Program-made: the position numbers and the translations under genes | Virus record (IMG/VR): IMGVR_UViG_3300001349_000012 | Coordinates: 25,048 to 68,008 of that record | Strand: one strand, 5' to 3' | Origin: a virus | Length of the DNA: 42,961 nt | In this document: positions 1 through 42,961 of the stretch, piece after piece | Position numbering within the stretch: the first letter of the stretch is position 1 | How the letters are laid out: each line of letters opens with the position of its first letter | Notes under the pieces: generated by a model | Told to the model about the DNA's origin: nothing | Seen by the model: the letters and a program-made list of their open reading frames with translations, nothing else | Database searches by the model: none

Positions 1-317
1 TCGAAAACATTACCGTATCTTTCTGGGTTTACGTAGGCTAACCAAGCGTCGTAGACATTTGTAAGGGAGTCGAATGAATCTTTGCCGCCTTGTCCCTCTA
101 CCCATTCATCAAAAGATAATTTTCCGCCTACTTCGTTAGCTGAAATTGCATCGAGTGAGTTTTGTACTTCTTGACTATCTGTTTTTGGAGTGCCCATTGC
201 ATCTGCAATTGCTCTTAGTTCATCAGCATCAGAAGTGCCGTCCATATCAGCATCTGCCTCTGCGACTATCTCAGCAGCGACTTCATTAATAAGCTTTCTT
301 AATTCTTTTTCATTCAT
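1..317 (-). CDS. Tagged protein with EF-hand-like loop (partial, C-terminus off window)
   Basis: An open frame begins with ATG at 317 and runs off the left edge after 105 codons, so the C-terminus is missing. The start MNEKELRKLINEVAAEI is a short amphipathic helix of the kind repeated on its neighbours and contains an I-N-E tripeptide. At about residues 22-33 the sequence DADMDGTSDADE fits the spacing of an EF-hand or other Asp-rich calcium loop (D-x-D-x-D-G, Glu at position 12), though position 8 is Ser rather than hydrophobic. The gene starts 2 bp after the stop of the upstream gene. I do not recognise the family. A virion-associated, calcium-binding cargo protein is inference. Confidence 0.7.
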   Translation of the reverse strand, partial: MNEKELRKLINEVAAEIVAEADADMDGTSDADELRAIADAMGTPKTDSQEVQNSLDAISANEVGGKLSFDEWVEGQGGKDSFDSLTNVYDAWLAYVNPERYGNVF

Positions 318-318
318 T

Positions 319-711
319 TTATCGTTCCATCTCACGTGCTTGACGATTTTCATTTTGATCAGGGGCTAACATATAAATTTCTTTTGCTGTTTCTAAAGCA
401 TGTAATATATCATTTGACTCTTCACCTTCAAGCATCCTAAGTGGTCGTGAAAGTCTTTCAAAAGCAAGTCTAATAGCACTTGGGTTTGTCTCATATACGG
501 ATTCTTTAAATCCATCACTATTTTCGCCGCTGTTGTAGTAAGCTGAAACTATTGAATCTACTTGCTCTTGTACGGCACCACCTAATGATGAGTAAGCCTT
601 AGCAAATTCTATAAGCTCAGATCCTGTTTCAATATCCATACCATAAGATTCACTTACTCTTATCATTTCTTCTTTGATTAGGTTCTTTAGTTGTGTTTTT
701 GTTATTTTCAC
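319..711 (-). CDS. Small N-terminally tagged protein, unknown function
   Basis: This 130-residue protein starts with GTG at 711; GGAT lies 7 bases upstream as a weak ribosome site. The first 16 residues, MKITKTQLKNLIKEEM, match the tag seen on at least seven other proteins in this block and include an I-K-E tripeptide. The N-terminus of the protein at 4568-4909 is nearly identical. The remainder is acidic and predicted helical, without cysteines, membrane segments or a recognisable domain. The tag suggests shared targeting or processing with its neighbours, which is inference. Confidence 0.85.
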   Translation of the reverse strand: MKITKTQLKNLIKEEMIRVSESYGMDIETGSELIEFAKAYSSLGGAVQEQVDSIVSAYYNSGENSDGFKESVYETNPSAIRLAFERLSRPLRMLEGEESNDILHALETAKEIYMLAPDQNENRQAREMER

Positions 712-789
712 GTTATATCCTGTCTTGAGTTATTTACACGTTAAGTTTAATTCCGCAGATACTATCTTTGCGAATAGTGATAGCTAAAT

Positions 790-1152
790 TCACCGTTGAT
801 CATTCAAAAGTTTTTTGCTCTGATCCTTTAAGTTTATAATTATGCTGCAGTTTGTAGTAATGTTGTCTATTTGTAATTCTTCGACATCATTTTTGCTAAA
901 TTTGCATTTCGATTTATTATTTACTATCAATTGTATAGTGAAATCTTCTTGATCCATTAATGATAATATTGAGTTTATGTTCCCAAAAGCCTTTATACTT
1001 TTTATATTGCTATTTTTATATTGTAATGATTCTATGTCAAATGTATCATTATTAATCTGCAGACGTGTTGTATTTTTTGGATGTTCAATTTGAACTGAGT
1101 CAGCAATGTCATCTGAAAACATCACTGTGTCATTTACACTACCATAGCTCAT
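790..1152 (-). CDS. Hypothetical small protein
   Basis: A 120-residue protein. I chose ATG at 1152 because AGGTGA lies at good spacing upstream; an in-frame GTG at 1161 lacks such a site. The start overlaps the end of the upstream gene by 14 bp, suggesting translational coupling. The protein is rich in Asn, Ile and Asp with alternating hydrophobic residues, suggesting beta structure. It does not carry the amphipathic tag of its neighbours and I do not recognise the family. Confidence 0.7.
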   Translation of the reverse strand: MSYGSVNDTVMFSDDIADSVQIEHPKNTTRLQINNDTFDIESLQYKNSNIKSIKAFGNINSILSLMDQEDFTIQLIVNNKSKCKFSKNDVEELQIDNITTNCSIIINLKDQSKKLLNDQR

Positions 1153-1588
1153 CTGTGTCACCTGACGTTTTATTACTGTGACTGAAAAGTGCGTCTATAT
1201 ACATTTCATCGATGTCTTTCGCATATTCGAAGTCCATGTCGGTAACATCATTTAACTCTTCGGTATAGATCTCAACAGATACATAAGCAGCAACAATGTT
1301 TAATTCTATATGATGTAATGATTGATCAGCAAGATTAAGAGCATCGTTTATAAAAAGCCGTCTGGACATTTGTGATTCTATTTCAAATACTCGTCTTAGT
1401 CTGTTTGGGCTAGTTAAATGTTCCCAGTCAGTTCCTCTTGGGACTATTGGTTGATCAGTGCTTTCATTCAATAGTTTTGTTTTTTGCATCCCACCAATCA
1501 GACGAGAAACAGAATTAGTGCGCCTTGAGTTATTGCTAACTTGTTCTTCGTTTTCTAGTAAAAATTGCTTTAGTGAGTAGTTGTTCAT
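1139..1588 (-). CDS. Hypothetical protein with T4-CTS-like N-terminus
   Basis: This 149-residue protein has ATG at 1588 preceded by AAGAAG. Its first 12 residues, MNNYSLKQFLLE, differ from the Lys-rich tags nearby but resemble the T4 internal-protein capsid-targeting peptide (MKTYQEFIAE) in length, aromatic placement and a closing L-x-E. A region around residues 50-120 is predicted helical and acidic. Stop TAG at 1139-1141 overlaps the next gene. No domain is recognised. A virion-packaged protein is inference from the N-terminus and context. Confidence 0.75.
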   Translation of the reverse strand: MNNYSLKQFLLENEEQVSNNSRRTNSVSRLIGGMQKTKLLNESTDQPIVPRGTDWEHLTSPNRLRRVFEIESQMSRRLFINDALNLADQSLHHIELNIVAAYVSVEIYTEELNDVTDMDFEYAKDIDEMYIDALFSHSNKTSGDTDELW

Positions 1589-1602
1589 ATTATCTTCTTA
1601 TT

Positions 1603-3564
1603 CTACTGTTGCTGTTCTTCGCGCTCTGAATCAAGTGTTGTCTTGACGTCTTTTTCTGCCATCATCTCTTCGATATTATCTCTAATGTCTACTACAGCTC
1701 TATCAAATGCAGAAACTATTGCTCCATCATCTTGAAGTTGCTTATTATAGTATCCTTTAATATCTGTTATGTGATCATCAAAGTATGCTTGAATTTTTTT
1801 ATCCATTTGACCCTGTAGACCTTTAAATTCTTCTATTGTGATTCCAGCTGTAAGGACTTTTTTAGCAGAACTATTTTGAGGTGTTCCATTTTTATCAAAT
1901 GCTGGCTGATTTTTTGAAATTCCTGCCAAGATATCTCCGAGAGCTCTCTTCTTTTTGTCATCAATATTTAGATTTGAAACAGCTTCTAGTCCAAAGTCTC
2001 GCCTATTGTTAAAGAAAGTTCCAAATGTCTTACCTAAGAGTAGCTTGTCAAATGCGCCTCTGACTATCCAACCTGCTGATGTTCCGGTTAGTTTGTCGAA
2101 GTCTATTTCTTCTGACCCAGTTGTTACGTCGTCTATTATAGCTTCAATTCCTGTAATGACTTTTTCAACAGCTTCTGGCTTAATACCCTTTGGTGTTTTC
2201 TTGGCTATTTTCTTTAACCACTTTTCTACACCAGGTGACATTATAAGAGCTTCGAGAGCAGAATATGTTTGATCATACATCTTTTCTCCTGAGACACCTA
2301 CACCACCCTTAACGAGTGTCATAAACTTTTGTTCTGGATGTTTCTGGAACCACTGACGTATTCCATTTGCTCCGGTGAACCCAAATAAGTCTGATTGATT
2401 TTCAAGATTACTTTCAAGTCTCTTTTCAGCTCTGTCTACGTCAAATAGAGTCTCAGCTGCCACGAGGTCTTTCTCTTCTTCAGAGCCAAACTCTTCATCT
2501 GCTACTTCTTTACTCATAGCAGCAGGAGCATTCTTCTTCTTTGCAGCTTCAAGGTGAGATATAAACATCTCAGAAGGAACATCGTATGAACCTTCTAGTC
2601 CACGTAGCTGTAACGTCAGTACTTTAGGTCCGTTTTTAATGTTATTAATCACCTCATCTACTACTTCTTCTATCGTCTGCTCGTCTTCTTCTGTGATTGA
2701 CTTCTTTAATTTATCGTAAGTTGTGTTAGCGTGCATTTCAGAAGCGTCTTCTACTGAGATGTCTGAGACTGCTGACATCTGTTTAGTTAGCTCGCTTATT
2801 ACGTCTAGAGCAGCTATTGACTGATTTATCCCTGTATTTACGTAGTCAGAGAACATTTTTTTGATCTCTTTGTCATTTCTAACGGCTTCAAAAAATACTT
2901 CGTTTGCTAATTCTGAAGGGATTGTTGCTTTTCTTGTTTTGTATCCAAAGCTTGCGAAGTTTGCACTAGCGTCCTTTACATCACCTACATTTAAGTTCAT
3001 ATTGTCTTGTTTGTCGTGAATAGCATCTTTTGAAGTGTGACCATTGACAATAATTGCTCGAGCGATAGACTTAGATGTGATTTCTTCAACAACTGGATCT
3101 TTGTCAACATATAATTCAACGTCGTCGATTCCCTCTTCCTCGTCTTCCCAGCCTTCTTTTTCTCCGGCAAATGAGTCAATGCTATCTTCTATACCATCAA
3201 TGGCTTCAAATAGAATTGCCTCCATCATGGGTATACGAGCTTCTTCTTCTCTGTCCATAACTCTTTTTAATAAGTTGTGAAGCTGATTATAGAAGAATTC
3301 AACTTGACTGCTTGGAACTTCTTGAGCTATTGTTGCAGCAGCATCTGAAAGTGCAGAAGTCGTTGTCGGCATATACGCATCGTCAGCGACATTTGGCATT
3401 TCTGATGATAGCTGTAGTGGCATATGTTCGTTTGGTAGAACTGGAAGCTCAGGACCCGCTATTTGATCTATTCTTGTGCTGTGTGCTGTTCTTGAATTGT
3501 TGTGTTCATTTACGAATTTTTTTATTAGTTGTTCAAAAACGCTTTTTTCTATTTTGACGCCCAT
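1603..3564 (-). CDS. Large acidic protein, probable virion or cargo protein
   Basis: A 653-residue protein. I chose ATG at 3564 rather than an in-frame ATG at 3594 because AAGGGA lies about 7 bases upstream and it begins just after the preceding stop, whereas the longer start overlaps that gene. The N-terminus MGVKIEKSVFEQLIKKF is a divergent relative of the block's tag. The protein is acidic and mostly helical, with a strongly acidic patch near residues 130-150 (EGWEDEEEGIDD) and no cysteines. Residues near 395-520 contain globular segments. No family is recognised. Size, acidity and neighbours suggest a virion-internal protein. Confidence 0.8.
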   Translation of the reverse strand: MGVKIEKSVFEQLIKKFVNEHNNSRTAHSTRIDQIAGPELPVLPNEHMPLQLSSEMPNVADDAYMPTTTSALSDAAATIAQEVPSSQVEFFYNQLHNLLKRVMDREEEARIPMMEAILFEAIDGIEDSIDSFAGEKEGWEDEEEGIDDVELYVDKDPVVEEITSKSIARAIIVNGHTSKDAIHDKQDNMNLNVGDVKDASANFASFGYKTRKATIPSELANEVFFEAVRNDKEIKKMFSDYVNTGINQSIAALDVISELTKQMSAVSDISVEDASEMHANTTYDKLKKSITEEDEQTIEEVVDEVINNIKNGPKVLTLQLRGLEGSYDVPSEMFISHLEAAKKKNAPAAMSKEVADEEFGSEEEKDLVAAETLFDVDRAEKRLESNLENQSDLFGFTGANGIRQWFQKHPEQKFMTLVKGGVGVSGEKMYDQTYSALEALIMSPGVEKWLKKIAKKTPKGIKPEAVEKVITGIEAIIDDVTTGSEEIDFDKLTGTSAGWIVRGAFDKLLLGKTFGTFFNNRRDFGLEAVSNLNIDDKKKRALGDILAGISKNQPAFDKNGTPQNSSAKKVLTAGITIEEFKGLQGQMDKKIQAYFDDHITDIKGYYNKQLQDDGAIVSAFDRAVVDIRDNIEEMMAEKDVKTTLDSEREEQQQ

Positions 3565-3565
3565 T

Positions 3566-3802
3566 TTAGTTTCCCTTGTATGCTTTAACTGCATCGATTA
3601 CTGCTTGTGTTGAAATGTATACTACTGCAATCATTCCCCAGACATCTGATGATAGATCTGCTTTCCATGTTAGACCAGTTGCTGTGATAAAAACTAATAG
3701 CTTTCTTGATATTAATCTGCTTAAAATAATATCTATCAGACTTAATTTGTTTTTATTTTGTGAGAACTCTATAAGTTTTTCACCAATTTTTTCTGAATCC
3801 AT
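3566..3802 (-). CDS. Small membrane protein, holin candidate
   Basis: A 78-residue protein with a charged N-terminus and two hydrophobic stretches: about residues 33-44 (RKLLVFITATGL) and 55-70 (VWGMIAVVYISTQAVI), joined by a short polar loop. The tail is AVKAYKGN. This hairpin layout is common among small phage holins, which open the inner membrane for the endolysin. The endolysin here is about 17 kb away (20654-21583), so there is no lysis cassette to support the call. A structural or unrelated membrane role is possible. Confidence 0.65.
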   Translation of the reverse strand: MDSEKIGEKLIEFSQNKNKLSLIDIILSRLISRKLLVFITATGLTWKADLSSDVWGMIAVVYISTQAVIDAVKAYKGN

Positions 3803-3848
3803 TTGTAACCTTAGTAAACGATAATAAGTGTATCTTTATTAAATATTA

Positions 3849-4181
3849 TCAATTTATTAAATCATCATCATTTTGTTCAGAATTAAATGACATTAACAGT
3901 TTTTTAAGGTAATCATCTTCTTCTGGTATTGTTGCTTTCACTCTATTTTGAGTAATTTGACTAGATGATAGTAGATCAAAATAGGCAATAGATAGACTTC
4001 CAAGGTCGGCTTTTATGTATTCATTTTCACGTTCTATAGTTATTATTCTTGCTTCAAGATTAATCATTTTTAATGTCAGAGTATTAGCAACTTCTGCCAT
4101 AGAGTTTAGTTCTTCTTTTAGAAGACTCTCTTTTATTATGTTTTTTAGCGTTTTTAATTTCTGTTTCATTGTGTTAATCAT
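3849..4181 (-). CDS. Small coiled-coil protein with tag-like N-terminus
   Basis: This 110-residue protein starts at ATG 4181, overlapping the upstream stop by 8 bp. An in-frame ATG at 4169 would give MKQKLKTLKNIIKESLLKEE directly, which resembles the shared tag and contains I-K-E and L-K-E. Neither start has a strong ribosome site. Residues about 30-75 have a heptad-like pattern (TLTLKMINLEARIITIERE) that suggests a coiled coil. No enzymatic motif is visible. Confidence 0.65.
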   Translation of the reverse strand: MINTMKQKLKTLKNIIKESLLKEELNSMAEVANTLTLKMINLEARIITIERENEYIKADLGSLSIAYFDLLSSSQITQNRVKATIPEEDDYLKKLLMSFNSEQNDDDLIN

Positions 4182-4461
4182 TTGAAAATGGGCTTTCGTC
4201 GTTTATCATTTCGTATATGCTTTCAACATCGATGCTTTTAAGCTTTTTGACTATTCTTTGTTTTTTGTCTGATTTTAATTCTGCAAGAAATGCAATAGAT
4301 TCAGGTTCTTCACTTGCGATACGAACAACAAACTCTTCAAACACTTCTTGCATTGACAAACCATGCTTAAAACATTGAATACGAAATCCAGCATGTGAAG
4401 ATGCATTAATCCCTATATGAACTGTTTTTCTTCCATGAATATCACTAAGTAGCTTTGACAT
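4174..4461 (-). CDS. Ribbon-helix-helix-like small protein
   Basis: A 95-residue protein. Residues about 10-50 (KTVHIGINASSHAGF then a helix-turn-helix with GLSMQEVFEEFV) resemble the strand-helix-helix layout of ribbon-helix-helix DNA-binding proteins. Residues 60-95 are charged and helical. It is the first gene downstream of a strong terminator, so it probably starts a new transcript and could be regulatory. The family assignment rests on pattern only. A non-DNA-binding phage protein is the alternative. Confidence 0.6.
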   Translation of the reverse strand: MSKLLSDIHGRKTVHIGINASSHAGFRIQCFKHGLSMQEVFEEFVVRIASEEPESIAFLAELKSDKKQRIVKKLKSIDVESIYEMINDESPFSND

Positions 4462-4500
4462 ACGTTTATTATATAACGCTTTTTAAAAAAATATAGGTAT
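4462..4500 (-). promoter_or_regulatory. Candidate promoter, -10 element only
   Basis: A perfect TATAAT (minus strand, 4468-4473) lies 6 bases before the ATG at 4461, in a very AT-rich segment downstream of the terminator at 4509-4536. There is no good -35 at 17 bp. A promoter is expected because the terminator should stop upstream transcription. If real, the transcript would be nearly leaderless. Confidence 0.35.
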
Positions 4501-4508
4501 AGAAAAAG

Positions 4509-4536
4509 AAAACGCCTGAAAGTTTTCAAGCGTTTT
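4509..4536 (-). terminator. Rho-independent terminator after the 4568-4909 gene
   Basis: The minus strand reads AAAACGCTTGAA, a 4-base loop, then TTCAGGCGTTTT: a 12-bp stem with one G-U pair, followed by CTTTTTCTA. The plus strand also carries T-rich sequence after the stem, so it may work both ways. It lies 31 bp past the stop of the gene at 4568. Confidence 0.85.
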
Positions 4537-4567
4537 TTCAATTTATTTTTTATTTTATTAGTCTACT

Positions 4568-4909
4568 TTAGCTTCTCATGTGAGGGTGTGGATCTTGTTC
4601 GATGGCTTGAGCCATTTTTATTCTAAGTTCTTCTAGCTTGAATATGGCTTTATTAATCTCATTCTGAAGCTCATCTGAAAGTTGCAAGGTGTCGACGCTT
4701 GACGCCGTTAAACCAGCAGCATAATTCATATCATCATTAAATGCACCGAGTCTTTTAACAATCGGCGCGAAATGAGCGTATAACTCATACTCAGTCATTG
4801 GCTCTTTACGGGACTCTCCTGTCTCGCCTTGCCATACGGGTATACCCTCTTGTGTTATCTCAAGCTCTTCTTTGATGATCTGCTTAAGTTGTGTTTTTGT
4901 GATTTTCAT
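4568..4909 (-). CDS. Small N-terminally tagged protein, unknown function
   Basis: A 113-residue protein opening with MKITKTQLKQIIKEEL, the clearest version of the block's tag, with I-K-E at residues 12-14. The start ATG overlaps the upstream TGA (ATGA arrangement). The rest is soluble, helical and ends in PHPHMRS. The DNA around the start closely resembles that around the internal ATG at 5283, indicating recent copying of the tag sequence. A terminator follows the gene. Function is unknown. Confidence 0.85.
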   Translation of the reverse strand: MKITKTQLKQIIKEELEITQEGIPVWQGETGESRKEPMTEYELYAHFAPIVKRLGAFNDDMNYAAGLTASSVDTLQLSDELQNEINKAIFKLEELRIKMAQAIEQDPHPHMRS

Positions 4910-5592
4910 TTTTGATTTCTTGCAGCTTTTTGATTCCTTAAAGTTTTAAGAATGTGCTGTCCTATTCTAGCCTCTCTACCTTTGCCATGTTTTTCATCAA
5001 ATGACATAGCTCTATACGCTTTAACGTGGGCGTTGGTAAGAAATTCAGAAAGATCTTCAGGAGATAGTTCCATGAGCTCTCCAATGGCAGAAACTAAATC
5101 GCTCTTTAACATCTCGAAATCTTTAATAAACTCGTTGATGACTATATCTCTCATCATGTCAGGACCGCCTCCTCCAAAAGCCTCAGGTGGAAAGCTATTT
5201 ATAGTGTTATCTTCAGAGGAATTCTGATATTGATACATACTCTCTCTGATGATTTGTCTTAGTTGTCTTTTTGTGATTTTCATTTTTGATTCCTTAACTG
5301 TGGTTTTTTCGTGAACAAAGCCAAGCTCTGTTAGTTCTATATGTCTATTATAAGTATCTGCTAATGTTGATTTACCCGTTTTTGGGTCATTCATCATGTG
5401 TGGTGTGAAACTTTCGCTTTCTGGAAGATGCGTGTCAGAGACTTCATTTTTGGCGGATATAATGGCCTTTTGAAGAGCGTCAGGGAGATCACTTTGTTGT
5501 TTGCCTTTTAGTTTTCGACTGTTGTCGTACTTTTTAGTAAATGCTGCATCTTCTCTAATCATCTGTTTTAATTTTGATCTAGTTAGTTTCAT
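4906..5592 (-). CDS. Double-tagged protein, apparent fusion of two tag proteins
   Basis: A 228-residue protein starting MKLTRSKLKQMIREDA. At residue 104 a second complete tag occurs, MKITKRQLRQIIRESM, with its own ATG at 5281-5283 and an AAGGAA ribosome site 6 bases before it. The frame therefore looks like two tag-bearing genes joined by loss of a stop, and the downstream 125-residue part may also be made alone. The second part contains FGGGGPDMM and an acidic helical region. The C-terminus has the repeat NQKAARNQK. No enzyme motif is recognised. Confidence 0.8.
   Translation of the reverse strand: MKLTRSKLKQMIREDAAFTKKYDNSRKLKGKQQSDLPDALQKAIISAKNEVSDTHLPESESFTPHMMNDPKTGKSTLADTYNRHIELTELGFVHEKTTVKESKMKITKRQLRQIIRESMYQYQNSSEDNTINSFPPEAFGGGGPDMMRDIVINEFIKDFEMLKSDLVSAIGELMELSPEDLSEFLTNAHVKAYRAMSFDEKHGKGREARIGQHILKTLRNQKAARNQK
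5281..5295 (-). promoter_or_regulatory. Internal ribosome site and ATG inside the 4906-5592 gene
   Basis: On the minus strand AAGGAA (5290-5295) is followed by TCAAAA and ATG (5281-5283), in frame with the larger gene. The codons that follow encode a full copy of the tag. This is better placed than many true starts in the window, so a shorter second product is plausible. Confidence 0.55.
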
Positions 5593-5595
5593 GGT

Positions 5596-7221
5596 TTATA
5601 TTCCTACTATTCTCATCCATCTTTCTTGAAGACTATTTTGTTGTTTAATATGTGCTATGTATATTGGGTTTTCTGAAACTAGCCGTCTAACGTATGGAAA
5701 TTCATCACTTGAAAGTTTTACTAAGGCTTCGAGTGGTGTGAATGGATTTTCTGCTAATGCAGCTCTTGTACGTTGGTTCTTGTCACTTGAAAGTTTTACT
5801 AAGGCTTCGAGTGGTGTGTATGGATTTTTTGCTATTCTTGCTCGTGTGTATGCATCTTTATCGTTTGAAAGCTTTACTAAGACTTCGGGTGGTGTGAGAG
5901 CTTTACTAGCTACTTCCCATCTAATCAATTTAATCTCGTCGCTTGAAAGCTTTACTAAGATTTCAGGTGTTATGTTAGTATTTGTTACTACTGCCCACCT
6001 AACTTGTTCAACCTTGTCGCCTGAAAGTTTCTCTAAGGCTTCGGGTATAGTTGAAGGATTTTTTGCTACTGAAACTCTAATGTATTGTGATCTGTCATTT
6101 GAAAGTTTTAATAATGCTTCGGGTGTAGTTGAAGGATTTTCTGCCACAGCACCTCTAACTGCGTCAGACTCATCATCTGTAAGCTTTGTCAAGACTTCAC
6201 TCGGTGTGGAAGAGTTGCCTGCTACTTCCCATCTGACTCTGCTAGACTTATCATTTGAAAGCGCTACTAAGACTTCAGTCGGTGTGGAAAGATTACTTGC
6301 TACTTCACGTCTTACACGTGCATCATCGTCACTTGAGAGCTTTATTAATACTTCTGTGTCTGGTTCGTCGCTTAAAGCCTGTTTAACGAACTGATCTTTT
6401 GCATCACCTTCCAGACCTTGAATGTATGAGCTTATCTCATCTGGGTCTTTAGACTTTGAAATTGTCTTCATTTGTGTTTTAGCAGGATGTTCGCCACCAA
6501 TTAAATCAGTGTTTGCCTTCATAACATTCATAATAGGTTCAAACTGATCACCTAAAATCTGTGAAAGTCGGTCCGATGTGAGTCCCTTGTTGTTAGCATC
6601 AACTGACAGCCCTCCGGATCTACCATCAATCACAGGCTGTCCTTCCATAAATCCAACAGAAAGCTTTGCAGTTGGATCTTTTCTTGAGTCAACACCTTTT
6701 TTTATAATGTAATATAGAACTATATTTTTATTGTTAAAGACAGTATAAGAAAGAAAAAGGTTCTGTGATTGCGTTGCAGCTGTGCACCATGTTGTGCCTT
6801 TTCCTAATTGACAAGAGCTTTCACGGGTATGTGGCATTGCAACAACCCAATCGCCGAAAGTGCCAAGATAAGTTGTCTCCTCATCTTTCAGGCGTCGAGA
6901 TTCAACTCCTTTTGAGCTACCAAGATCCTCAAGTGCCTGACGAAGAACGCCAGGCGTCTTATAGGAGTAAATGTCAGTAGACATACCTTTTGACTTTAGA
7001 CGCGACTTTGCTGTATCAAATGCCTGAACAACTCCAACAATATCATCAACAGGTTCGTCACCTCTTCGCTTCTGAATCCACTGAAGATATTGTGGGTTTT
7101 TGACATCAGCATCATAGGCGGGCTGTAGCTCTGGAAACTTAAGAACCAGCTTTTCAGCTTGACCTTCAGAAAGCAAGCTCTCTCTAATGATCTGTTTTAG
7201 TTTTGAACGAGTGAGTTTCAT
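5596..7221 (-). CDS. Tagged protein with WCT-motif domain and 26-residue HEAT/LRV-type repeats
   Basis: A 541-residue protein. I chose ATG at 7221, immediately after the previous stop, because it places the tag MKLTRSKLKQIIRESLLSE at the N-terminus; an in-frame upstream ATG at 7332 would lie inside the previous gene. Residues about 22-250 form a globular domain with GKGTTWCTAA followed by FLSYTVF and LYYI strands. Trp-Cys-Thr motifs of this kind occur in uncharacterised phage proteins, but I cannot assign activity. Residues about 292-519 hold eight full and one partial 26-residue repeats of the form LVKLSSDxxxxVRxxVAxNPxTPxEA. These resemble leucine-rich-variant or HEAT repeats, which form superhelical binding surfaces. 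Confidence 0.88.
   Translation of the reverse strand: MKLTRSKLKQIIRESLLSEGQAEKLVLKFPELQPAYDADVKNPQYLQWIQKRRGDEPVDDIVGVVQAFDTAKSRLKSKGMSTDIYSYKTPGVLRQALEDLGSSKGVESRRLKDEETTYLGTFGDWVVAMPHTRESSCQLGKGTTWCTAATQSQNLFLSYTVFNNKNIVLYYIIKKGVDSRKDPTAKLSVGFMEGQPVIDGRSGGLSVDANNKGLTSDRLSQILGDQFEPIMNVMKANTDLIGGEHPAKTQMKTISKSKDPDEISSYIQGLEGDAKDQFVKQALSDEPDTEVLIKLSSDDDARVRREVASNLSTPTEVLVALSNDKSSRVRWEVAGNSSTPSEVLTKLTDDESDAVRGAVAENPSTTPEALLKLSNDRSQYIRVSVAKNPSTIPEALEKLSGDKVEQVRWAVVTNTNITPEILVKLSSDEIKLIRWEVASKALTPPEVLVKLSNDKDAYTRARIAKNPYTPLEALVKLSSDKNQRTRAALAENPFTPLEALVKLSSDEFPYVRRLVSENPIYIAHIKQQNSLQERWMRIVGI
5665..6348 (-). repeat. Tandem 78-bp coding repeats
   Basis: The C-terminal part of the 5596-7221 gene consists of 78-bp units encoding 26-residue repeats. 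The copies at 5705-5740 and 5783-5818 share a 36-base identical core, whereas others have diverged, indicating recent duplication at the 3' end of the gene. Unit length is constant, so the reading frame is kept. Confidence 0.9.
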
Positions 7222-7222
7222 A

Positions 7223-7879
7223 TTATGCGCCGCCGCCGCCGAGCCCTCCGCCGGCTGCGCCGCCTGTTCCACTTCCTGCTGATGGCAGTACTTCTGGGTC
7301 GTTATCGAATCTTGTGTTGAAGTCAAAGTCAAAGTTATTACTTAAGATCTCTTGTGCTTTTTCAACATGACTATCTGTGTAGTTGTCTTCAAGAAACTTA
7401 AGTGCCCTGTTTACGATTGCACTCTCTAGATCTAAAAGATGTTCTGGTCTAGTTGCAAGACGAGCAACTCTTTGTGTGAACTGATCTATGTCAATTAGTG
7501 GCATAGGGTCATCTACAGGTTCGTCTACTTCGACGTCTTCACCGTCGACCATATTGTCGCCGTCAGTATCAGCGCTGTCTTCTTCTTCAGAGGGGGCTTC
7601 ACCGACATCATCAGGAGGAGCATCACCAAGATCTTCAGCACCATCTTCAAAAAGCACTGAAAGTGAGCTTGTGTTTAGCGCCTCGTTTATTTCTTCTACT
7701 TCGTCTTCTAGTTCTGGTTCGTCTCTTAAAGAAATCATCTCATAGTTGAGTAGAAAACTATCTATTTGATCATCTACAGATACTTTAGATAGTCTTGTTG
7801 CAGTTCCTATAGCCGGGGAAGCTGGCTCTTCGAGCTCTTCTTTGATAAGTCTTATTAAGACGTCTTTAGATAAATTCAT
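7223..7879 (-). CDS. Tagged acidic protein with Gly-rich tail
   Basis: A 218-residue protein beginning MNLSKDVLIRLIKEELEE, a variant of the block's tag with I-K-E. Residues about 80-130 are extremely acidic and low in complexity (runs of Asp, Glu and Pro). Residues about 135-190 look globular and helical. The protein ends GTGGAAGGGLGGGGA, probably disordered. The stop is 1 bp before the next start. Such acidic, disordered proteins are common as DNA mimics or packaged internal proteins; neither role is shown here. Confidence 0.82.
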   Translation of the reverse strand: MNLSKDVLIRLIKEELEEPASPAIGTATRLSKVSVDDQIDSFLLNYEMISLRDEPELEDEVEEINEALNTSSLSVLFEDGAEDLGDAPPDDVGEAPSEEEDSADTDGDNMVDGEDVEVDEPVDDPMPLIDIDQFTQRVARLATRPEHLLDLESAIVNRALKFLEDNYTDSHVEKAQEILSNNFDFDFNTRFDNDPEVLPSAGSGTGGAAGGGLGGGGA

Positions 7880-7882
7880 TTT

Positions 7883-8584
7883 TTATTGTCCTAATTCGGC
7901 TTGTTGTGGGTTCATCATGCTGTCGACTTTTGCTAGACGAGCCTCAATGACTTCCCAGTTGAGTTCTTTCATCATAGCGACTACGTAAGTTCTAACATCA
8001 CCAAGATAGTCTCTGTAGTATGCGTGTTGGTGTGTGTCCATTACTATAACAGGTATGAATCCCATTGGGACGTTAGTTGCATTTCCTTCCACGGCTATGT
8101 TCATGTATGAGTTAAGGAACATATTGTATCCTAATACCGCCCAGCCAGACTTTGTAGCTGAAGTGCATGCTATAAAGTCTTTTTGCCAGGCATCAAATGA
8201 TCCGAAGTCTCTTTCTATTCTCATAAAAGAAAGTGAGTTCATTGAGATCTCAGAGTGTATATCACCGACATTAGCAAAGAAAAGTTCATGAAGCCAGACT
8301 GAATTTAGTGAGTCTACTTCGTTCTCTTTTGTCATCTTAAAAACTGAATGTAGTGGGTTTGAGGTTGAACGCTCTAAAGTGTCTAGTTCAGCTGAAGCTC
8401 TGTTGAATACATCTACATACCCTTGGTATATGCCAAAGTGATTTTCTTTGTTTTTAGCAGAAAGCATGTCAGTGTTTAATTTGTATGACTTTTTGCTTGC
8501 AACAAATGATTCATCTAATCTTTGAGCTTTTTTTGTAATCCCTAATGAATCACTTATGATTTTTTTTATTTTATTGTTTTTCAT
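7883..8584 (-). CDS. Fe/Mn superoxide dismutase homologue with N-terminal extension
   Basis: A 233-residue protein related to Fe/Mn superoxide dismutases, which convert superoxide to oxygen and peroxide. The four metal ligands can be placed: His49 (ENHFGIYQGYV), His99 (VWLHELFF), Asp183 and His187 (MDTHQHAYYRDY). FGSFDAWQKDF and SGWAVL are also typical. The gateway Tyr is kept (Tyr56), but the second-shell His after the first ligand is missing, and the usual DxWEH is DTHQH, so metal choice and activity are uncertain. Residues 1-30 precede the dismutase fold and begin MKNNKIKKIISDSLGI, a weak form of the tag on neighbouring proteins. It sits within the tagged-protein block and overlaps the upstream stop by 1 bp. 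Confidence 0.85.
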   Translation of the reverse strand: MKNNKIKKIISDSLGITKKAQRLDESFVASKKSYKLNTDMLSAKNKENHFGIYQGYVDVFNRASAELDTLERSTSNPLHSVFKMTKENEVDSLNSVWLHELFFANVGDIHSEISMNSLSFMRIERDFGSFDAWQKDFIACTSATKSGWAVLGYNMFLNSYMNIAVEGNATNVPMGFIPVIVMDTHQHAYYRDYLGDVRTYVVAMMKELNWEVIEARLAKVDSMMNPQQAELGQ

Positions 8585-8952
8585 TATAGTCCCATCGCCT
8601 CTTTTACAAGAGTTCTTAATTTAGTAAGTGATTCATAGACTTCTTTACTATTACTATCTTTATCACCATGTATCTGTTCATCATCGTCGCTGGAGGCGTC
8701 TTTTGGAAGAATATAATTTTTCTGAAATTCTTCTTTCGTTACGTCGAAAGGTTCTCCTCCCATTGCAGATAGTAGTGTTACGACATCATCACCTGAGCCC
8801 TGGATTGTGAATTTCTCTCTTGTTTCACTGTTCATTACTGTTAACATGTCAGTCAGTTTTTCTAAATCATCGAGCTCGCTTATAGTGTTTTCAACTATAT
8901 TTAAAGTCTCGTTTTTGATAATTTCCATAATGTTGTCTGAACTTAAACGCAT
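8584..8952 (-). CDS. Small acidic protein with tag-like N-terminus
   Basis: A 122-residue protein starting MRLSSDNIMEIIKNETL, which has the spacing and hydrophobic pattern of the tag but lacks the I-x-E tripeptide. The rest is acidic, with a low-complexity stretch near residues 86-100 (DASSDDDEQIHGDKD) and a helical end. GTGGGA precedes the ATG. It directly precedes the dismutase gene, with TAATG coupling. Function is unknown. Confidence 0.75.
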   Translation of the reverse strand: MRLSSDNIMEIIKNETLNIVENTISELDDLEKLTDMLTVMNSETREKFTIQGSGDDVVTLLSAMGGEPFDVTKEEFQKNYILPKDASSDDDEQIHGDKDSNSKEVYESLTKLRTLVKEAMGL

Positions 8953-8979
8953 TTTATCCCACTTCTTATTTATTAAATA

Positions 8980-9420
8980 TTACGTTTCATCGTAAATATC
9001 AGTAAATTGTTCAACTTCTATTCCTGACTTCCGTAGTAATTCTAGCCCAGACGTGTCTCTATATTCTTTGTAATAAACTACTTTATCTATTTTTGAATTA
9101 ATTATTGCTTTACTACACATTCTACAACAACTGAGTGTAACATACATTGTTTTCTTCTTTGGATTGTTAAAATCCATTTTTAGAAGAGCATTGACTTCAG
9201 CGTGTAGAAACCCAGACATACCTGCTTTATCAGACTCTGCCTCGTTTGGACCATTTTTATGATCTCCATTATACCCAAGAGCAAGAATTTGTGTATTGTC
9301 GTCTGTTACTATTACGGCGCCTACTTTGTGTCTTTGATCTGTTGAACGTGATGCGATTATATGCGCAGTCTTCATCCATACTTTGTCCCAACTTGGTCTT
9401 TTGTATTTATTGTCGCTCAA
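8980..9420 (-). CDS. Deoxycytidylate (dCMP) deaminase
   Basis: A 146-residue member of the zinc-dependent cytidine/dCMP deaminase family. The zinc ligand and proton shuttle lie in LHAEVNAL (His-Ala-Glu) and the Cys pair in LSCCRMCSKAII. The family's usual Pro before the first Cys is replaced by Cys. dCMP deaminase produces dUMP for thymidylate synthesis, fitting the thymidine kinase, dUTPase-like enzymes and RNR nearby. No thymidylate synthase lies in this window. The start overlaps the upstream gene's stop by 4 bp. Confidence 0.9.
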   Translation of the reverse strand: MSDNKYKRPSWDKVWMKTAHIIASRSTDQRHKVGAVIVTDDNTQILALGYNGDHKNGPNEAESDKAGMSGFLHAEVNALLKMDFNNPKKKTMYVTLSCCRMCSKAIINSKIDKVVYYKEYRDTSGLELLRKSGIEVEQFTDIYDET

Positions 9421-9644
9421 AATGGATTCTCCTCACAGTGTTTTATTATTACCATCACTGTTTCAAAATATTCATCATCTAGTTCTTTATATGACGACCC
9501 AAGAATTGTTGCTATTACTTTTGGTATGTGTGCGTATGGATTCCGGCCTTTAGGATGTCTCGATGAATCTGGAAGCATCCCAGTTAGGTTAGACGCCGCC
9601 TCACGGATAGCTTTAAGAATTATTTTTTGATTCTTCTTTGTCAT
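9417..9644 (-). CDS. Hypothetical small protein
   Basis: I prefer ATG at 9644, which gives 75 residues (MTKKNQKIILKAIREAASNL at the start). A longer in-frame start at 9743 would overlap most of the end of the methyltransferase gene. GAGG lies about 12 bases upstream. The protein is basic at its N-terminus and acidic at its C-terminus, without known motifs. It sits between two enzymes of DNA modification and nucleotide metabolism. Confidence 0.6.
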   Translation of the reverse strand: MTKKNQKIILKAIREAASNLTGMLPDSSRHPKGRNPYAHIPKVIATILGSSYKELDDEYFETVMVIIKHCEENPF

Positions 9645-10176
9645 CTTCTTGAATTGCCTCGTTTCCCCAGACGTCCCATTGAATGTTTCGTGGTTTTCCG
9701 CGATGGAACATGTCAATGTATGGGCCGATAGATCTGTTTTCAACCATGTCGTAGAACTCTTCTGGTTTCTGTGAATGAGCTCTTCGCTTGGCAGGTATAA
9801 TGGAAGGAATTGATTTTGTAGCAGTCTTCACGTTATATCCTTTTCCGCGAGTCCCAAACAAGACTAATTCGTGCTGCCCACGGTGATATTGTCCGAGTCC
9901 GAATCTATCTTTAACCCATACCCAGTTAGTCTTATAAGTAAAGCCAAGGGCTTCCATTACCTTTAATCCGTCTTGTAAAAAACTGTTTGTTACCCATAGA
10001 TAGAGATGTGCGTCTTCATTAATATGTCTAAATGGCTCTGATTGAGCTATAGTTGCTATTATTGCAGGCGTCTTCATCACTGAATAGTGTTTTTGTGCGC
10101 CTCTTTTAATTTTTCCGCCGCCAACTTCTGACCACGGTGGGTCAATAACAAGTGTTTTATATTTTTTATTATTCAT
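9613..10176 (-). CDS. MT-A70-family adenine N6-methyltransferase
   Basis: A 187-residue protein with the catalytic DPPW motif at residues 12-15 and the MT-A70 hallmarks YLWVTNSFL, TNWVWVKDRFGLGQYHRGQHELVLFG and RAHSQKPEEFYDMVE. Phage members methylate adenine in DNA, usually to resist host restriction; the target sequence cannot be read from the gene. No partner endonuclease is seen, so it is an orphan enzyme. It overlaps the upstream gene by 8 bp and the downstream gene by 32 bp. Confidence 0.92.
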   Translation of the reverse strand: MNNKKYKTLVIDPPWSEVGGGKIKRGAQKHYSVMKTPAIIATIAQSEPFRHINEDAHLYLWVTNSFLQDGLKVMEALGFTYKTNWVWVKDRFGLGQYHRGQHELVLFGTRGKGYNVKTATKSIPSIIPAKRRAHSQKPEEFYDMVENRSIGPYIDMFHRGKPRNIQWDVWGNEAIQEDDKEESKNNS

Positions 10177-11182
10177 TTTGAGCTGTCTCCGTTATAACAT
10201 CAAAAGTATCGTCTTCAACTTCGCTTAATAGCGCAGTGACTGCTTCAACTGCAGCTGCCTTTACTGTATCACCGGCTTCTTCAAGTTGCACTTTGATCTT
10301 GTTCAGTTCTTCTTTTGCAGCAGTTGTATCTACTTTCTCCTCTACGATATCAAATAGATCATCAACAACAGTATCACCTGGGAGCGAGAACCCAGCTGCC
10401 TTAGCATGACCGCCGCCACCGTATTCTTTTGCGAATTCTGAAACATCTATGTTGTCATGATGTGCCCGTAGACTCACCTTAATATTGCGCTGTTCGTGAT
10501 CATAAAACCAGATCACTGCTACATCACAATCAGGGGCTAACCTTGAACCGATTTCTGACATCCAGTGTGATGAGTTCACAACATACGCTCTTTTACCGTT
10601 AAAAACTCGTCGCTTAGCCTTGTCTGCGATTTTCTTTACAACAGTCTTGCTGTATGCTAAAATTATTGCGCCTTGTTTCATTGCAGATTCAATTACAGAT
10701 TCATCTTCGAACTTAGAGAACTCTTCAAACTCAAAGGGAACCATGTCAAAATAAGCACTAAATTCTTTTGAATAAGAGACTTCCCACTTCCAGAGATCAC
10801 GGTCTTCAATTAGCTTTAACAACTTAGGTGGCTCTTTTCCAGGGTGGAAATACTTCCATGTAATTACAGCGCCTGAATGATTCATGTCAAAAATAGCTTC
10901 TGGTATATCGTGTAGCTCTACAACTGCAGACTTATGGTGATCAAGAATTACAAGTGAGTTTGCGTCCTGAATCATCTTCTTTGTTGTTTCGTTATTAAAA
11001 CTAAAATCACATATTGCTACATTCTTTCCAGTTACATCTGGTGGTGGTGACCCATGTTTGCATGCAATATATTTTGCTTTTGATCCGAGCAATTTCCATG
11101 CAGCCCAAGCTGCTCCGAAGCCATCACTACAATTTGCGTGGTATATTACAATTTCGACTTCATTTGGGTTTGGTTTTCCCAT
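10169..11182 (-). CDS. DHH/DHHA1 phosphoesterase (NrnA/RecJ-like)
   Basis: A 337-residue protein with DHH-superfamily metal motifs: YHANCSDGFGAAW, ICDFSF, and LDHHKSA. The C-terminal DHHA1 motif GGGGHAKAAGF binds the substrate phosphate. Members degrade short oligonucleotides or cyclic dinucleotides, or act as RecJ exonucleases. The compact size suggests a NrnA-like nanoRNase or cyclic-nucleotide phosphodiesterase rather than RecJ. Residues about 270-337 form an acidic helical extension not needed for the fold. It overlaps the thymidine kinase gene by 1 bp. Confidence 0.88.
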   Translation of the reverse strand: MGKPNPNEVEIVIYHANCSDGFGAAWAAWKLLGSKAKYIACKHGSPPPDVTGKNVAICDFSFNNETTKKMIQDANSLVILDHHKSAVVELHDIPEAIFDMNHSGAVITWKYFHPGKEPPKLLKLIEDRDLWKWEVSYSKEFSAYFDMVPFEFEEFSKFEDESVIESAMKQGAIILAYSKTVVKKIADKAKRRVFNGKRAYVVNSSHWMSEIGSRLAPDCDVAVIWFYDHEQRNIKVSLRAHHDNIDVSEFAKEYGGGGHAKAAGFSLPGDTVVDDLFDIVEEKVDTTAAKEELNKIKVQLEEAGDTVKAAAVEAVTALLSEVEDDTFDVITETAQNE

Positions 11183-11742
11183 TATCTTCCCTTTTCAATA
11201 AATTTATTATGCTTAAAACATCTTGGCTCGTAGAGCTCAGAGCCACCGACTTCTATTTCACTGCTTGAACTTGTTTTCTTAATTGTGTAGTAGGCATCTT
11301 TTTCGCATTTAGTGCACACTGCAGGGCATTTCTCAATTCTTGTTGCCCATCTATACATTTTTTCCATTTCTTCGAACGGTTGTAAAGTTGCAGACATGTC
11401 TAGCGAAGATATTAATATTGTCTTTCCTTTTCTATACTGACCTATTAAAACATCAGCAGCTCCAGGGATCATAAATGCCTCGTCTACGGCTATTACAGCA
11501 TGCATCTCCTGTATATATTCTATCATGCTATTACCGTCTTTTACACAAATTGCCTTCACTTTTGCACCTAAGTGTGTAGTAATGTGGTGCTTGTTGTATC
11601 GAGAATCAATATCTGGCTTAAATGTTATGAATTTTTTCTTTTGATAAGACAGTCGATCAAGCCTTGTCAAAAGACGCGATGTCTTAGAGCCAAACATTGG
11701 TCCACAGTATATTATGAAGCTTGGGTTATTTTTTTCTTTCAT
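11182..11742 (-). CDS. tdk: Thymidine kinase (type II)
   Basis: A 186-residue thymidine kinase, which phosphorylates thymidine to dTMP. The P-loop is GPMFGSKT near the N-terminus, the Walker B-like region is AVDEAFMI, and a zinc lasso is formed by CPAVCTKC and a later Cys (PRCFKH). The length matches the family. It overlaps IMP dehydrogenase by 4 bp and the DHH gene by 1 bp, so it is part of the same operon. Its role is thymidine salvage during DNA replication. Confidence 0.94.
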
Positions 11743-12776
11743 ACAGTTGAGCCCAAGATATGTGGTTTTCCGTCATTTAGACCAGACATAGTTCGAATTC
11801 CCCATTTCGCCTTTATATTTATGTCGCAGATGTTAAACGCATTACAGTATGACATTCCGCTCTTCAGACCTTTTGTCAAGTCATTAACGATATCTATTGC
11901 TGATCCTTTCGCTGATACTAGTGTTTTAACACCTTCTGCAGTAGGAGTGAACAACTTGTTTTTATCGGGCCTGTTCGACATTGCCGCTGAAGATGCCATT
12001 CCTCTGTATTCTTTTACTTTTCCTGCACTTGTCTCAATAAACTTGCCAGGTGTTTCATCTGTTCCACTCAAAAGTGAACCAATCATTACAAGGTCGGCAC
12101 CAGCAGTAAGTGCCTTCACGATATCACCAGATGTCTTTATACCACCATCTGCAATGATATGAGTACCACATTGATCAGCAGCGTATGAACAATCTAGAAC
12201 AGCAGTAAACTGAGGAACTCCGTGCCCTGTGACGATATTTGTGCTGCATGCGCTTCCATTTGATATTCCAACTTTGATGCTGTCTGCTCCCCAGTCGTTT
12301 AGATCAAAAACAGCTTGTGGAGTTGCAACATTTCCAGCTATAACAAATGTATCGGTATAGTTTGTTTTAATCCACTTAAGCATTTTTTTCATCATCTCTG
12401 AGTGACCGTGGGCTATGTCAACTACAAAATGGCGAGCGCCTGAAGAATATAGTGAGTCAAATCTTAATTTGCTATGATCATTTACACCTACGGAAACGAA
12501 ACAATCTGCGCCGCTTACTCTTACTATATTATAGTCCTCTAAGTTTTCATTAATTGACATGAATCTATGAAGAGCTCCAACACCACCTGATTTAAACATA
12601 GAGATGGCCATTTCTGTACCAGTGATTGTATCCATGTTTGCAGACATTATTGGTGTTCTTAGATGAAAATCGCCTAATTGAGTTGTTGTGTCTACTGATG
12701 ATCTTGAACTTATCTCTGAGTATTGTGGTATCAAGTATACGTCATCGTAAGAGTAGCTGTATGTATTTCTGTTCAT
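11739..12776 (-). CDS. guaB: IMP dehydrogenase lacking CBS domains
   Basis: A 345-residue member of the IMPDH/GMP reductase family. The catalytic Cys is Cys177 in [13 protein letters not shown]. The phosphate-binding segments [15 protein letters not shown] and [14 protein letters not shown] and the later RGMASSAAM and GLKSGMSY resemble IMP dehydrogenase more than GMP reductase. IMP dehydrogenase oxidises IMP to XMP, the committed step to guanine nucleotides. The two CBS domains that normally interrupt the barrel are absent, with a direct join near residues 75-90. Such a form may escape CBS-mediated nucleotide control. GMP reductase, which also lacks CBS domains, is the alternative. Confidence 0.88.
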
Positions 12777-13711
12777 TTTATTTCCTTTTTACTGTCGAGA
12801 CTATTTAATGTCTCTTCGATACCTTCATTAAAACATGTTTCTGTTGAAAAACTTAAATGTGATTTTATTCTTGACGAATTACCTAATGACAATTTAATGT
12901 CTCCTTTTCTTGGTGGTGCTTTCTTCACGTTAATTTTACCAAAATAATCATAAAAATATTCCAAAACTTTATTATTTGTTGTTGGAACGCCAGATGAGAT
13001 ATTATACGAAATACCTTTAAATTGTTCACTGTGATTAGCAACTACAATATTTGCTCTGACGACGTCATCAATATAGACGTAGTCTCTTGACTGTGTTCCG
13101 TCACCGTCTAGGGTTAGCGGAATATTGTTTTCAATACAATGAAGCCACGTTGATATAACTGAAGAATATTGTGAACTGCCGTCTTGTCCTGGGCCGTATA
13201 CATTAAAGTAGCGTAATGACACTATGTCAATGTCATAAAGATTACAAAATATTTTCGATATATCTTCGATGGCAGATTTTTGCCATGCATACGGAGTTAT
13301 TGGGTGCTTATCGTATGTAGACGCTATTTCGTGTTCGTATTTGTCACCATATACGGCAGCAGATGAAGAAAAAACTATCCTGTTTACATTTCCTATTGAC
13401 GCTTCAAATAGTCTTAATGTAGAGGCTATGTTTATTTCTGTTGTTAGAGCTGGATACTCTACTGAGTATTTTACGCTTGGAATTGCAGCTAGATGAAAAA
13501 CAGTATCAAACTTTTTTTCTTTTATAAGTTGTATTATTTTTTGATTATCAAAGTTTTCAGTAAATATTTTACAATCTATGTTTTCTAGATTCAATATGTT
13601 GCCAGATGATAAATCGTCAACGACATACACTTCTATGTTTTGTCTGACTAATTGTTTTACTAGTGCAGACCCAATAAAACCACAACCACCTGTCACTAGA
13701 CATGTCTTCAA
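12773..13711 (-). CDS. NAD-dependent nucleotide-sugar epimerase/dehydratase
   Basis: An extended short-chain dehydrogenase related to UDP-glucose/UDP-GlcNAc 4-epimerases. VTGGCGFIGS is the NAD-binding glycine motif, SSSAAVYGD carries the catalytic Ser, PYAWQKSAIE is the YxxxK motif, and RYFNVYGPGQD and DGTQSRDYVYIDD are typical of the family. No ATG is available. I prefer TTG at 13711 because GGTGA lies 5 bases upstream and the product then begins MKTCLVTGG; TTG at 13723 and GTG at 13720 are alternatives. A promoter lies just upstream. The substrate cannot be fixed, but the GlmS gene in the same window suggests an amino-sugar nucleotide. Confidence 0.88.
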   Translation of the reverse strand: MKTCLVTGGCGFIGSALVKQLVRQNIEVYVVDDLSSGNILNLENIDCKIFTENFDNQKIIQLIKEKKFDTVFHLAAIPSVKYSVEYPALTTEINIASTLRLFEASIGNVNRIVFSSSAAVYGDKYEHEIASTYDKHPITPYAWQKSAIEDISKIFCNLYDIDIVSLRYFNVYGPGQDGSSQYSSVISTWLHCIENNIPLTLDGDGTQSRDYVYIDDVVRANIVVANHSEQFKGISYNISSGVPTTNNKVLEYFYDYFGKINVKKAPPRKGDIKLSLGNSSRIKSHLSFSTETCFNEGIEETLNSLDSKKEIK

Positions 13712-13735
13712 GCTATTCACCAAAATGTATTAATG

Positions 13736-13764
13736 ATTATACTATTGAGTGTCAATAAGTTCAA
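13736..13764 (-). promoter_or_regulatory. Sigma70-like promoter for the epimerase operon
   Basis: The minus strand has TTGAAC (13759-13764), a 17-bp spacer and a perfect TATAAT (13736-13741). The predicted start site is near 13729, 18 bases before the TTG start at 13711. It would drive the epimerase, IMP dehydrogenase, thymidine kinase and later genes. Confidence 0.75.
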
Positions 13765-13775
13765 TGTAAAATTTA

Positions 13776-13798
13776 GCTAAATAATAATAATATTCAGC
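13776..13798 (-). terminator. Weak hairpin after the YkuK-like gene
   Basis: GCTGAATA and TATTTAGC form an 8-bp stem with one G-U pair around a 7-base loop. TAAATTTTA follows, so the U-run is poor. Its position between the YkuK-like stop and the epimerase promoter fits a weak terminator. Confidence 0.3.
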
Positions 13799-13806
13799 GC
13801 TTGTTT

Positions 13807-14280
13807 TTATTTAGCGTGTCTGTCAGCTATTGATGATGACGACCATGCGTCTGGCTTAACTTTAATTTTGAAGCCAGCACCTTTTGCAAACCCAGACAGC
13901 ATATCACTGAAACGGCTTGTTGCGTTTCCAGCATCTGGTGCAGAGGCGTCTATGTGAAGTTCTATATTCTCTACGTTTTTTTCACGTAATGATAAACCTA
14001 TTTCAACTGACTTATTTACTTCATGAAGAATTCTATTAACAAGAGAACCGAACTTACCAACTTTTATTCTTTCTTTGTTGTAGAAATATGTTCCACCATT
14101 TCTTTTTTCTTCGTTGTGCATACAAATTACTGTTGCAAATATAAATTTATCTTTGTCCATGTGTGAGTCAGTGCCGATGTAGATCCCGCCGCCTTGATTT
14201 GTATGTTCTTTGATCTTTACAAGCATATCTTTGTGATCAATTACATCACCATTTGGGTACATCCATATCAAATCATCCAT
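13807..14280 (-). CDS. YkuK-like (DUF458) RNase H-like protein
   Basis: A 157-residue protein similar in layout to YkuK/DUF458 proteins, thought to have an RNase H-like fold. Recognisable parts are GIYIGTDSHM, RNGGTYFY, LHIDASAPDAG and the closing KPDAWSSSSIADRHA. Acidic residues at Asp38 (GTDSH) and in the HIDAS strand could bind metal. The biochemical role of the family is not established. GGTGAGC precedes the ATG at 14280. The gene is separated from glutamine synthetase by 47 bp. Confidence 0.8.
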   Translation of the reverse strand: MDDLIWMYPNGDVIDHKDMLVKIKEHTNQGGGIYIGTDSHMDKDKFIFATVICMHNEEKRNGGTYFYNKERIKVGKFGSLVNRILHEVNKSVEIGLSLREKNVENIELHIDASAPDAGNATSRFSDMLSGFAKGAGFKIKVKPDAWSSSSIADRHAK

Positions 14281-14327
14281 CTGCTCACCATTTTATTAAT
14301 TGGTATCTTTAGACACCCGTATTTTAA

Positions 14328-15401
14328 TTATTTGTTTGTCGTAACAAGTGACTTAAGAATAGCATTTGTTGTTTGATATGGATCAATACTTGAGGCGGGT
14401 CTGCGGTCTTCAAAGTAACCACACCAATTGTTCTGTATAGTTTGAATTGGGATTCTTACACTACATCCTCTATCAGACACCCCCCAAGAAAACTCATCCT
14501 TTGAAGAAGTCTCTAGATCGCCTGTCATTCTAAGATGATTATCGGCACCGTATACTTTCATGTCTTCTTTGTGATTTAGAGCAAGTCTGTCCATTATTGC
14601 TTTGAATTTCTCTTCTGTTCCGCTTTCACGAAGTTCTTTAGTAGAGACGTTATGATGCAGCCCTGCGCCATTCCAGTCTCCCATAACAGGCTTTGCTTCG
14701 AAAGTAACAGCAAGACCATGCTTTTCTGCAATTTTTAATAGTATCCAACGTGATAACCAGATTTCGTCTGATACTAGTGTTGGGCCTACATTTGGACCGC
14801 CTACTTGATACTCATGTTGACCAGGTTTTACCTCTACATTTGTTCCAGTGATATGAATTCCTGCATTAATACACGCGTCGACAAGTTCTTCTGATATCTC
14901 TCTACCAAAGCATCTATCCGCTCCAGCAGAACAATAATATGGTCCTTGTGGGTATGGGTATCCACCGGTTGGGAACCCAAGTGGACGGCCGTTCTCTGTT
15001 ATAGAGTATTCTTGCTCTAGACCAAACCCTGCTTCAAGCGACATATTGGCAATTTCATTTTCTACAAGTGTATGACGATGATTTGTAACGTGAGGTGTTC
15101 CGTCTGGGTTTAGCACTTCACAAAGCACAATTACAGACTTTCCATCATTTCTTACTGTATCTGTTACAGCTCTTACTGGTAAAAGAATGCAATCGCTATT
15201 ATCACCAGTTGCTTGTCCTGTAGATGAACCGTCGAATGACCATGTTGGAAGTGAAGAAACATCGCCCTTAGCCAAAAGCGCTACATCTTCGGTTGTAAGC
15301 TGGTGAACTTTTAATTTAGATCGTAGAGTCCACGTTTCACCATGGAAACCATTTAGGCCGATCCATACATACTCAAGTTTTAATGTTGTTACTTCTTTCA
15401 T
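14328..15401 (-). CDS. Glutamine synthetase, type II (GSII)
   Basis: A full-length 357-residue GSII enzyme, which makes glutamine from glutamate, ammonia and ATP. Motifs in order: WSFDGSSTGQATGDNSD (residues 54-70), metal-binding GLEQEYS (128-133), GPYYCSAGADRCFGREI, GTNVEVKPGQHEYQVGGPN, KPVMGDWNGAGLHHN (237-251) and WGVSDRGCSVRIP followed by YFEDRRPASSIDPY. The bacterial type I adenylylation segment is absent, as expected for GSII. Such genes are rare in phages. It overlaps the upstream gene by 4 bp. Its product feeds GlmS and nucleotide synthesis. All catalytic motifs are intact, so activity is likely. Confidence 0.95.
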   Translation of the reverse strand: MKEVTTLKLEYVWIGLNGFHGETWTLRSKLKVHQLTTEDVALLAKGDVSSLPTWSFDGSSTGQATGDNSDCILLPVRAVTDTVRNDGKSVIVLCEVLNPDGTPHVTNHRHTLVENEIANMSLEAGFGLEQEYSITENGRPLGFPTGGYPYPQGPYYCSAGADRCFGREISEELVDACINAGIHITGTNVEVKPGQHEYQVGGPNVGPTLVSDEIWLSRWILLKIAEKHGLAVTFEAKPVMGDWNGAGLHHNVSTKELRESGTEEKFKAIMDRLALNHKEDMKVYGADNHLRMTGDLETSSKDEFSWGVSDRGCSVRIPIQTIQNNWCGYFEDRRPASSIDPYQTTNAILKSLVTTNK

Positions 15402-16378
15402 TTTCTATTAAAGTCCTCTAATTTTTTTAATATCTCTTCATATGCTTGTTCAGTATCATCATAAATAGTCACACCCTGAACGTCTTGTAACGCTTTATTG
15501 TAAGATGTGCGTGGTGACAAGACTGATATTCCATGTTTTGCGTATTCCATTGAATGCTTTTCTGAATCATCTAGAGCGCAAAGTACGACGTCGCTATGAA
15601 AATAGTCTTGAGTTAATAACCATCTGTATTTTTCAGGCGAGAAATCGATATGACTGCATTTGATACCTGAATCCTTTGCCCAGCGATACGTGTCATACTT
15701 GCATTTAAGATTATCAGCAGGACGTGCTGTAATCAACTGTACAAACACTCCTTTGTCATATAGCTTGTTTGCAATATTTATCATCTTTTGATTAGATGTA
15801 ATAGTCATTAAACCACCTTCAGCAACAAACTGCTGGAATGTTCCATCAGGAGACAAGCCGGCTGCCTTTACTTCCTTAGTAGAGTAATACTCAGTTGAAT
15901 CAGGATCAACGTAAACACCATGTTCATCATGTAACCATTGTGTGAATGTAGCCCTGAACTCATTTAGAACGTCGTCAATATCAAACAGCACTACTGGTTG
16001 TTCTGGTTTCCAAGGATTTCCTTCAAACTCATGTCGCATATTTAGAAACAAATCTTTGCTATGAAAAGCTGCTATAAAATCTTCTTGAGAAAAATCCCAA
16101 AGATTCATAATTGCTAACATGTATCTGAATGAGTCAATTGACTTAAACAAAAGCTTATTTCTGTCTACTTCTTTTTTTACTAATCTATGATCTTTAAAAT
16201 TAATAGAGTCGATTATACCAGAAGCTTCACTGTGTAGTGCTAGTGTAAATGATTTTGTAAGCTCTTGTTTTTCTTCGTTTGTTAGTGAATCCTTATCAAA
16301 AAATAAACTTGAAAACTCATTTTGAGATTCAAACATATGTAAAAGAGTAGACGATGACTTATTATGATTTTTTTTCAC
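15398..16378 (-). CDS. Fusion: degenerate dUTPase/MazG-like domain plus HAD phosphatase
   Basis: A 326-residue protein in two parts. Residues about 30-118 resemble the all-alpha dUTPase/MazG fold: a helix with FRYMLAIMNLWDFS and then FIAAFHSKDLFLNMRH match the end of the stand-alone homologue at 16430-16804. The acidic metal-binding pattern is poorly kept, so this half may be inactive. Residues about 128-310 are a HAD hydrolase: FDIDDVLNEF (nucleophile Asp133, Asp135), LITARP and CALDDSEKH. HAD enzymes of this type dephosphorylate nucleotides. A promoter lies upstream, and glutamine synthetase follows in the operon. Confidence 0.78.
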   Translation of the reverse strand: MKKNHNKSSSTLLHMFESQNEFSSLFFDKDSLTNEEKQELTKSFTLALHSEASGIIDSINFKDHRLVKKEVDRNKLLFKSIDSFRYMLAIMNLWDFSQEDFIAAFHSKDLFLNMRHEFEGNPWKPEQPVVLFDIDDVLNEFRATFTQWLHDEHGVYVDPDSTEYYSTKEVKAAGLSPDGTFQQFVAEGGLMTITSNQKMINIANKLYDKGVFVQLITARPADNLKCKYDTYRWAKDSGIKCSHIDFSPEKYRWLLTQDYFHSDVVLCALDDSEKHSMEYAKHGISVLSPRTSYNKALQDVQGVTIYDDTEQAYEEILKKLEDFNRK

Positions 16379-16398
16379 TTATGTTCCTGTATACTACT

Positions 16399-16427
16399 AT
16401 TATAACATAGAATAAATGATTTTACAA
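16399..16427 (-). promoter_or_regulatory. Sigma70-like promoter for the HAD-fusion/GS operon
   Basis: The minus strand has TTGTAA (16422-16427), a 17-bp spacer and a perfect TATAAT (16399-16404), in the short gap between the dUTPase-like gene and the fusion gene. It would drive the fusion protein and glutamine synthetase. Confidence 0.65.
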
Positions 16428-16429
16428 TT

Positions 16430-16804
16430 TTAGTATTTGTTCTTTATTCTATTTACAATGATGTCATGCTTTCTAACATAAGCATTAAAGAAATCATCAA
16501 CTGAATAGCCTGATAGTATTAATAGACTTATGAAATAATTCTGAGCATCTACAAATTCTTCTAAAAAATGATCTCTATCGACAGCAGGATCATCGGTCAA
16601 TTTGTGATCTTTTGTGTTTTTTAGAAGTTGTAGTGCCTCAAAAATCTCTTCAACTCCTCTGAGTGTTATCTCTCTGATTTGCTGTTGAGAAGACTTTTTT
16701 GACAAGTCAATAGGCCACCCTTCAGGGTAGACTTTTGCATACTTGTTTACGTCAGACATGAACTCCTCACGAAGTTCAAATATTTTATCTAGCTTGTCTT
16801 TCAT
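16430..16804 (-). CDS. Dimeric dUTPase/MazG-like nucleotide pyrophosphohydrolase
   Basis: A 124-residue all-alpha NTP pyrophosphohydrolase. The metal-binding motif EEIFEALQLL is followed by LEEFVDAQNYFISLLIL and the substrate-contact helix FFNAYVRKHDIIVNRIKN, as in dimeric dUTPases. The likely reaction is dUTP to dUMP, which keeps uracil out of DNA and feeds thymidylate synthesis. A broader MazG-type specificity is possible. It overlaps the upstream gene by 4 bp. A degenerate copy of the same fold is fused to a HAD domain in the next gene. Confidence 0.82.
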   Translation of the reverse strand: MKDKLDKIFELREEFMSDVNKYAKVYPEGWPIDLSKKSSQQQIREITLRGVEEIFEALQLLKNTKDHKLTDDPAVDRDHFLEEFVDAQNYFISLLILSGYSVDDFFNAYVRKHDIIVNRIKNKY

Positions 16805-17067
16805 TTGTTAAGTAGGCAATCGTCGTCAGTGTCAGTGACATTGATTACATCTTCTTGTGATAGTTTAGCAGCCTCAGATAGCATGCGTTCAATGTTCTCT
16901 GTTTGTGAATTAATGTACTTCTTGTGAAGTGTCATTGAGTCATCTGATCGCTCTACTCTGATTGTTCGTAGATTGTCAATGATGTCAGTCCCAGTAAGTA
17001 GTGCTACTTGTAAAAGTCTTGCAATCTCAGAGATTACGTTGTCGTCTAAATTATATGCTTTTTTCAT
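16801..17067 (-). CDS. Hypothetical small helical protein
   Basis: An 88-residue protein with ATG at 17067 preceded by AAGAGG. It is mostly helical and ends in an acidic segment (TDTDDDCLLNK). It overlaps the dUTPase-like gene by 4 bp, so the two are co-translated. I do not recognise the family; a small partner of the nucleotide enzyme is a guess. Confidence 0.65.
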   Translation of the reverse strand: MKKAYNLDDNVISEIARLLQVALLTGTDIIDNLRTIRVERSDDSMTLHKKYINSQTENIERMLSEAAKLSQEDVINVTDTDDDCLLNK

Positions 17068-17129
17068 ATCAACCTCTTGTTAGTTAGATATTATTATTTT
17101 ATATTATGAACGACTATTGTTTATTATTT

Positions 17130-18956
17130 TTAACCAACTGTGACACTTTTTGCAAGGTTACGTGGTTTGTCTACATTATGACCGAGCTCAAGCGTTGTAT
17201 AGTATGCTATTAGTTGCATTGGTATGATAGTCAGGAAAGGAGACAAGAACTTTGATGTTAGTGGGACCGGAATGTTAATGTCAGATATTGACTTGACTTC
17301 TTTGCTATCGCTACCAACGGTAATTATAAATGATCCTCTTGCCTTTGCCTCGTGTATATTTGACAGTGTTCTTTCGTATGCGTCATCTTCAGGAATGACA
17401 GCAATTACAGGAATTCCCTGAGATAGCATTGCAATTGGGCCATGTTTTAATTCTGCACCGCTGTATGCATCACTTGGTATGTAAGATATTTCTTTTAATT
17501 TAAGAGCGCCTTCTTTTGCCACATACTCACTCATTCCTCGCCCTATAAACATTACATTTTTTGCATCTTTTATTTTTAATGCCGCTTGCTTTATTGGGTC
17601 TTGTTGTCTAAGGACTGATTCAATCTTTTCTGGTATTTCACACAATTCTTCTAAAAATTGCTTTCCTTGTGAATGTGTTAGATATTTGCTTCTTGCTAGT
17701 TTTAGTGAGAACATTGACAGAGCTGTAAGTTGTGACGTGAATGCCTTTGTTGATGCGACAGATATCTCTCTACCACTGTGAATATAAACTCCTGATCCAC
17801 ATTCCCTCGCAATTGTAGAACCAGGAACGTTTATTATACCCTTTATACTTGATGCCTTTAGAGAGACTTCTCTGATTGCCTGAAGTGTGTCGAATGTTTC
17901 ACCAGATTGTGATATTGCAAACCACATTTCATTCTTTCCAATTATTGGGTTTGTGTCTATAATGTCTGATGCAGAGTATGCTCTCGATGGAACTTTACAA
18001 AATTCCTCAATCATTCTACTTACAATAGTTGCAGCGTGCAGTGACGTTCCACAAGCAACAAAACAAACTCTTGATAAACTTGATAATTCTCCTCTTTCAA
18101 GATTGAGCCCAGATAGCAAAGTATTGCCATTTTTTTTATCAAGCCTTCCTGCCAGGCACCGCCTAATTGACTCTGGTTGCTCAAATATCTCTTTTATCAT
18201 GTAGTTTGGAAAACCGAGGTCTGCTAGAGCTATGTCTTTGTCAGCGTCATCTATTATTTCGACATTTGACTCTTTTATTGCACTGTCAAATGCGTCTAGT
18301 ATATCAACATTTTCTTTTGTAACTACTGCTATTTCGCCATCTTCTAAATGAATAACCCTGTTTGTATGACGAACTAGAGCAAGTGTGTCAGATGATATAT
18401 AATTTTTATTATCCCCTAAGCCTAAGATAATAGGAGAGCCCATTTTTGCAGCTATTATTATATTTGGATTATCTGCAAACATAACGGCAACACCGTAAGT
18501 CCCCTCAATGTCTGCCAAAGCAGATTTTACAGCAGCAAGTGGATCATCTGTATAGTATTTCTCTATTAAATTTGGGATAACCTCAGAGTCAGTTTGAGTT
18601 TTGAAGACTTTCCCTTCTTTTTTAAGAGATGTTTTCAATAAATCATAGTTGTCAATAATACCGTTGTGAACGACCATTATTTTTTTGTTAGTTGAGACGT
18701 GCGGGTGTGAGTTTATCTCTGATACTTCGCCGTGAGTTGCCCAGCGAGTATGTCCAATCCCTATTTTTGACTTTTTATTTCCAACTTTTTTGTCAAGCTC
18801 TGAAACGTGCCCAGTTGCTTTTATTGTTTTGAATTTGCCGTTTCTTATTACTGATATTCCAGCAGAGTCATAGCCCCGATACTCTAACTTCTTTAGTCCA
18901 TCTACTAATGTTTTCTCAGCATGATCATCACCAATTACACCAATTATCCCACACAT
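17130..18956 (-). CDS. glmS: Glutamine-fructose-6-phosphate aminotransferase (GlmS)
   Basis: A full-length 608-residue GlmS, which makes glucosamine-6-phosphate from fructose-6-phosphate and glutamine. The N-terminal glutaminase begins MCGIIGVIG with nucleophile Cys2, and RWATHG, HNGIIDN and TDSEVIP are kept. Two SIS domains follow, with CGTSLHAA, SQSGETFDTL, GRGMSEYVAKEGALKLKEIS and AELKHGPIAML. The C-terminus DKPRNLAKSVTVG closes the active site as usual. It lies 6 bp from the Fpg gene. With glutamine synthetase nearby, it points to boosted amino-sugar production during infection, for wall, surface or glycosylation chemistry; the end use is inference. Confidence 0.96.
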   Translation of the reverse strand: MCGIIGVIGDDHAEKTLVDGLKKLEYRGYDSAGISVIRNGKFKTIKATGHVSELDKKVGNKKSKIGIGHTRWATHGEVSEINSHPHVSTNKKIMVVHNGIIDNYDLLKTSLKKEGKVFKTQTDSEVIPNLIEKYYTDDPLAAVKSALADIEGTYGVAVMFADNPNIIIAAKMGSPIILGLGDNKNYISSDTLALVRHTNRVIHLEDGEIAVVTKENVDILDAFDSAIKESNVEIIDDADKDIALADLGFPNYMIKEIFEQPESIRRCLAGRLDKKNGNTLLSGLNLERGELSSLSRVCFVACGTSLHAATIVSRMIEEFCKVPSRAYSASDIIDTNPIIGKNEMWFAISQSGETFDTLQAIREVSLKASSIKGIINVPGSTIARECGSGVYIHSGREISVASTKAFTSQLTALSMFSLKLARSKYLTHSQGKQFLEELCEIPEKIESVLRQQDPIKQAALKIKDAKNVMFIGRGMSEYVAKEGALKLKEISYIPSDAYSGAELKHGPIAMLSQGIPVIAVIPEDDAYERTLSNIHEAKARGSFIITVGSDSKEVKSISDINIPVPLTSKFLSPFLTIIPMQLIAYYTTLELGHNVDKPRNLAKSVTVG

Positions 18957-18962
18957 GTTTAC

Positions 18963-19766
18963 TCACTTTTGTACTTGAGGCACCCAATATGTATTTCTAC
19001 CATCTTTGGTTTTTTCTTTAATAACCTCATGTCCATAAATATCTTCTTTCTGCGAATATACCGTCATCTCTATATTATACTTTGAATCAGTGTAGTTATC
19101 AAAGTCGCTCATCAGCATCTTTGATTTTAGCTGTGAACTTTTTGCCATAATAAATTTTATAGATGTATTTAAAGCCACGAACTCTTCATCTTTAAGATCT
19201 TTTATAAGCCTGTTAGGAGATATTCTCGCTCTATACAGAGCTTCACTTTTAATGTAGTTCCCTACTCCGGAAATAACGTTTTGATCCATGATCGCTTGAG
19301 CTACTGTCTTCTCTGATCTCATAAACATTAGTCTTGACTTTAATTCTTCGTCAGTTATATTAGACGTCATCATGTCTGGCCCGAGAGACTCAAGTTTATT
19401 AATTAGTTCTTTTTTATCACCTACAAACTTTATTGTTCCAAAGTTTCTTGTATCATTAAAATACAAAATATCATTGTCTAGATGAATTGCCACTCTGGCA
19501 TGCTTTGATTTAGTCTCTGACCAATATCCGGTCATACCAAGTGAATTCCAGATAGATGATCCGCCTTCAAGAATAATAAAAATAAATTTACCTGTGCACC
19601 CAGCGCCGACGACATTGATAGGTAGAACATTCTGAAACTGTTCATATCCTTCGGGCAACTTTTTTTCGTATCTACCTGACAGTATCTCTATTTTTGTTAA
19701 TTTTTTTGAAGATACTTTTTCAGCTAATAGTTCTGCTATTCTTTTTACTTCTGGGCCTTCTGGCAT
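18963..19766 (-). CDS. Fpg/Nei-family DNA glycosylase with zincless finger
   Basis: A 267-residue base-excision glycosylase. The N-terminus MPEGPEV supplies the catalytic Pro2-Glu3, LGMTGYW and GCTGKFIFI are kept (Lys60 is probably the conserved active-site Lys), and the H2TH motif is around DQNVISGVGNYIKSEALY. The C-terminal finger region (VYSQKEDIYGHEV then DGRNTYWVPQVQ) has lost all four zinc-binding Cys but kept the Arg and aromatic positions. This resembles the zincless finger of NEIL1, plant Fpg and mimivirus Nei enzymes. It likely removes oxidised bases from DNA. Whether Fpg-like or Nei-like in substrate cannot be told. Confidence 0.88.
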   Translation of the reverse strand: MPEGPEVKRIAELLAEKVSSKKLTKIEILSGRYEKKLPEGYEQFQNVLPINVVGAGCTGKFIFIILEGGSSIWNSLGMTGYWSETKSKHARVAIHLDNDILYFNDTRNFGTIKFVGDKKELINKLESLGPDMMTSNITDEELKSRLMFMRSEKTVAQAIMDQNVISGVGNYIKSEALYRARISPNRLIKDLKDEEFVALNTSIKFIMAKSSQLKSKMLMSDFDNYTDSKYNIEMTVYSQKEDIYGHEVIKEKTKDGRNTYWVPQVQK

Positions 19767-19817
19767 TTTTATTCCTATGTCTAATTAACTTGTGATGTTA
19801 TTAAGAGTTTTGTTCAA

Positions 19818-20564
19818 TCAGACTAATAGTCCCATGTCTCTGAGATAGTCTATTATTTGTTTGTTCACTGGGACATCTTTCCCATTTACTCTTTTGTGAG
19901 TGCTTGGGAGAGCCTTTATAGGTTTGTCCAGATGAAGGTTTTTAATTGTTCCAGTTTGATAAGTTTCATCGTAATAAGAGCCACCAGTTGGGTCTCTTTT
20001 TTCAGTAAGAATTATCTGTATTACGTGACGTAAGAATGTTTCCGTTATAGCAGTATTGCCGATGTCTTTGGAGGTTTTTTCGTTTTTTATATTCTCTTTA
20101 ATACTGGTGTTTTTTTCTTGCCAATCGGCAGAAATTTTATCTTCAGTAATAGGACCGCCAGCAGCCCACGTATAACACGTTCTATCACTGTGACATTTAA
20201 AACTATGCATCCAACAATAACCTAAAGTCTCCCAAGGCTTGTTGTTTTCAATTGCAATTTCTATTTCCTCTTGCTTCATAATTGATCCTGGCATACAGTC
20301 TTGCATGTTAGGAGATATATCAAATGCAACGCAATTATAACATTTAGACTCTTTAGCGACTTCAGGCTCAGTGTTCCAGTGTTCAGCAGCTCTTTCCCAA
20401 TATTCTTCATCGGTTAGATTTAGTGGTCCATACTGAATATAGTCTGCCTTAATAGCGGCATTTCTATTTTTAGTATTTAATTCTAGATCTTGTGTCGGTT
20501 CTGGGCAAATTAGCTTTTTTGCCTCATTTTTAAGCTTTCTCAAATTTTCAAGTACAAGTTTCAT
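19818..20564 (-). CDS. Cys-rich, possibly iron-sulfur protein with internal tag-like motif
   Basis: A 248-residue protein. A central Cys-rich domain contains C75xxC78 (KCYNCVAFD), Cys90, Cys117, Cys124 and Cys130 (GYCWMHSFKCHSDRTCYTW, then AAGGPIT). The spacing and the Gly-Tyr-Cys and Thr-Trp context are reminiscent of high-potential iron-sulfur proteins and related phage domains. Metal or cluster binding is inference. At residues 173-188 ITETFLRHVIQIILTE resembles the tag at the N-termini of the 1-8952 block, here internal and ending in L-T-E. The C-terminus is a small basic region. AAAGG lies 11 bases before the ATG. Confidence 0.7.
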   Translation of the reverse strand: MKLVLENLRKLKNEAKKLICPEPTQDLELNTKNRNAAIKADYIQYGPLNLTDEEYWERAAEHWNTEPEVAKESKCYNCVAFDISPNMQDCMPGSIMKQEEIEIAIENNKPWETLGYCWMHSFKCHSDRTCYTWAAGGPITEDKISADWQEKNTSIKENIKNEKTSKDIGNTAITETFLRHVIQIILTEKRDPTGGSYYDETYQTGTIKNLHLDKPIKALPSTHKRVNGKDVPVNKQIIDYLRDMGLLV

Positions 20565-20618
20565 TCTAGTTCAACCTTTTATGACAAAGTATTGTTATTT
20601 GTTTGTATTAAATATGTC

Positions 20619-20647
20619 TCTATATCATAAAAAGATGACGCTAACAA
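20619..20647 (-). promoter_or_regulatory. Weak promoter candidate upstream of the Cys-rich gene
   Basis: TTGTTA (20642-20647) is separated by 17 bp from TATAGA (20619-20624) on the minus strand, in the gap between the endolysin and the Cys-rich gene. The -10 is poor, so this is tentative. Confidence 0.3.
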
Positions 20648-20653
20648 TGATAA

Positions 20654-21583
20654 TTACTTCTTTTTTGCCTGATCTCGTATTTTTACAAGGTCAAGACCAG
20701 CACAATCAATCTTTCTTTTTGTTAGATTATAATGGTTAATGAATCCTTTAAAAGTTCCTCTTGCAGACTTGCTGTCGACCTTTGTCGTGAGGACACCGTT
20801 GTCATCTGTTGGTACTTCAAGTGGTATACCTATAGCCTTATGGATAGCGGCCCATAAAGCAACAAGGGCCTCCTGCTGTACATCGTAGAATCCAAGGTGA
20901 GATTCAAGTTTGGCGCCGTGTGCATACGCATCATTGATTATTGGCCTTGGGCCGAATCCTTTGCGCTCATACCAGTCTTGGTGTTTTAGGTAATAGGCAT
21001 TTGATATTTCTACACCAACTGATTTATGGTTCCACTTTGAGCCACCGGCGTGCCAGGCTCCATGCTGTGTATCCATAGTTTGGAAAATACGTCCGTCATT
21101 GTCAATCATAAAATGAACTGAAATGTTTCTCTTTTTAAGAATTTTATGACATGACTCTGATGATAGACACACATCCCAGTGATTTACAAAGAATGATGGC
21201 TTTCTGTCTGGCTTTCCTGAATAGTTGTAATACGAGCCACTTACTGCCTCATACCCACCAGACTCACTCCATAAAGTTACCATAGGCCAGTCAATCTCAA
21301 AAAAGTTTCCATTGTGAACTATGTACTTTTGTTTCGATCCTTGCTCTGTGATCATTTGATTACTAAAGACTTGTGGCATATGATTATGAATTTTGTCTTC
21401 GCGTTCAGTAAAGACACGTCTGAAAGTTCCTGGTCCACATAGACCGTCAGCTTTTAGGCCGTTTTCTTTTTGCCAGGCCTTGATAGCCTTTACTAGATTG
21501 TCATCGAAATACTCTACATTGAACCATTCAGGAGTCCACCCAAGTGAGTCTGATGAGCTTTTGTTATAAAATACTTTGTCCAT
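20654..21583 (-). CDS. Endolysin: peptidoglycan-binding domain plus N-acetylmuramoyl-L-alanine amidase
   Basis: A 309-residue protein. Residues about 15-55 form a peptidoglycan-binding domain (LVKAIKAWQKENGLKADGLC followed by GPGTFRRVF). The rest is an Amidase_2 zinc enzyme that cleaves the glycan-peptide bond: VNHWDVCLS supplies the first ligand His, HGAWHAGGSKWN and VGVEISN are typical, and INHYNLTKRKIDCAGLD holds the last ligand region. No signal peptide is visible, so it needs a holin or membrane disruption to reach the wall. AGAGAAG precedes the ATG. It follows a strong hairpin and does not adjoin the holin candidate at 3566. Confidence 0.9.
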   Translation of the reverse strand: MDKVFYNKSSSDSLGWTPEWFNVEYFDDNLVKAIKAWQKENGLKADGLCGPGTFRRVFTEREDKIHNHMPQVFSNQMITEQGSKQKYIVHNGNFFEIDWPMVTLWSESGGYEAVSGSYYNYSGKPDRKPSFFVNHWDVCLSSESCHKILKKRNISVHFMIDNDGRIFQTMDTQHGAWHAGGSKWNHKSVGVEISNAYYLKHQDWYERKGFGPRPIINDAYAHGAKLESHLGFYDVQQEALVALWAAIHKAIGIPLEVPTDDNGVLTTKVDSKSARGTFKGFINHYNLTKRKIDCAGLDLVKIRDQAKKK

Positions 21584-21634
21584 TTTTCTTCTCTTTTACA
21601 TCATCTAAAAATGATTTTATTTTCATTGCATACT

Positions 21635-21695
21635 ATTATGCCAGCCTCAACACGCTTATTTACTTTTGTCAGTAGCGTTATGAGGCTGGCATAAT
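21635..21695 (-). terminator. Strong hairpin between the GapR-like gene and the endolysin
   Basis: ATTATGCCAGCCTCA (21635-21649) and its exact reverse complement (21681-21695) form a 15-bp stem; a further short stem pairs ACGCT with AGCGT inside. There is no U-run on the minus-strand side, whereas the plus-strand side is followed by ATATATTTTCTC. It may be a terminator, a transcript-processing site or an attenuator in front of the endolysin. Confidence 0.6.
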
Positions 21696-21706
21696 ATATT
21701 TTCTCT

Positions 21707-21940
21707 TTACATGCCGAATTTATTCTCTACAGTTTCAAGCATGCTATCTAGCTCGCCTTCGCTCTTTCCGAGCCTAATCTTAATTTTAGCAATTTGTATA
21801 GCTGCACGCAATGCTTTAAGATCCATCTGATCTTTGTATTCAGCAAATAGTTCTTTTTGATCGTCTGCTAACATGCTTTTTTCATTTTCAATTCTCATGT
21901 ACTTTGATACGAACTCTTCTACTTTCTCTTTAACTGCCAT
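21707..21940 (-). CDS. GapR-like (DUF2312) DNA-binding protein
   Basis: A 77-residue protein. The order of helices, with RIENEKSMLADDQKELFAEY then DLKALRAAIQIAK, matches GapR/DUF2312 proteins, whose usual text is an E-rich coiled coil ending in KALR-x-x-I-R. GapR binds overtwisted DNA ahead of replication forks in alphaproteobacteria. The C-terminal part after residue 52 differs from the bacterial protein. A role in phage DNA topology during replication is inferred. A strong hairpin follows the gene. Confidence 0.65.
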   Translation of the reverse strand: MAVKEKVEEFVSKYMRIENEKSMLADDQKELFAEYKDQMDLKALRAAIQIAKIKIRLGKSEGELDSMLETVENKFGM

Positions 21941-21964
21941 GATGGCTCCTTTTATTGTCTATTA

Positions 21965-22567
21965 CTATTCAAAGTCGATGCTAACATCAACGCTAATTGT
22001 CATTGTTGGGACTCGCAAGTGATTTGCAAGACCATGCTTTTTTGCATCTTCAGCTGTTAAAAACCAATCAGCGTGTCCTCTCTCGTGAACTTCGTCAAGA
22101 AAATGTGACTTCTTTTTGCCACAATTAGTTGCCATCATTTCAAATATTTTCTTATTAAGCCTGTCTGATTCCTCTGCAGATGCTTTTGTCTCTTCGTTCT
22201 TGCCAAATGACATTGAACTTACATCGTGAATCATAACTGTTGCATCTGGATCCATGTATCTCATTCCATCTGCGCCGCAACTAAATAGAATTGCACCACA
22301 GCTCATCGCCTTTCCTTCAACAATTGTTGCAACAGGAATATCTGAATGTTTGATTGCCGAGATCATTGTCATTAGCGAGTATACTTGACCACCATATGAT
22401 GAAATTACAACTGGAATTACTTTTTGTCCAGTGCTATGAGCTCTTGCTACCTCGTTTTGAAAAGATGTAGCAGAATCTTCATCAAACTTGTTTACCCTGA
22501 TTATTACAGGAGACTTTCTTAGTTCTAGTTCACGAATTAATGGTGAAACTTTACTTACCCACTTCAT
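21965..22567 (-). CDS. ClpP-family serine protease
   Basis: A 200-residue S14-family protease. The catalytic triad can be placed at Ser89 (GKAMSCGAILF), His114 (TVMIHDVSS) and Asp167 (HADWFLTAEDAKKHGL). The oxyanion segment is SSYGGQV in place of the usual SPGG. Length is typical of ClpP. It may replace or mix with host ClpP, or act in phage protein processing. No Clp ATPase or capsid gene is next to it, so the role is open. A promoter lies just upstream. Confidence 0.85.
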   Translation of the reverse strand: MKWVSKVSPLIRELELRKSPVIIRVNKFDEDSATSFQNEVARAHSTGQKVIPVVISSYGGQVYSLMTMISAIKHSDIPVATIVEGKAMSCGAILFSCGADGMRYMDPDATVMIHDVSSMSFGKNEETKASAEESDRLNKKIFEMMATNCGKKKSHFLDEVHERGHADWFLTAEDAKKHGLANHLRVPTMTISVDVSIDFE

Positions 22568-22595
22568 TATACTCTTCCTCTTTTTTGTATGTTAT

Positions 22596-22624
22596 ATTAT
22601 ATGTTATTTTTCTTAAGTGTTTAA
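22596..22624 (-). promoter_or_regulatory. Sigma70-like promoter upstream of the ClpP-like gene
   Basis: The minus strand has TTAAAC (22619-22624), a 17-bp spacer and a perfect TATAAT (22596-22601), in the 60-bp gap after the RNR gene. GAGGAAG follows as a ribosome site before the ATG at 22567. Confidence 0.65.
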
Positions 22625-22627
22625 AAG

Positions 22628-25093
22628 TCAGCCACACTTAGACATTGAACAAGCGGTGCATGATACACAACCTTCTTGGAAGACTAGTGTTCCCTCTGCG
22701 CTACAGTTAGAGCATTTTCTTTCTGATGATTTTGTTCCATCTTGAATGTATCTTTTTAGAGTTCTTGCGATTACTTTTGAGAAACTTGACATGTCAGCAT
22801 CTCTGTCTTTCTGTAGTTGTTCCACCATGTAGTGAACTTGGGCACCATGACGTAGACCAAGTGAAATAACTCTTGTAAAAGAAGCGTAGTTTGGATTATC
22901 AAACAATTTAACAATGTTTTTTACTATTACTTTTTCATTAGGTTCACCAAAGTGAAGATCATAAATGCTATTCATAGACTTTCGTTGGTGCTTTACAATC
23001 TTTCCGGTCTTATATTTTGTCGGTATTGTAACATACTCAGATAATCCGCCTAACAATTCGTAGGGTCTACCATTCATTAATCCAACTAATATTGTCCACT
23101 GTTCTCCTTGTATTGAAGCATGATGAATGTCACATTCGAGCTCAGTTGGTCTCTTTGGAGCATTGTGTGGCTCAAAAGTATTCTCTTCTTTTAGCTTTGA
23201 CTTGTCAATTAATACTCCTGATCTTGAACCTTCACGATATACAGTGAATCCTTTGCAACCAGACTCCCAGGCCGCCTCGTAGATCTCCCTAACATCTTCT
23301 TGAGTTGCATCTTCTGGCAAGTTGCAAGTTGAAGAGATACTGTGGTCAATCCATTTTTGAGCAACAGCTTGAATTTTTACTCTTTGTTTCCAGTCAAGAT
23401 CATTTGCAGTAGATCCCCAATATGGTGAATCTTCAATATTTTTGTTGCCAGTGACATCCATCCACTGCTGAACGCCGTGATGATGAACATCATACTCTAC
23501 CCACTTGTCACCTAACTCATCTATAAAGTTAGCTTCTATGTTTTCTGAATGTGCTATTTTTCTGCGTCGTGTGTATTTGAGCATAAAAGCAGGCTCAATA
23601 CCTGAAGTTGTTTGAGTTAATGTTGAGACAGAACCAGCAGGGGCAGTTGTTGTAAGAGCAATGTTTCTTCGACCATTCTGATTATAGAGTTCAGAAAGCC
23701 CTTCGTCTTCACTAAGAAGTCTGTTTAGATATTGATGACCTCTCTCTCTTTCATGACTGAATGCTGGGAAAGTTCCTCTTTCACCTGCCATTATACATGA
23801 TGAAATATGTGAGTTTATTCCGAGATATTTATAGATTTCTTCAATTGTCTCTACGGACTCATCTGAACCATACTTCTGATTAAGCATTGCGAGTGTATCA
23901 CCTACTGCCGTTACTCCTAACCCTGTCCTACGTCCATTTAATGCTTGTTCTTTAATACCTTCCCATAGCTCTAGTTCAATTCTTTTAACACTTTCGTCTT
24001 CTGGATCGTTTTGTATTTTGTTTATTATCTTGTCTACTTGTTCTATCTCTAAGTCAACAAGATCATCCATAAGTCTTTGTGCTTTTTGGACTGCAGAGGC
24101 AAACTTCGGCCAGTTAAATCTAGCATGTTGTGTAAATGGCTTTTGAACAAACTTGGCGAGATTAACCACCATGAGTCGGCAGCTGTCTTTTGCTGATAGA
24201 ACGATTTCTCCGCAAGGGTTGCTGCTGACTGTCTTAAAACCAAGATCAGCATAGCAGTCTGGAATTGAGTTGTCTATTACGGTGTCCCAGAAAAATATTC
24301 CAGGTTCTGCCATTTTATGAGCTGAGTCTATTATTTTATCCCATATTTCAGTAGCTCTTACTATTTTTGTTATTTCAGGGTTTGCTGATTCTACAGGCCA
24401 CTGAAGTTGGTATTCATCGTCATTCTTTACAGCATTCATAAATTCATTATTTAGTCTAACAGATATGTTTGCTCCGGTCACTTTTGTAAGATCACGCTTT
24501 ATATTAATGAATGTTTCAATCTCAGGATGTCTGCAGTCTACAGAGAGCATTAGCGCACCACGTCTGCCGCCCTGTGCTACCTCTCTTGTAGAGTTAGAGA
24601 ATCGTTCCATAAAGATACCAATCCCATCTGTTGTGCGAGCTGCATTTGATGTTGCGAGACCCTTTGGGCGAATATTAGAGATATCAAATCCTACTCCGCC
24701 TCTGCGTTTCATGATTTGAACTTGCTGTTGATCTGTATGAAGAATTCCAGCATAACTATCAGCAGGACTGTCGATTACAAAACAGTTAGAAAGTGACTGT
24801 ATTTGATATGGGTTCCCTACTCCTGACATGGGTGACCCTTGTGGGACTACCTCCCAAGACGAGAATAGATCATAGATTTCTTTTTCTGAAAGTGGGTTTG
24901 GGTAGTTTGACTCTATCCTGGCGAATTCTTTAGCCATGCGATGGTGCATATCGTCAGGTGTTTCTTCTTGTAAATTTCCTTCTTTGTCAGTAAGGGCATA
25001 CTTTATATGAAAAACTGATGCAGCTAATTCATCGCCATTGAAATATTGTTTTGATTTTTCAACAGCACTTTCAATTGTTATTTCTTTTTTCAT
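22628..25093 (-). CDS. nrdJ: Ribonucleotide reductase, class II (adenosylcobalamin-dependent)
   Basis: An 821-residue reductase that makes deoxynucleotides. Cys104 (LSNCFVID) and the radical-site Cys294 in SNPCGEI are present, as are RRGGVGFDISN, RRGALMLSV, GERGTFPAF and TTTAPAGSVSTL. The length, a C-terminal region resembling the TSCPD domain and a Cys-rich end (CSNCSAEGT, GCVSCTACSMSKCG) indicate class II NrdJ, which uses vitamin B12 instead of a radical subunit. No NrdB-like gene is in the window. The C-terminal Cys cluster probably reduces the active site. AAGGAAG precedes the ATG. Confidence 0.92.
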   Translation of the reverse strand: MKKEITIESAVEKSKQYFNGDELAASVFHIKYALTDKEGNLQEETPDDMHHRMAKEFARIESNYPNPLSEKEIYDLFSSWEVVPQGSPMSGVGNPYQIQSLSNCFVIDSPADSYAGILHTDQQQVQIMKRRGGVGFDISNIRPKGLATSNAARTTDGIGIFMERFSNSTREVAQGGRRGALMLSVDCRHPEIETFINIKRDLTKVTGANISVRLNNEFMNAVKNDDEYQLQWPVESANPEITKIVRATEIWDKIIDSAHKMAEPGIFFWDTVIDNSIPDCYADLGFKTVSSNPCGEIVLSAKDSCRLMVVNLAKFVQKPFTQHARFNWPKFASAVQKAQRLMDDLVDLEIEQVDKIINKIQNDPEDESVKRIELELWEGIKEQALNGRRTGLGVTAVGDTLAMLNQKYGSDESVETIEEIYKYLGINSHISSCIMAGERGTFPAFSHERERGHQYLNRLLSEDEGLSELYNQNGRRNIALTTTAPAGSVSTLTQTTSGIEPAFMLKYTRRRKIAHSENIEANFIDELGDKWVEYDVHHHGVQQWMDVTGNKNIEDSPYWGSTANDLDWKQRVKIQAVAQKWIDHSISSTCNLPEDATQEDVREIYEAAWESGCKGFTVYREGSRSGVLIDKSKLKEENTFEPHNAPKRPTELECDIHHASIQGEQWTILVGLMNGRPYELLGGLSEYVTIPTKYKTGKIVKHQRKSMNSIYDLHFGEPNEKVIVKNIVKLFDNPNYASFTRVISLGLRHGAQVHYMVEQLQKDRDADMSSFSKVIARTLKRYIQDGTKSSERKCSNCSAEGTLVFQEGCVSCTACSMSKCG

Positions 25094-25151
25094 TTACTTC
25101 CTTTATAGTGTTGTTTTATTTTATCTTGTTTTTTGAATTTGATTAATGATT

Positions 25152-26582
25152 TTATTGCTTACTTCCACTGACTTCGCCCCACTTGCGCTTTAGAAGTTCT
25201 TTCATTTTTTGACTGTCGTTTTTATTAACTTCATCAAACGTCATGGACGAATCTGATAGCACTTTAAACTTTGAACATGCTGTGTCAATATGTATAGGAA
25301 ACAACATTCCGTCTCTTCCTGCTCTGTTTTTGGCAACAAATAATCTTGCCTGACCACTTTCTTTCTCTTCTGGCTTGCGCGAGATAGTAAGAACAACGTC
25401 ACAAATCTGTGCTTTTGCGTATGATTCACCCATATTCTCTAGTCCTACAACATTTGAGTTTGAACCGTCTTTATTGCTTTGTGAAGCAGTCCAGATTGGT
25501 ATGTTGAGCTCCATTGCAAGGTTTCTTAGCTCTTCGTATACTAACTTTAGTTCATGTCGCAATGAGTCGTATGCTTTTGAGCTTTTCATAATGTCTGCGT
25601 AGTCTATAACTATTAGACTTGGTTTAAAATCTTTTAGAGATAACTTTTCAATATGATTTCTCATCATATTGATTGTGCAAGAGCCAGTTGGGTATTCTTT
25701 TATTATTAATCTTCCTAAGTCCTTATCAGAATAGCGCTTCATTACTATTTCTTTGTTATCTTGAACTTCGTTGCTGGGTATGCCGCATAGATTAGAGTCA
25801 TAACGTAGACCAACAGAAGTCTCAGAAAGTTCAAAAGTATAATGAATTACATTCTTTCCACGCTTTAGTGCTGCAGCTCCCATCTCTACAAGGAAGTGAC
25901 TCTTTCCGACGCCTGTGTTTGCAACTATACAAGCTAACTCGCCGCGCCCAAGGCCACCATTAAGAATATCTTTTGTGTCTATCTGAGCAATGCCAGTAGG
26001 ACAGACTTGTCTTTCTATCTTAACAAACCTTGCTTCAATATCTTCAAAGAAATCGTGCCCAGTAGATACGGGTATACCTACTGAAACTGCATTCTTCATA
26101 AGGCCTACAACAGAATCAAAATTGTCGTCTGAAACCATCGTTACTGCTTCTTCAAGTGCCTCTTTAAAAGCCTGACGTCTGCAAAAATCTAGTGTCTTGT
26201 CTTTTACAAACTGAAGATCGCCAATACTTGGGTTGCTTTTTATTCTTACAAGATATTCTATAATCTGGTCACGTAAAAGTACGTCTGTTCCAGAAGAAAG
26301 ATCATCTTTTATTATTGTTATTAGCAGCTGTAATGTTGGCCAAGTCTTGTATTTTTGAAAATATGCAAAATATCTGTCTGTCAAATAAGCAAGATATCGA
26401 AGTTCGAAGTATCCAGGCTCCATAACTTCTGACATCTGTGATGCCCATGGACTGTCATGAAGAAGACATTGAAATATCTTTTCTTGAAACGATTTACCGT
26501 ATTGCCTGAAGTGTTGTGTAGCCGATTCATCGAATTGATATACTTGAGCTGTTGCCTGTGACAATTTATCTTCCTTTATCAT
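25152..26582 (-). CDS. DnaB/gp41-like replicative DNA helicase
   Basis: A 476-residue helicase of the DnaB superfamily. The N-terminal 180 residues are helical, as in the domain that contacts primase. The RecA-like motor has Walker A ANTGVGKS (221-228), the H1a region HYTFELSE, Walker B LIVIDYADI near 330 and the QSNKDGSN loop. It unwinds the replication fork. It sits between RNR and the exonuclease gene, in a compact replication cluster. No separate primase gene is seen in the window. Confidence 0.9.
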   Translation of the reverse strand: MIKEDKLSQATAQVYQFDESATQHFRQYGKSFQEKIFQCLLHDSPWASQMSEVMEPGYFELRYLAYLTDRYFAYFQKYKTWPTLQLLITIIKDDLSSGTDVLLRDQIIEYLVRIKSNPSIGDLQFVKDKTLDFCRRQAFKEALEEAVTMVSDDNFDSVVGLMKNAVSVGIPVSTGHDFFEDIEARFVKIERQVCPTGIAQIDTKDILNGGLGRGELACIVANTGVGKSHFLVEMGAAALKRGKNVIHYTFELSETSVGLRYDSNLCGIPSNEVQDNKEIVMKRYSDKDLGRLIIKEYPTGSCTINMMRNHIEKLSLKDFKPSLIVIDYADIMKSSKAYDSLRHELKLVYEELRNLAMELNIPIWTASQSNKDGSNSNVVGLENMGESYAKAQICDVVLTISRKPEEKESGQARLFVAKNRAGRDGMLFPIHIDTACSKFKVLSDSSMTFDEVNKNDSQKMKELLKRKWGEVSGSKQ

Positions 26583-26592
26583 AGTGAATAAT

Positions 26593-27561
26593 TTAATTCT
26601 TTAGTGTGAAGTCAATGACAAAGAAAAGTCTTTCAATGTCGAATCTATTAAGTCCTTGCTTGACTAACAACCTGAACATTCCTATTTTATCTTTTTTTGG
26701 TTCAAATGTATCAATAGTATAGTTTATTTTTTTGATTTGAACTGCAGATAAATTTTGTGTATCGAGGTACATTAGCTTCCAGTTTCTTCTAATCTTGTCA
26801 TGATTTTCATTTATTTCTTTATATATTTTTAGTTTGCTTATTTCAGATTGCTTCTTGCTAACTGCTAAAACCATGTCAATGTCTATTTCATCTTCTTGTG
26901 CGAACTTTGGAAACCGCTTTACTATTGTTTTAAAACCAGCGCCCTTAATGCCGTCAATATTATCAGACGGGTCTCCCATTAATGTTCGTGCTAGACAAAA
27001 GTTTTTAGGGTGTATTCCAAATCTTTCAAAAACATCTTCACTTTTGATAAACTTTTTTGAAGTAGGTGAATATATTGTTGTTTTGTCGTCTAGAAGTTGA
27101 TAGAAGTCTTTATCTGATGATAGAACAACGCAGTCATCATCAGAAAATTCATATTTTGTTAGATAGCCTATTACATCGTCTGCTTCGCAGTCTTTTACAT
27201 ACATCTGAACGACAGGGATCTTTCTCAACATCTCCATCAACAAGTTTATCTGGTACATTCTGTTTTCTACTTCATCTGCACTTGTTGCGTTATCGTCGTA
27301 TGTTCTATTTAGCTTTATTGGCTTTCTATTAGACTTGTAATCTTTAAATAGTGATCTTCTACGCGGTGATCCACCTGACTCAAAAACAATTACTACTTTT
27401 TTTGGATAAATTTCTTCAAGAATATATTTGAAATTGTTTAAGAACCCAATTACTCCGCCTACAGGGATACCATCTTTGTTAAGCGTAGGATTTACTGTAA
27501 AATGGCGAGTGAATATGTTAAGAAAATCAATTATTAGTATTGGCTGATTTTTCTTTTTCAT
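26593..27561 (-). CDS. 5'-3' exonuclease / flap endonuclease (T4 RNase H-like)
   Basis: A 322-residue FEN-family nuclease. The acidic metal sites are visible in ILIIDFLNIF, CEADDVIGYL and SSDKDFYQLL, and GDPSDNIDGIKGAG is the helix-hairpin-helix DNA-binding motif. It probably removes RNA primers and flaps, supplying the 5' nuclease that the short family A polymerase at 34343 lacks. It overlaps the recombinase gene by 4 bp. Length and lone-gene form are like T4 RNase H. Confidence 0.9.
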   Translation of the reverse strand: MKKKNQPILIIDFLNIFTRHFTVNPTLNKDGIPVGGVIGFLNNFKYILEEIYPKKVVIVFESGGSPRRRSLFKDYKSNRKPIKLNRTYDDNATSADEVENRMYQINLLMEMLRKIPVVQMYVKDCEADDVIGYLTKYEFSDDDCVVLSSDKDFYQLLDDKTTIYSPTSKKFIKSEDVFERFGIHPKNFCLARTLMGDPSDNIDGIKGAGFKTIVKRFPKFAQEDEIDIDMVLAVSKKQSEISKLKIYKEINENHDKIRRNWKLMYLDTQNLSAVQIKKINYTIDTFEPKKDKIGMFRLLVKQGLNRFDIERLFFVIDFTLKN

Positions 27562-28772
27562 GTCAGGTCATCATATCCATCAGAAATATCTTCAACTTCA
27601 AGAGCTATTGCTTTCATCTCTTCAAAAGAGTTTGTGTCAATATCTACTTCATCGTTATTACCCATTACTTTTACCATAGTCTTCTCTAGCAAATCGTCTA
27701 TGTATGTAGTATATGCTGGGTCTATTATGATTTTGTCAAAATCTGCTTTGTAGAACTTCTTATCGACTATAACTTTACCTGATTTTTCGTTGACAACATT
27801 TAGTGTTTTCCAGGCTCCTGTTCCGGTGACAGATATTGTATTTCCTTTTACAGTCTCTTCGCCGTGCTTTCTAAGAATATCGAACATCTCTTCGTGTTCA
27901 ACAATACCTTTTCCGAAGTGAATCTGAAACTTTACAGTTCTGAATGGTGCGGCGACCTTGTTCTTGATTGTCTTCGCAGAGACATTAATACCGATTACAT
28001 CTTCACCATTTTTTATTTGTTGTCCAGCTCCTAACTTGATCCTTGTAGTTGCGTGGAAAGGAATAGCTTTACCACCCGGAGTTGTAGTGTTGTCTCCGTA
28101 CATAACACCAACATTTACTCTGATCTGATTGAGACAAACCATAAGCGTATTTGTTTGTCCGATTATTCCTGTAATCTTTCGCATGCCCTTTGATATAGTT
28201 CTGGCATTTAGTGCGATACTATTTTGATCGTAGTCACCCTCAAGCTCTGCTTTTGGTGAAGTAGCAGCTACACTATCCCAGATAATTGTAATAGGTACAT
28301 CTTTATTCATAGCTTTTGCTTTAAGAATAGTTGACTCGGCAATTGCAAAGACATTTTCTGTGCAGTGTTCATCGACATAAACAAACCGCGTAGAAACATC
28401 TACACCAAGGTTGGCGAGGTTCTCTGGGCTTGTAGCATTCTCGGTATCAATGTATACCACAATACCACCCATACGCTGTGTTGATGCTGCTATCTGAGTT
28501 GCAATGTGGCTTTTTCCAATTGAAGGTGGACCGAACATTTCAATAATGCGTCCTTCTGGGAGTCCGCCGTCTCGCCTGTTTGAACAGATATAATCAAGCA
28601 GCCTTGAACCTGTTGAAATCCACCGCTTGACGTGTGTAGGAGAGTCGTCTGCGCTAAGATTATATGCGACCCTGCTTCCTTGTTCTTTGTTTAGTGACTT
28701 AATTAGATCACTTGCAAAATCTTCAAGATCTACATTATTTTCAACGTTTTGTACTTTCTTTTTTCTAGCCAT
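27558..28772 (-). CDS. RecA/UvsX-like recombinase
   Basis: A 404-residue recombinase. Walker A is GPPSIGKS (81-88), followed by VVYIDTENATSPENL, IIWDSVAATSPKAELEGD (Walker B) and the L2 region with LMVCLNQIRVNVGVMYGDN and TTPGGKAIPFHAT. It forms filaments on single-stranded DNA for strand exchange. The closest type is RecA-like rather than strictly T4 UvsX, judged from the GG-K-A segment. It has its own promoter after the ssb terminator. The acidic C-terminus is usual for RecA. Confidence 0.93.
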   Translation of the reverse strand: MARKKKVQNVENNVDLEDFASDLIKSLNKEQGSRVAYNLSADDSPTHVKRWISTGSRLLDYICSNRRDGGLPEGRIIEMFGPPSIGKSHIATQIAASTQRMGGIVVYIDTENATSPENLANLGVDVSTRFVYVDEHCTENVFAIAESTILKAKAMNKDVPITIIWDSVAATSPKAELEGDYDQNSIALNARTISKGMRKITGIIGQTNTLMVCLNQIRVNVGVMYGDNTTTPGGKAIPFHATTRIKLGAGQQIKNGEDVIGINVSAKTIKNKVAAPFRTVKFQIHFGKGIVEHEEMFDILRKHGEETVKGNTISVTGTGAWKTLNVVNEKSGKVIVDKKFYKADFDKIIIDPAYTTYIDDLLEKTMVKVMGNNDEVDIDTNSFEEMKAIALEVEDISDGYDDLT

Positions 28773-28795
28773 GCTGTTCCTCTTTGCTTACATTT

Positions 28796-28824
28796 ATAAT
28801 ACTTTGTTTTTTGTTTTTGTTCAT
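28796..28824 (-). promoter_or_regulatory. Sigma70-like promoter for the recombinase operon
   Basis: The minus strand has ATGAAC (28819-28824), a 17-bp spacer and TATTAT (28796-28801), located between the ssb terminator and the recombinase ATG. It explains expression of recombinase, exonuclease, helicase and RNR genes beyond the terminator. Confidence 0.65.
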
Positions 28825-28833
28825 ATAATACTA

Positions 28834-28869
28834 AAACGGACAACAACTATTTCAAGCTGCTGTCCGTTT
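28834..28869 (-). terminator. Hairpin terminator after ssb
   Basis: AAACGGACA and TGTCCGTTT form a perfect 9-bp stem, extended by five further pairs (two G-U) to a 14-bp stem with an 8-base loop. TTAGTATTATAT follows, so the U-run is modest. Its place between ssb and its neighbour fits high, separate ssb expression. Confidence 0.75.
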
Positions 28870-28903
28870 ATTTAGTTTTTAGAACTTGTAGCGCTTTGGA
28901 ACC

Positions 28904-29686
28904 CTATAAGTCTTCTAGATCCGCAAAAGCGTCGTCAAGAGACTTTGTAGTGGTTGTTGCTGCAGCAGCAGCAGGAGCAGCAGTAGCTCGTGCAGGTGTG
29001 CGACCACGTTCTGTTCCGGTATTCTCTTCGTCATCACCATTTAACCAGTCATTTACTATCTTCTCTAGTGCCTCGTAGGTCTTTAATTCGTAAAGATCAG
29101 TTGGGGCTGGGATATTCTCTAGCCAAGTAGCCAAGAGCTTTGAGTCTTCAGTAAGTGAAGTTACAGAACCACGTGGAGTCACTGAAGTTGTTGCATACTG
29201 TCGTCCGGGTGGCTTTTCACAGACAATACGAATATCTCGTCCCTTGTCTACGTCGGTAATATCTCCGTAGTCTTCATCAAGCATAAGATTAAGAAGATCC
29301 TGATATACCATCTTGCCAAAGGACCAGAGACGAACTCCCTTCTCCTCTTCACCACGTACAATAACAGGAGCAAATGTTCTCATCTTGGGGTATAGCTTCT
29401 TAGCTAGCTCGTAAGACTCCTTGCTACCATCATCGCGGAGCTTTGTGATGAGCTCTTGAACAGGATCAGGCTTATCGTACTGATAAGGTGAAAGGAGGCC
29501 AGGATTATTTCCGATGTTGTAGTAGAAGAACATATCCTTCCACGGTTGTCCATCGTTGTCTGGAAAAGAAAGTAGTCTAATTGTTGCTGTCTCACCTTCG
29601 GTAGGGCGCCACATTACGTTGCTTCGGCGGTTCTTACCAGATAGTTGATTAAGTTTTGCTCTAATTGCGTCTAAGTCGATAGCCAT
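28904..29686 (-). CDS. Single-stranded DNA-binding protein (gp32-like)
   Basis: A 260-residue protein with the layout of T4 gp32-type SSBs. The start MAIDLDAIRAKLNQLSG is the cooperative-binding helix region. A core OB-fold region includes RLLSFPDNDGQPW and RTFAPVIVRGEEEKGVRLWSFGK. A flexible Ala/Thr-rich linker follows, and an acidic tail (SLDDAFADLEDL) recruits replication proteins. It protects single-stranded DNA at forks. It has a strong promoter, an AGGAG ribosome site and its own terminator. The zinc motif of T4 gp32 is not evident. Confidence 0.9.
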   Translation of the reverse strand: MAIDLDAIRAKLNQLSGKNRRSNVMWRPTEGETATIRLLSFPDNDGQPWKDMFFYYNIGNNPGLLSPYQYDKPDPVQELITKLRDDGSKESYELAKKLYPKMRTFAPVIVRGEEEKGVRLWSFGKMVYQDLLNLMLDEDYGDITDVDKGRDIRIVCEKPPGRQYATTSVTPRGSVTSLTEDSKLLATWLENIPAPTDLYELKTYEALEKIVNDWLNGDDEENTGTERGRTPARATAAPAAAAATTTTKSLDDAFADLEDL

Positions 29687-29773
29687 GTTTATTACTCCTA
29701 ATGTAATATTTAGTTTTTAAAAATGTGATTTTTTAATTGTTTAATTTTTTAGTTTGTGCCAAATCACTTTACT

Positions 29774-29802
29774 ATAATAACGTGATATTTTGGGTTGTTC
29801 AA
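29774..29802 (-). promoter_or_regulatory. Strong promoter for ssb
   Basis: The minus strand has TTGAAC (29797-29802), a 17-bp spacer and TATTAT (29774-29779). GAACAACCCA and the ACGT before the -10 are shared with the promoter at 35545-35573. The leader of about 80 bases ends with AGGAG before the ATG. The remaining sequence of the 29687-29860 gap is AT-rich with no other clear element. Confidence 0.8.
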
Positions 29803-29860
29803 TAGTTTTTATACTATTTTATGAATTCGATTTTGGCAGATCAAAAGCATAATTTGTAGA

Positions 29861-31237
29861 TCAATCTGGAAAAGATACCTTTTGCATTTTTTTATTAAAT
29901 TCTTCTTGATTTGCAGGGGAAGCCATCGGTCCGGCGTATCCACCGATAGATCCGACGCCACTTGCTTCTTCTACTTCGTCGGCATATTCAGCCTCGACAA
30001 GGTCTTCATCGATTAGTTCTTCAGACTCTAATAGAATTTGTGATATTAAGCTTCTTATTTTTGATTCAGATATGTCTGTCTCATCATGTAATTCTTCGAA
30101 GCCATAAACAGATGAGTCTATATCATCTATACTTACTGGTATACTGATTAGTCTTTTTAATTTATTTGCTTTTCGTATCAATGCTAATTTTTCAGTAGAT
30201 GACATTTTTTCATACCCATCATCAGACATTTTATATAGTTCATCAAAGTTACTAACAATATCTGACAAGGTTCCAGCAACTTTTACTGAGTCTATTATAG
30301 AACCCCAGAATGGAGTTTCTTCATCAAACTTTTCATCTAATTCGAATATTGCAGATCGTAAAGCGACATTCCCAGCTAATCTGAGTGTCAATTCTTTCCC
30401 CATCTTTGTTTTAGCCCCTGGGACTCTAGAAGCCTGTTTCAACAAGGGATCTAAAGTCTTTTTTATTTTTGCAGCCCACGATGTCAATGTTGCGATATAA
30501 CCTGCGACATCTCCACCCGCAGGAATTATTGAAACAAAAGCTTCTATGACGTCAGATAAATCAGTAACAATATTGTCAATAACATCATCTATTTCATTAA
30601 GATATGACCCTCCTAATCTCTTGTATGAACCTTGTTCATTATATAGACTTATTAATTCTTTTCCAGCCTCTGAATTATTCTGCAATTCTTTTATATTTTT
30701 TAAAACGAATAAAAAATCAGCGGCTCCAGGAATAACTGTGCCAACAAACTGGCGGGCAGTGTCGCCAGCCATATCGACAACGGTATCAAATGCATCGTCG
30801 ACTACATGACCCAAGAAGCCTCTGCTTGTGTTCCCGTCTGATCTCTCACTGACAGTGTTAAGATTTAAAAACTCATTGAACTTTTCGTTTTCTTCTATAA
30901 GTTGATCAATATCTGTTGTTAGTTTTCTTTCTGGCATTGGTTTACGTCCTCTAAGATCAATTGATATTTTTGATCTTAATTTCATATTATATGTATCTTC
31001 TTCGGGTTCTTCTTCGTTTTCAGGGAACCTTACTTGCCACGCATATTTGTCGTCATCACGACCTTTGTTTACACGTCCTAATTTAGAAGAGAACCCACTA
31101 TCAGCAGATTGTGAGTGACCACCTGATGAACCTGTTAAGTTCCAGGGTCTGCGTGCTTGTCCGAGGTTATTGGATGAGTCACCTGGTGAGACCCCGCCTA
31201 CAGAAGGAAGTCCTCTTTCATTTAGTTTCTTAGTCAT
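29861..31237 (-). CDS. Probable virion protein, paralogue A with shared N-terminal module
   Basis: A 458-residue protein. I chose ATG at 31237 because it begins the conserved N-terminus (MTKKLNERGLPSVGGV) shared with the gene at 31417; an in-frame ATG at 31333 lies in non-homologous sequence. The shared module also includes GHSQSADSGFSSKLGR and GRKPMPERKLTTDIDQLIEE. An insert of about 40 residues, flanked by Gly-Arg, is present here and absent in the paralogue. The central part has hydrophobic Gly/Ala/Pro segments (VGTVIPGAADFLFVL, IPAGGDVAGYIATL) that may contact membranes. Near the C-terminus SESKIRSLISQILLES resembles the block tag, followed by an acidic end with GSIGGYAGPMA. Role unknown; an ejected virion protein is inferred. 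Confidence 0.82.
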   Translation of the reverse strand: MTKKLNERGLPSVGGVSPGDSSNNLGQARRPWNLTGSSGGHSQSADSGFSSKLGRVNKGRDDDKYAWQVRFPENEEEPEEDTYNMKLRSKISIDLRGRKPMPERKLTTDIDQLIEENEKFNEFLNLNTVSERSDGNTSRGFLGHVVDDAFDTVVDMAGDTARQFVGTVIPGAADFLFVLKNIKELQNNSEAGKELISLYNEQGSYKRLGGSYLNEIDDVIDNIVTDLSDVIEAFVSIIPAGGDVAGYIATLTSWAAKIKKTLDPLLKQASRVPGAKTKMGKELTLRLAGNVALRSAIFELDEKFDEETPFWGSIIDSVKVAGTLSDIVSNFDELYKMSDDGYEKMSSTEKLALIRKANKLKRLISIPVSIDDIDSSVYGFEELHDETDISESKIRSLISQILLESEELIDEDLVEAEYADEVEEASGVGSIGGYAGPMASPANQEEFNKKMQKVSFPD

Positions 31238-31276
31238 ACATATAAATATTACGAGTAGCGCTCTTTTTCTTGTTTT
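31235..31276 (-). repeat. 42-bp direct repeat, copy 1 (matches 33730-33771)
   Basis: These 42 bases are identical to 33730-33771. In copy 2 the segment is the end of the HD-hydrolase gene plus the start of the 771-residue gene. Here it precedes the paralogous gene but no HD gene is present, so it is a relic of the duplication that made the paralogue pair. Confidence 0.92.
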
Positions 31277-31416
31277 ATTACATGTTTGTGTGCCCACATG
31301 AACTTGCAAAACGAGTTGGTGGTTTAATATCAAATATGCTCACTATACTCCTAAAATAGAACTTTATGATTATTATAAAACACGAGGCTTAAGTTTACAC
31401 TATAGTGCTATTAGTA
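31238..31416. other. Intergenic region between the two paralogues
   Basis: This 179-bp gap has no gene. Its right half carries a TATAAT on the minus strand without a convincing -35 and the 10-bp palindrome CACTATAGTG (31398-31407). Its left end contains a relic of the end of the HD-hydrolase gene (see the direct repeat at 31235-31276). Confidence 0.6.
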
Positions 31417-33732
31417 TTATTTGATTTTTTCTAAATTATCGGCGAATCGAGATACCCAATCCTTCAATGTAAAGTCTTTCGCGCTGCTGCTGGAAGATGT
31501 TTGTAGTACTATGTCAGCGTTCTGGCGTAGGTCTATCGAACCCTTTGTTCCTGCAGGTGAGCCAGGGACCGGTGGCAGTCGTAATGATGAAATCATCGAT
31601 CTTGCTTCTTTTATAAAGTTATTAATTTCTGTAAAATCTGGCATTAACTTTCTTAAGTCAATCATCTCACCGTCTAATAAGACACGAGCTGGAATTTCTG
31701 AACTGTCTTCGAGAGTTTTGCTTAATTTTTTCATGTCATTTATTAAAACAGGTGATTGAGGTGTGGCCCGCGAACTCAATTGATTGACAATATTGTCAAG
31801 CTTTATAAGTACATCTTTACTAGGTGGTAAACCAGACTTTAGAGTCTTTTTTAAATTTGAAACAATTTCGAGAGCAGAGCTAAAATCTATTTTTTTGAGT
31901 TCTTTCACTGGATCTGGTAAGTTGCCCCATTTGGATCCGCCATGATAAGATTTTATTTTCCAATTACCTAAAATTGCTTCTGCGGTATAGTTACGTGCTC
32001 GAAAAGACTTTTCATCAACGACTAATTCGGACACGTCTTTCGGTAAAAAAGGTTTCTTTCTTGTGCCGCTCTGTGCGTAGTGCTTCTTTGTCTGAGCTGA
32101 TGCTGTTCCTGTAAGTTCAGTTGCAGCGTCAGAGGGAGAGAAGTAAGTTAACCTACCCTCGAGGACATAAAAATTCTTGCCCTTCAGTACGCCGCTGCTA
32201 ACTGCATCAGCAAAGTCATCTTTGTGAATTCCAAAAGTAGATATTTCGTTAGATGCTCTAGTTGTAGCACCCGGGTTTGTCGAAAGCCAGTCTAAAAAAC
32301 TAAAATTTGACACGCTTTTTCTTGAAGTTCCTCGGCCAGCGCGATAGGCACCTACAACGTGAACGTACACTACATCTTCCGTGAAGAATTTTTTAGCTGC
32401 AGGATTTCCGTATACTGTCCTCTGAAATTTTGTTTTTGCCTCTCTCCTGGCTTTTTCACCCGCTGAATCTGCTAATCTTCTTGCATATGAAAGATTTGTT
32501 ATAGCGCTGGAGTCCCATCCTTTTGTCATCTCTTGAAGCTCTAGTTCTGCAAGAACCGAATCATAAAGTCTCTTTAAGGGATTTGCTAGGTTTTCAAATC
32601 GCCTTGTCGCTTCTGAAACTGAACTAGCGCAACCAGCTAGCCCTTTCTGCTCTGTCAGTGCACACAACCCAAAAAGGTCCTGATCTTGAGCGAATTTTTT
32701 CATCTGCTTTTCAAGATATTCAAGTGTGCCGTCAAGCTGTTTTCTTAGCGCGCCGAAGACTTTCTCTGATATTTCAGCGTCTATTGATTTTAGATAATTT
32801 ACTAAAGCCTCTGCGGCCTTTTCTATCGCTTCATCTGAGACTTCTCTTCCAATTGCAGTAGCACCTTTTTTAATAATACCTTTTCCTACAATCTTTGCTG
32901 CACCTGCAACTAACCCTAAAACAGGCGCTGAACAAAGCACGCAAAGGGCGCCTAATAAATAGTCGGGTGGATCTTTGATTACAGCAAGGACAGCAGAAGC
33001 TAAATCTACAGGCGTTCCAACACCAGGTACCATACCAATATAAGATCCTACTTCGATAGCCCAATCAGCTATGCTTGGTTCGCCGTAGTCTACTTTAGTA
33101 ATGTTTAGCGTGACATCTTTTGCGCTGTCACGAACGTAGACAGGGACAACATTTCCATCTCTAAGATTTTTTAAGTTAAAATTTTGATCATCGCCGGCGT
33201 TTGTAAGTAAAACGCTATCTTTGTCTGGAAGCTGAAATGATCCTGAAGTAGATATATCTTGTGGTTTTAAATCTGTCTTTGTGATTAAAACAACTGGGTT
33301 TCCTTTTTTAAGAAAACCTAGTGCCACATATTCTTTTCCCTTCCAAGTAATTGTTTCAAGATTACTTTGTTCAGATGAGAGGTATTTTTGTGGATCGTTC
33401 ATGATGTCTGACACTAGAAGCTTAATTGTCAAGCTCGAGGCGGTCTGCTCTTTTAAGATTTCTTTTAAAATAGTCTCTCTAATAACAGACCTTAACTGTG
33501 ATTCAGATGTGTCTGCACTACCTGGACTTTTAATGACAGAGTTAAGACTTAAAAATTCATTAAACCTTTCATTGTCTTCTATAAGTTGATCAATATCTGT
33601 TGTCAGTTTTCTTTCTGGCATTGGTTTGCGTCCTAGTTTAGAAGAGAACCCACTAACAGCAGATTGTGAGTGACCGTTCAATAAGACTCCGCCTACAGAC
33701 GGAAGTCCTCTTTTGTTTAGTTGCTTAGACAT
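31417..33732 (-). CDS. Large virion-like protein, paralogue B with pretoxin-like hydrophobic region
   Basis: A 771-residue protein whose N-terminal ~60 residues match paralogue A (KLNERGLPSVGGV-type start, GHSQSAVSGFSSKLGR, ERKLTTDIDQLIEDNERFNE). At about residues 77-95 SESQLRSVIRETILKEIL resembles the block tag, with I-R-E and L-K-E. Residues about 225-290 are hydrophobic and Gly/Pro-rich (GMVPGVGTPVDLASAVLAV), reminiscent of the pretoxin segment of polymorphic toxins. Residues about 440-600 form a mixed domain with VVYVHVVGAYRAG and AEAILGNWKIKSYHG. The C-terminus is helical. A membrane-active or ejected protein is inferred; no catalytic site is assigned. Confidence 0.82.
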   Translation of the reverse strand: MSKQLNKRGLPSVGGVLLNGHSQSAVSGFSSKLGRKPMPERKLTTDIDQLIEDNERFNEFLSLNSVIKSPGSADTSESQLRSVIRETILKEILKEQTASSLTIKLLVSDIMNDPQKYLSSEQSNLETITWKGKEYVALGFLKKGNPVVLITKTDLKPQDISTSGSFQLPDKDSVLLTNAGDDQNFNLKNLRDGNVVPVYVRDSAKDVTLNITKVDYGEPSIADWAIEVGSYIGMVPGVGTPVDLASAVLAVIKDPPDYLLGALCVLCSAPVLGLVAGAAKIVGKGIIKKGATAIGREVSDEAIEKAAEALVNYLKSIDAEISEKVFGALRKQLDGTLEYLEKQMKKFAQDQDLFGLCALTEQKGLAGCASSVSEATRRFENLANPLKRLYDSVLAELELQEMTKGWDSSAITNLSYARRLADSAGEKARREAKTKFQRTVYGNPAAKKFFTEDVVYVHVVGAYRAGRGTSRKSVSNFSFLDWLSTNPGATTRASNEISTFGIHKDDFADAVSSGVLKGKNFYVLEGRLTYFSPSDAATELTGTASAQTKKHYAQSGTRKKPFLPKDVSELVVDEKSFRARNYTAEAILGNWKIKSYHGGSKWGNLPDPVKELKKIDFSSALEIVSNLKKTLKSGLPPSKDVLIKLDNIVNQLSSRATPQSPVLINDMKKLSKTLEDSSEIPARVLLDGEMIDLRKLMPDFTEINNFIKEARSMISSLRLPPVPGSPAGTKGSIDLRQNADIVLQTSSSSSAKDFTLKDWVSRFADNLEKIK

Positions 33733-33771
33733 ACATATAAATATTACGAGTAGCGCTCTTTTTCTTGTTTT
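33730..33771 (-). repeat. 42-bp direct repeat, copy 2 (matches 31235-31276)
   Basis: This copy spans the final codons and stop of the HD-hydrolase gene and the ATG of the 771-residue gene. It is the functional parent of the relic copy at 31235-31276. Confidence 0.92.
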
Positions 33772-34346
33772 GTTGCCATTTGATCAGCGTGCTGTAATAA
33801 AAGAGCCAAAGTAGGCTCTCCACCGAAATACGCCTTGTTCTCTGGAACACCAGGACCGTCGTTTGTACGTATTGCGATCCATTCGTCAAGCGTTAACTGC
33901 ACTCCGAAATGCTGTAATAACCAGAGTCCTCTCTCGGCATTTGGCATTGACTGCATGTCTTCGTTTACTTTGTACATTTGACCTAACTTTTCACGATGCC
34001 AGTCGCTGTCCTGTTCTATGTAGTAAGCCTCTTCTAGATCACCGACTTTTCCCCAATCATGAAATAGTGATGCGATAATCATTGACTCTACAGGAACATC
34101 TACTTCATATACTTTTATTAATTTTTTTAAATTGCGCAGAACGTTAAGAGAGTGTTCTACTAGACCCCCTGGGTGTGCACAATGGTATGATAGTTTCGTA
34201 GAAGCAGGGGCCATTAGAAGCCTCTCGTTCATATGTTCAACCATTGCCACTACTGGTGCAGATCGGTCTCCTAACTTTGAACACATCTTTAGAAAAAGTG
34301 CGTAATTGTTTGTAATTGTATCGATGTCGTGCAAGTGCTGTGTCAT
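33744..34346 (-). CDS. HD-domain phosphohydrolase
   Basis: A 200-residue HD-superfamily hydrolase. Metal ligands are in HPGGLVEHSLNVL (His65 and the upstream His) and SLFHDWGK (His96-Asp97), with a later acidic site near LLLQHADQM. Members cleave phosphate esters of nucleotides or RNA; the HPGGLVEH form is like those in YhaM-type and many phage hydrolases. Its gene overlaps the DNA polymerase by 4 bp, suggesting a nucleotide- or RNA-processing role in replication. The substrate is unknown. Confidence 0.82.
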   Translation of the reverse strand: MTQHLHDIDTITNNYALFLKMCSKLGDRSAPVVAMVEHMNERLLMAPASTKLSYHCAHPGGLVEHSLNVLRNLKKLIKVYEVDVPVESMIIASLFHDWGKVGDLEEAYYIEQDSDWHREKLGQMYKVNEDMQSMPNAERGLWLLQHFGVQLTLDEWIAIRTNDGPGVPENKAYFGGEPTLALLLQHADQMATKQEKERYS

Positions 34347-35539
34347 TTTTTTGTCCTTTTGTAAAATAAGCTCAAATCGAGCGGAAACTTGTTATGTTTA
34401 AAGCCTGGTATTACTATACCGTCTTTTGTTATATTTTTTAATTGTTTTATGCTGTTTTTATGAACGTCCAGTATTAGAGCGTCATGAATAACAAACAAAG
34501 GGCTAATTGTTAGTTCTTCTTTTTTTATACTGTCGATTATTTGTCTGAACCCGAGAAGCGAGACGTCGACTCCTGTAGACTGTGTGAAGTAGTTTACAAA
34601 AAGATGATCATTTTCTGAGCTTGTATAGATGTTTCGCCCATAAAAGTTTTGAATTACTCCGTTTTCATCAATAGAATTTATAAGGGCATCACGTAAGTGT
34701 CTGATTCCGAAATATTCTGATATGTGACTGAATATCTCATCTGAATTGGAAACTCTGAGGAGATTGTTTAGATTGTTTCTTGACATTCCGTAGATAATAG
34801 CAAGTGTTGCTTTCTTTGCTAGTTCTCGATCTATACTGTTGTTACACATGCTAGCTATGTCAGTATAAAGATCATCAGGAACATCATCTTGTTTCACAAG
34901 AGCTAAAATTCTCGGCTCTAGAGACTTAAAGTCTACCTGTATTATTGCTCCGTCTGACCCATACTTTGATTTAAGTATGTCTCTGTGCTCTCTCTTTAGA
35001 TGAAGAATGTTTGGACCAGATTTTACTGATAGTCTGCCTGTTATGCTTGCAGTCTGTGTATAATATGTTTTTTCTTGTCTTCTAAATTCATTTAGCAATT
35101 TTAGATTTCTTACATCAGCGTTTTTGATGTGATTCTTTAATGTCAGTGTATCTATTGTATAGTCTTCTAGATCAAATAGAACTGACCGTCCTGTCGTGAA
35201 TTCATCAGAATAATAGCTGTTTTCTTTTATGAATTTTTGTTCTTTTTCTGCATACACTCTGGTCTCAGCTACAAAGCGTTTGAAGTTTTCTATTCCTAAG
35301 GCATGAACCCAGTTGATTTTATCTATGCCTAATTGTGAGAATGCATTTGAGTGGGTCTCGCTTGTAATCACAGGGGGCTTACGGTTGTTCATGATGGAAA
35401 CCACATCAAGACTTTTTAATGTACTACAGCCGTCTACAGCCCATCCGTCTGTATGTTCGGTAGTTACTGTGAATGCATCTTCTTGTACAATTATGTCTTT
35501 TTTAGTTCCAAGAATATTTTTTGATATTACAAATTCCAC
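34343..35539 (-). CDS. Family A DNA polymerase, polymerase domain only
   Basis: A 398-residue family A polymerase. The palm motifs can be read: motif A QVDFKSLEPRIL (Asp203, Glu208), motif B AKKATLAIIYGMS (Lys242, Tyr250) and motif C FVIHDALIL (Asp353). TGRLSVKSGPNIL is the usual TGRLSS-PNLQ segment. The position equal to E. coli Phe762 is Leu246, a variant known in marine virus polymerases. Motif C is HDA rather than HDE. No complete 3'-5' exonuclease domain is visible, and the protein is much shorter than usual. The GTG start lies 5 bases after a TATAAT, so the transcript may be leaderless. It is probably the phage replicative or accessory polymerase. Confidence 0.88.
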   Translation of the reverse strand: MEFVISKNILGTKKDIIVQEDAFTVTTEHTDGWAVDGCSTLKSLDVVSIMNNRKPPVITSETHSNAFSQLGIDKINWVHALGIENFKRFVAETRVYAEKEQKFIKENSYYSDEFTTGRSVLFDLEDYTIDTLTLKNHIKNADVRNLKLLNEFRRQEKTYYTQTASITGRLSVKSGPNILHLKREHRDILKSKYGSDGAIIQVDFKSLEPRILALVKQDDVPDDLYTDIASMCNNSIDRELAKKATLAIIYGMSRNNLNNLLRVSNSDEIFSHISEYFGIRHLRDALINSIDENGVIQNFYGRNIYTSSENDHLFVNYFTQSTGVDVSLLGFRQIIDSIKKEELTISPLFVIHDALILDVHKNSIKQLKNITKDGIVIPGFKHNKFPLDLSLFYKRTKK

Positions 35540-35544
35540 ATTTC

Positions 35545-35573
35545 ATTATAACGTAGTTGTATGGGTTGTTCAT
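35545..35573 (-). promoter_or_regulatory. Promoter for the DNA polymerase gene
   Basis: The minus strand has ATGAAC (35568-35573), a 17-bp spacer and TATAAT (35545-35550). It shares GAACAACCCA and ACGTTAT with the ssb promoter, including the bases outside the core hexamers. The GTG start is 5 bases downstream of the -10. Confidence 0.75.
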
Positions 35574-35599
35574 TATTTCTATTCAGTTGTAGTAGTTTG

Positions 35600-38500
35600 T
35601 TACTCTGAAGTCGTCTCTGTCGTTGAAGGCAGATCTGAAATTAGTTCAATATCAGATAAAAAGCTGCCGAACGAAACGCTTCCACGATATGTTGGAACTA
35701 GTTGCACAGACGTCTTAAAGTTACCAGGTGATATACTATGAGTTATTTTTGTCATTGCGTATACATTGTCTAGGTCGGTGTTTGTGTCAAAATCAACAAA
35801 ATATTCTTGACCGTATCTTAACAGTGGGCAACCCATCATGTCTAGCGATATATTTGCAGGCATTATTCTTTGAGCGTCTTGATCGCTTTCTCCAATTTGA
35901 GCATTAGGAGTGTTTGGTATATTTTCGTTTTGTGTTTGTAACAAGAAGTTAGCTTGTATGTTTGCGTCAGACGTCATTGACATAGAGGCTTTATTTATTG
36001 CTGTTCCTTCAACACCATATGTAATAGACGGCATAATATTTTTTATTACTCGTTTTAGTTTATGTGATTGAGTATTTACAACTAGTCTCTTTTTTTCTTT
36101 GCCTTTACTGTCTGTAATTGTTTTTTCATAAGCTAGACCTTCATCCTCAAGCTTTGTTTTTGCTTCTTCGGCTTTTGATTTTGTTCCTAATACGTCTACA
36201 TCATATTCAAATGAAACTTCATTGTTTAAATTTGCTAAAAATGTTGACAGTTCATTTGGTTTTGATTTTCCGTCATATACATGAACCCTTAAGATATTTT
36301 TACCGTCTGTCGACTTTTTAGACTCTACTTTTATCTTTAAATCAGGCATATCAAGTGTAGATGTTCTCTGATTTTTGCGAATTATGTTCTCACTATTTGT
36401 AATAATTTCTTCAATTTTATCTTCTGCAGCAGCGAGATCAAGTTTAGCGCCGTCTATGCTTTCCTGTATAACTTCTATTTCTTTTTGAATTGATTCTTTT
36501 TTCTTGTCTTTAGTCTCAGCTTCAAGCTCTGCTTCTTTTTGTTTTTTCTTAGCTTTAAATTCATCAAGTGTATCAATTATATCTTTAATAGCAGCATTTG
36601 CCTTAGCGTATTCGCTCGCCTCAAGATCGCTCGCTATTTCAAACTGAGGATTTAGTTTGTCTTTCATTTCAGAGTTTATTACTTTTACAAAGTTAGTAAC
36701 TGTTAAATTTTGTGTCGTCTCTATTACTTTTTTTAGCTTTTGTGACACTTTGTCGACATTTATTTCAAAGTCGCCCATGTAAGTGTTGTTTAGGGTTGGG
36801 CATTTATCATTAAATTCGTAAATGAATACATGAATCTCGTCTGCTGCAGATTCTGCCCCTTGTAGCATTCTTTTTATTAGTGCATTTATGAGAAGTTTAT
36901 CGAAACGAACTGTTTCGCCTGAGTTTGTTGAAACAAGCTGCTCAGGGACTTTTGGGAACGTTGCTTTTATTGACGCTAGACCATCAGCATCTGGTGATAT
37001 CCATGGTTCTGAGGGTGGTTTTCTGAAGAACCACTCGCCGGCTGAAGTGTATCTATATTCTAGTGGGTCGCCGGCAGGACTATCAGGTATTATTTCGTCA
37101 ACTGATCCTGCATTTAATCCTGACTCTATCAGAAATTCGTCGACATACTTTTTTAATTCATTGTAGTAGTCCGATAGTTCACCACCGGCTATACTCTCTA
37201 ATGCTTTATTAAACTCTGCTCTATCTTCATCAGACATATCACCATTCTGACTTGAGTACAAAACAAGATCTAATGCCTCTCTGTTAAGAACCATAGCAGA
37301 CGCGCTGTTTTGTTGAGTTATAATACTAGTTGGTAAAAGATTTCCTGTTGTTTGTTGAGAGTTTATTGCAGCTGTCCCATCTCTTATCGTCTGAAGGTTC
37401 TTTTTTAGGGTTTCATGCGCATCTCTTAAGCCTTGACCTTCAGAGACTGCAGCAAACATTGAATAGTTTGACATTTCACGAGCTCCGTTCATTGCCAGGC
37501 TAAGATTGACAGTAACTACTCCTGCATCGTTAAACGTGTAAGAGCTCGACTTTAACGAGTATAGTTCTTTTGATACCATTCTTTCTATATATTTACCATA
37601 TGGAGATGTTGAATCTTGATGTTTCCAACCTGCTGTAAGCTCAAACTTAGTAAACGCATATTTTCCTGGATCTAAAAAGTAAGCAATATCATTGAGTCTA
37701 TGTCTATCATATACGTCTATAACAAGTTCAGCTGTGTTCCATGAAATAATTCCTTGTCCTGCTGATTGTGTAGTAATTGTTGCACTTTTTATAGACATAA
37801 AAGGTCTAAACGGATCAATATCGATACCAGATTTTGTTTTTGATATCAAAGACTGCGGCATTGTGAACATCTCCATACCGTTTTTTTGTATGACGTAAGG
37901 ATTTTTTGCTGTATTTGAACTAGTTTCTGTACCTGTATGTAGTGTCGTAGAAGCCAATGTTAGTAAGCCATCTGCTGTATTATTTCTATCTTCCGTTATA
38001 GTGCTGTTTCCATTCAAAAATTTCAATGCTGAAAGGTTTGGCAGTTGATTATTTAGTTCTCCTCTGAGTGCAGTTGAATCTATTATTTCAGATACTTCAC
38101 CAGTAATTAGTGAGTCGTCTTGTAGTAGTGTTGTTCGAGTAAATACGTCTACAGAAAACATTGGTGTGCACCTTGATCTCTCTATAACGGGAATATAGTT
38201 TAAAAATACCTCAGAGGCTTCAGTTGAATGATAAGCAGGATGTAATTCACTATTTTTTACCTTTATGAGCATAATACTTTTATTATCAGGTATTAAAGAT
38301 CCTGTAGCAGGAGCTAAAGACTCTGTAAATAAACTGTCTAGATAATTTACCTGTGTACTATTATCTGATTTCCAAGAAATATCGCCGAAAGTTGAGTTTG
38401 TCGTCTCAGATGTCTCTATGTCACTTCCGTATATTGATATTTCAAATAAAGGCGGCTTTGATGCAGTAGATTCAGATATACTTGATATGATATCAGCTGG

Positions 38501-38734
38501 TAAAATATTAGTTGGTAAATTATCAGCTACTTCTTCACCACTAAGGAATGCAGATATTGTTGAAACTGAATTTACGATTGAATCATCATTAAATATTTTT
38601 TCATAAACAAAATTTTGTTTTTGTTCTGTAGTAAGCGAACTGATTCTGTCAGTTCCTTTCATTTTATCATAAACGTCGCCTTTGTAGAACATTCTTAGTT
38701 TTGATATTGTGTCTAATTCATCAAGATATTTCAT
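35600..38734 (-). CDS. Large baseplate-hub-like structural protein
   Basis: A 1044-residue protein placed just after the LysM-like baseplate gene. Residues about 300-470 and the C-terminal 150 residues (including RIMPANISLDMMGCPLLRYGQEYFVDF, split here as two motifs RIMPANIS and PLLRYGQEYF) look like the beta-rich hub folds of gp27/gpD-type tail proteins. Residues about 700-785 form a long Lys/Glu-rich coiled coil (KAKKKQKEAELEAETKD). The rest is large and without a known enzyme motif. It probably forms the centre of the baseplate around the tail tube. The exact T4 equivalent cannot be fixed from sequence alone. Confidence 0.75.
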   Translation of the reverse strand: MKYLDELDTISKLRMFYKGDVYDKMKGTDRISSLTTEQKQNFVYEKIFNDDSIVNSVSTISAFLSGEEVADNLPTNILPADIISSISESTASKPPLFEISIYGSDIETSETTNSTFGDISWKSDNSTQVNYLDSLFTESLAPATGSLIPDNKSIMLIKVKNSELHPAYHSTEASEVFLNYIPVIERSRCTPMFSVDVFTRTTLLQDDSLITGEVSEIIDSTALRGELNNQLPNLSALKFLNGNSTITEDRNNTADGLLTLASTTLHTGTETSSNTAKNPYVIQKNGMEMFTMPQSLISKTKSGIDIDPFRPFMSIKSATITTQSAGQGIISWNTAELVIDVYDRHRLNDIAYFLDPGKYAFTKFELTAGWKHQDSTSPYGKYIERMVSKELYSLKSSSYTFNDAGVVTVNLSLAMNGAREMSNYSMFAAVSEGQGLRDAHETLKKNLQTIRDGTAAINSQQTTGNLLPTSIITQQNSASAMVLNREALDLVLYSSQNGDMSDEDRAEFNKALESIAGGELSDYYNELKKYVDEFLIESGLNAGSVDEIIPDSPAGDPLEYRYTSAGEWFFRKPPSEPWISPDADGLASIKATFPKVPEQLVSTNSGETVRFDKLLINALIKRMLQGAESAADEIHVFIYEFNDKCPTLNNTYMGDFEINVDKVSQKLKKVIETTQNLTVTNFVKVINSEMKDKLNPQFEIASDLEASEYAKANAAIKDIIDTLDEFKAKKKQKEAELEAETKDKKKESIQKEIEVIQESIDGAKLDLAAAEDKIEEIITNSENIIRKNQRTSTLDMPDLKIKVESKKSTDGKNILRVHVYDGKSKPNELSTFLANLNNEVSFEYDVDVLGTKSKAEEAKTKLEDEGLAYEKTITDSKGKEKKRLVVNTQSHKLKRVIKNIMPSITYGVEGTAINKASMSMTSDANIQANFLLQTQNENIPNTPNAQIGESDQDAQRIMPANISLDMMGCPLLRYGQEYFVDFDTNTDLDNVYAMTKITHSISPGNFKTSVQLVPTYRGSVSFGSFLSDIELISDLPSTTETTSE

Positions 38735-38735
38735 G

Positions 38736-39014
38736 CTATCTCACTAGATTTTGTGCTGCGCTTGCGCTTTCTGGTATTCTTATTAACGTCCCAGCTGGCA
38801 CTTGTAGCCCCCACCCGATTCCACTTGCAGCTGCTATTATCCACCAATACTGAGAGTTTCCATAATATTGTCCTGCCAATGTGTCTAGTCTTTGAGTAGA
38901 ATTCATTGTAAGAATTTTGCAAGGTAATCTGCCAGTAGACGCTGCGAAATAGATGACACTAGTGTCTCTTCCAGCTATCCGACCACTAGAGAATCCATAT
39001 CTTGACCCTGCCAT
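38736..39014 (-). CDS. LysM-domain baseplate protein (gp53/gpX-like)
   Basis: A 92-residue protein. Residues about 40-82 have the LysM pattern common in tail baseplate proteins: RLDTLAGQYYGNSQYWWIIA, then GLQVPAGTLIRIPES. Small LysM proteins of this type (T4 gp53, P2 gpX) join the tail tube or wedge to the hub. It lies directly between two large structural genes, with 1- and 3-bp gaps, which supports a baseplate role. Confidence 0.85.
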   Translation of the reverse strand: MAGSRYGFSSGRIAGRDTSVIYFAASTGRLPCKILTMNSTQRLDTLAGQYYGNSQYWWIIAAASGIGWGLQVPAGTLIRIPESASAAQNLVR

Positions 39015-39017
39015 TGT

Positions 39018-42000
39018 TTATTCCTTGTTTTCTTTTTTGACTGCATCATTTGCAGCCTTGTTATATCTATTTTTCGATCCAAGGCCTTCGCCCTGTTGAT
39101 CGCCAGCAATATCATTCATAATTGAGCCAACGTTATATACAGGAGCCCTTGAGAATCCATCTGCATCTAGTCCAGGCGCAATATCATGTATCGGCTTGAA
39201 GTCGAATGATATCTCTAGCCGCATTGGAGCCCTTGATCCATGATCTATTTCCCAGTTTGTATTATCGCCTACAAGTTCATAGCTTAATTTTCCAATAAAC
39301 CCAGCTAGTCCGCGTCCTGCTGATTCTTCAAATGACTTTGTAATAGAGTTGTTGTATGGGCTCATAAAGTCTTCAAATGTAGTTGTAAATAGATCGATAG
39401 AATCACCCATTAGACCAGCAGACGCAGCAAGATCATTAACTTCATTTTGTAGAAGCTCGATAGCGTTGTTCACAGGATCTAAGAACCATGCAAAGTAATT
39501 CTTAAATACCCAGTCAGGATCGACTATTACGTCTTCATGAGAAACTGTTAACATTTTTTTGTATAGATTTTTAACTGTAGGTTCTATGACGACAACGTTG
39601 TAAAACGTTCTTAGTGTCGTTTTGTTGGTGCCGGGTGTCGTATCTATTTGTTTTTTATCAAGAATTCTACATTTTAAATGACGATCAATTAATACTTTTT
39701 CTACTGAGCTGTCAGTAGATAATACCGATGCTTCATCTACGGGTCTGCCACTTTCTTGAGCTAATCGTATCTTTATAGCTTGAGCATTCCCGATGTTTAA
39801 GTTCTCATCAGTAATATATCTGTATTTTCCTTGTGATGGCTTTACAAGAACTACACTGCCTACAGGTGGTCCATATTCTTTGTTGAATGTACCACCTAAC
39901 CCGAACTCGCTTAAGTTAGCTTCGACGTCTGGGTTTTTTAGTTTATTTATTCCGTCTAGAACTAATGGGTTCACAAATCCGTTGTCAAGAACCTGTGAAA
40001 GCACTTGAAAAGCTAGTCGTTTTATTTCACCTCCGAGAGCATTACTATCATTAATATCGCCTGGAATTAGATCTAAAAATTGTAAAGGTGTTCCGAAAGC
40101 AGCCATAAATGCTTGCAATGCAGCTTCGTTAATAGTGTCAGTAGTTGAGTTGAAGGCATCAGATTCTCCGTTTAAGCCGGCTGCTAGTGAACCCAAAGTA
40201 GTTGGGAGCACAGATGTTGCGTTTATATACGTCTCAACATGTCCTGAACCAAATAGTCTTCCTAAATTGAATCTTGAATAATTTCCTCTTATTACATCAC
40301 CTATTCTTAGTCTTATCATAGGAGAAATAGTAGGTATCTGAGAAAACGGACGTATGAACTGAGTGTTTTCATTTCCTGTACCACTTTTGACTGACTCTCC
40401 ACGCGACCACTGTGGGTATAACATCTCAACTAATTTATTTACCTTGAACCACATTTCATCAAAGTCTTCTTTTGATGTTGCAACAAGCATGAATTTACCG
40501 CTTATTGTTCTTTTTGTATTCTTATAGATTTGAACATCATCCATTCGCCCGTATCCCTCATAGGGAGTATGATTTGCCTGGAATGCATCTGTGAGTGATG
40601 ACAAAAATGCGTGAAATGCTACTATCTCGTTCGTTCTTAGATCATGAAAATAGAATGGGACGTATTCTGCGTCTAACATATCTTCGTATATGTCTACCAT
40701 TGCTTTAGGAATCTTGTTACGAGTTGTGTCTACTTCTTGATCGCCAAAAAGTCCGTCAACAAGATCATTTAAAGTAGTAGATTTATCATTAAGCTCTAGA
40801 TTCTGTGCTAAGTAAGTCTTTTCACCGAGCGAAGATCCCATCATAGCCTTTACAGGGTTTTTCTTTGACACACTGCCAGTTTTTTGTACTGATCGTAGTA
40901 TGCTCATTGGCATATGATACATACTTGGCATTGATGAAGCTCGCCATGCAAGTGATTTTGTACTGAATCCGTTCTTTGATCTACTTTTTGATATTCTTGT
41001 TGCTGGGCCGTCTGTTAGTTGATCGATATCCCATATTCTTTTCTTTTCTTTGCCGACTATGTCTTGAAACAATACTAAGTCTGTGTCTCCGATTACTGCA
41101 AAGACATCTAGAAATTTTCTAATTCTTTCTTTTTGTTCTACGCTTTCTGGCTCTTCACGTAGTACTGATCTAGCCATAGAAGCAAAATAGGCTTTGTCTT
41201 TGTCTTCTGTTTCTTTGTTTCGTATTGTTGTTTCTAAGAATCTTTCTACTGAGTCATAATAGCTGTTTGTAGTGTAGACCGAGTTGTTGTCTCTTGTACG
41301 ATCAGCGTCGTCTATTAATACGTTTTTCAACAAATTATCAAAAGAAACTAGAATTTTATCATTTAGAGTTGTATTCTCGCTCTGGAATTCTAGCCCAGGT
41401 ACGTTATGGACAGTTGTTGCTGTCTGAGCTGAAGAACTGTCGTATGCTCCTCTGCTATCTCTGTCGACTGGTGAGTTGTATGCGTTTCCTGCTTCAATAT
41501 CTCTTGAGACTACTGAGCCTTTTATGTTATTCTTTATACTAGAAGCGTCGAATGTATCGGGATCCATTGTATCTATGTCAAGGCCTGCAGCCTTTAGTAG
41601 TAGTGAAGCGCCTACACTTTTTAATTTTTCTTGAATAAAGCTTTCGCCAGAAGCATTATAAGCACCGAATGAATTTTGAGCTTTTGCAATATCTTTGTTG
41701 TCTATTTTATCGTTTGTTTCTGTTCTACTTTCTGAATATTGGACGCCTTTAGTTCCTGGAGAGAATCTATTGTTTCTCTGTAGCATCTCTGTTGTCATTT
41801 TCTTTAGTTGTCTACTATCGTCGTCTTCGTTGCCTGGGTTTGTACTGCCTGATCTGTCTATTTCATCACCTGTTGCGTTTAGTAGTGAATGACCGTCTAA
41901 TTCTTTGTTTGCAGATGTTTTATCAATTATCGTATCTAGTCCTGATTCTGCTGATTCAAACTTTCCACTGTTTGAATAACTACCGAGAGTCTCTCCGAGC

Positions 42001-42341
42001 GTCGTAGATTGCTTTGCAAAGACTTCATCGTCGCTTGTTGTCTCAGCATTTTGTATTGAACTACCCCTGTTGTTGTCATTAGATTCTTTATTACCAGCAG
42101 CTATTCCGTATTTATTGCCGCCTCTATAGTAAGTTGCAATGTAGTTTACGTAGTCACCAAGTAGTCCCTTGTCGGCATCAGACATCTGTATTAGCTGTTT
42201 TCCGGTGTTTGGATCGATGCCAAGATCATCGCCTCTGTCGACATTACCAGAACCGTTTTCGTCTGATATGCTTCCAAATGATATTGAATCAGCGGAAGAA
42301 CCTGTTCTTGCTAAAAATTCTTTTAATGTTTCTCTTGACAT
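39018..42341 (-). CDS. Large tail/baseplate structural protein
   Basis: A 1107-residue protein, the largest in the window. The first ~320 residues are polar, Ser/Asn/Asp-rich and probably extended. Residues about 560-660 contain the most typical phage segment (VPFYFHDLRTNEIVAF, then YEGYGRMDDVQIYKNTKR and DEMWFKVNKLVEMLYPQW), similar in style to conserved baseplate proteins of large marine myoviruses. The C-terminus is globular with ISFDFKPIHDIAPGLDADGF. There is no enzyme motif. Position before the LysM gene supports the baseplate call. Confidence 0.75.
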   Translation of the reverse strand: MSRETLKEFLARTGSSADSISFGSISDENGSGNVDRGDDLGIDPNTGKQLIQMSDADKGLLGDYVNYIATYYRGGNKYGIAAGNKESNDNNRGSSIQNAETTSDDEVFAKQSTTLGETLGSYSNSGKFESAESGLDTIIDKTSANKELDGHSLLNATGDEIDRSGSTNPGNEDDDSRQLKKMTTEMLQRNNRFSPGTKGVQYSESRTETNDKIDNKDIAKAQNSFGAYNASGESFIQEKLKSVGASLLLKAAGLDIDTMDPDTFDASSIKNNIKGSVVSRDIEAGNAYNSPVDRDSRGAYDSSSAQTATTVHNVPGLEFQSENTTLNDKILVSFDNLLKNVLIDDADRTRDNNSVYTTNSYYDSVERFLETTIRNKETEDKDKAYFASMARSVLREEPESVEQKERIRKFLDVFAVIGDTDLVLFQDIVGKEKKRIWDIDQLTDGPATRISKSRSKNGFSTKSLAWRASSMPSMYHMPMSILRSVQKTGSVSKKNPVKAMMGSSLGEKTYLAQNLELNDKSTTLNDLVDGLFGDQEVDTTRNKIPKAMVDIYEDMLDAEYVPFYFHDLRTNEIVAFHAFLSSLTDAFQANHTPYEGYGRMDDVQIYKNTKRTISGKFMLVATSKEDFDEMWFKVNKLVEMLYPQWSRGESVKSGTGNENTQFIRPFSQIPTISPMIRLRIGDVIRGNYSRFNLGRLFGSGHVETYINATSVLPTTLGSLAAGLNGESDAFNSTTDTINEAALQAFMAAFGTPLQFLDLIPGDINDSNALGGEIKRLAFQVLSQVLDNGFVNPLVLDGINKLKNPDVEANLSEFGLGGTFNKEYGPPVGSVVLVKPSQGKYRYITDENLNIGNAQAIKIRLAQESGRPVDEASVLSTDSSVEKVLIDRHLKCRILDKKQIDTTPGTNKTTLRTFYNVVVIEPTVKNLYKKMLTVSHEDVIVDPDWVFKNYFAWFLDPVNNAIELLQNEVNDLAASAGLMGDSIDLFTTTFEDFMSPYNNSITKSFEESAGRGLAGFIGKLSYELVGDNTNWEIDHGSRAPMRLEISFDFKPIHDIAPGLDADGFSRAPVYNVGSIMNDIAGDQQGEGLGSKNRYNKAANDAVKKENKE

Positions 42342-42364
42342 ATTTTATCTTTATTGTTATACGG

Positions 42365-42961
42365 CTAATTGCTCGCTATTACAACGCCAGCTTTATCTGC
42401 TTTCCATTCGAAACCAGGACCTGTATCTGTAATAGTTATATTTATTTGTTGATTTTCTTTGCTGTCTTCGTTTAGTGCTGCTTGTTGTGTTAAGAGGCTG
42501 ACGAGCATTTCATCAAGTTTTTCATTAAATTTGTTGCCTGATGCTTCATTTACTTCTTTTACAAGTGTTTTTAGTTGTTCCGCAGAGGCGTTTTCACTGA
42601 TTTTGATTGTTGTGAGGGGCGATGTTTCGGAGTCTTCGTTTACCGTCCCTTCCACAATACGACCTTTAGTTGTGTCGTCCAATACTGGAGTCGCTGGAGA
42701 TGATTGCCCGCCTGATGATTCAGGCTGTGCAGTCGCTCCTTTATTTAGCTCTCCTACTATAGAATCAACGAGCGACTCACTTAAGATTAAGGTGGCACTA
42801 ACTATGTCCCCAGAGCCGGCGTTAGCTGCGTCTTCGTTGATATCATTTGCGCCTTTAATTCTCTCTCTAATAACTATAGTTCCTTCTTCTAGTGACTCTT
42901 TGATCTCCCTAACACCAGCGAGGTCCTCGGCACCTTCGCCAGCTATTCTAGTCAAAATAGA
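42365..42961 (-). CDS. Hypothetical protein, N-terminus off window
   Basis: An open frame of 198 codons entering from the right edge, with stop TAG at 42365-42367. No ATG lies in the visible 5' part; the frame continues in sequence before TTG at 42955, so the true start is probably outside. The visible part is acidic and partly disordered (QPESSGGQSSPATP) and ends ITDTGPGFEWKADKAGVVIASN. It precedes the baseplate gene by 23 bp and may be a virion protein. No domain is recognised. Confidence 0.7.
   Translation of the reverse strand, partial: SILTRIAGEGAEDLAGVREIKESLEEGTIVIRERIKGANDINEDAANAGSGDIVSATLILSESLVDSIVGELNKGATAQPESSGGQSSPATPVLDDTTKGRIVEGTVNEDSETSPLTTIKISENASAEQLKTLVKEVNEASGNKFNEKLDEMLVSLLTQQAALNEDSKENQQINITITDTGPGFEWKADKAGVVIASN

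Follow-up and report, generated by a model that had tools for sequence, protein, structure and literature searches.

A stretch of viral DNA 42,961 nt long, taken from IMG/VR record IMGVR_UViG_3300001349_000012 and referred to here as the window, raises the question of why a series of otherwise unrelated proteins should begin with versions of the same short peptide. The leader, which recurs on many unrelated proteins across a large phage family, shares its sequence with the start of a protein whose gene neighbours that of the prohead protease, and it ends in the motif at which this protease cuts. We therefore propose that it most probably works as an address label, detached after use, by which dozens of proteins are brought into the virus head. 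All window features described below lie on the minus strand.

Leader conservation and distribution

Each position listed for a tagged protein in the initial annotation proved to be either the true 5′ end of an ORF on the minus strand or an in-frame start. Among the copies that had been called clear, those at 711, 4909, 5592 and 7221 merit the description, but those at 317, 4181 and 7879 are individually non-significant. Together with an internal tag at 5283, the former make up the clear class (class I), scoring 14-39 bits with an independent tag HMM, which was trained solely on leaders from other viruses; with a broader profile, to which the window's own clear-class tags contribute, the scores are 23-39 bits. 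The leaders at 317, 1588, 3564, 4181, 7879, 8584 and 8952 are by-eye likenesses, none of them significant individually; a hydrophobic-x-E site is present in every one of these weak-class leaders.

That the leader is a module, as first supposed, is borne out by 180 tagged proteins, which have residues 1-16 in common and are unrelated in residues 17-60; conservation ends at about residue 22 and is at background by residue 23-24. The spacing of its residues gives the leader the character of an amphipathic helix. Processing after an I/L-x-E near residues 12-14 had been suggested. L/I-x-E is indeed strongly enriched at the leader end: a hydrophobic-x-E ends at residue 21/22 in ~57% of the 180 proteins (~2% expected), and [LIVMF]xE ends at residues 20-24 in 107 of them, against 26 ± 4.6 in shuffles. 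However, I-x-E at 12-14 is not the sole site: as a rule the second hydrophobic-x-E, at residue ~19-25, is the more probable place of cleavage. Some leaders (4909, 5592) have no site but the I-x-E at residue 14, a point against the capsid-targeting reading.

The leader is very widespread, occurring in at least 120 IMG/VR stretches, with about 3 up to ~41 tagged ORFs per record or genome, and the only tblastn match of the leader in a phage collection was an uncultured 484-kb record. Flavobacterium phage immuto, a cultured relative whose head genes are annotated, has tag-like leaders on the ORFs at 81525, 111184 and 113188. Pfam and PHROGs searches with 110 tagged proteins returned almost nothing (one L,D-transpeptidase). 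Small orphans are numerous among the tagged proteins.

Could the peptide be a DNA repeat, or a Lys-rich low-complexity N-terminus that chance has produced because the genome is AT-rich? The abundance of Lys and Ile in the consensus is what AT-rich codons would tend to give, but the tag HMM yielded, over four genomes, 28 matches of at least 6 bits against 1 in residue-shuffled ORFs, and 26 against 0 at 8 bits or more. The 220 strict tags comprise 192 distinct 45-mers with synonymous codons mixed, which argues for protein-level selection on the leader, and among bacterial and archaeal genomes totalling 257 Gb it occurs in only 5 stretches. An artefact is refuted for the class I tags, and an individual weak tag (3564, 8952) could still be one; as an account of the leader it is extremely improbable.

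Leader copies in the window

In what follows a slash marks the end of the leader. The weak-class leader MNEKELRKLINEVAAEIVAE/ADAD (258..317), recognised by eye and with a VAE/A site, belongs to an acidic protein that extends beyond the window. The ORF at 711 has a GTG start and begins MKITKTQLKNLIKEEM; its class I leader MKITKTQLKNLIKEEMIRVSE/SYG (649..711; HMM 26-28 bits; VSE at residue 21) precedes a 130-aa orphan. At 1553..1588, MNNYSLKQFLLE/N is the one variant that resembles the T4 capsid-targeting sequence (CTS), and by eye only; the body behind it is a pterin-4a-carbinolamine dehydratase domain protein (1139-1588; PF01329, 4.7e-11). The weak leader MGVKIEKSVFEQLIKKFVNE/H (3505..3564; by eye; in-frame Met 11) is found on a 663-aa orphan (1603-3594), MINTMKQKLKTLKNIIKESLLKE (4113..4181; 7.8 bits) on a 110-aa coiled-coil-like protein and the class I leader MKITKTQLKQIIKEEL (4862..4909; 39 bits) on a 113-aa orphan. 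ORF 4906-5592 bears two class I tags, MKLTRSKLKQMIRE/D at its start (5551..5592; 14-24 bits) and MKITKRQLRQIIRE/S at residue 104 (5242..5283; 32-34 bits), and is, judged by its sequence, a two-module protein.

Further along, the class I leader MKLTRSKLKQIIRESLLSE/G (7165..7221; in-frame Met 38; 23-27 bits) opens the LRV protein discussed below, MNLSKDVLIRLIKEELEE/P (7826..7879; by eye) an acidic 218-aa protein, and MKNNKIKKIISDSLGITKKAQRLDE/S (8510..8584; by eye) a protein (7883-8584) with a C-terminal Fe/Mn superoxide dismutase domain (PF02777, 3.5e-18); the weak leader MRLSSDNIMEIIKNETLNIVENTISE/L (8875..8952; by eye) stands on a 122-aa orphan. The tagged block extends past the window (e.g. 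L003:7857-8144), and a Zeta-type kinase encoded outside it (L003:7127-7855) bears the leader MQLLREYIQILLLE. Related motifs within proteins, also claimed at the outset, were recovered as ITETFLRHVIQIILTE/K at residue 173 of 248 (20001..20048; by eye), as TSESQLRSVIRETILKEILKE at residue 75 of 771 (33448..33510) and, C-terminally, as ISESKIRSLISQILLESEE at residue 421 of 490 (30017..30073; by eye). One ORF may therefore yield several mature proteins.

Leader exchange and the head genes of relatives

Behind the leader at 7221, the body of the LRV protein (5626..7164) consists of a conserved GTTWCTA domain and, after it, LRV/HEAT repeats, and it is terminated by ERWMRIVGI (5599..5625), a variant of the scaffold motif RWxxLAGI. 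The predicted structure of the GTTWCTA domain is of low confidence (many residues <50), and a fold search with this model matched only HEAT/LRV-type repeat proteins. Among the homologues, bodies are identical at 79-81/100 positions and leaders at only 1/4 to 6/13, the swap point lying exactly at L-x-E (LLSE/GQAEKL vs LFLE/GKAEDL vs LYLE/GKAEDL). A second swap sets AVLE/ATDPHDQ against ALSE/ATDPHDQ, with a body 89% identical, and a third leader exchange IIKEEI against ENWRKHLVE. The low-confidence helix that spans the leader-body junction in the AlphaFold model was counted against the capsid-targeting reading. The homologue from the cultured phage PA5oct, EST35_0205, is annotated in its record as a virion protein by ESI-MS/MS.

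The leader recurs on a small protein, protein A, which starts MKMTRxxLKxIVKECLVEILSEG (leader match by hhalign 95.5%, E 1.6e-8); its gene lies just downstream of the one for the S77 (gp21-type) protease or only a few genes away. Of the 38 capsid loci of relatives, 32 have protein A (with the caveat that its regex overlaps the tag pattern), 37 the protease signature and all 38 the RWxxLAGI-like C-terminal motif of the scaffold, which was itself identified by gene order and this motif. The LRV protein of the window has such an ending too, as do three tagged proteins from relatives. Across seven records, which together hold 1007 genes, the motif marks six scaffolds and four other proteins, all four of them tagged (P ~5e-7), the regex that catches the LRV protein's motif having been widened after that protein was seen. 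In contig fragments the association between C-terminal motif and class I tag was non-significant (p 0.12-0.14), and few tagged proteins carry the motif.

A search for a gp21-like protease was successful in relatives but not in the window record (G000) or its 46-kb twin; the virus's own protease is unseen, both contigs stopping short of the place where it is expected, just upstream of the scaffold. Close relatives encode an S77 protease, a scaffold and a gp23-type capsid protein. The window virus's own capsid protein (G032:858-2717) is 77% identical to that of L434, a member of the gp23 family (PF07068, 4e-77), and the two nearest relatives (capsid 77% and 74% identical) have a PF03420 protease at ~1e-24 (L434:1786-2388, 1.4e-24), a match above the curated cut-off. 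The S77 protease is present in 8 of 9 relatives of at least 76 kb; but since it also turned up in 5 of 8 viral contigs of at least 70 kb picked at random, this co-occurrence does not discriminate and was dropped as a stand-alone argument.

Tagged genes lie near head genes in G003, G008 and G010, but this is not a general rule: in the window's clade several tagged blocks lie among nucleotide-metabolism genes, and such blocks do not always adjoin head genes. These surroundings would suit an uncut helix docking on a partner other than the capsid (host RNA polymerase, the replisome, a membrane or a phage compartment), the proteins acting only during infection; so would the amphipathic leader and the many small orphans, which are typical of host take-over genes. 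Docking leaves unexplained, however, why the leader ends sharply, and is swapped exactly, at hydrophobic-x-E, why protein A beside the protease has the same leader, why the scaffold's C-terminal motif is shared and why the PA5oct homologue bears a virion annotation, and we judge it very unlikely.

Proposed mechanism and known systems

Capsid targeting and processing, as originally suggested, are backed by the L/I-x-E enrichment, the swaps, protein A, the C-terminal motif and the PA5oct annotation. It is with fairly high confidence that we take the leader to be a capsid-targeting propeptide on proteins delivered with the genome; virion location, cleavage, core affinity and delivery are inferred, core affinity only indirectly, from the leader borne by protein A next to the protease. 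The leader, a module of ~14-25 residues ending at hydrophobic-x-E, would through its amphipathic helix draw unrelated proteins into the assembling prohead core, together with the scaffold and protein A. During head maturation, cleavage after [LIVMF]-x-E by the S77 (gp21-type) prohead protease would free the bodies, which would remain within the DNA-filled head and pass into the next host along with the genome. On some proteins the scaffold-like RWxxLAGI motif may serve as an additional address, possibly for attachment to the inner shell. We know of no proteomics for any phage with exactly this leader, and a literature search of incomplete coverage found no prior description of such a system.

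The tagged proteins might instead be structural or core proteins of the head, targeted and cut but then kept in the virion or degraded rather than delivered. In favour of this, the motifs at the two ends of the tagged proteins recur on protein A and the scaffold, whose gene positions mark them as core proteins, and in T4 gp21 degrades the core proteins for the most part (PMC9026906). Yet the large and variable copy number (about 3 to 41 tagged proteins per genome), the unrelated bodies and the enzyme domains (superoxide dismutase, pterin dehydratase, Zeta-type kinase) suggest accessory cargo over assembly parts, and a purely structural role is unlikely in our view, if by no means negligible.

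If delivered cargo is the right reading, the leader and the L-x-E rule pick out virion-cargo proteins by the hundred in large phages that have never been cultivated, mostly unannotated orphans, among which anti-defence and host take-over proteins probably figure; the trick of the T4 internal proteins would be in wide use for delivery, with modular addresses that can be exchanged, and ready-made tags would be at hand for loading foreign proteins into phage heads. A more general form of this reading, in which two-address packaging is the rule, polyproteins are cut into effectors and each virion delivers dozens of proteins, is tentative, and we lean slightly against it. Swappable leaders (MKITKxQLKxIIKEEL.., ENWRxFLxE, FIDPRYFMDEK..) would here copy the N-terminus of the core protein, the optional RWxxLAGI peptide would copy the scaffold, and ORFs with internal tags would be polyproteins from which the prohead protease releases several effectors.

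The system is inferred to be a variant, on a much larger scale, of the T4 CTS system, in which propeptides of 10-19 residues with L/I-x-E have affinity for the core (PMC9026906, PMC3012670). As in T4 IPI, IPII and IPIII, which carry a CTS and are processed by gp21 (S77), a short N-terminal leader ending in L/I-x-E precedes unrelated bodies, and a gp21-family protease and a gp23-family capsid protein occur, here in relatives. Differently from T4, the leader is a ~22-residue Lys-rich helix (~10 residues in T4), up to ~41 ORFs rather than a handful are tagged, the protease-adjacent protein also bears the leader, and there are internal tags and, on some proteins, a scaffold-like C-terminal motif. 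T4 Alt, a head-packaged ADP-ribosyltransferase with N- and C-terminal propeptides, is processed at both ends (PMC9026906), paralleling the proteins with both leader and C-terminal motif; unlike in Alt, no ADP-ribosyltransferase domain was found here, and the C-terminal motif resembles the scaffold's own C-terminus.

In phiKZ and SPN3US, many head proteins likewise have N-terminal propeptides cut C-terminal to Glu, the phiKZ motif being S/A-x-E (PMC9026906) and two SPN3US propeptides having 20 and 24 residues (PMC10052503), but most of these propeptides are long and protein-specific, and there is no shared leader. PA5oct (EST35_0205) and Salicola phage SCTP-2 have homologues of the window's GTTWCTA/LRV protein, but with different leader sequences; the class I tag was looked for in both genomes and neither has a detectable copy. 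SCTP-2 has a recurring leader of its own, MKVKHI..LFES.

Leader copies in the window virus and its relatives

The record holding the window comprises 68,008 bases, of which the window is bases 25048-68008. Across 27.6 kb, a second contig of the same virus, G032 (46 kb), is a 99.6% match to the right end of this record; the approximately 18 kb that it adds upstream include tail genes, the gene of a gp23-like capsid protein (G032:858-2717) and the sequence for the scaffold's C-terminal part.

The initial annotation had described a recurring N-terminal peptide on a block of otherwise unrelated proteins, and every leader that it listed is present at its coordinates. The module is real, as indicated by these coordinates, by profile scores compared with shuffled sequences and by the unrelated bodies. 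With a profile built from other viruses only, the leaders at 711, 4909, 5592 and 7221 score 14-39 bits, as does a second copy at 5283, inside the 5592 ORF; across four genomes, this profile gave 26 matches of at least 8 bits, vs. none in shuffled ORFs. The remaining leaders, at 317, 1588, 3564, 4181, 7879, 8584 and 8952, are plausible variants by eye, but singly not significant.

A degenerate DNA pattern encoding residues 1-15 of the leader detects at least 120 stretches in IMG/VR, whereas 257 Gb of bacterial and archaeal genomes yielded only five. These five are spread over three contigs, one of which is exactly as long (101,404 bases) as an IMG/VR virus record among those analysed. A profile search (accepting E up to 1 per genome) gave 41 matches for a 284-kb record, 30 for a relative of the window virus (242 kb) and 24-27 for others. 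It is the protein sequence that is conserved in these copies: 220 strict tags represent 192 distinct 45-base versions with mixed synonymous codons. From the tag to the stop, the median is approximately 114 residues, and 110 long tagged examples gave almost no match in Pfam or PHROG.

The leader end and exchange of leaders

Since the pattern selecting the leaders covers residues 1-15 only, residues 16 onward provide a fair test. Across a set of 180 tagged proteins with mutually unrelated residues 17-60, conservation runs through residue 22 and is at background beyond. Approximately 57% of them have a hydrophobic-x-E motif whose last residue is number 21 or 22 (2.2% expected per position from composition), and in 107 of 180 it ends within residues 20-24, compared with 26±4.6 in shuffles. 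This motif corresponds to the L/I-x-E cleavage rule of T4 gp21 (PMC9026906), and the relatives' capsid protein likewise has L-[RK]-E at the likely end of its propeptide (ENQAAQ[LV]L[RK]E).

The window protein at 5599-7221 starts with leader MKLTRSKLKQIIRESLLSE, followed by body GQAEKLVLKFPELQPAYD. It has relatives that share 79-81% identity over the first 100 residues of the body but carry different leaders (1/4 to 6/13 identical), namely MNIQHTIKEELRLFLE or MSLKTIILQEINLYLE with GKAEDLVxKFPELQPAYD directly after; these swapped leaders on near-identical bodies place the module boundary exactly at L-x-E. One further swap pairs AVLE|ATDPHDQ with ALSE|ATDPHDQ (89% identity in the body, FIDPRYFMDEK... 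as the other leader); in another, a class I leader, the clear profile-scoring form, is exchanged for ENWRKHLVE. Relative L394 consists of two such modules in tandem with an internal leader, so that the two-tag ORF of the window makes sense. The homologue from cultured phage PA5oct, EST35_0205, annotated as "structural protein, ESI-MS/MS", begins with yet another leader, MKLFEVFTLYE.

Salicola phage SCTP-2 has a different recurring leader, MKVKHI..LFES, with short forms, which is shared by five or more adjacent hypothetical proteins (record positions 25982-38125), one of them a GTTWCTA-domain homologue. Two adjacent large orphans of the window, 29861-31333 and 31417-33732, share the N-terminal module GRKPMPERKLTTDIDQLIE..NEFL.LN, and both have a tag-like stretch, C-terminal in one and internal in the other.

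The prohead locus of relatives

The S77 (gp21-type) prohead protease was found neither in the window's record nor in G032, whose first bases already lie within the scaffold gene, a few kilobases away from where the protease would be expected. It is encoded (PF03420, E near 1e-24) by L434 and L435, the closest relatives, with capsid proteins 77% and 74% identical, and 8 of 9 relatives of 76 kb or more have it. Co-occurrence alone is no argument, given that 5 of 8 random large viral contigs also carry this protease; the argument for a protease link is positional and sequence-based.

Gene order in relatives is terminase, portal, a protein of ~285 aa, S77 protease, [small proteins], scaffold and gp23-type capsid protein. 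Protein A (~130-170 aa), which starts MKMTRxxLKxIVKECLVEILSEG, is encoded at the protease or at most a few genes away, and its N-terminus matches the cargo leader in profile comparison (hhalign 95.5%, E 1.6e-8). Among 38 capsid loci of relatives, protein A was recognised in 32, a protease signature in 37 and the scaffold's C-terminal motif (RWxxLAGI) in all 38. The protein A count is descriptive and no test, as its regex overlaps the leader pattern; its C-terminus NWAxLAF, conserved in 30/32, identifies it as one family.

Across seven records (1007 genes), six scaffolds carry the scaffold motif, as do only four other proteins, each of which is tagged (P about 5e-7). The protein of the window is one of these four, and its form, ERWMRIVGI, was picked up only once the regex was widened; the original LAG form gives the same pattern with three proteins. 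The motif is absent from most tagged proteins, its association with the tag is not significant in contig fragments, and in the cultured relatives immuto and RM378 it occurs only on the scaffold.

The protease gene of two relatives, L142 (record G028) and L229 (record G036), is split at the conserved GE[LC]DH motif by an intein-like insertion that ends TGN|S/C; the ORFs measure 579 and 556 aa. Microcystis phage Mel-JY01 has an RpsU (ribosomal protein S21) gene two genes downstream of its annotated prohead protease, upstream of the scaffold. The capsid gene is followed directly, at G032:2775-4247 and L434:9022-10326, by an ORF whose cysteines resemble those of a zinc finger (MICEICNYES...) and which may encode a homing endonuclease.

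Comparison with T4 internal proteins

The end motif, the swaps at L-x-E and the protein A match support the capsid-targeting and processing role first proposed for the peptide, and indicate that the leader system works like the T4 capsid targeting sequence (CTS) system. Full membership is not claimed while a protease of this virus itself, the location in virions and the cleavage remain untested. Most likely, the leader would imitate the N-terminus of protein A and in this way steer proteins to the prohead core; the protease would cut it off after L-x-E, and the freed bodies would stay beside the DNA and reach the next host, like T4 internal proteins. Packaging, cutting and delivery are inferred; as far as sequence comparison can establish them, the module, its end motif, the swaps and the kinship to head-module proteins are demonstrated. 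T4 internal proteins have been described as diverse defence proteins with the CTS as their only common feature (PMC3012670), and T4 propeptides span 10-19 residues (PMC9026906). The leader system would represent a new variant of the T4 CTS at a far larger scale. In this virus, cargo with known domains would comprise one protein with a superoxide dismutase domain, one with a pterin dehydratase domain and a Zeta-type kinase, their packaging again being inferred.

The virus also encodes look-alikes, recognised by eye, of GroEL, glutamine synthetase, a GlmS-type aminotransferase and an IMP dehydrogenase-type enzyme (locus L002:10260-11864; window 14328-15401, 17130-18956 and 11739-12776).

Follow-up and report, generated by a model that had tools for sequence, protein, structure and literature searches.

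A 233-residue protein encoded by an uncultured large phage has the fold of an iron/manganese superoxide dismutase (SOD), and we think it likely that it is an internal head protein, targeted to the prohead and matured by the prohead protease, that large marine T4-like phages with an S77-type protease recruited from a bacterial Fe/Mn SOD and for which enzymatic activity is optional. The gene lies in a 42,961-nucleotide stretch of the IMG/VR record IMGVR_UViG_3300001349_000012 (positions 25,048 to 68,008), referred to here as the window. Packaging and injection had been raised in the original prediction, and on sequence grounds they appear better supported than it could have known, by a targeting helix and cleavage site, by a gp21-family protease in relatives, and by a fixed place among genes that are often tagged.

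Fold and metal site of the window protein

The open reading frame is intact, on the minus strand and exactly where it had been placed (Table 1); the plus strand of 7883-8584 is full of stops. Pfam Sod_Fe_C (PF02777) matches it with E=3.5e-18, and among the 154 PDB sequences that match, the best is the Aquifex pyrophilus SOD, 1coj (E=1.8e-22). NCBIfam SOD models also match, with scores under their equivalog cut-offs, and PHROGs has no family for the protein. An AlphaFold2 model with 19 family members as input (pLDDT 83.9) superposes on 1coj with a Z score of 24.7 and an rmsd of 1.6 Å over 199 residues, spanning residues 26-226. Judged by homology and predicted structure, the reading frame is a genuine Fe/Mn-SOD-fold protein, as had been proposed. 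The gene appears to be part of an operon, because its start codon shares bases with the upstream stop (ATAATGA) and the downstream gene starts within a few bases of its stop.

Table 1. Positions in the window of the SOD-fold gene, its predicted processing and metal sites, and the adjacent genes.
Feature	Position	Strand	Basis or remark
SOD-fold protein, 233 aa	7883..8584	-	ATG at 8584, stop 7885-7883; Pfam and PDB sequence matches, AlphaFold2 model
Predicted propeptide, residues 1-25: targeting helix MKNNKIKKIISDSLG and linker ending L-D-E	8510..8584	-	helix 2-14 in model; tag score 9.1, above 99.6% of shuffles
L23-D24-E25, predicted prohead-protease site	8510..8518	-	cut before S26 (codon 8509-8507); Glu invariant, 99/99
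Predicted mature SOD-fold domain, residues 26-233	7886..8509	-	fold alignment covers model residues 26-226, Z 24.7 to 1coj
Metal ligand His49	8438..8440	-	alignment
Metal ligand His99	8288..8290	-	alignment
Asn168 at outer-sphere position	8081..8083	-	His in 78/99 phage homologues
Metal ligand Asp183	8036..8038	-	alignment
His185-Gln186 replacing Trp-Glu	8027..8032	-	99 homologues: W 77, H 4; E 61, Q 31
Metal ligand His187	8024..8026	-	alignment
Small tagged protein (MRLSSDNIMEIIKNETLN...), upstream, at C1 position	8584..8952	-	assigned by position; BLAST did not join the window copy to C1
Tagged acidic protein (MNLSKDVLIRLIKEEL...), downstream, family C3	7223..7879	-	C3 at first or second place downstream, 64/72 loci

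All four metal ligands named in the original prediction, three His and one Asp, are retained: H49, H99, D183 and H187 fall on the ligand positions in the alignment with Fe/Mn SODs. The structure prediction that it had suggested as a check yields an SOD fold. The gateway residues Tyr56 and Trp148 are retained as well. The second shell is altered: DTHQH does stand in place of DxWEH, as had been read, and the outer-sphere Gln/His position holds N168, while the Trp and the outer-sphere His are present in most phage relatives. The second-shell His after the first ligand is indeed absent (the residue is Y53), but this is no peculiarity of the phage protein, as among 68 bacterial relatives the column is His in just 29, Leu in 20 and Tyr in 18. 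The window copy also sits on a long branch of the tree (1.54, against a median of 0.26). Because two second-shell residues are lost (N168, H185) despite the four ligands, the dismutase activity of the window copy is uncertain, and the protein may be weakly active, inactive or able only to bind. We file it as an SOD-fold homologue rather than a proven SOD enzyme because it departs from DxWEH and from the outer-sphere Gln/His.

IMG/VR scans, together with the records containing the matches, gave 101 distinct homologues, 99 of them with an N-terminus. Compared with the Fe/Mn SODs, of which 1coj is the closest solved, the phage protein is alike in its whole fold, in the four ligands (window copy) and in the motif D-T-x-x-H-A-Y-Y. 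It differs in carrying a cleavable-looking N-terminal extension, in a first helix one residue shorter than that of 1coj (a trait shared by the phage proteins and the bacterial SODs nearest to them), in N168 and HQ for WE in the window copy, and in the lack of a full metal site in 19 of the 99 phage homologues.

The N-terminal extension and its predicted cleavage site

In the model, residues 1-25 form a helix (2-14) followed by a loose linker; the SOD fold is predicted from residue 26 onwards. The window copy thus carries a putative propeptide that ends at L/I-x-E, the cleavage motif of T4 gp21; short N-terminal capsid targeting sequences have been described as well (PMC9026906). The original prediction had called the tag weak and lacking the I-x-E, a reading that the L-D-E site at residues 23-25 rules out. 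The sequence at residues 23-26 is L-D-E-S, the cleavage Glu (E25) is present in 99 of 99 homologues with an N-terminus and is the sole invariant position of the N-terminal part, the P3 residue is L, I or V in 98 of the 99, and P1' is A, S or N. When all positions are ranked by conservation, the cleavage Glu falls in the top class and the metal ligands only 50th to 78th.

The helix is likewise stronger than had been thought. Scored with a profile built from non-SOD tagged proteins only, the window segment IKKIISDSL reaches 9.1 and outscores 99.6% of shuffled N-termini; this 9-column core was adopted after we had seen the result of an earlier 15-column profile, which missed the window tag since the tag begins one residue too near Met1. 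Across the family the SOD N-termini have a median tag score of 6.8, against -3.3 for shuffles, although the homologues are related to one another and the p-value of this test overstates their independence. An LxE is easily met by chance in one protein, so that the case for a cleavage site rests on its conservation across related, non-independent sequences. In the first 80 residues of the families in the SOD neighbourhood, a position-conserved [LIV]xE[ASGTN] is found in 71 of 72 SODs and in 64% of the best other family (14/22, C12, itself tagged), and together with the invariant Glu this rules out a chance motif. About 32 of the 72 SOD homologues (L030-L110) contain a second [LIV]xE[ASGTN] inside the N-terminal helix, possibly a redundant cleavage site.

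Neighbouring tagged genes and the head-maturation machinery

The gene had been described as lying among tagged proteins, and this proves to be a lasting arrangement: in the window a tagged gene stands upstream and a tagged C3 gene downstream, and the order C1-SOD-C3 is conserved across loci, with the small, mostly tagged C1 family directly upstream in 70 of 72 and, in 64 of 72, the acidic, often tagged C3 family at the first or second place downstream.

Several other genes in the window, all on the minus strand, carry tags or lie in groups of their own. At 5596-7332 a tagged protein with an internal start (MKLTRSKLKQIIRESLLSEG...) contains leucine-rich-variant/HEAT-like repeats (PF01816, E=2.6e-33) and is possibly a second head-packaged protein with a recognisable fold. 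The reading frame at 4906-5592 holds two tag copies (MKLTRSKLKQMIRED... and MKITKRQLRQIIRES...), which gives it the look of a fusion between two tagged genes. The large proteins at 29861-31333 and 31417-33732 have tag-like segments away from the N-terminus (ESQLRSVIRETILKE and ESKIRSLISQILLES), perhaps regions of internal targeting or cleavage. Between 14328 and 19766, genes for a glutamine synthetase, a GlmS-like aminotransferase and a formamidopyrimidine-DNA glycosylase (oxidised-base repair) are grouped together.

A protease that could make the predicted cut is found in relatives. Peptidase_S77, the T4 gp21 family, was found in 17 of the 20 long records, in all of a further 10 (27 of 30 altogether) and in 0 of 14 control genomes. 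No protease was detected in the window's own 68-kb fragment, and the protease and capsid evidence comes from relatives. Around the S77 gene lies a head cluster consisting of a terminase-like and a portal-like gene (named by position and length), the protease, a tagged 146-residue protein (MAKVTKSMLKGIVKECLVEILSE-G) and a gp23-like capsid protein (named by its match to annotated phage capsid proteins). In the major capsid proteins of 17 records an L-[RK]-E lies some 60 residues into the chain, a gp23-like cut position; T4 gp23 loses a 65-residue propeptide (PMC9026906). With the protease as an independent marker we also found five records of at least 100 kb without recourse to the SOD, and three of these carry it, including both that exceed 185 kb; SOD was absent from the smaller fragments in this comparison. 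This is only suggestive of SOD being a core gene of the phage lineage.

Judged by sequence, the internal head proteins of T4 (IPI-III and Alt, which have a capsid targeting sequence and are cut by gp21) offer the nearest functional model. They resemble the phage SODs in a short N-terminal helical extension ending at L/I-x-E, and the resemblance extends to the tagged neighbours and, in relatives, to the gp21-family protease and the LxE cut of the capsid protein. They differ in that they are not SOD folds and that their propeptide is about 10 residues long, against 21-63 here, and packaging in the present case is predicted from sequence. By analogy, the N-terminal helix would act like a T4 capsid targeting sequence and draw the protein into the prohead core, where a gp21-type S77 protease would, if family rules apply, cut after L-D-E at residue 25 (LDE↓S) and free an SOD-fold protein of normal length inside the head. 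The mature protein would then stay in the virion and most likely be ejected with the DNA into the host.

It is also conceivable, if improbable in our estimation, that the protein is an ordinary auxiliary metabolic SOD that is made in the infected cell, is never packaged and has an incidental N-terminal extension. Untagged phage SODs do exist: the Pseudomonas jumbo phages PA5oct and MIJ3 encode a short SodB, likewise of the Fe/Mn type, between ClpS and FtsH genes. The window protein is separate from that group in sequence and setting, aligning over 55% of the query, at about 23% identity, with a protein of 182 residues that lacks a comparable extension and belongs to a Clp/FtsH gene cluster. 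An unpackaged metabolic enzyme is hard to square with a conserved [LIV]xE site exactly where the SOD fold starts, with a tag helix common to the neighbouring proteins and a conserved place among tagged genes, or with retention of the protein despite ligand loss.

Ligand loss, possible functions and origin

When bacterial relatives are included in the tree, the phage proteins group together in a single clade (100/100 support). The ligand set HHDH is found in 68 of 68 bacterial relatives, which were picked by similarity and serve as a contrast rather than a census. In the phage family the ligands are intact in 80 of 99 homologues, favouring metal binding in most lineages, and one to four are lost in the other 19 (RRDG in five, NSSR and RQDG in three each, QFSE in two, and LREG, NTSR, QRDG, HNDN, HHDT and LTRI in one each). 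The best tree places five loss events (five to six over bootstrap trees), and forcing all ligand-less rows into one clade costs 52.7 log units; a single origin is thereby disfavoured, though with an AU p of 0.057 it is not formally rejected, and ligands have likely been lost more than once.

The ligand-less copies are not in decay. Between ligand-less pairs pN is 0.06-0.13 in seven of eight and 0.26 in the most diverged, with synonymous sites saturated, so these copies are maintained under purifying selection and pseudogene decay is ruled out. Nor does an intact paralogue cover for them in the long records examined: the four ligand-deficient records among the 20 (G006, G011, G012 and G017) have one SOD homologue each. 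Sod_Fe_C matches every one of the 20 proteins in a mixed alignment that includes 13 ligand-less members, and the model of one ligand-less protein (L083) is still an SOD fold (Z 24.3) that starts at residue 27, directly after its own cleavage Glu26. The cleavage site is kept in all 19 ligand-deficient homologues. Since both the protein and its cleavage site persist where the metal site has gone, the constant function is probably that of the folded protein itself, structural or binding, exerted in the head or inside the cell after entry; dismutation would be an optional or ancestral activity.

Within the packaging scenario, one version, possible but in our view on the doubtful side, is an active antioxidant: an Fe- or Mn-loaded SOD from the virion would remove superoxide at entry or protect the DNA in the particle. 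Consistent with this are the ligands kept by the window copy and by 80 of 99 homologues, the bacterial relatives with theirs uniformly intact, Tyr56 and Trp148 in the window copy, and the formamidopyrimidine-DNA glycosylase for oxidised bases that the same phage encodes. Against it stand the 19 homologues that have lost ligands with no second SOD in the same record where this was tested, and a window copy that lacks the outer-sphere His and the active-site Trp and sits on a long branch. The original suggestion that the protein blunts oxidative stress thus fails as a general function, since 19 of 99 homologues lack full ligands and the protein is nonetheless maintained, but it could still hold for ligand-bearing members.

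A second version, which we regard as unlikely, is a non-enzymatic decoy or host-interaction effector delivered from the virion, its catalysis lost as unneeded, in a logic like that of SOD-like proteins in poxvirus virions. Repeated ligand loss under purifying selection would fit, as would near-invariant positions, such as D108, S111, Q134, C140 and M204, that are phage-specific and rare or absent in bacterial SODs. But these positions might just as well act in oligomerisation or head packing, and most members keep the metal site. The earlier alternative of a binding protein rather than an enzyme gains support for the ligand-less lineages, where ligands went and the protein stayed; for the window copy, with its four ligands but N168 and H185, it may or may not hold.

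The poxvirus proteins are the closest conceptual precedent for a packaged, internal-head SOD homologue of the kind we favour. Vaccinia A45R and its leporipoxvirus homologues are SOD-like virion proteins that can be catalytically dead (PMC9282662). The likeness is one of working principle only, as they have a Cu-Zn SOD fold, belong to a eukaryotic virus and share no descent with the phage protein. Our search of the open literature turned up no account of an SOD in a phage head. More broadly, we tentatively suggest that large marine phages of a widespread lineage converted a bacterial SOD into an ejection protein that is packaged in the head and matured by protease, that its conserved role is something other than dismutation, and that its metal site was discarded repeatedly, which would be a prokaryotic-virus parallel to the dead SOD homologues of poxvirus particles. 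The family allows the use of an enzyme fold as phage head cargo to be tested in a concrete case, with natural catalytic-site knock-outs in several lineages, and pairing ligand-bearing with ligand-less relatives gives a direct route to the role of an injected SOD-fold protein. The combination of helix and LxE also provides a recognition rule for other packaged proteins of uncultured large phages.

Sequenced phage isolates contain no close relative of the SOD-fold protein, and all homologues but one are on virus contigs, of up to 340 kb. The exception (L110, G032:C5) comes from a Methylococcaceae MAG (TMED69), where a 305-kb contig carries both a tagged SOD and an S77 prohead protease; because of the protease the contig is probably a misbinned large phage, and it is a host hint at most. 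Three SODs from bacterial MAGs near the phage clade (L111, L114 and L118) have the same one-residue-shorter first helix, pointing to a putative donor SOD subfamily.
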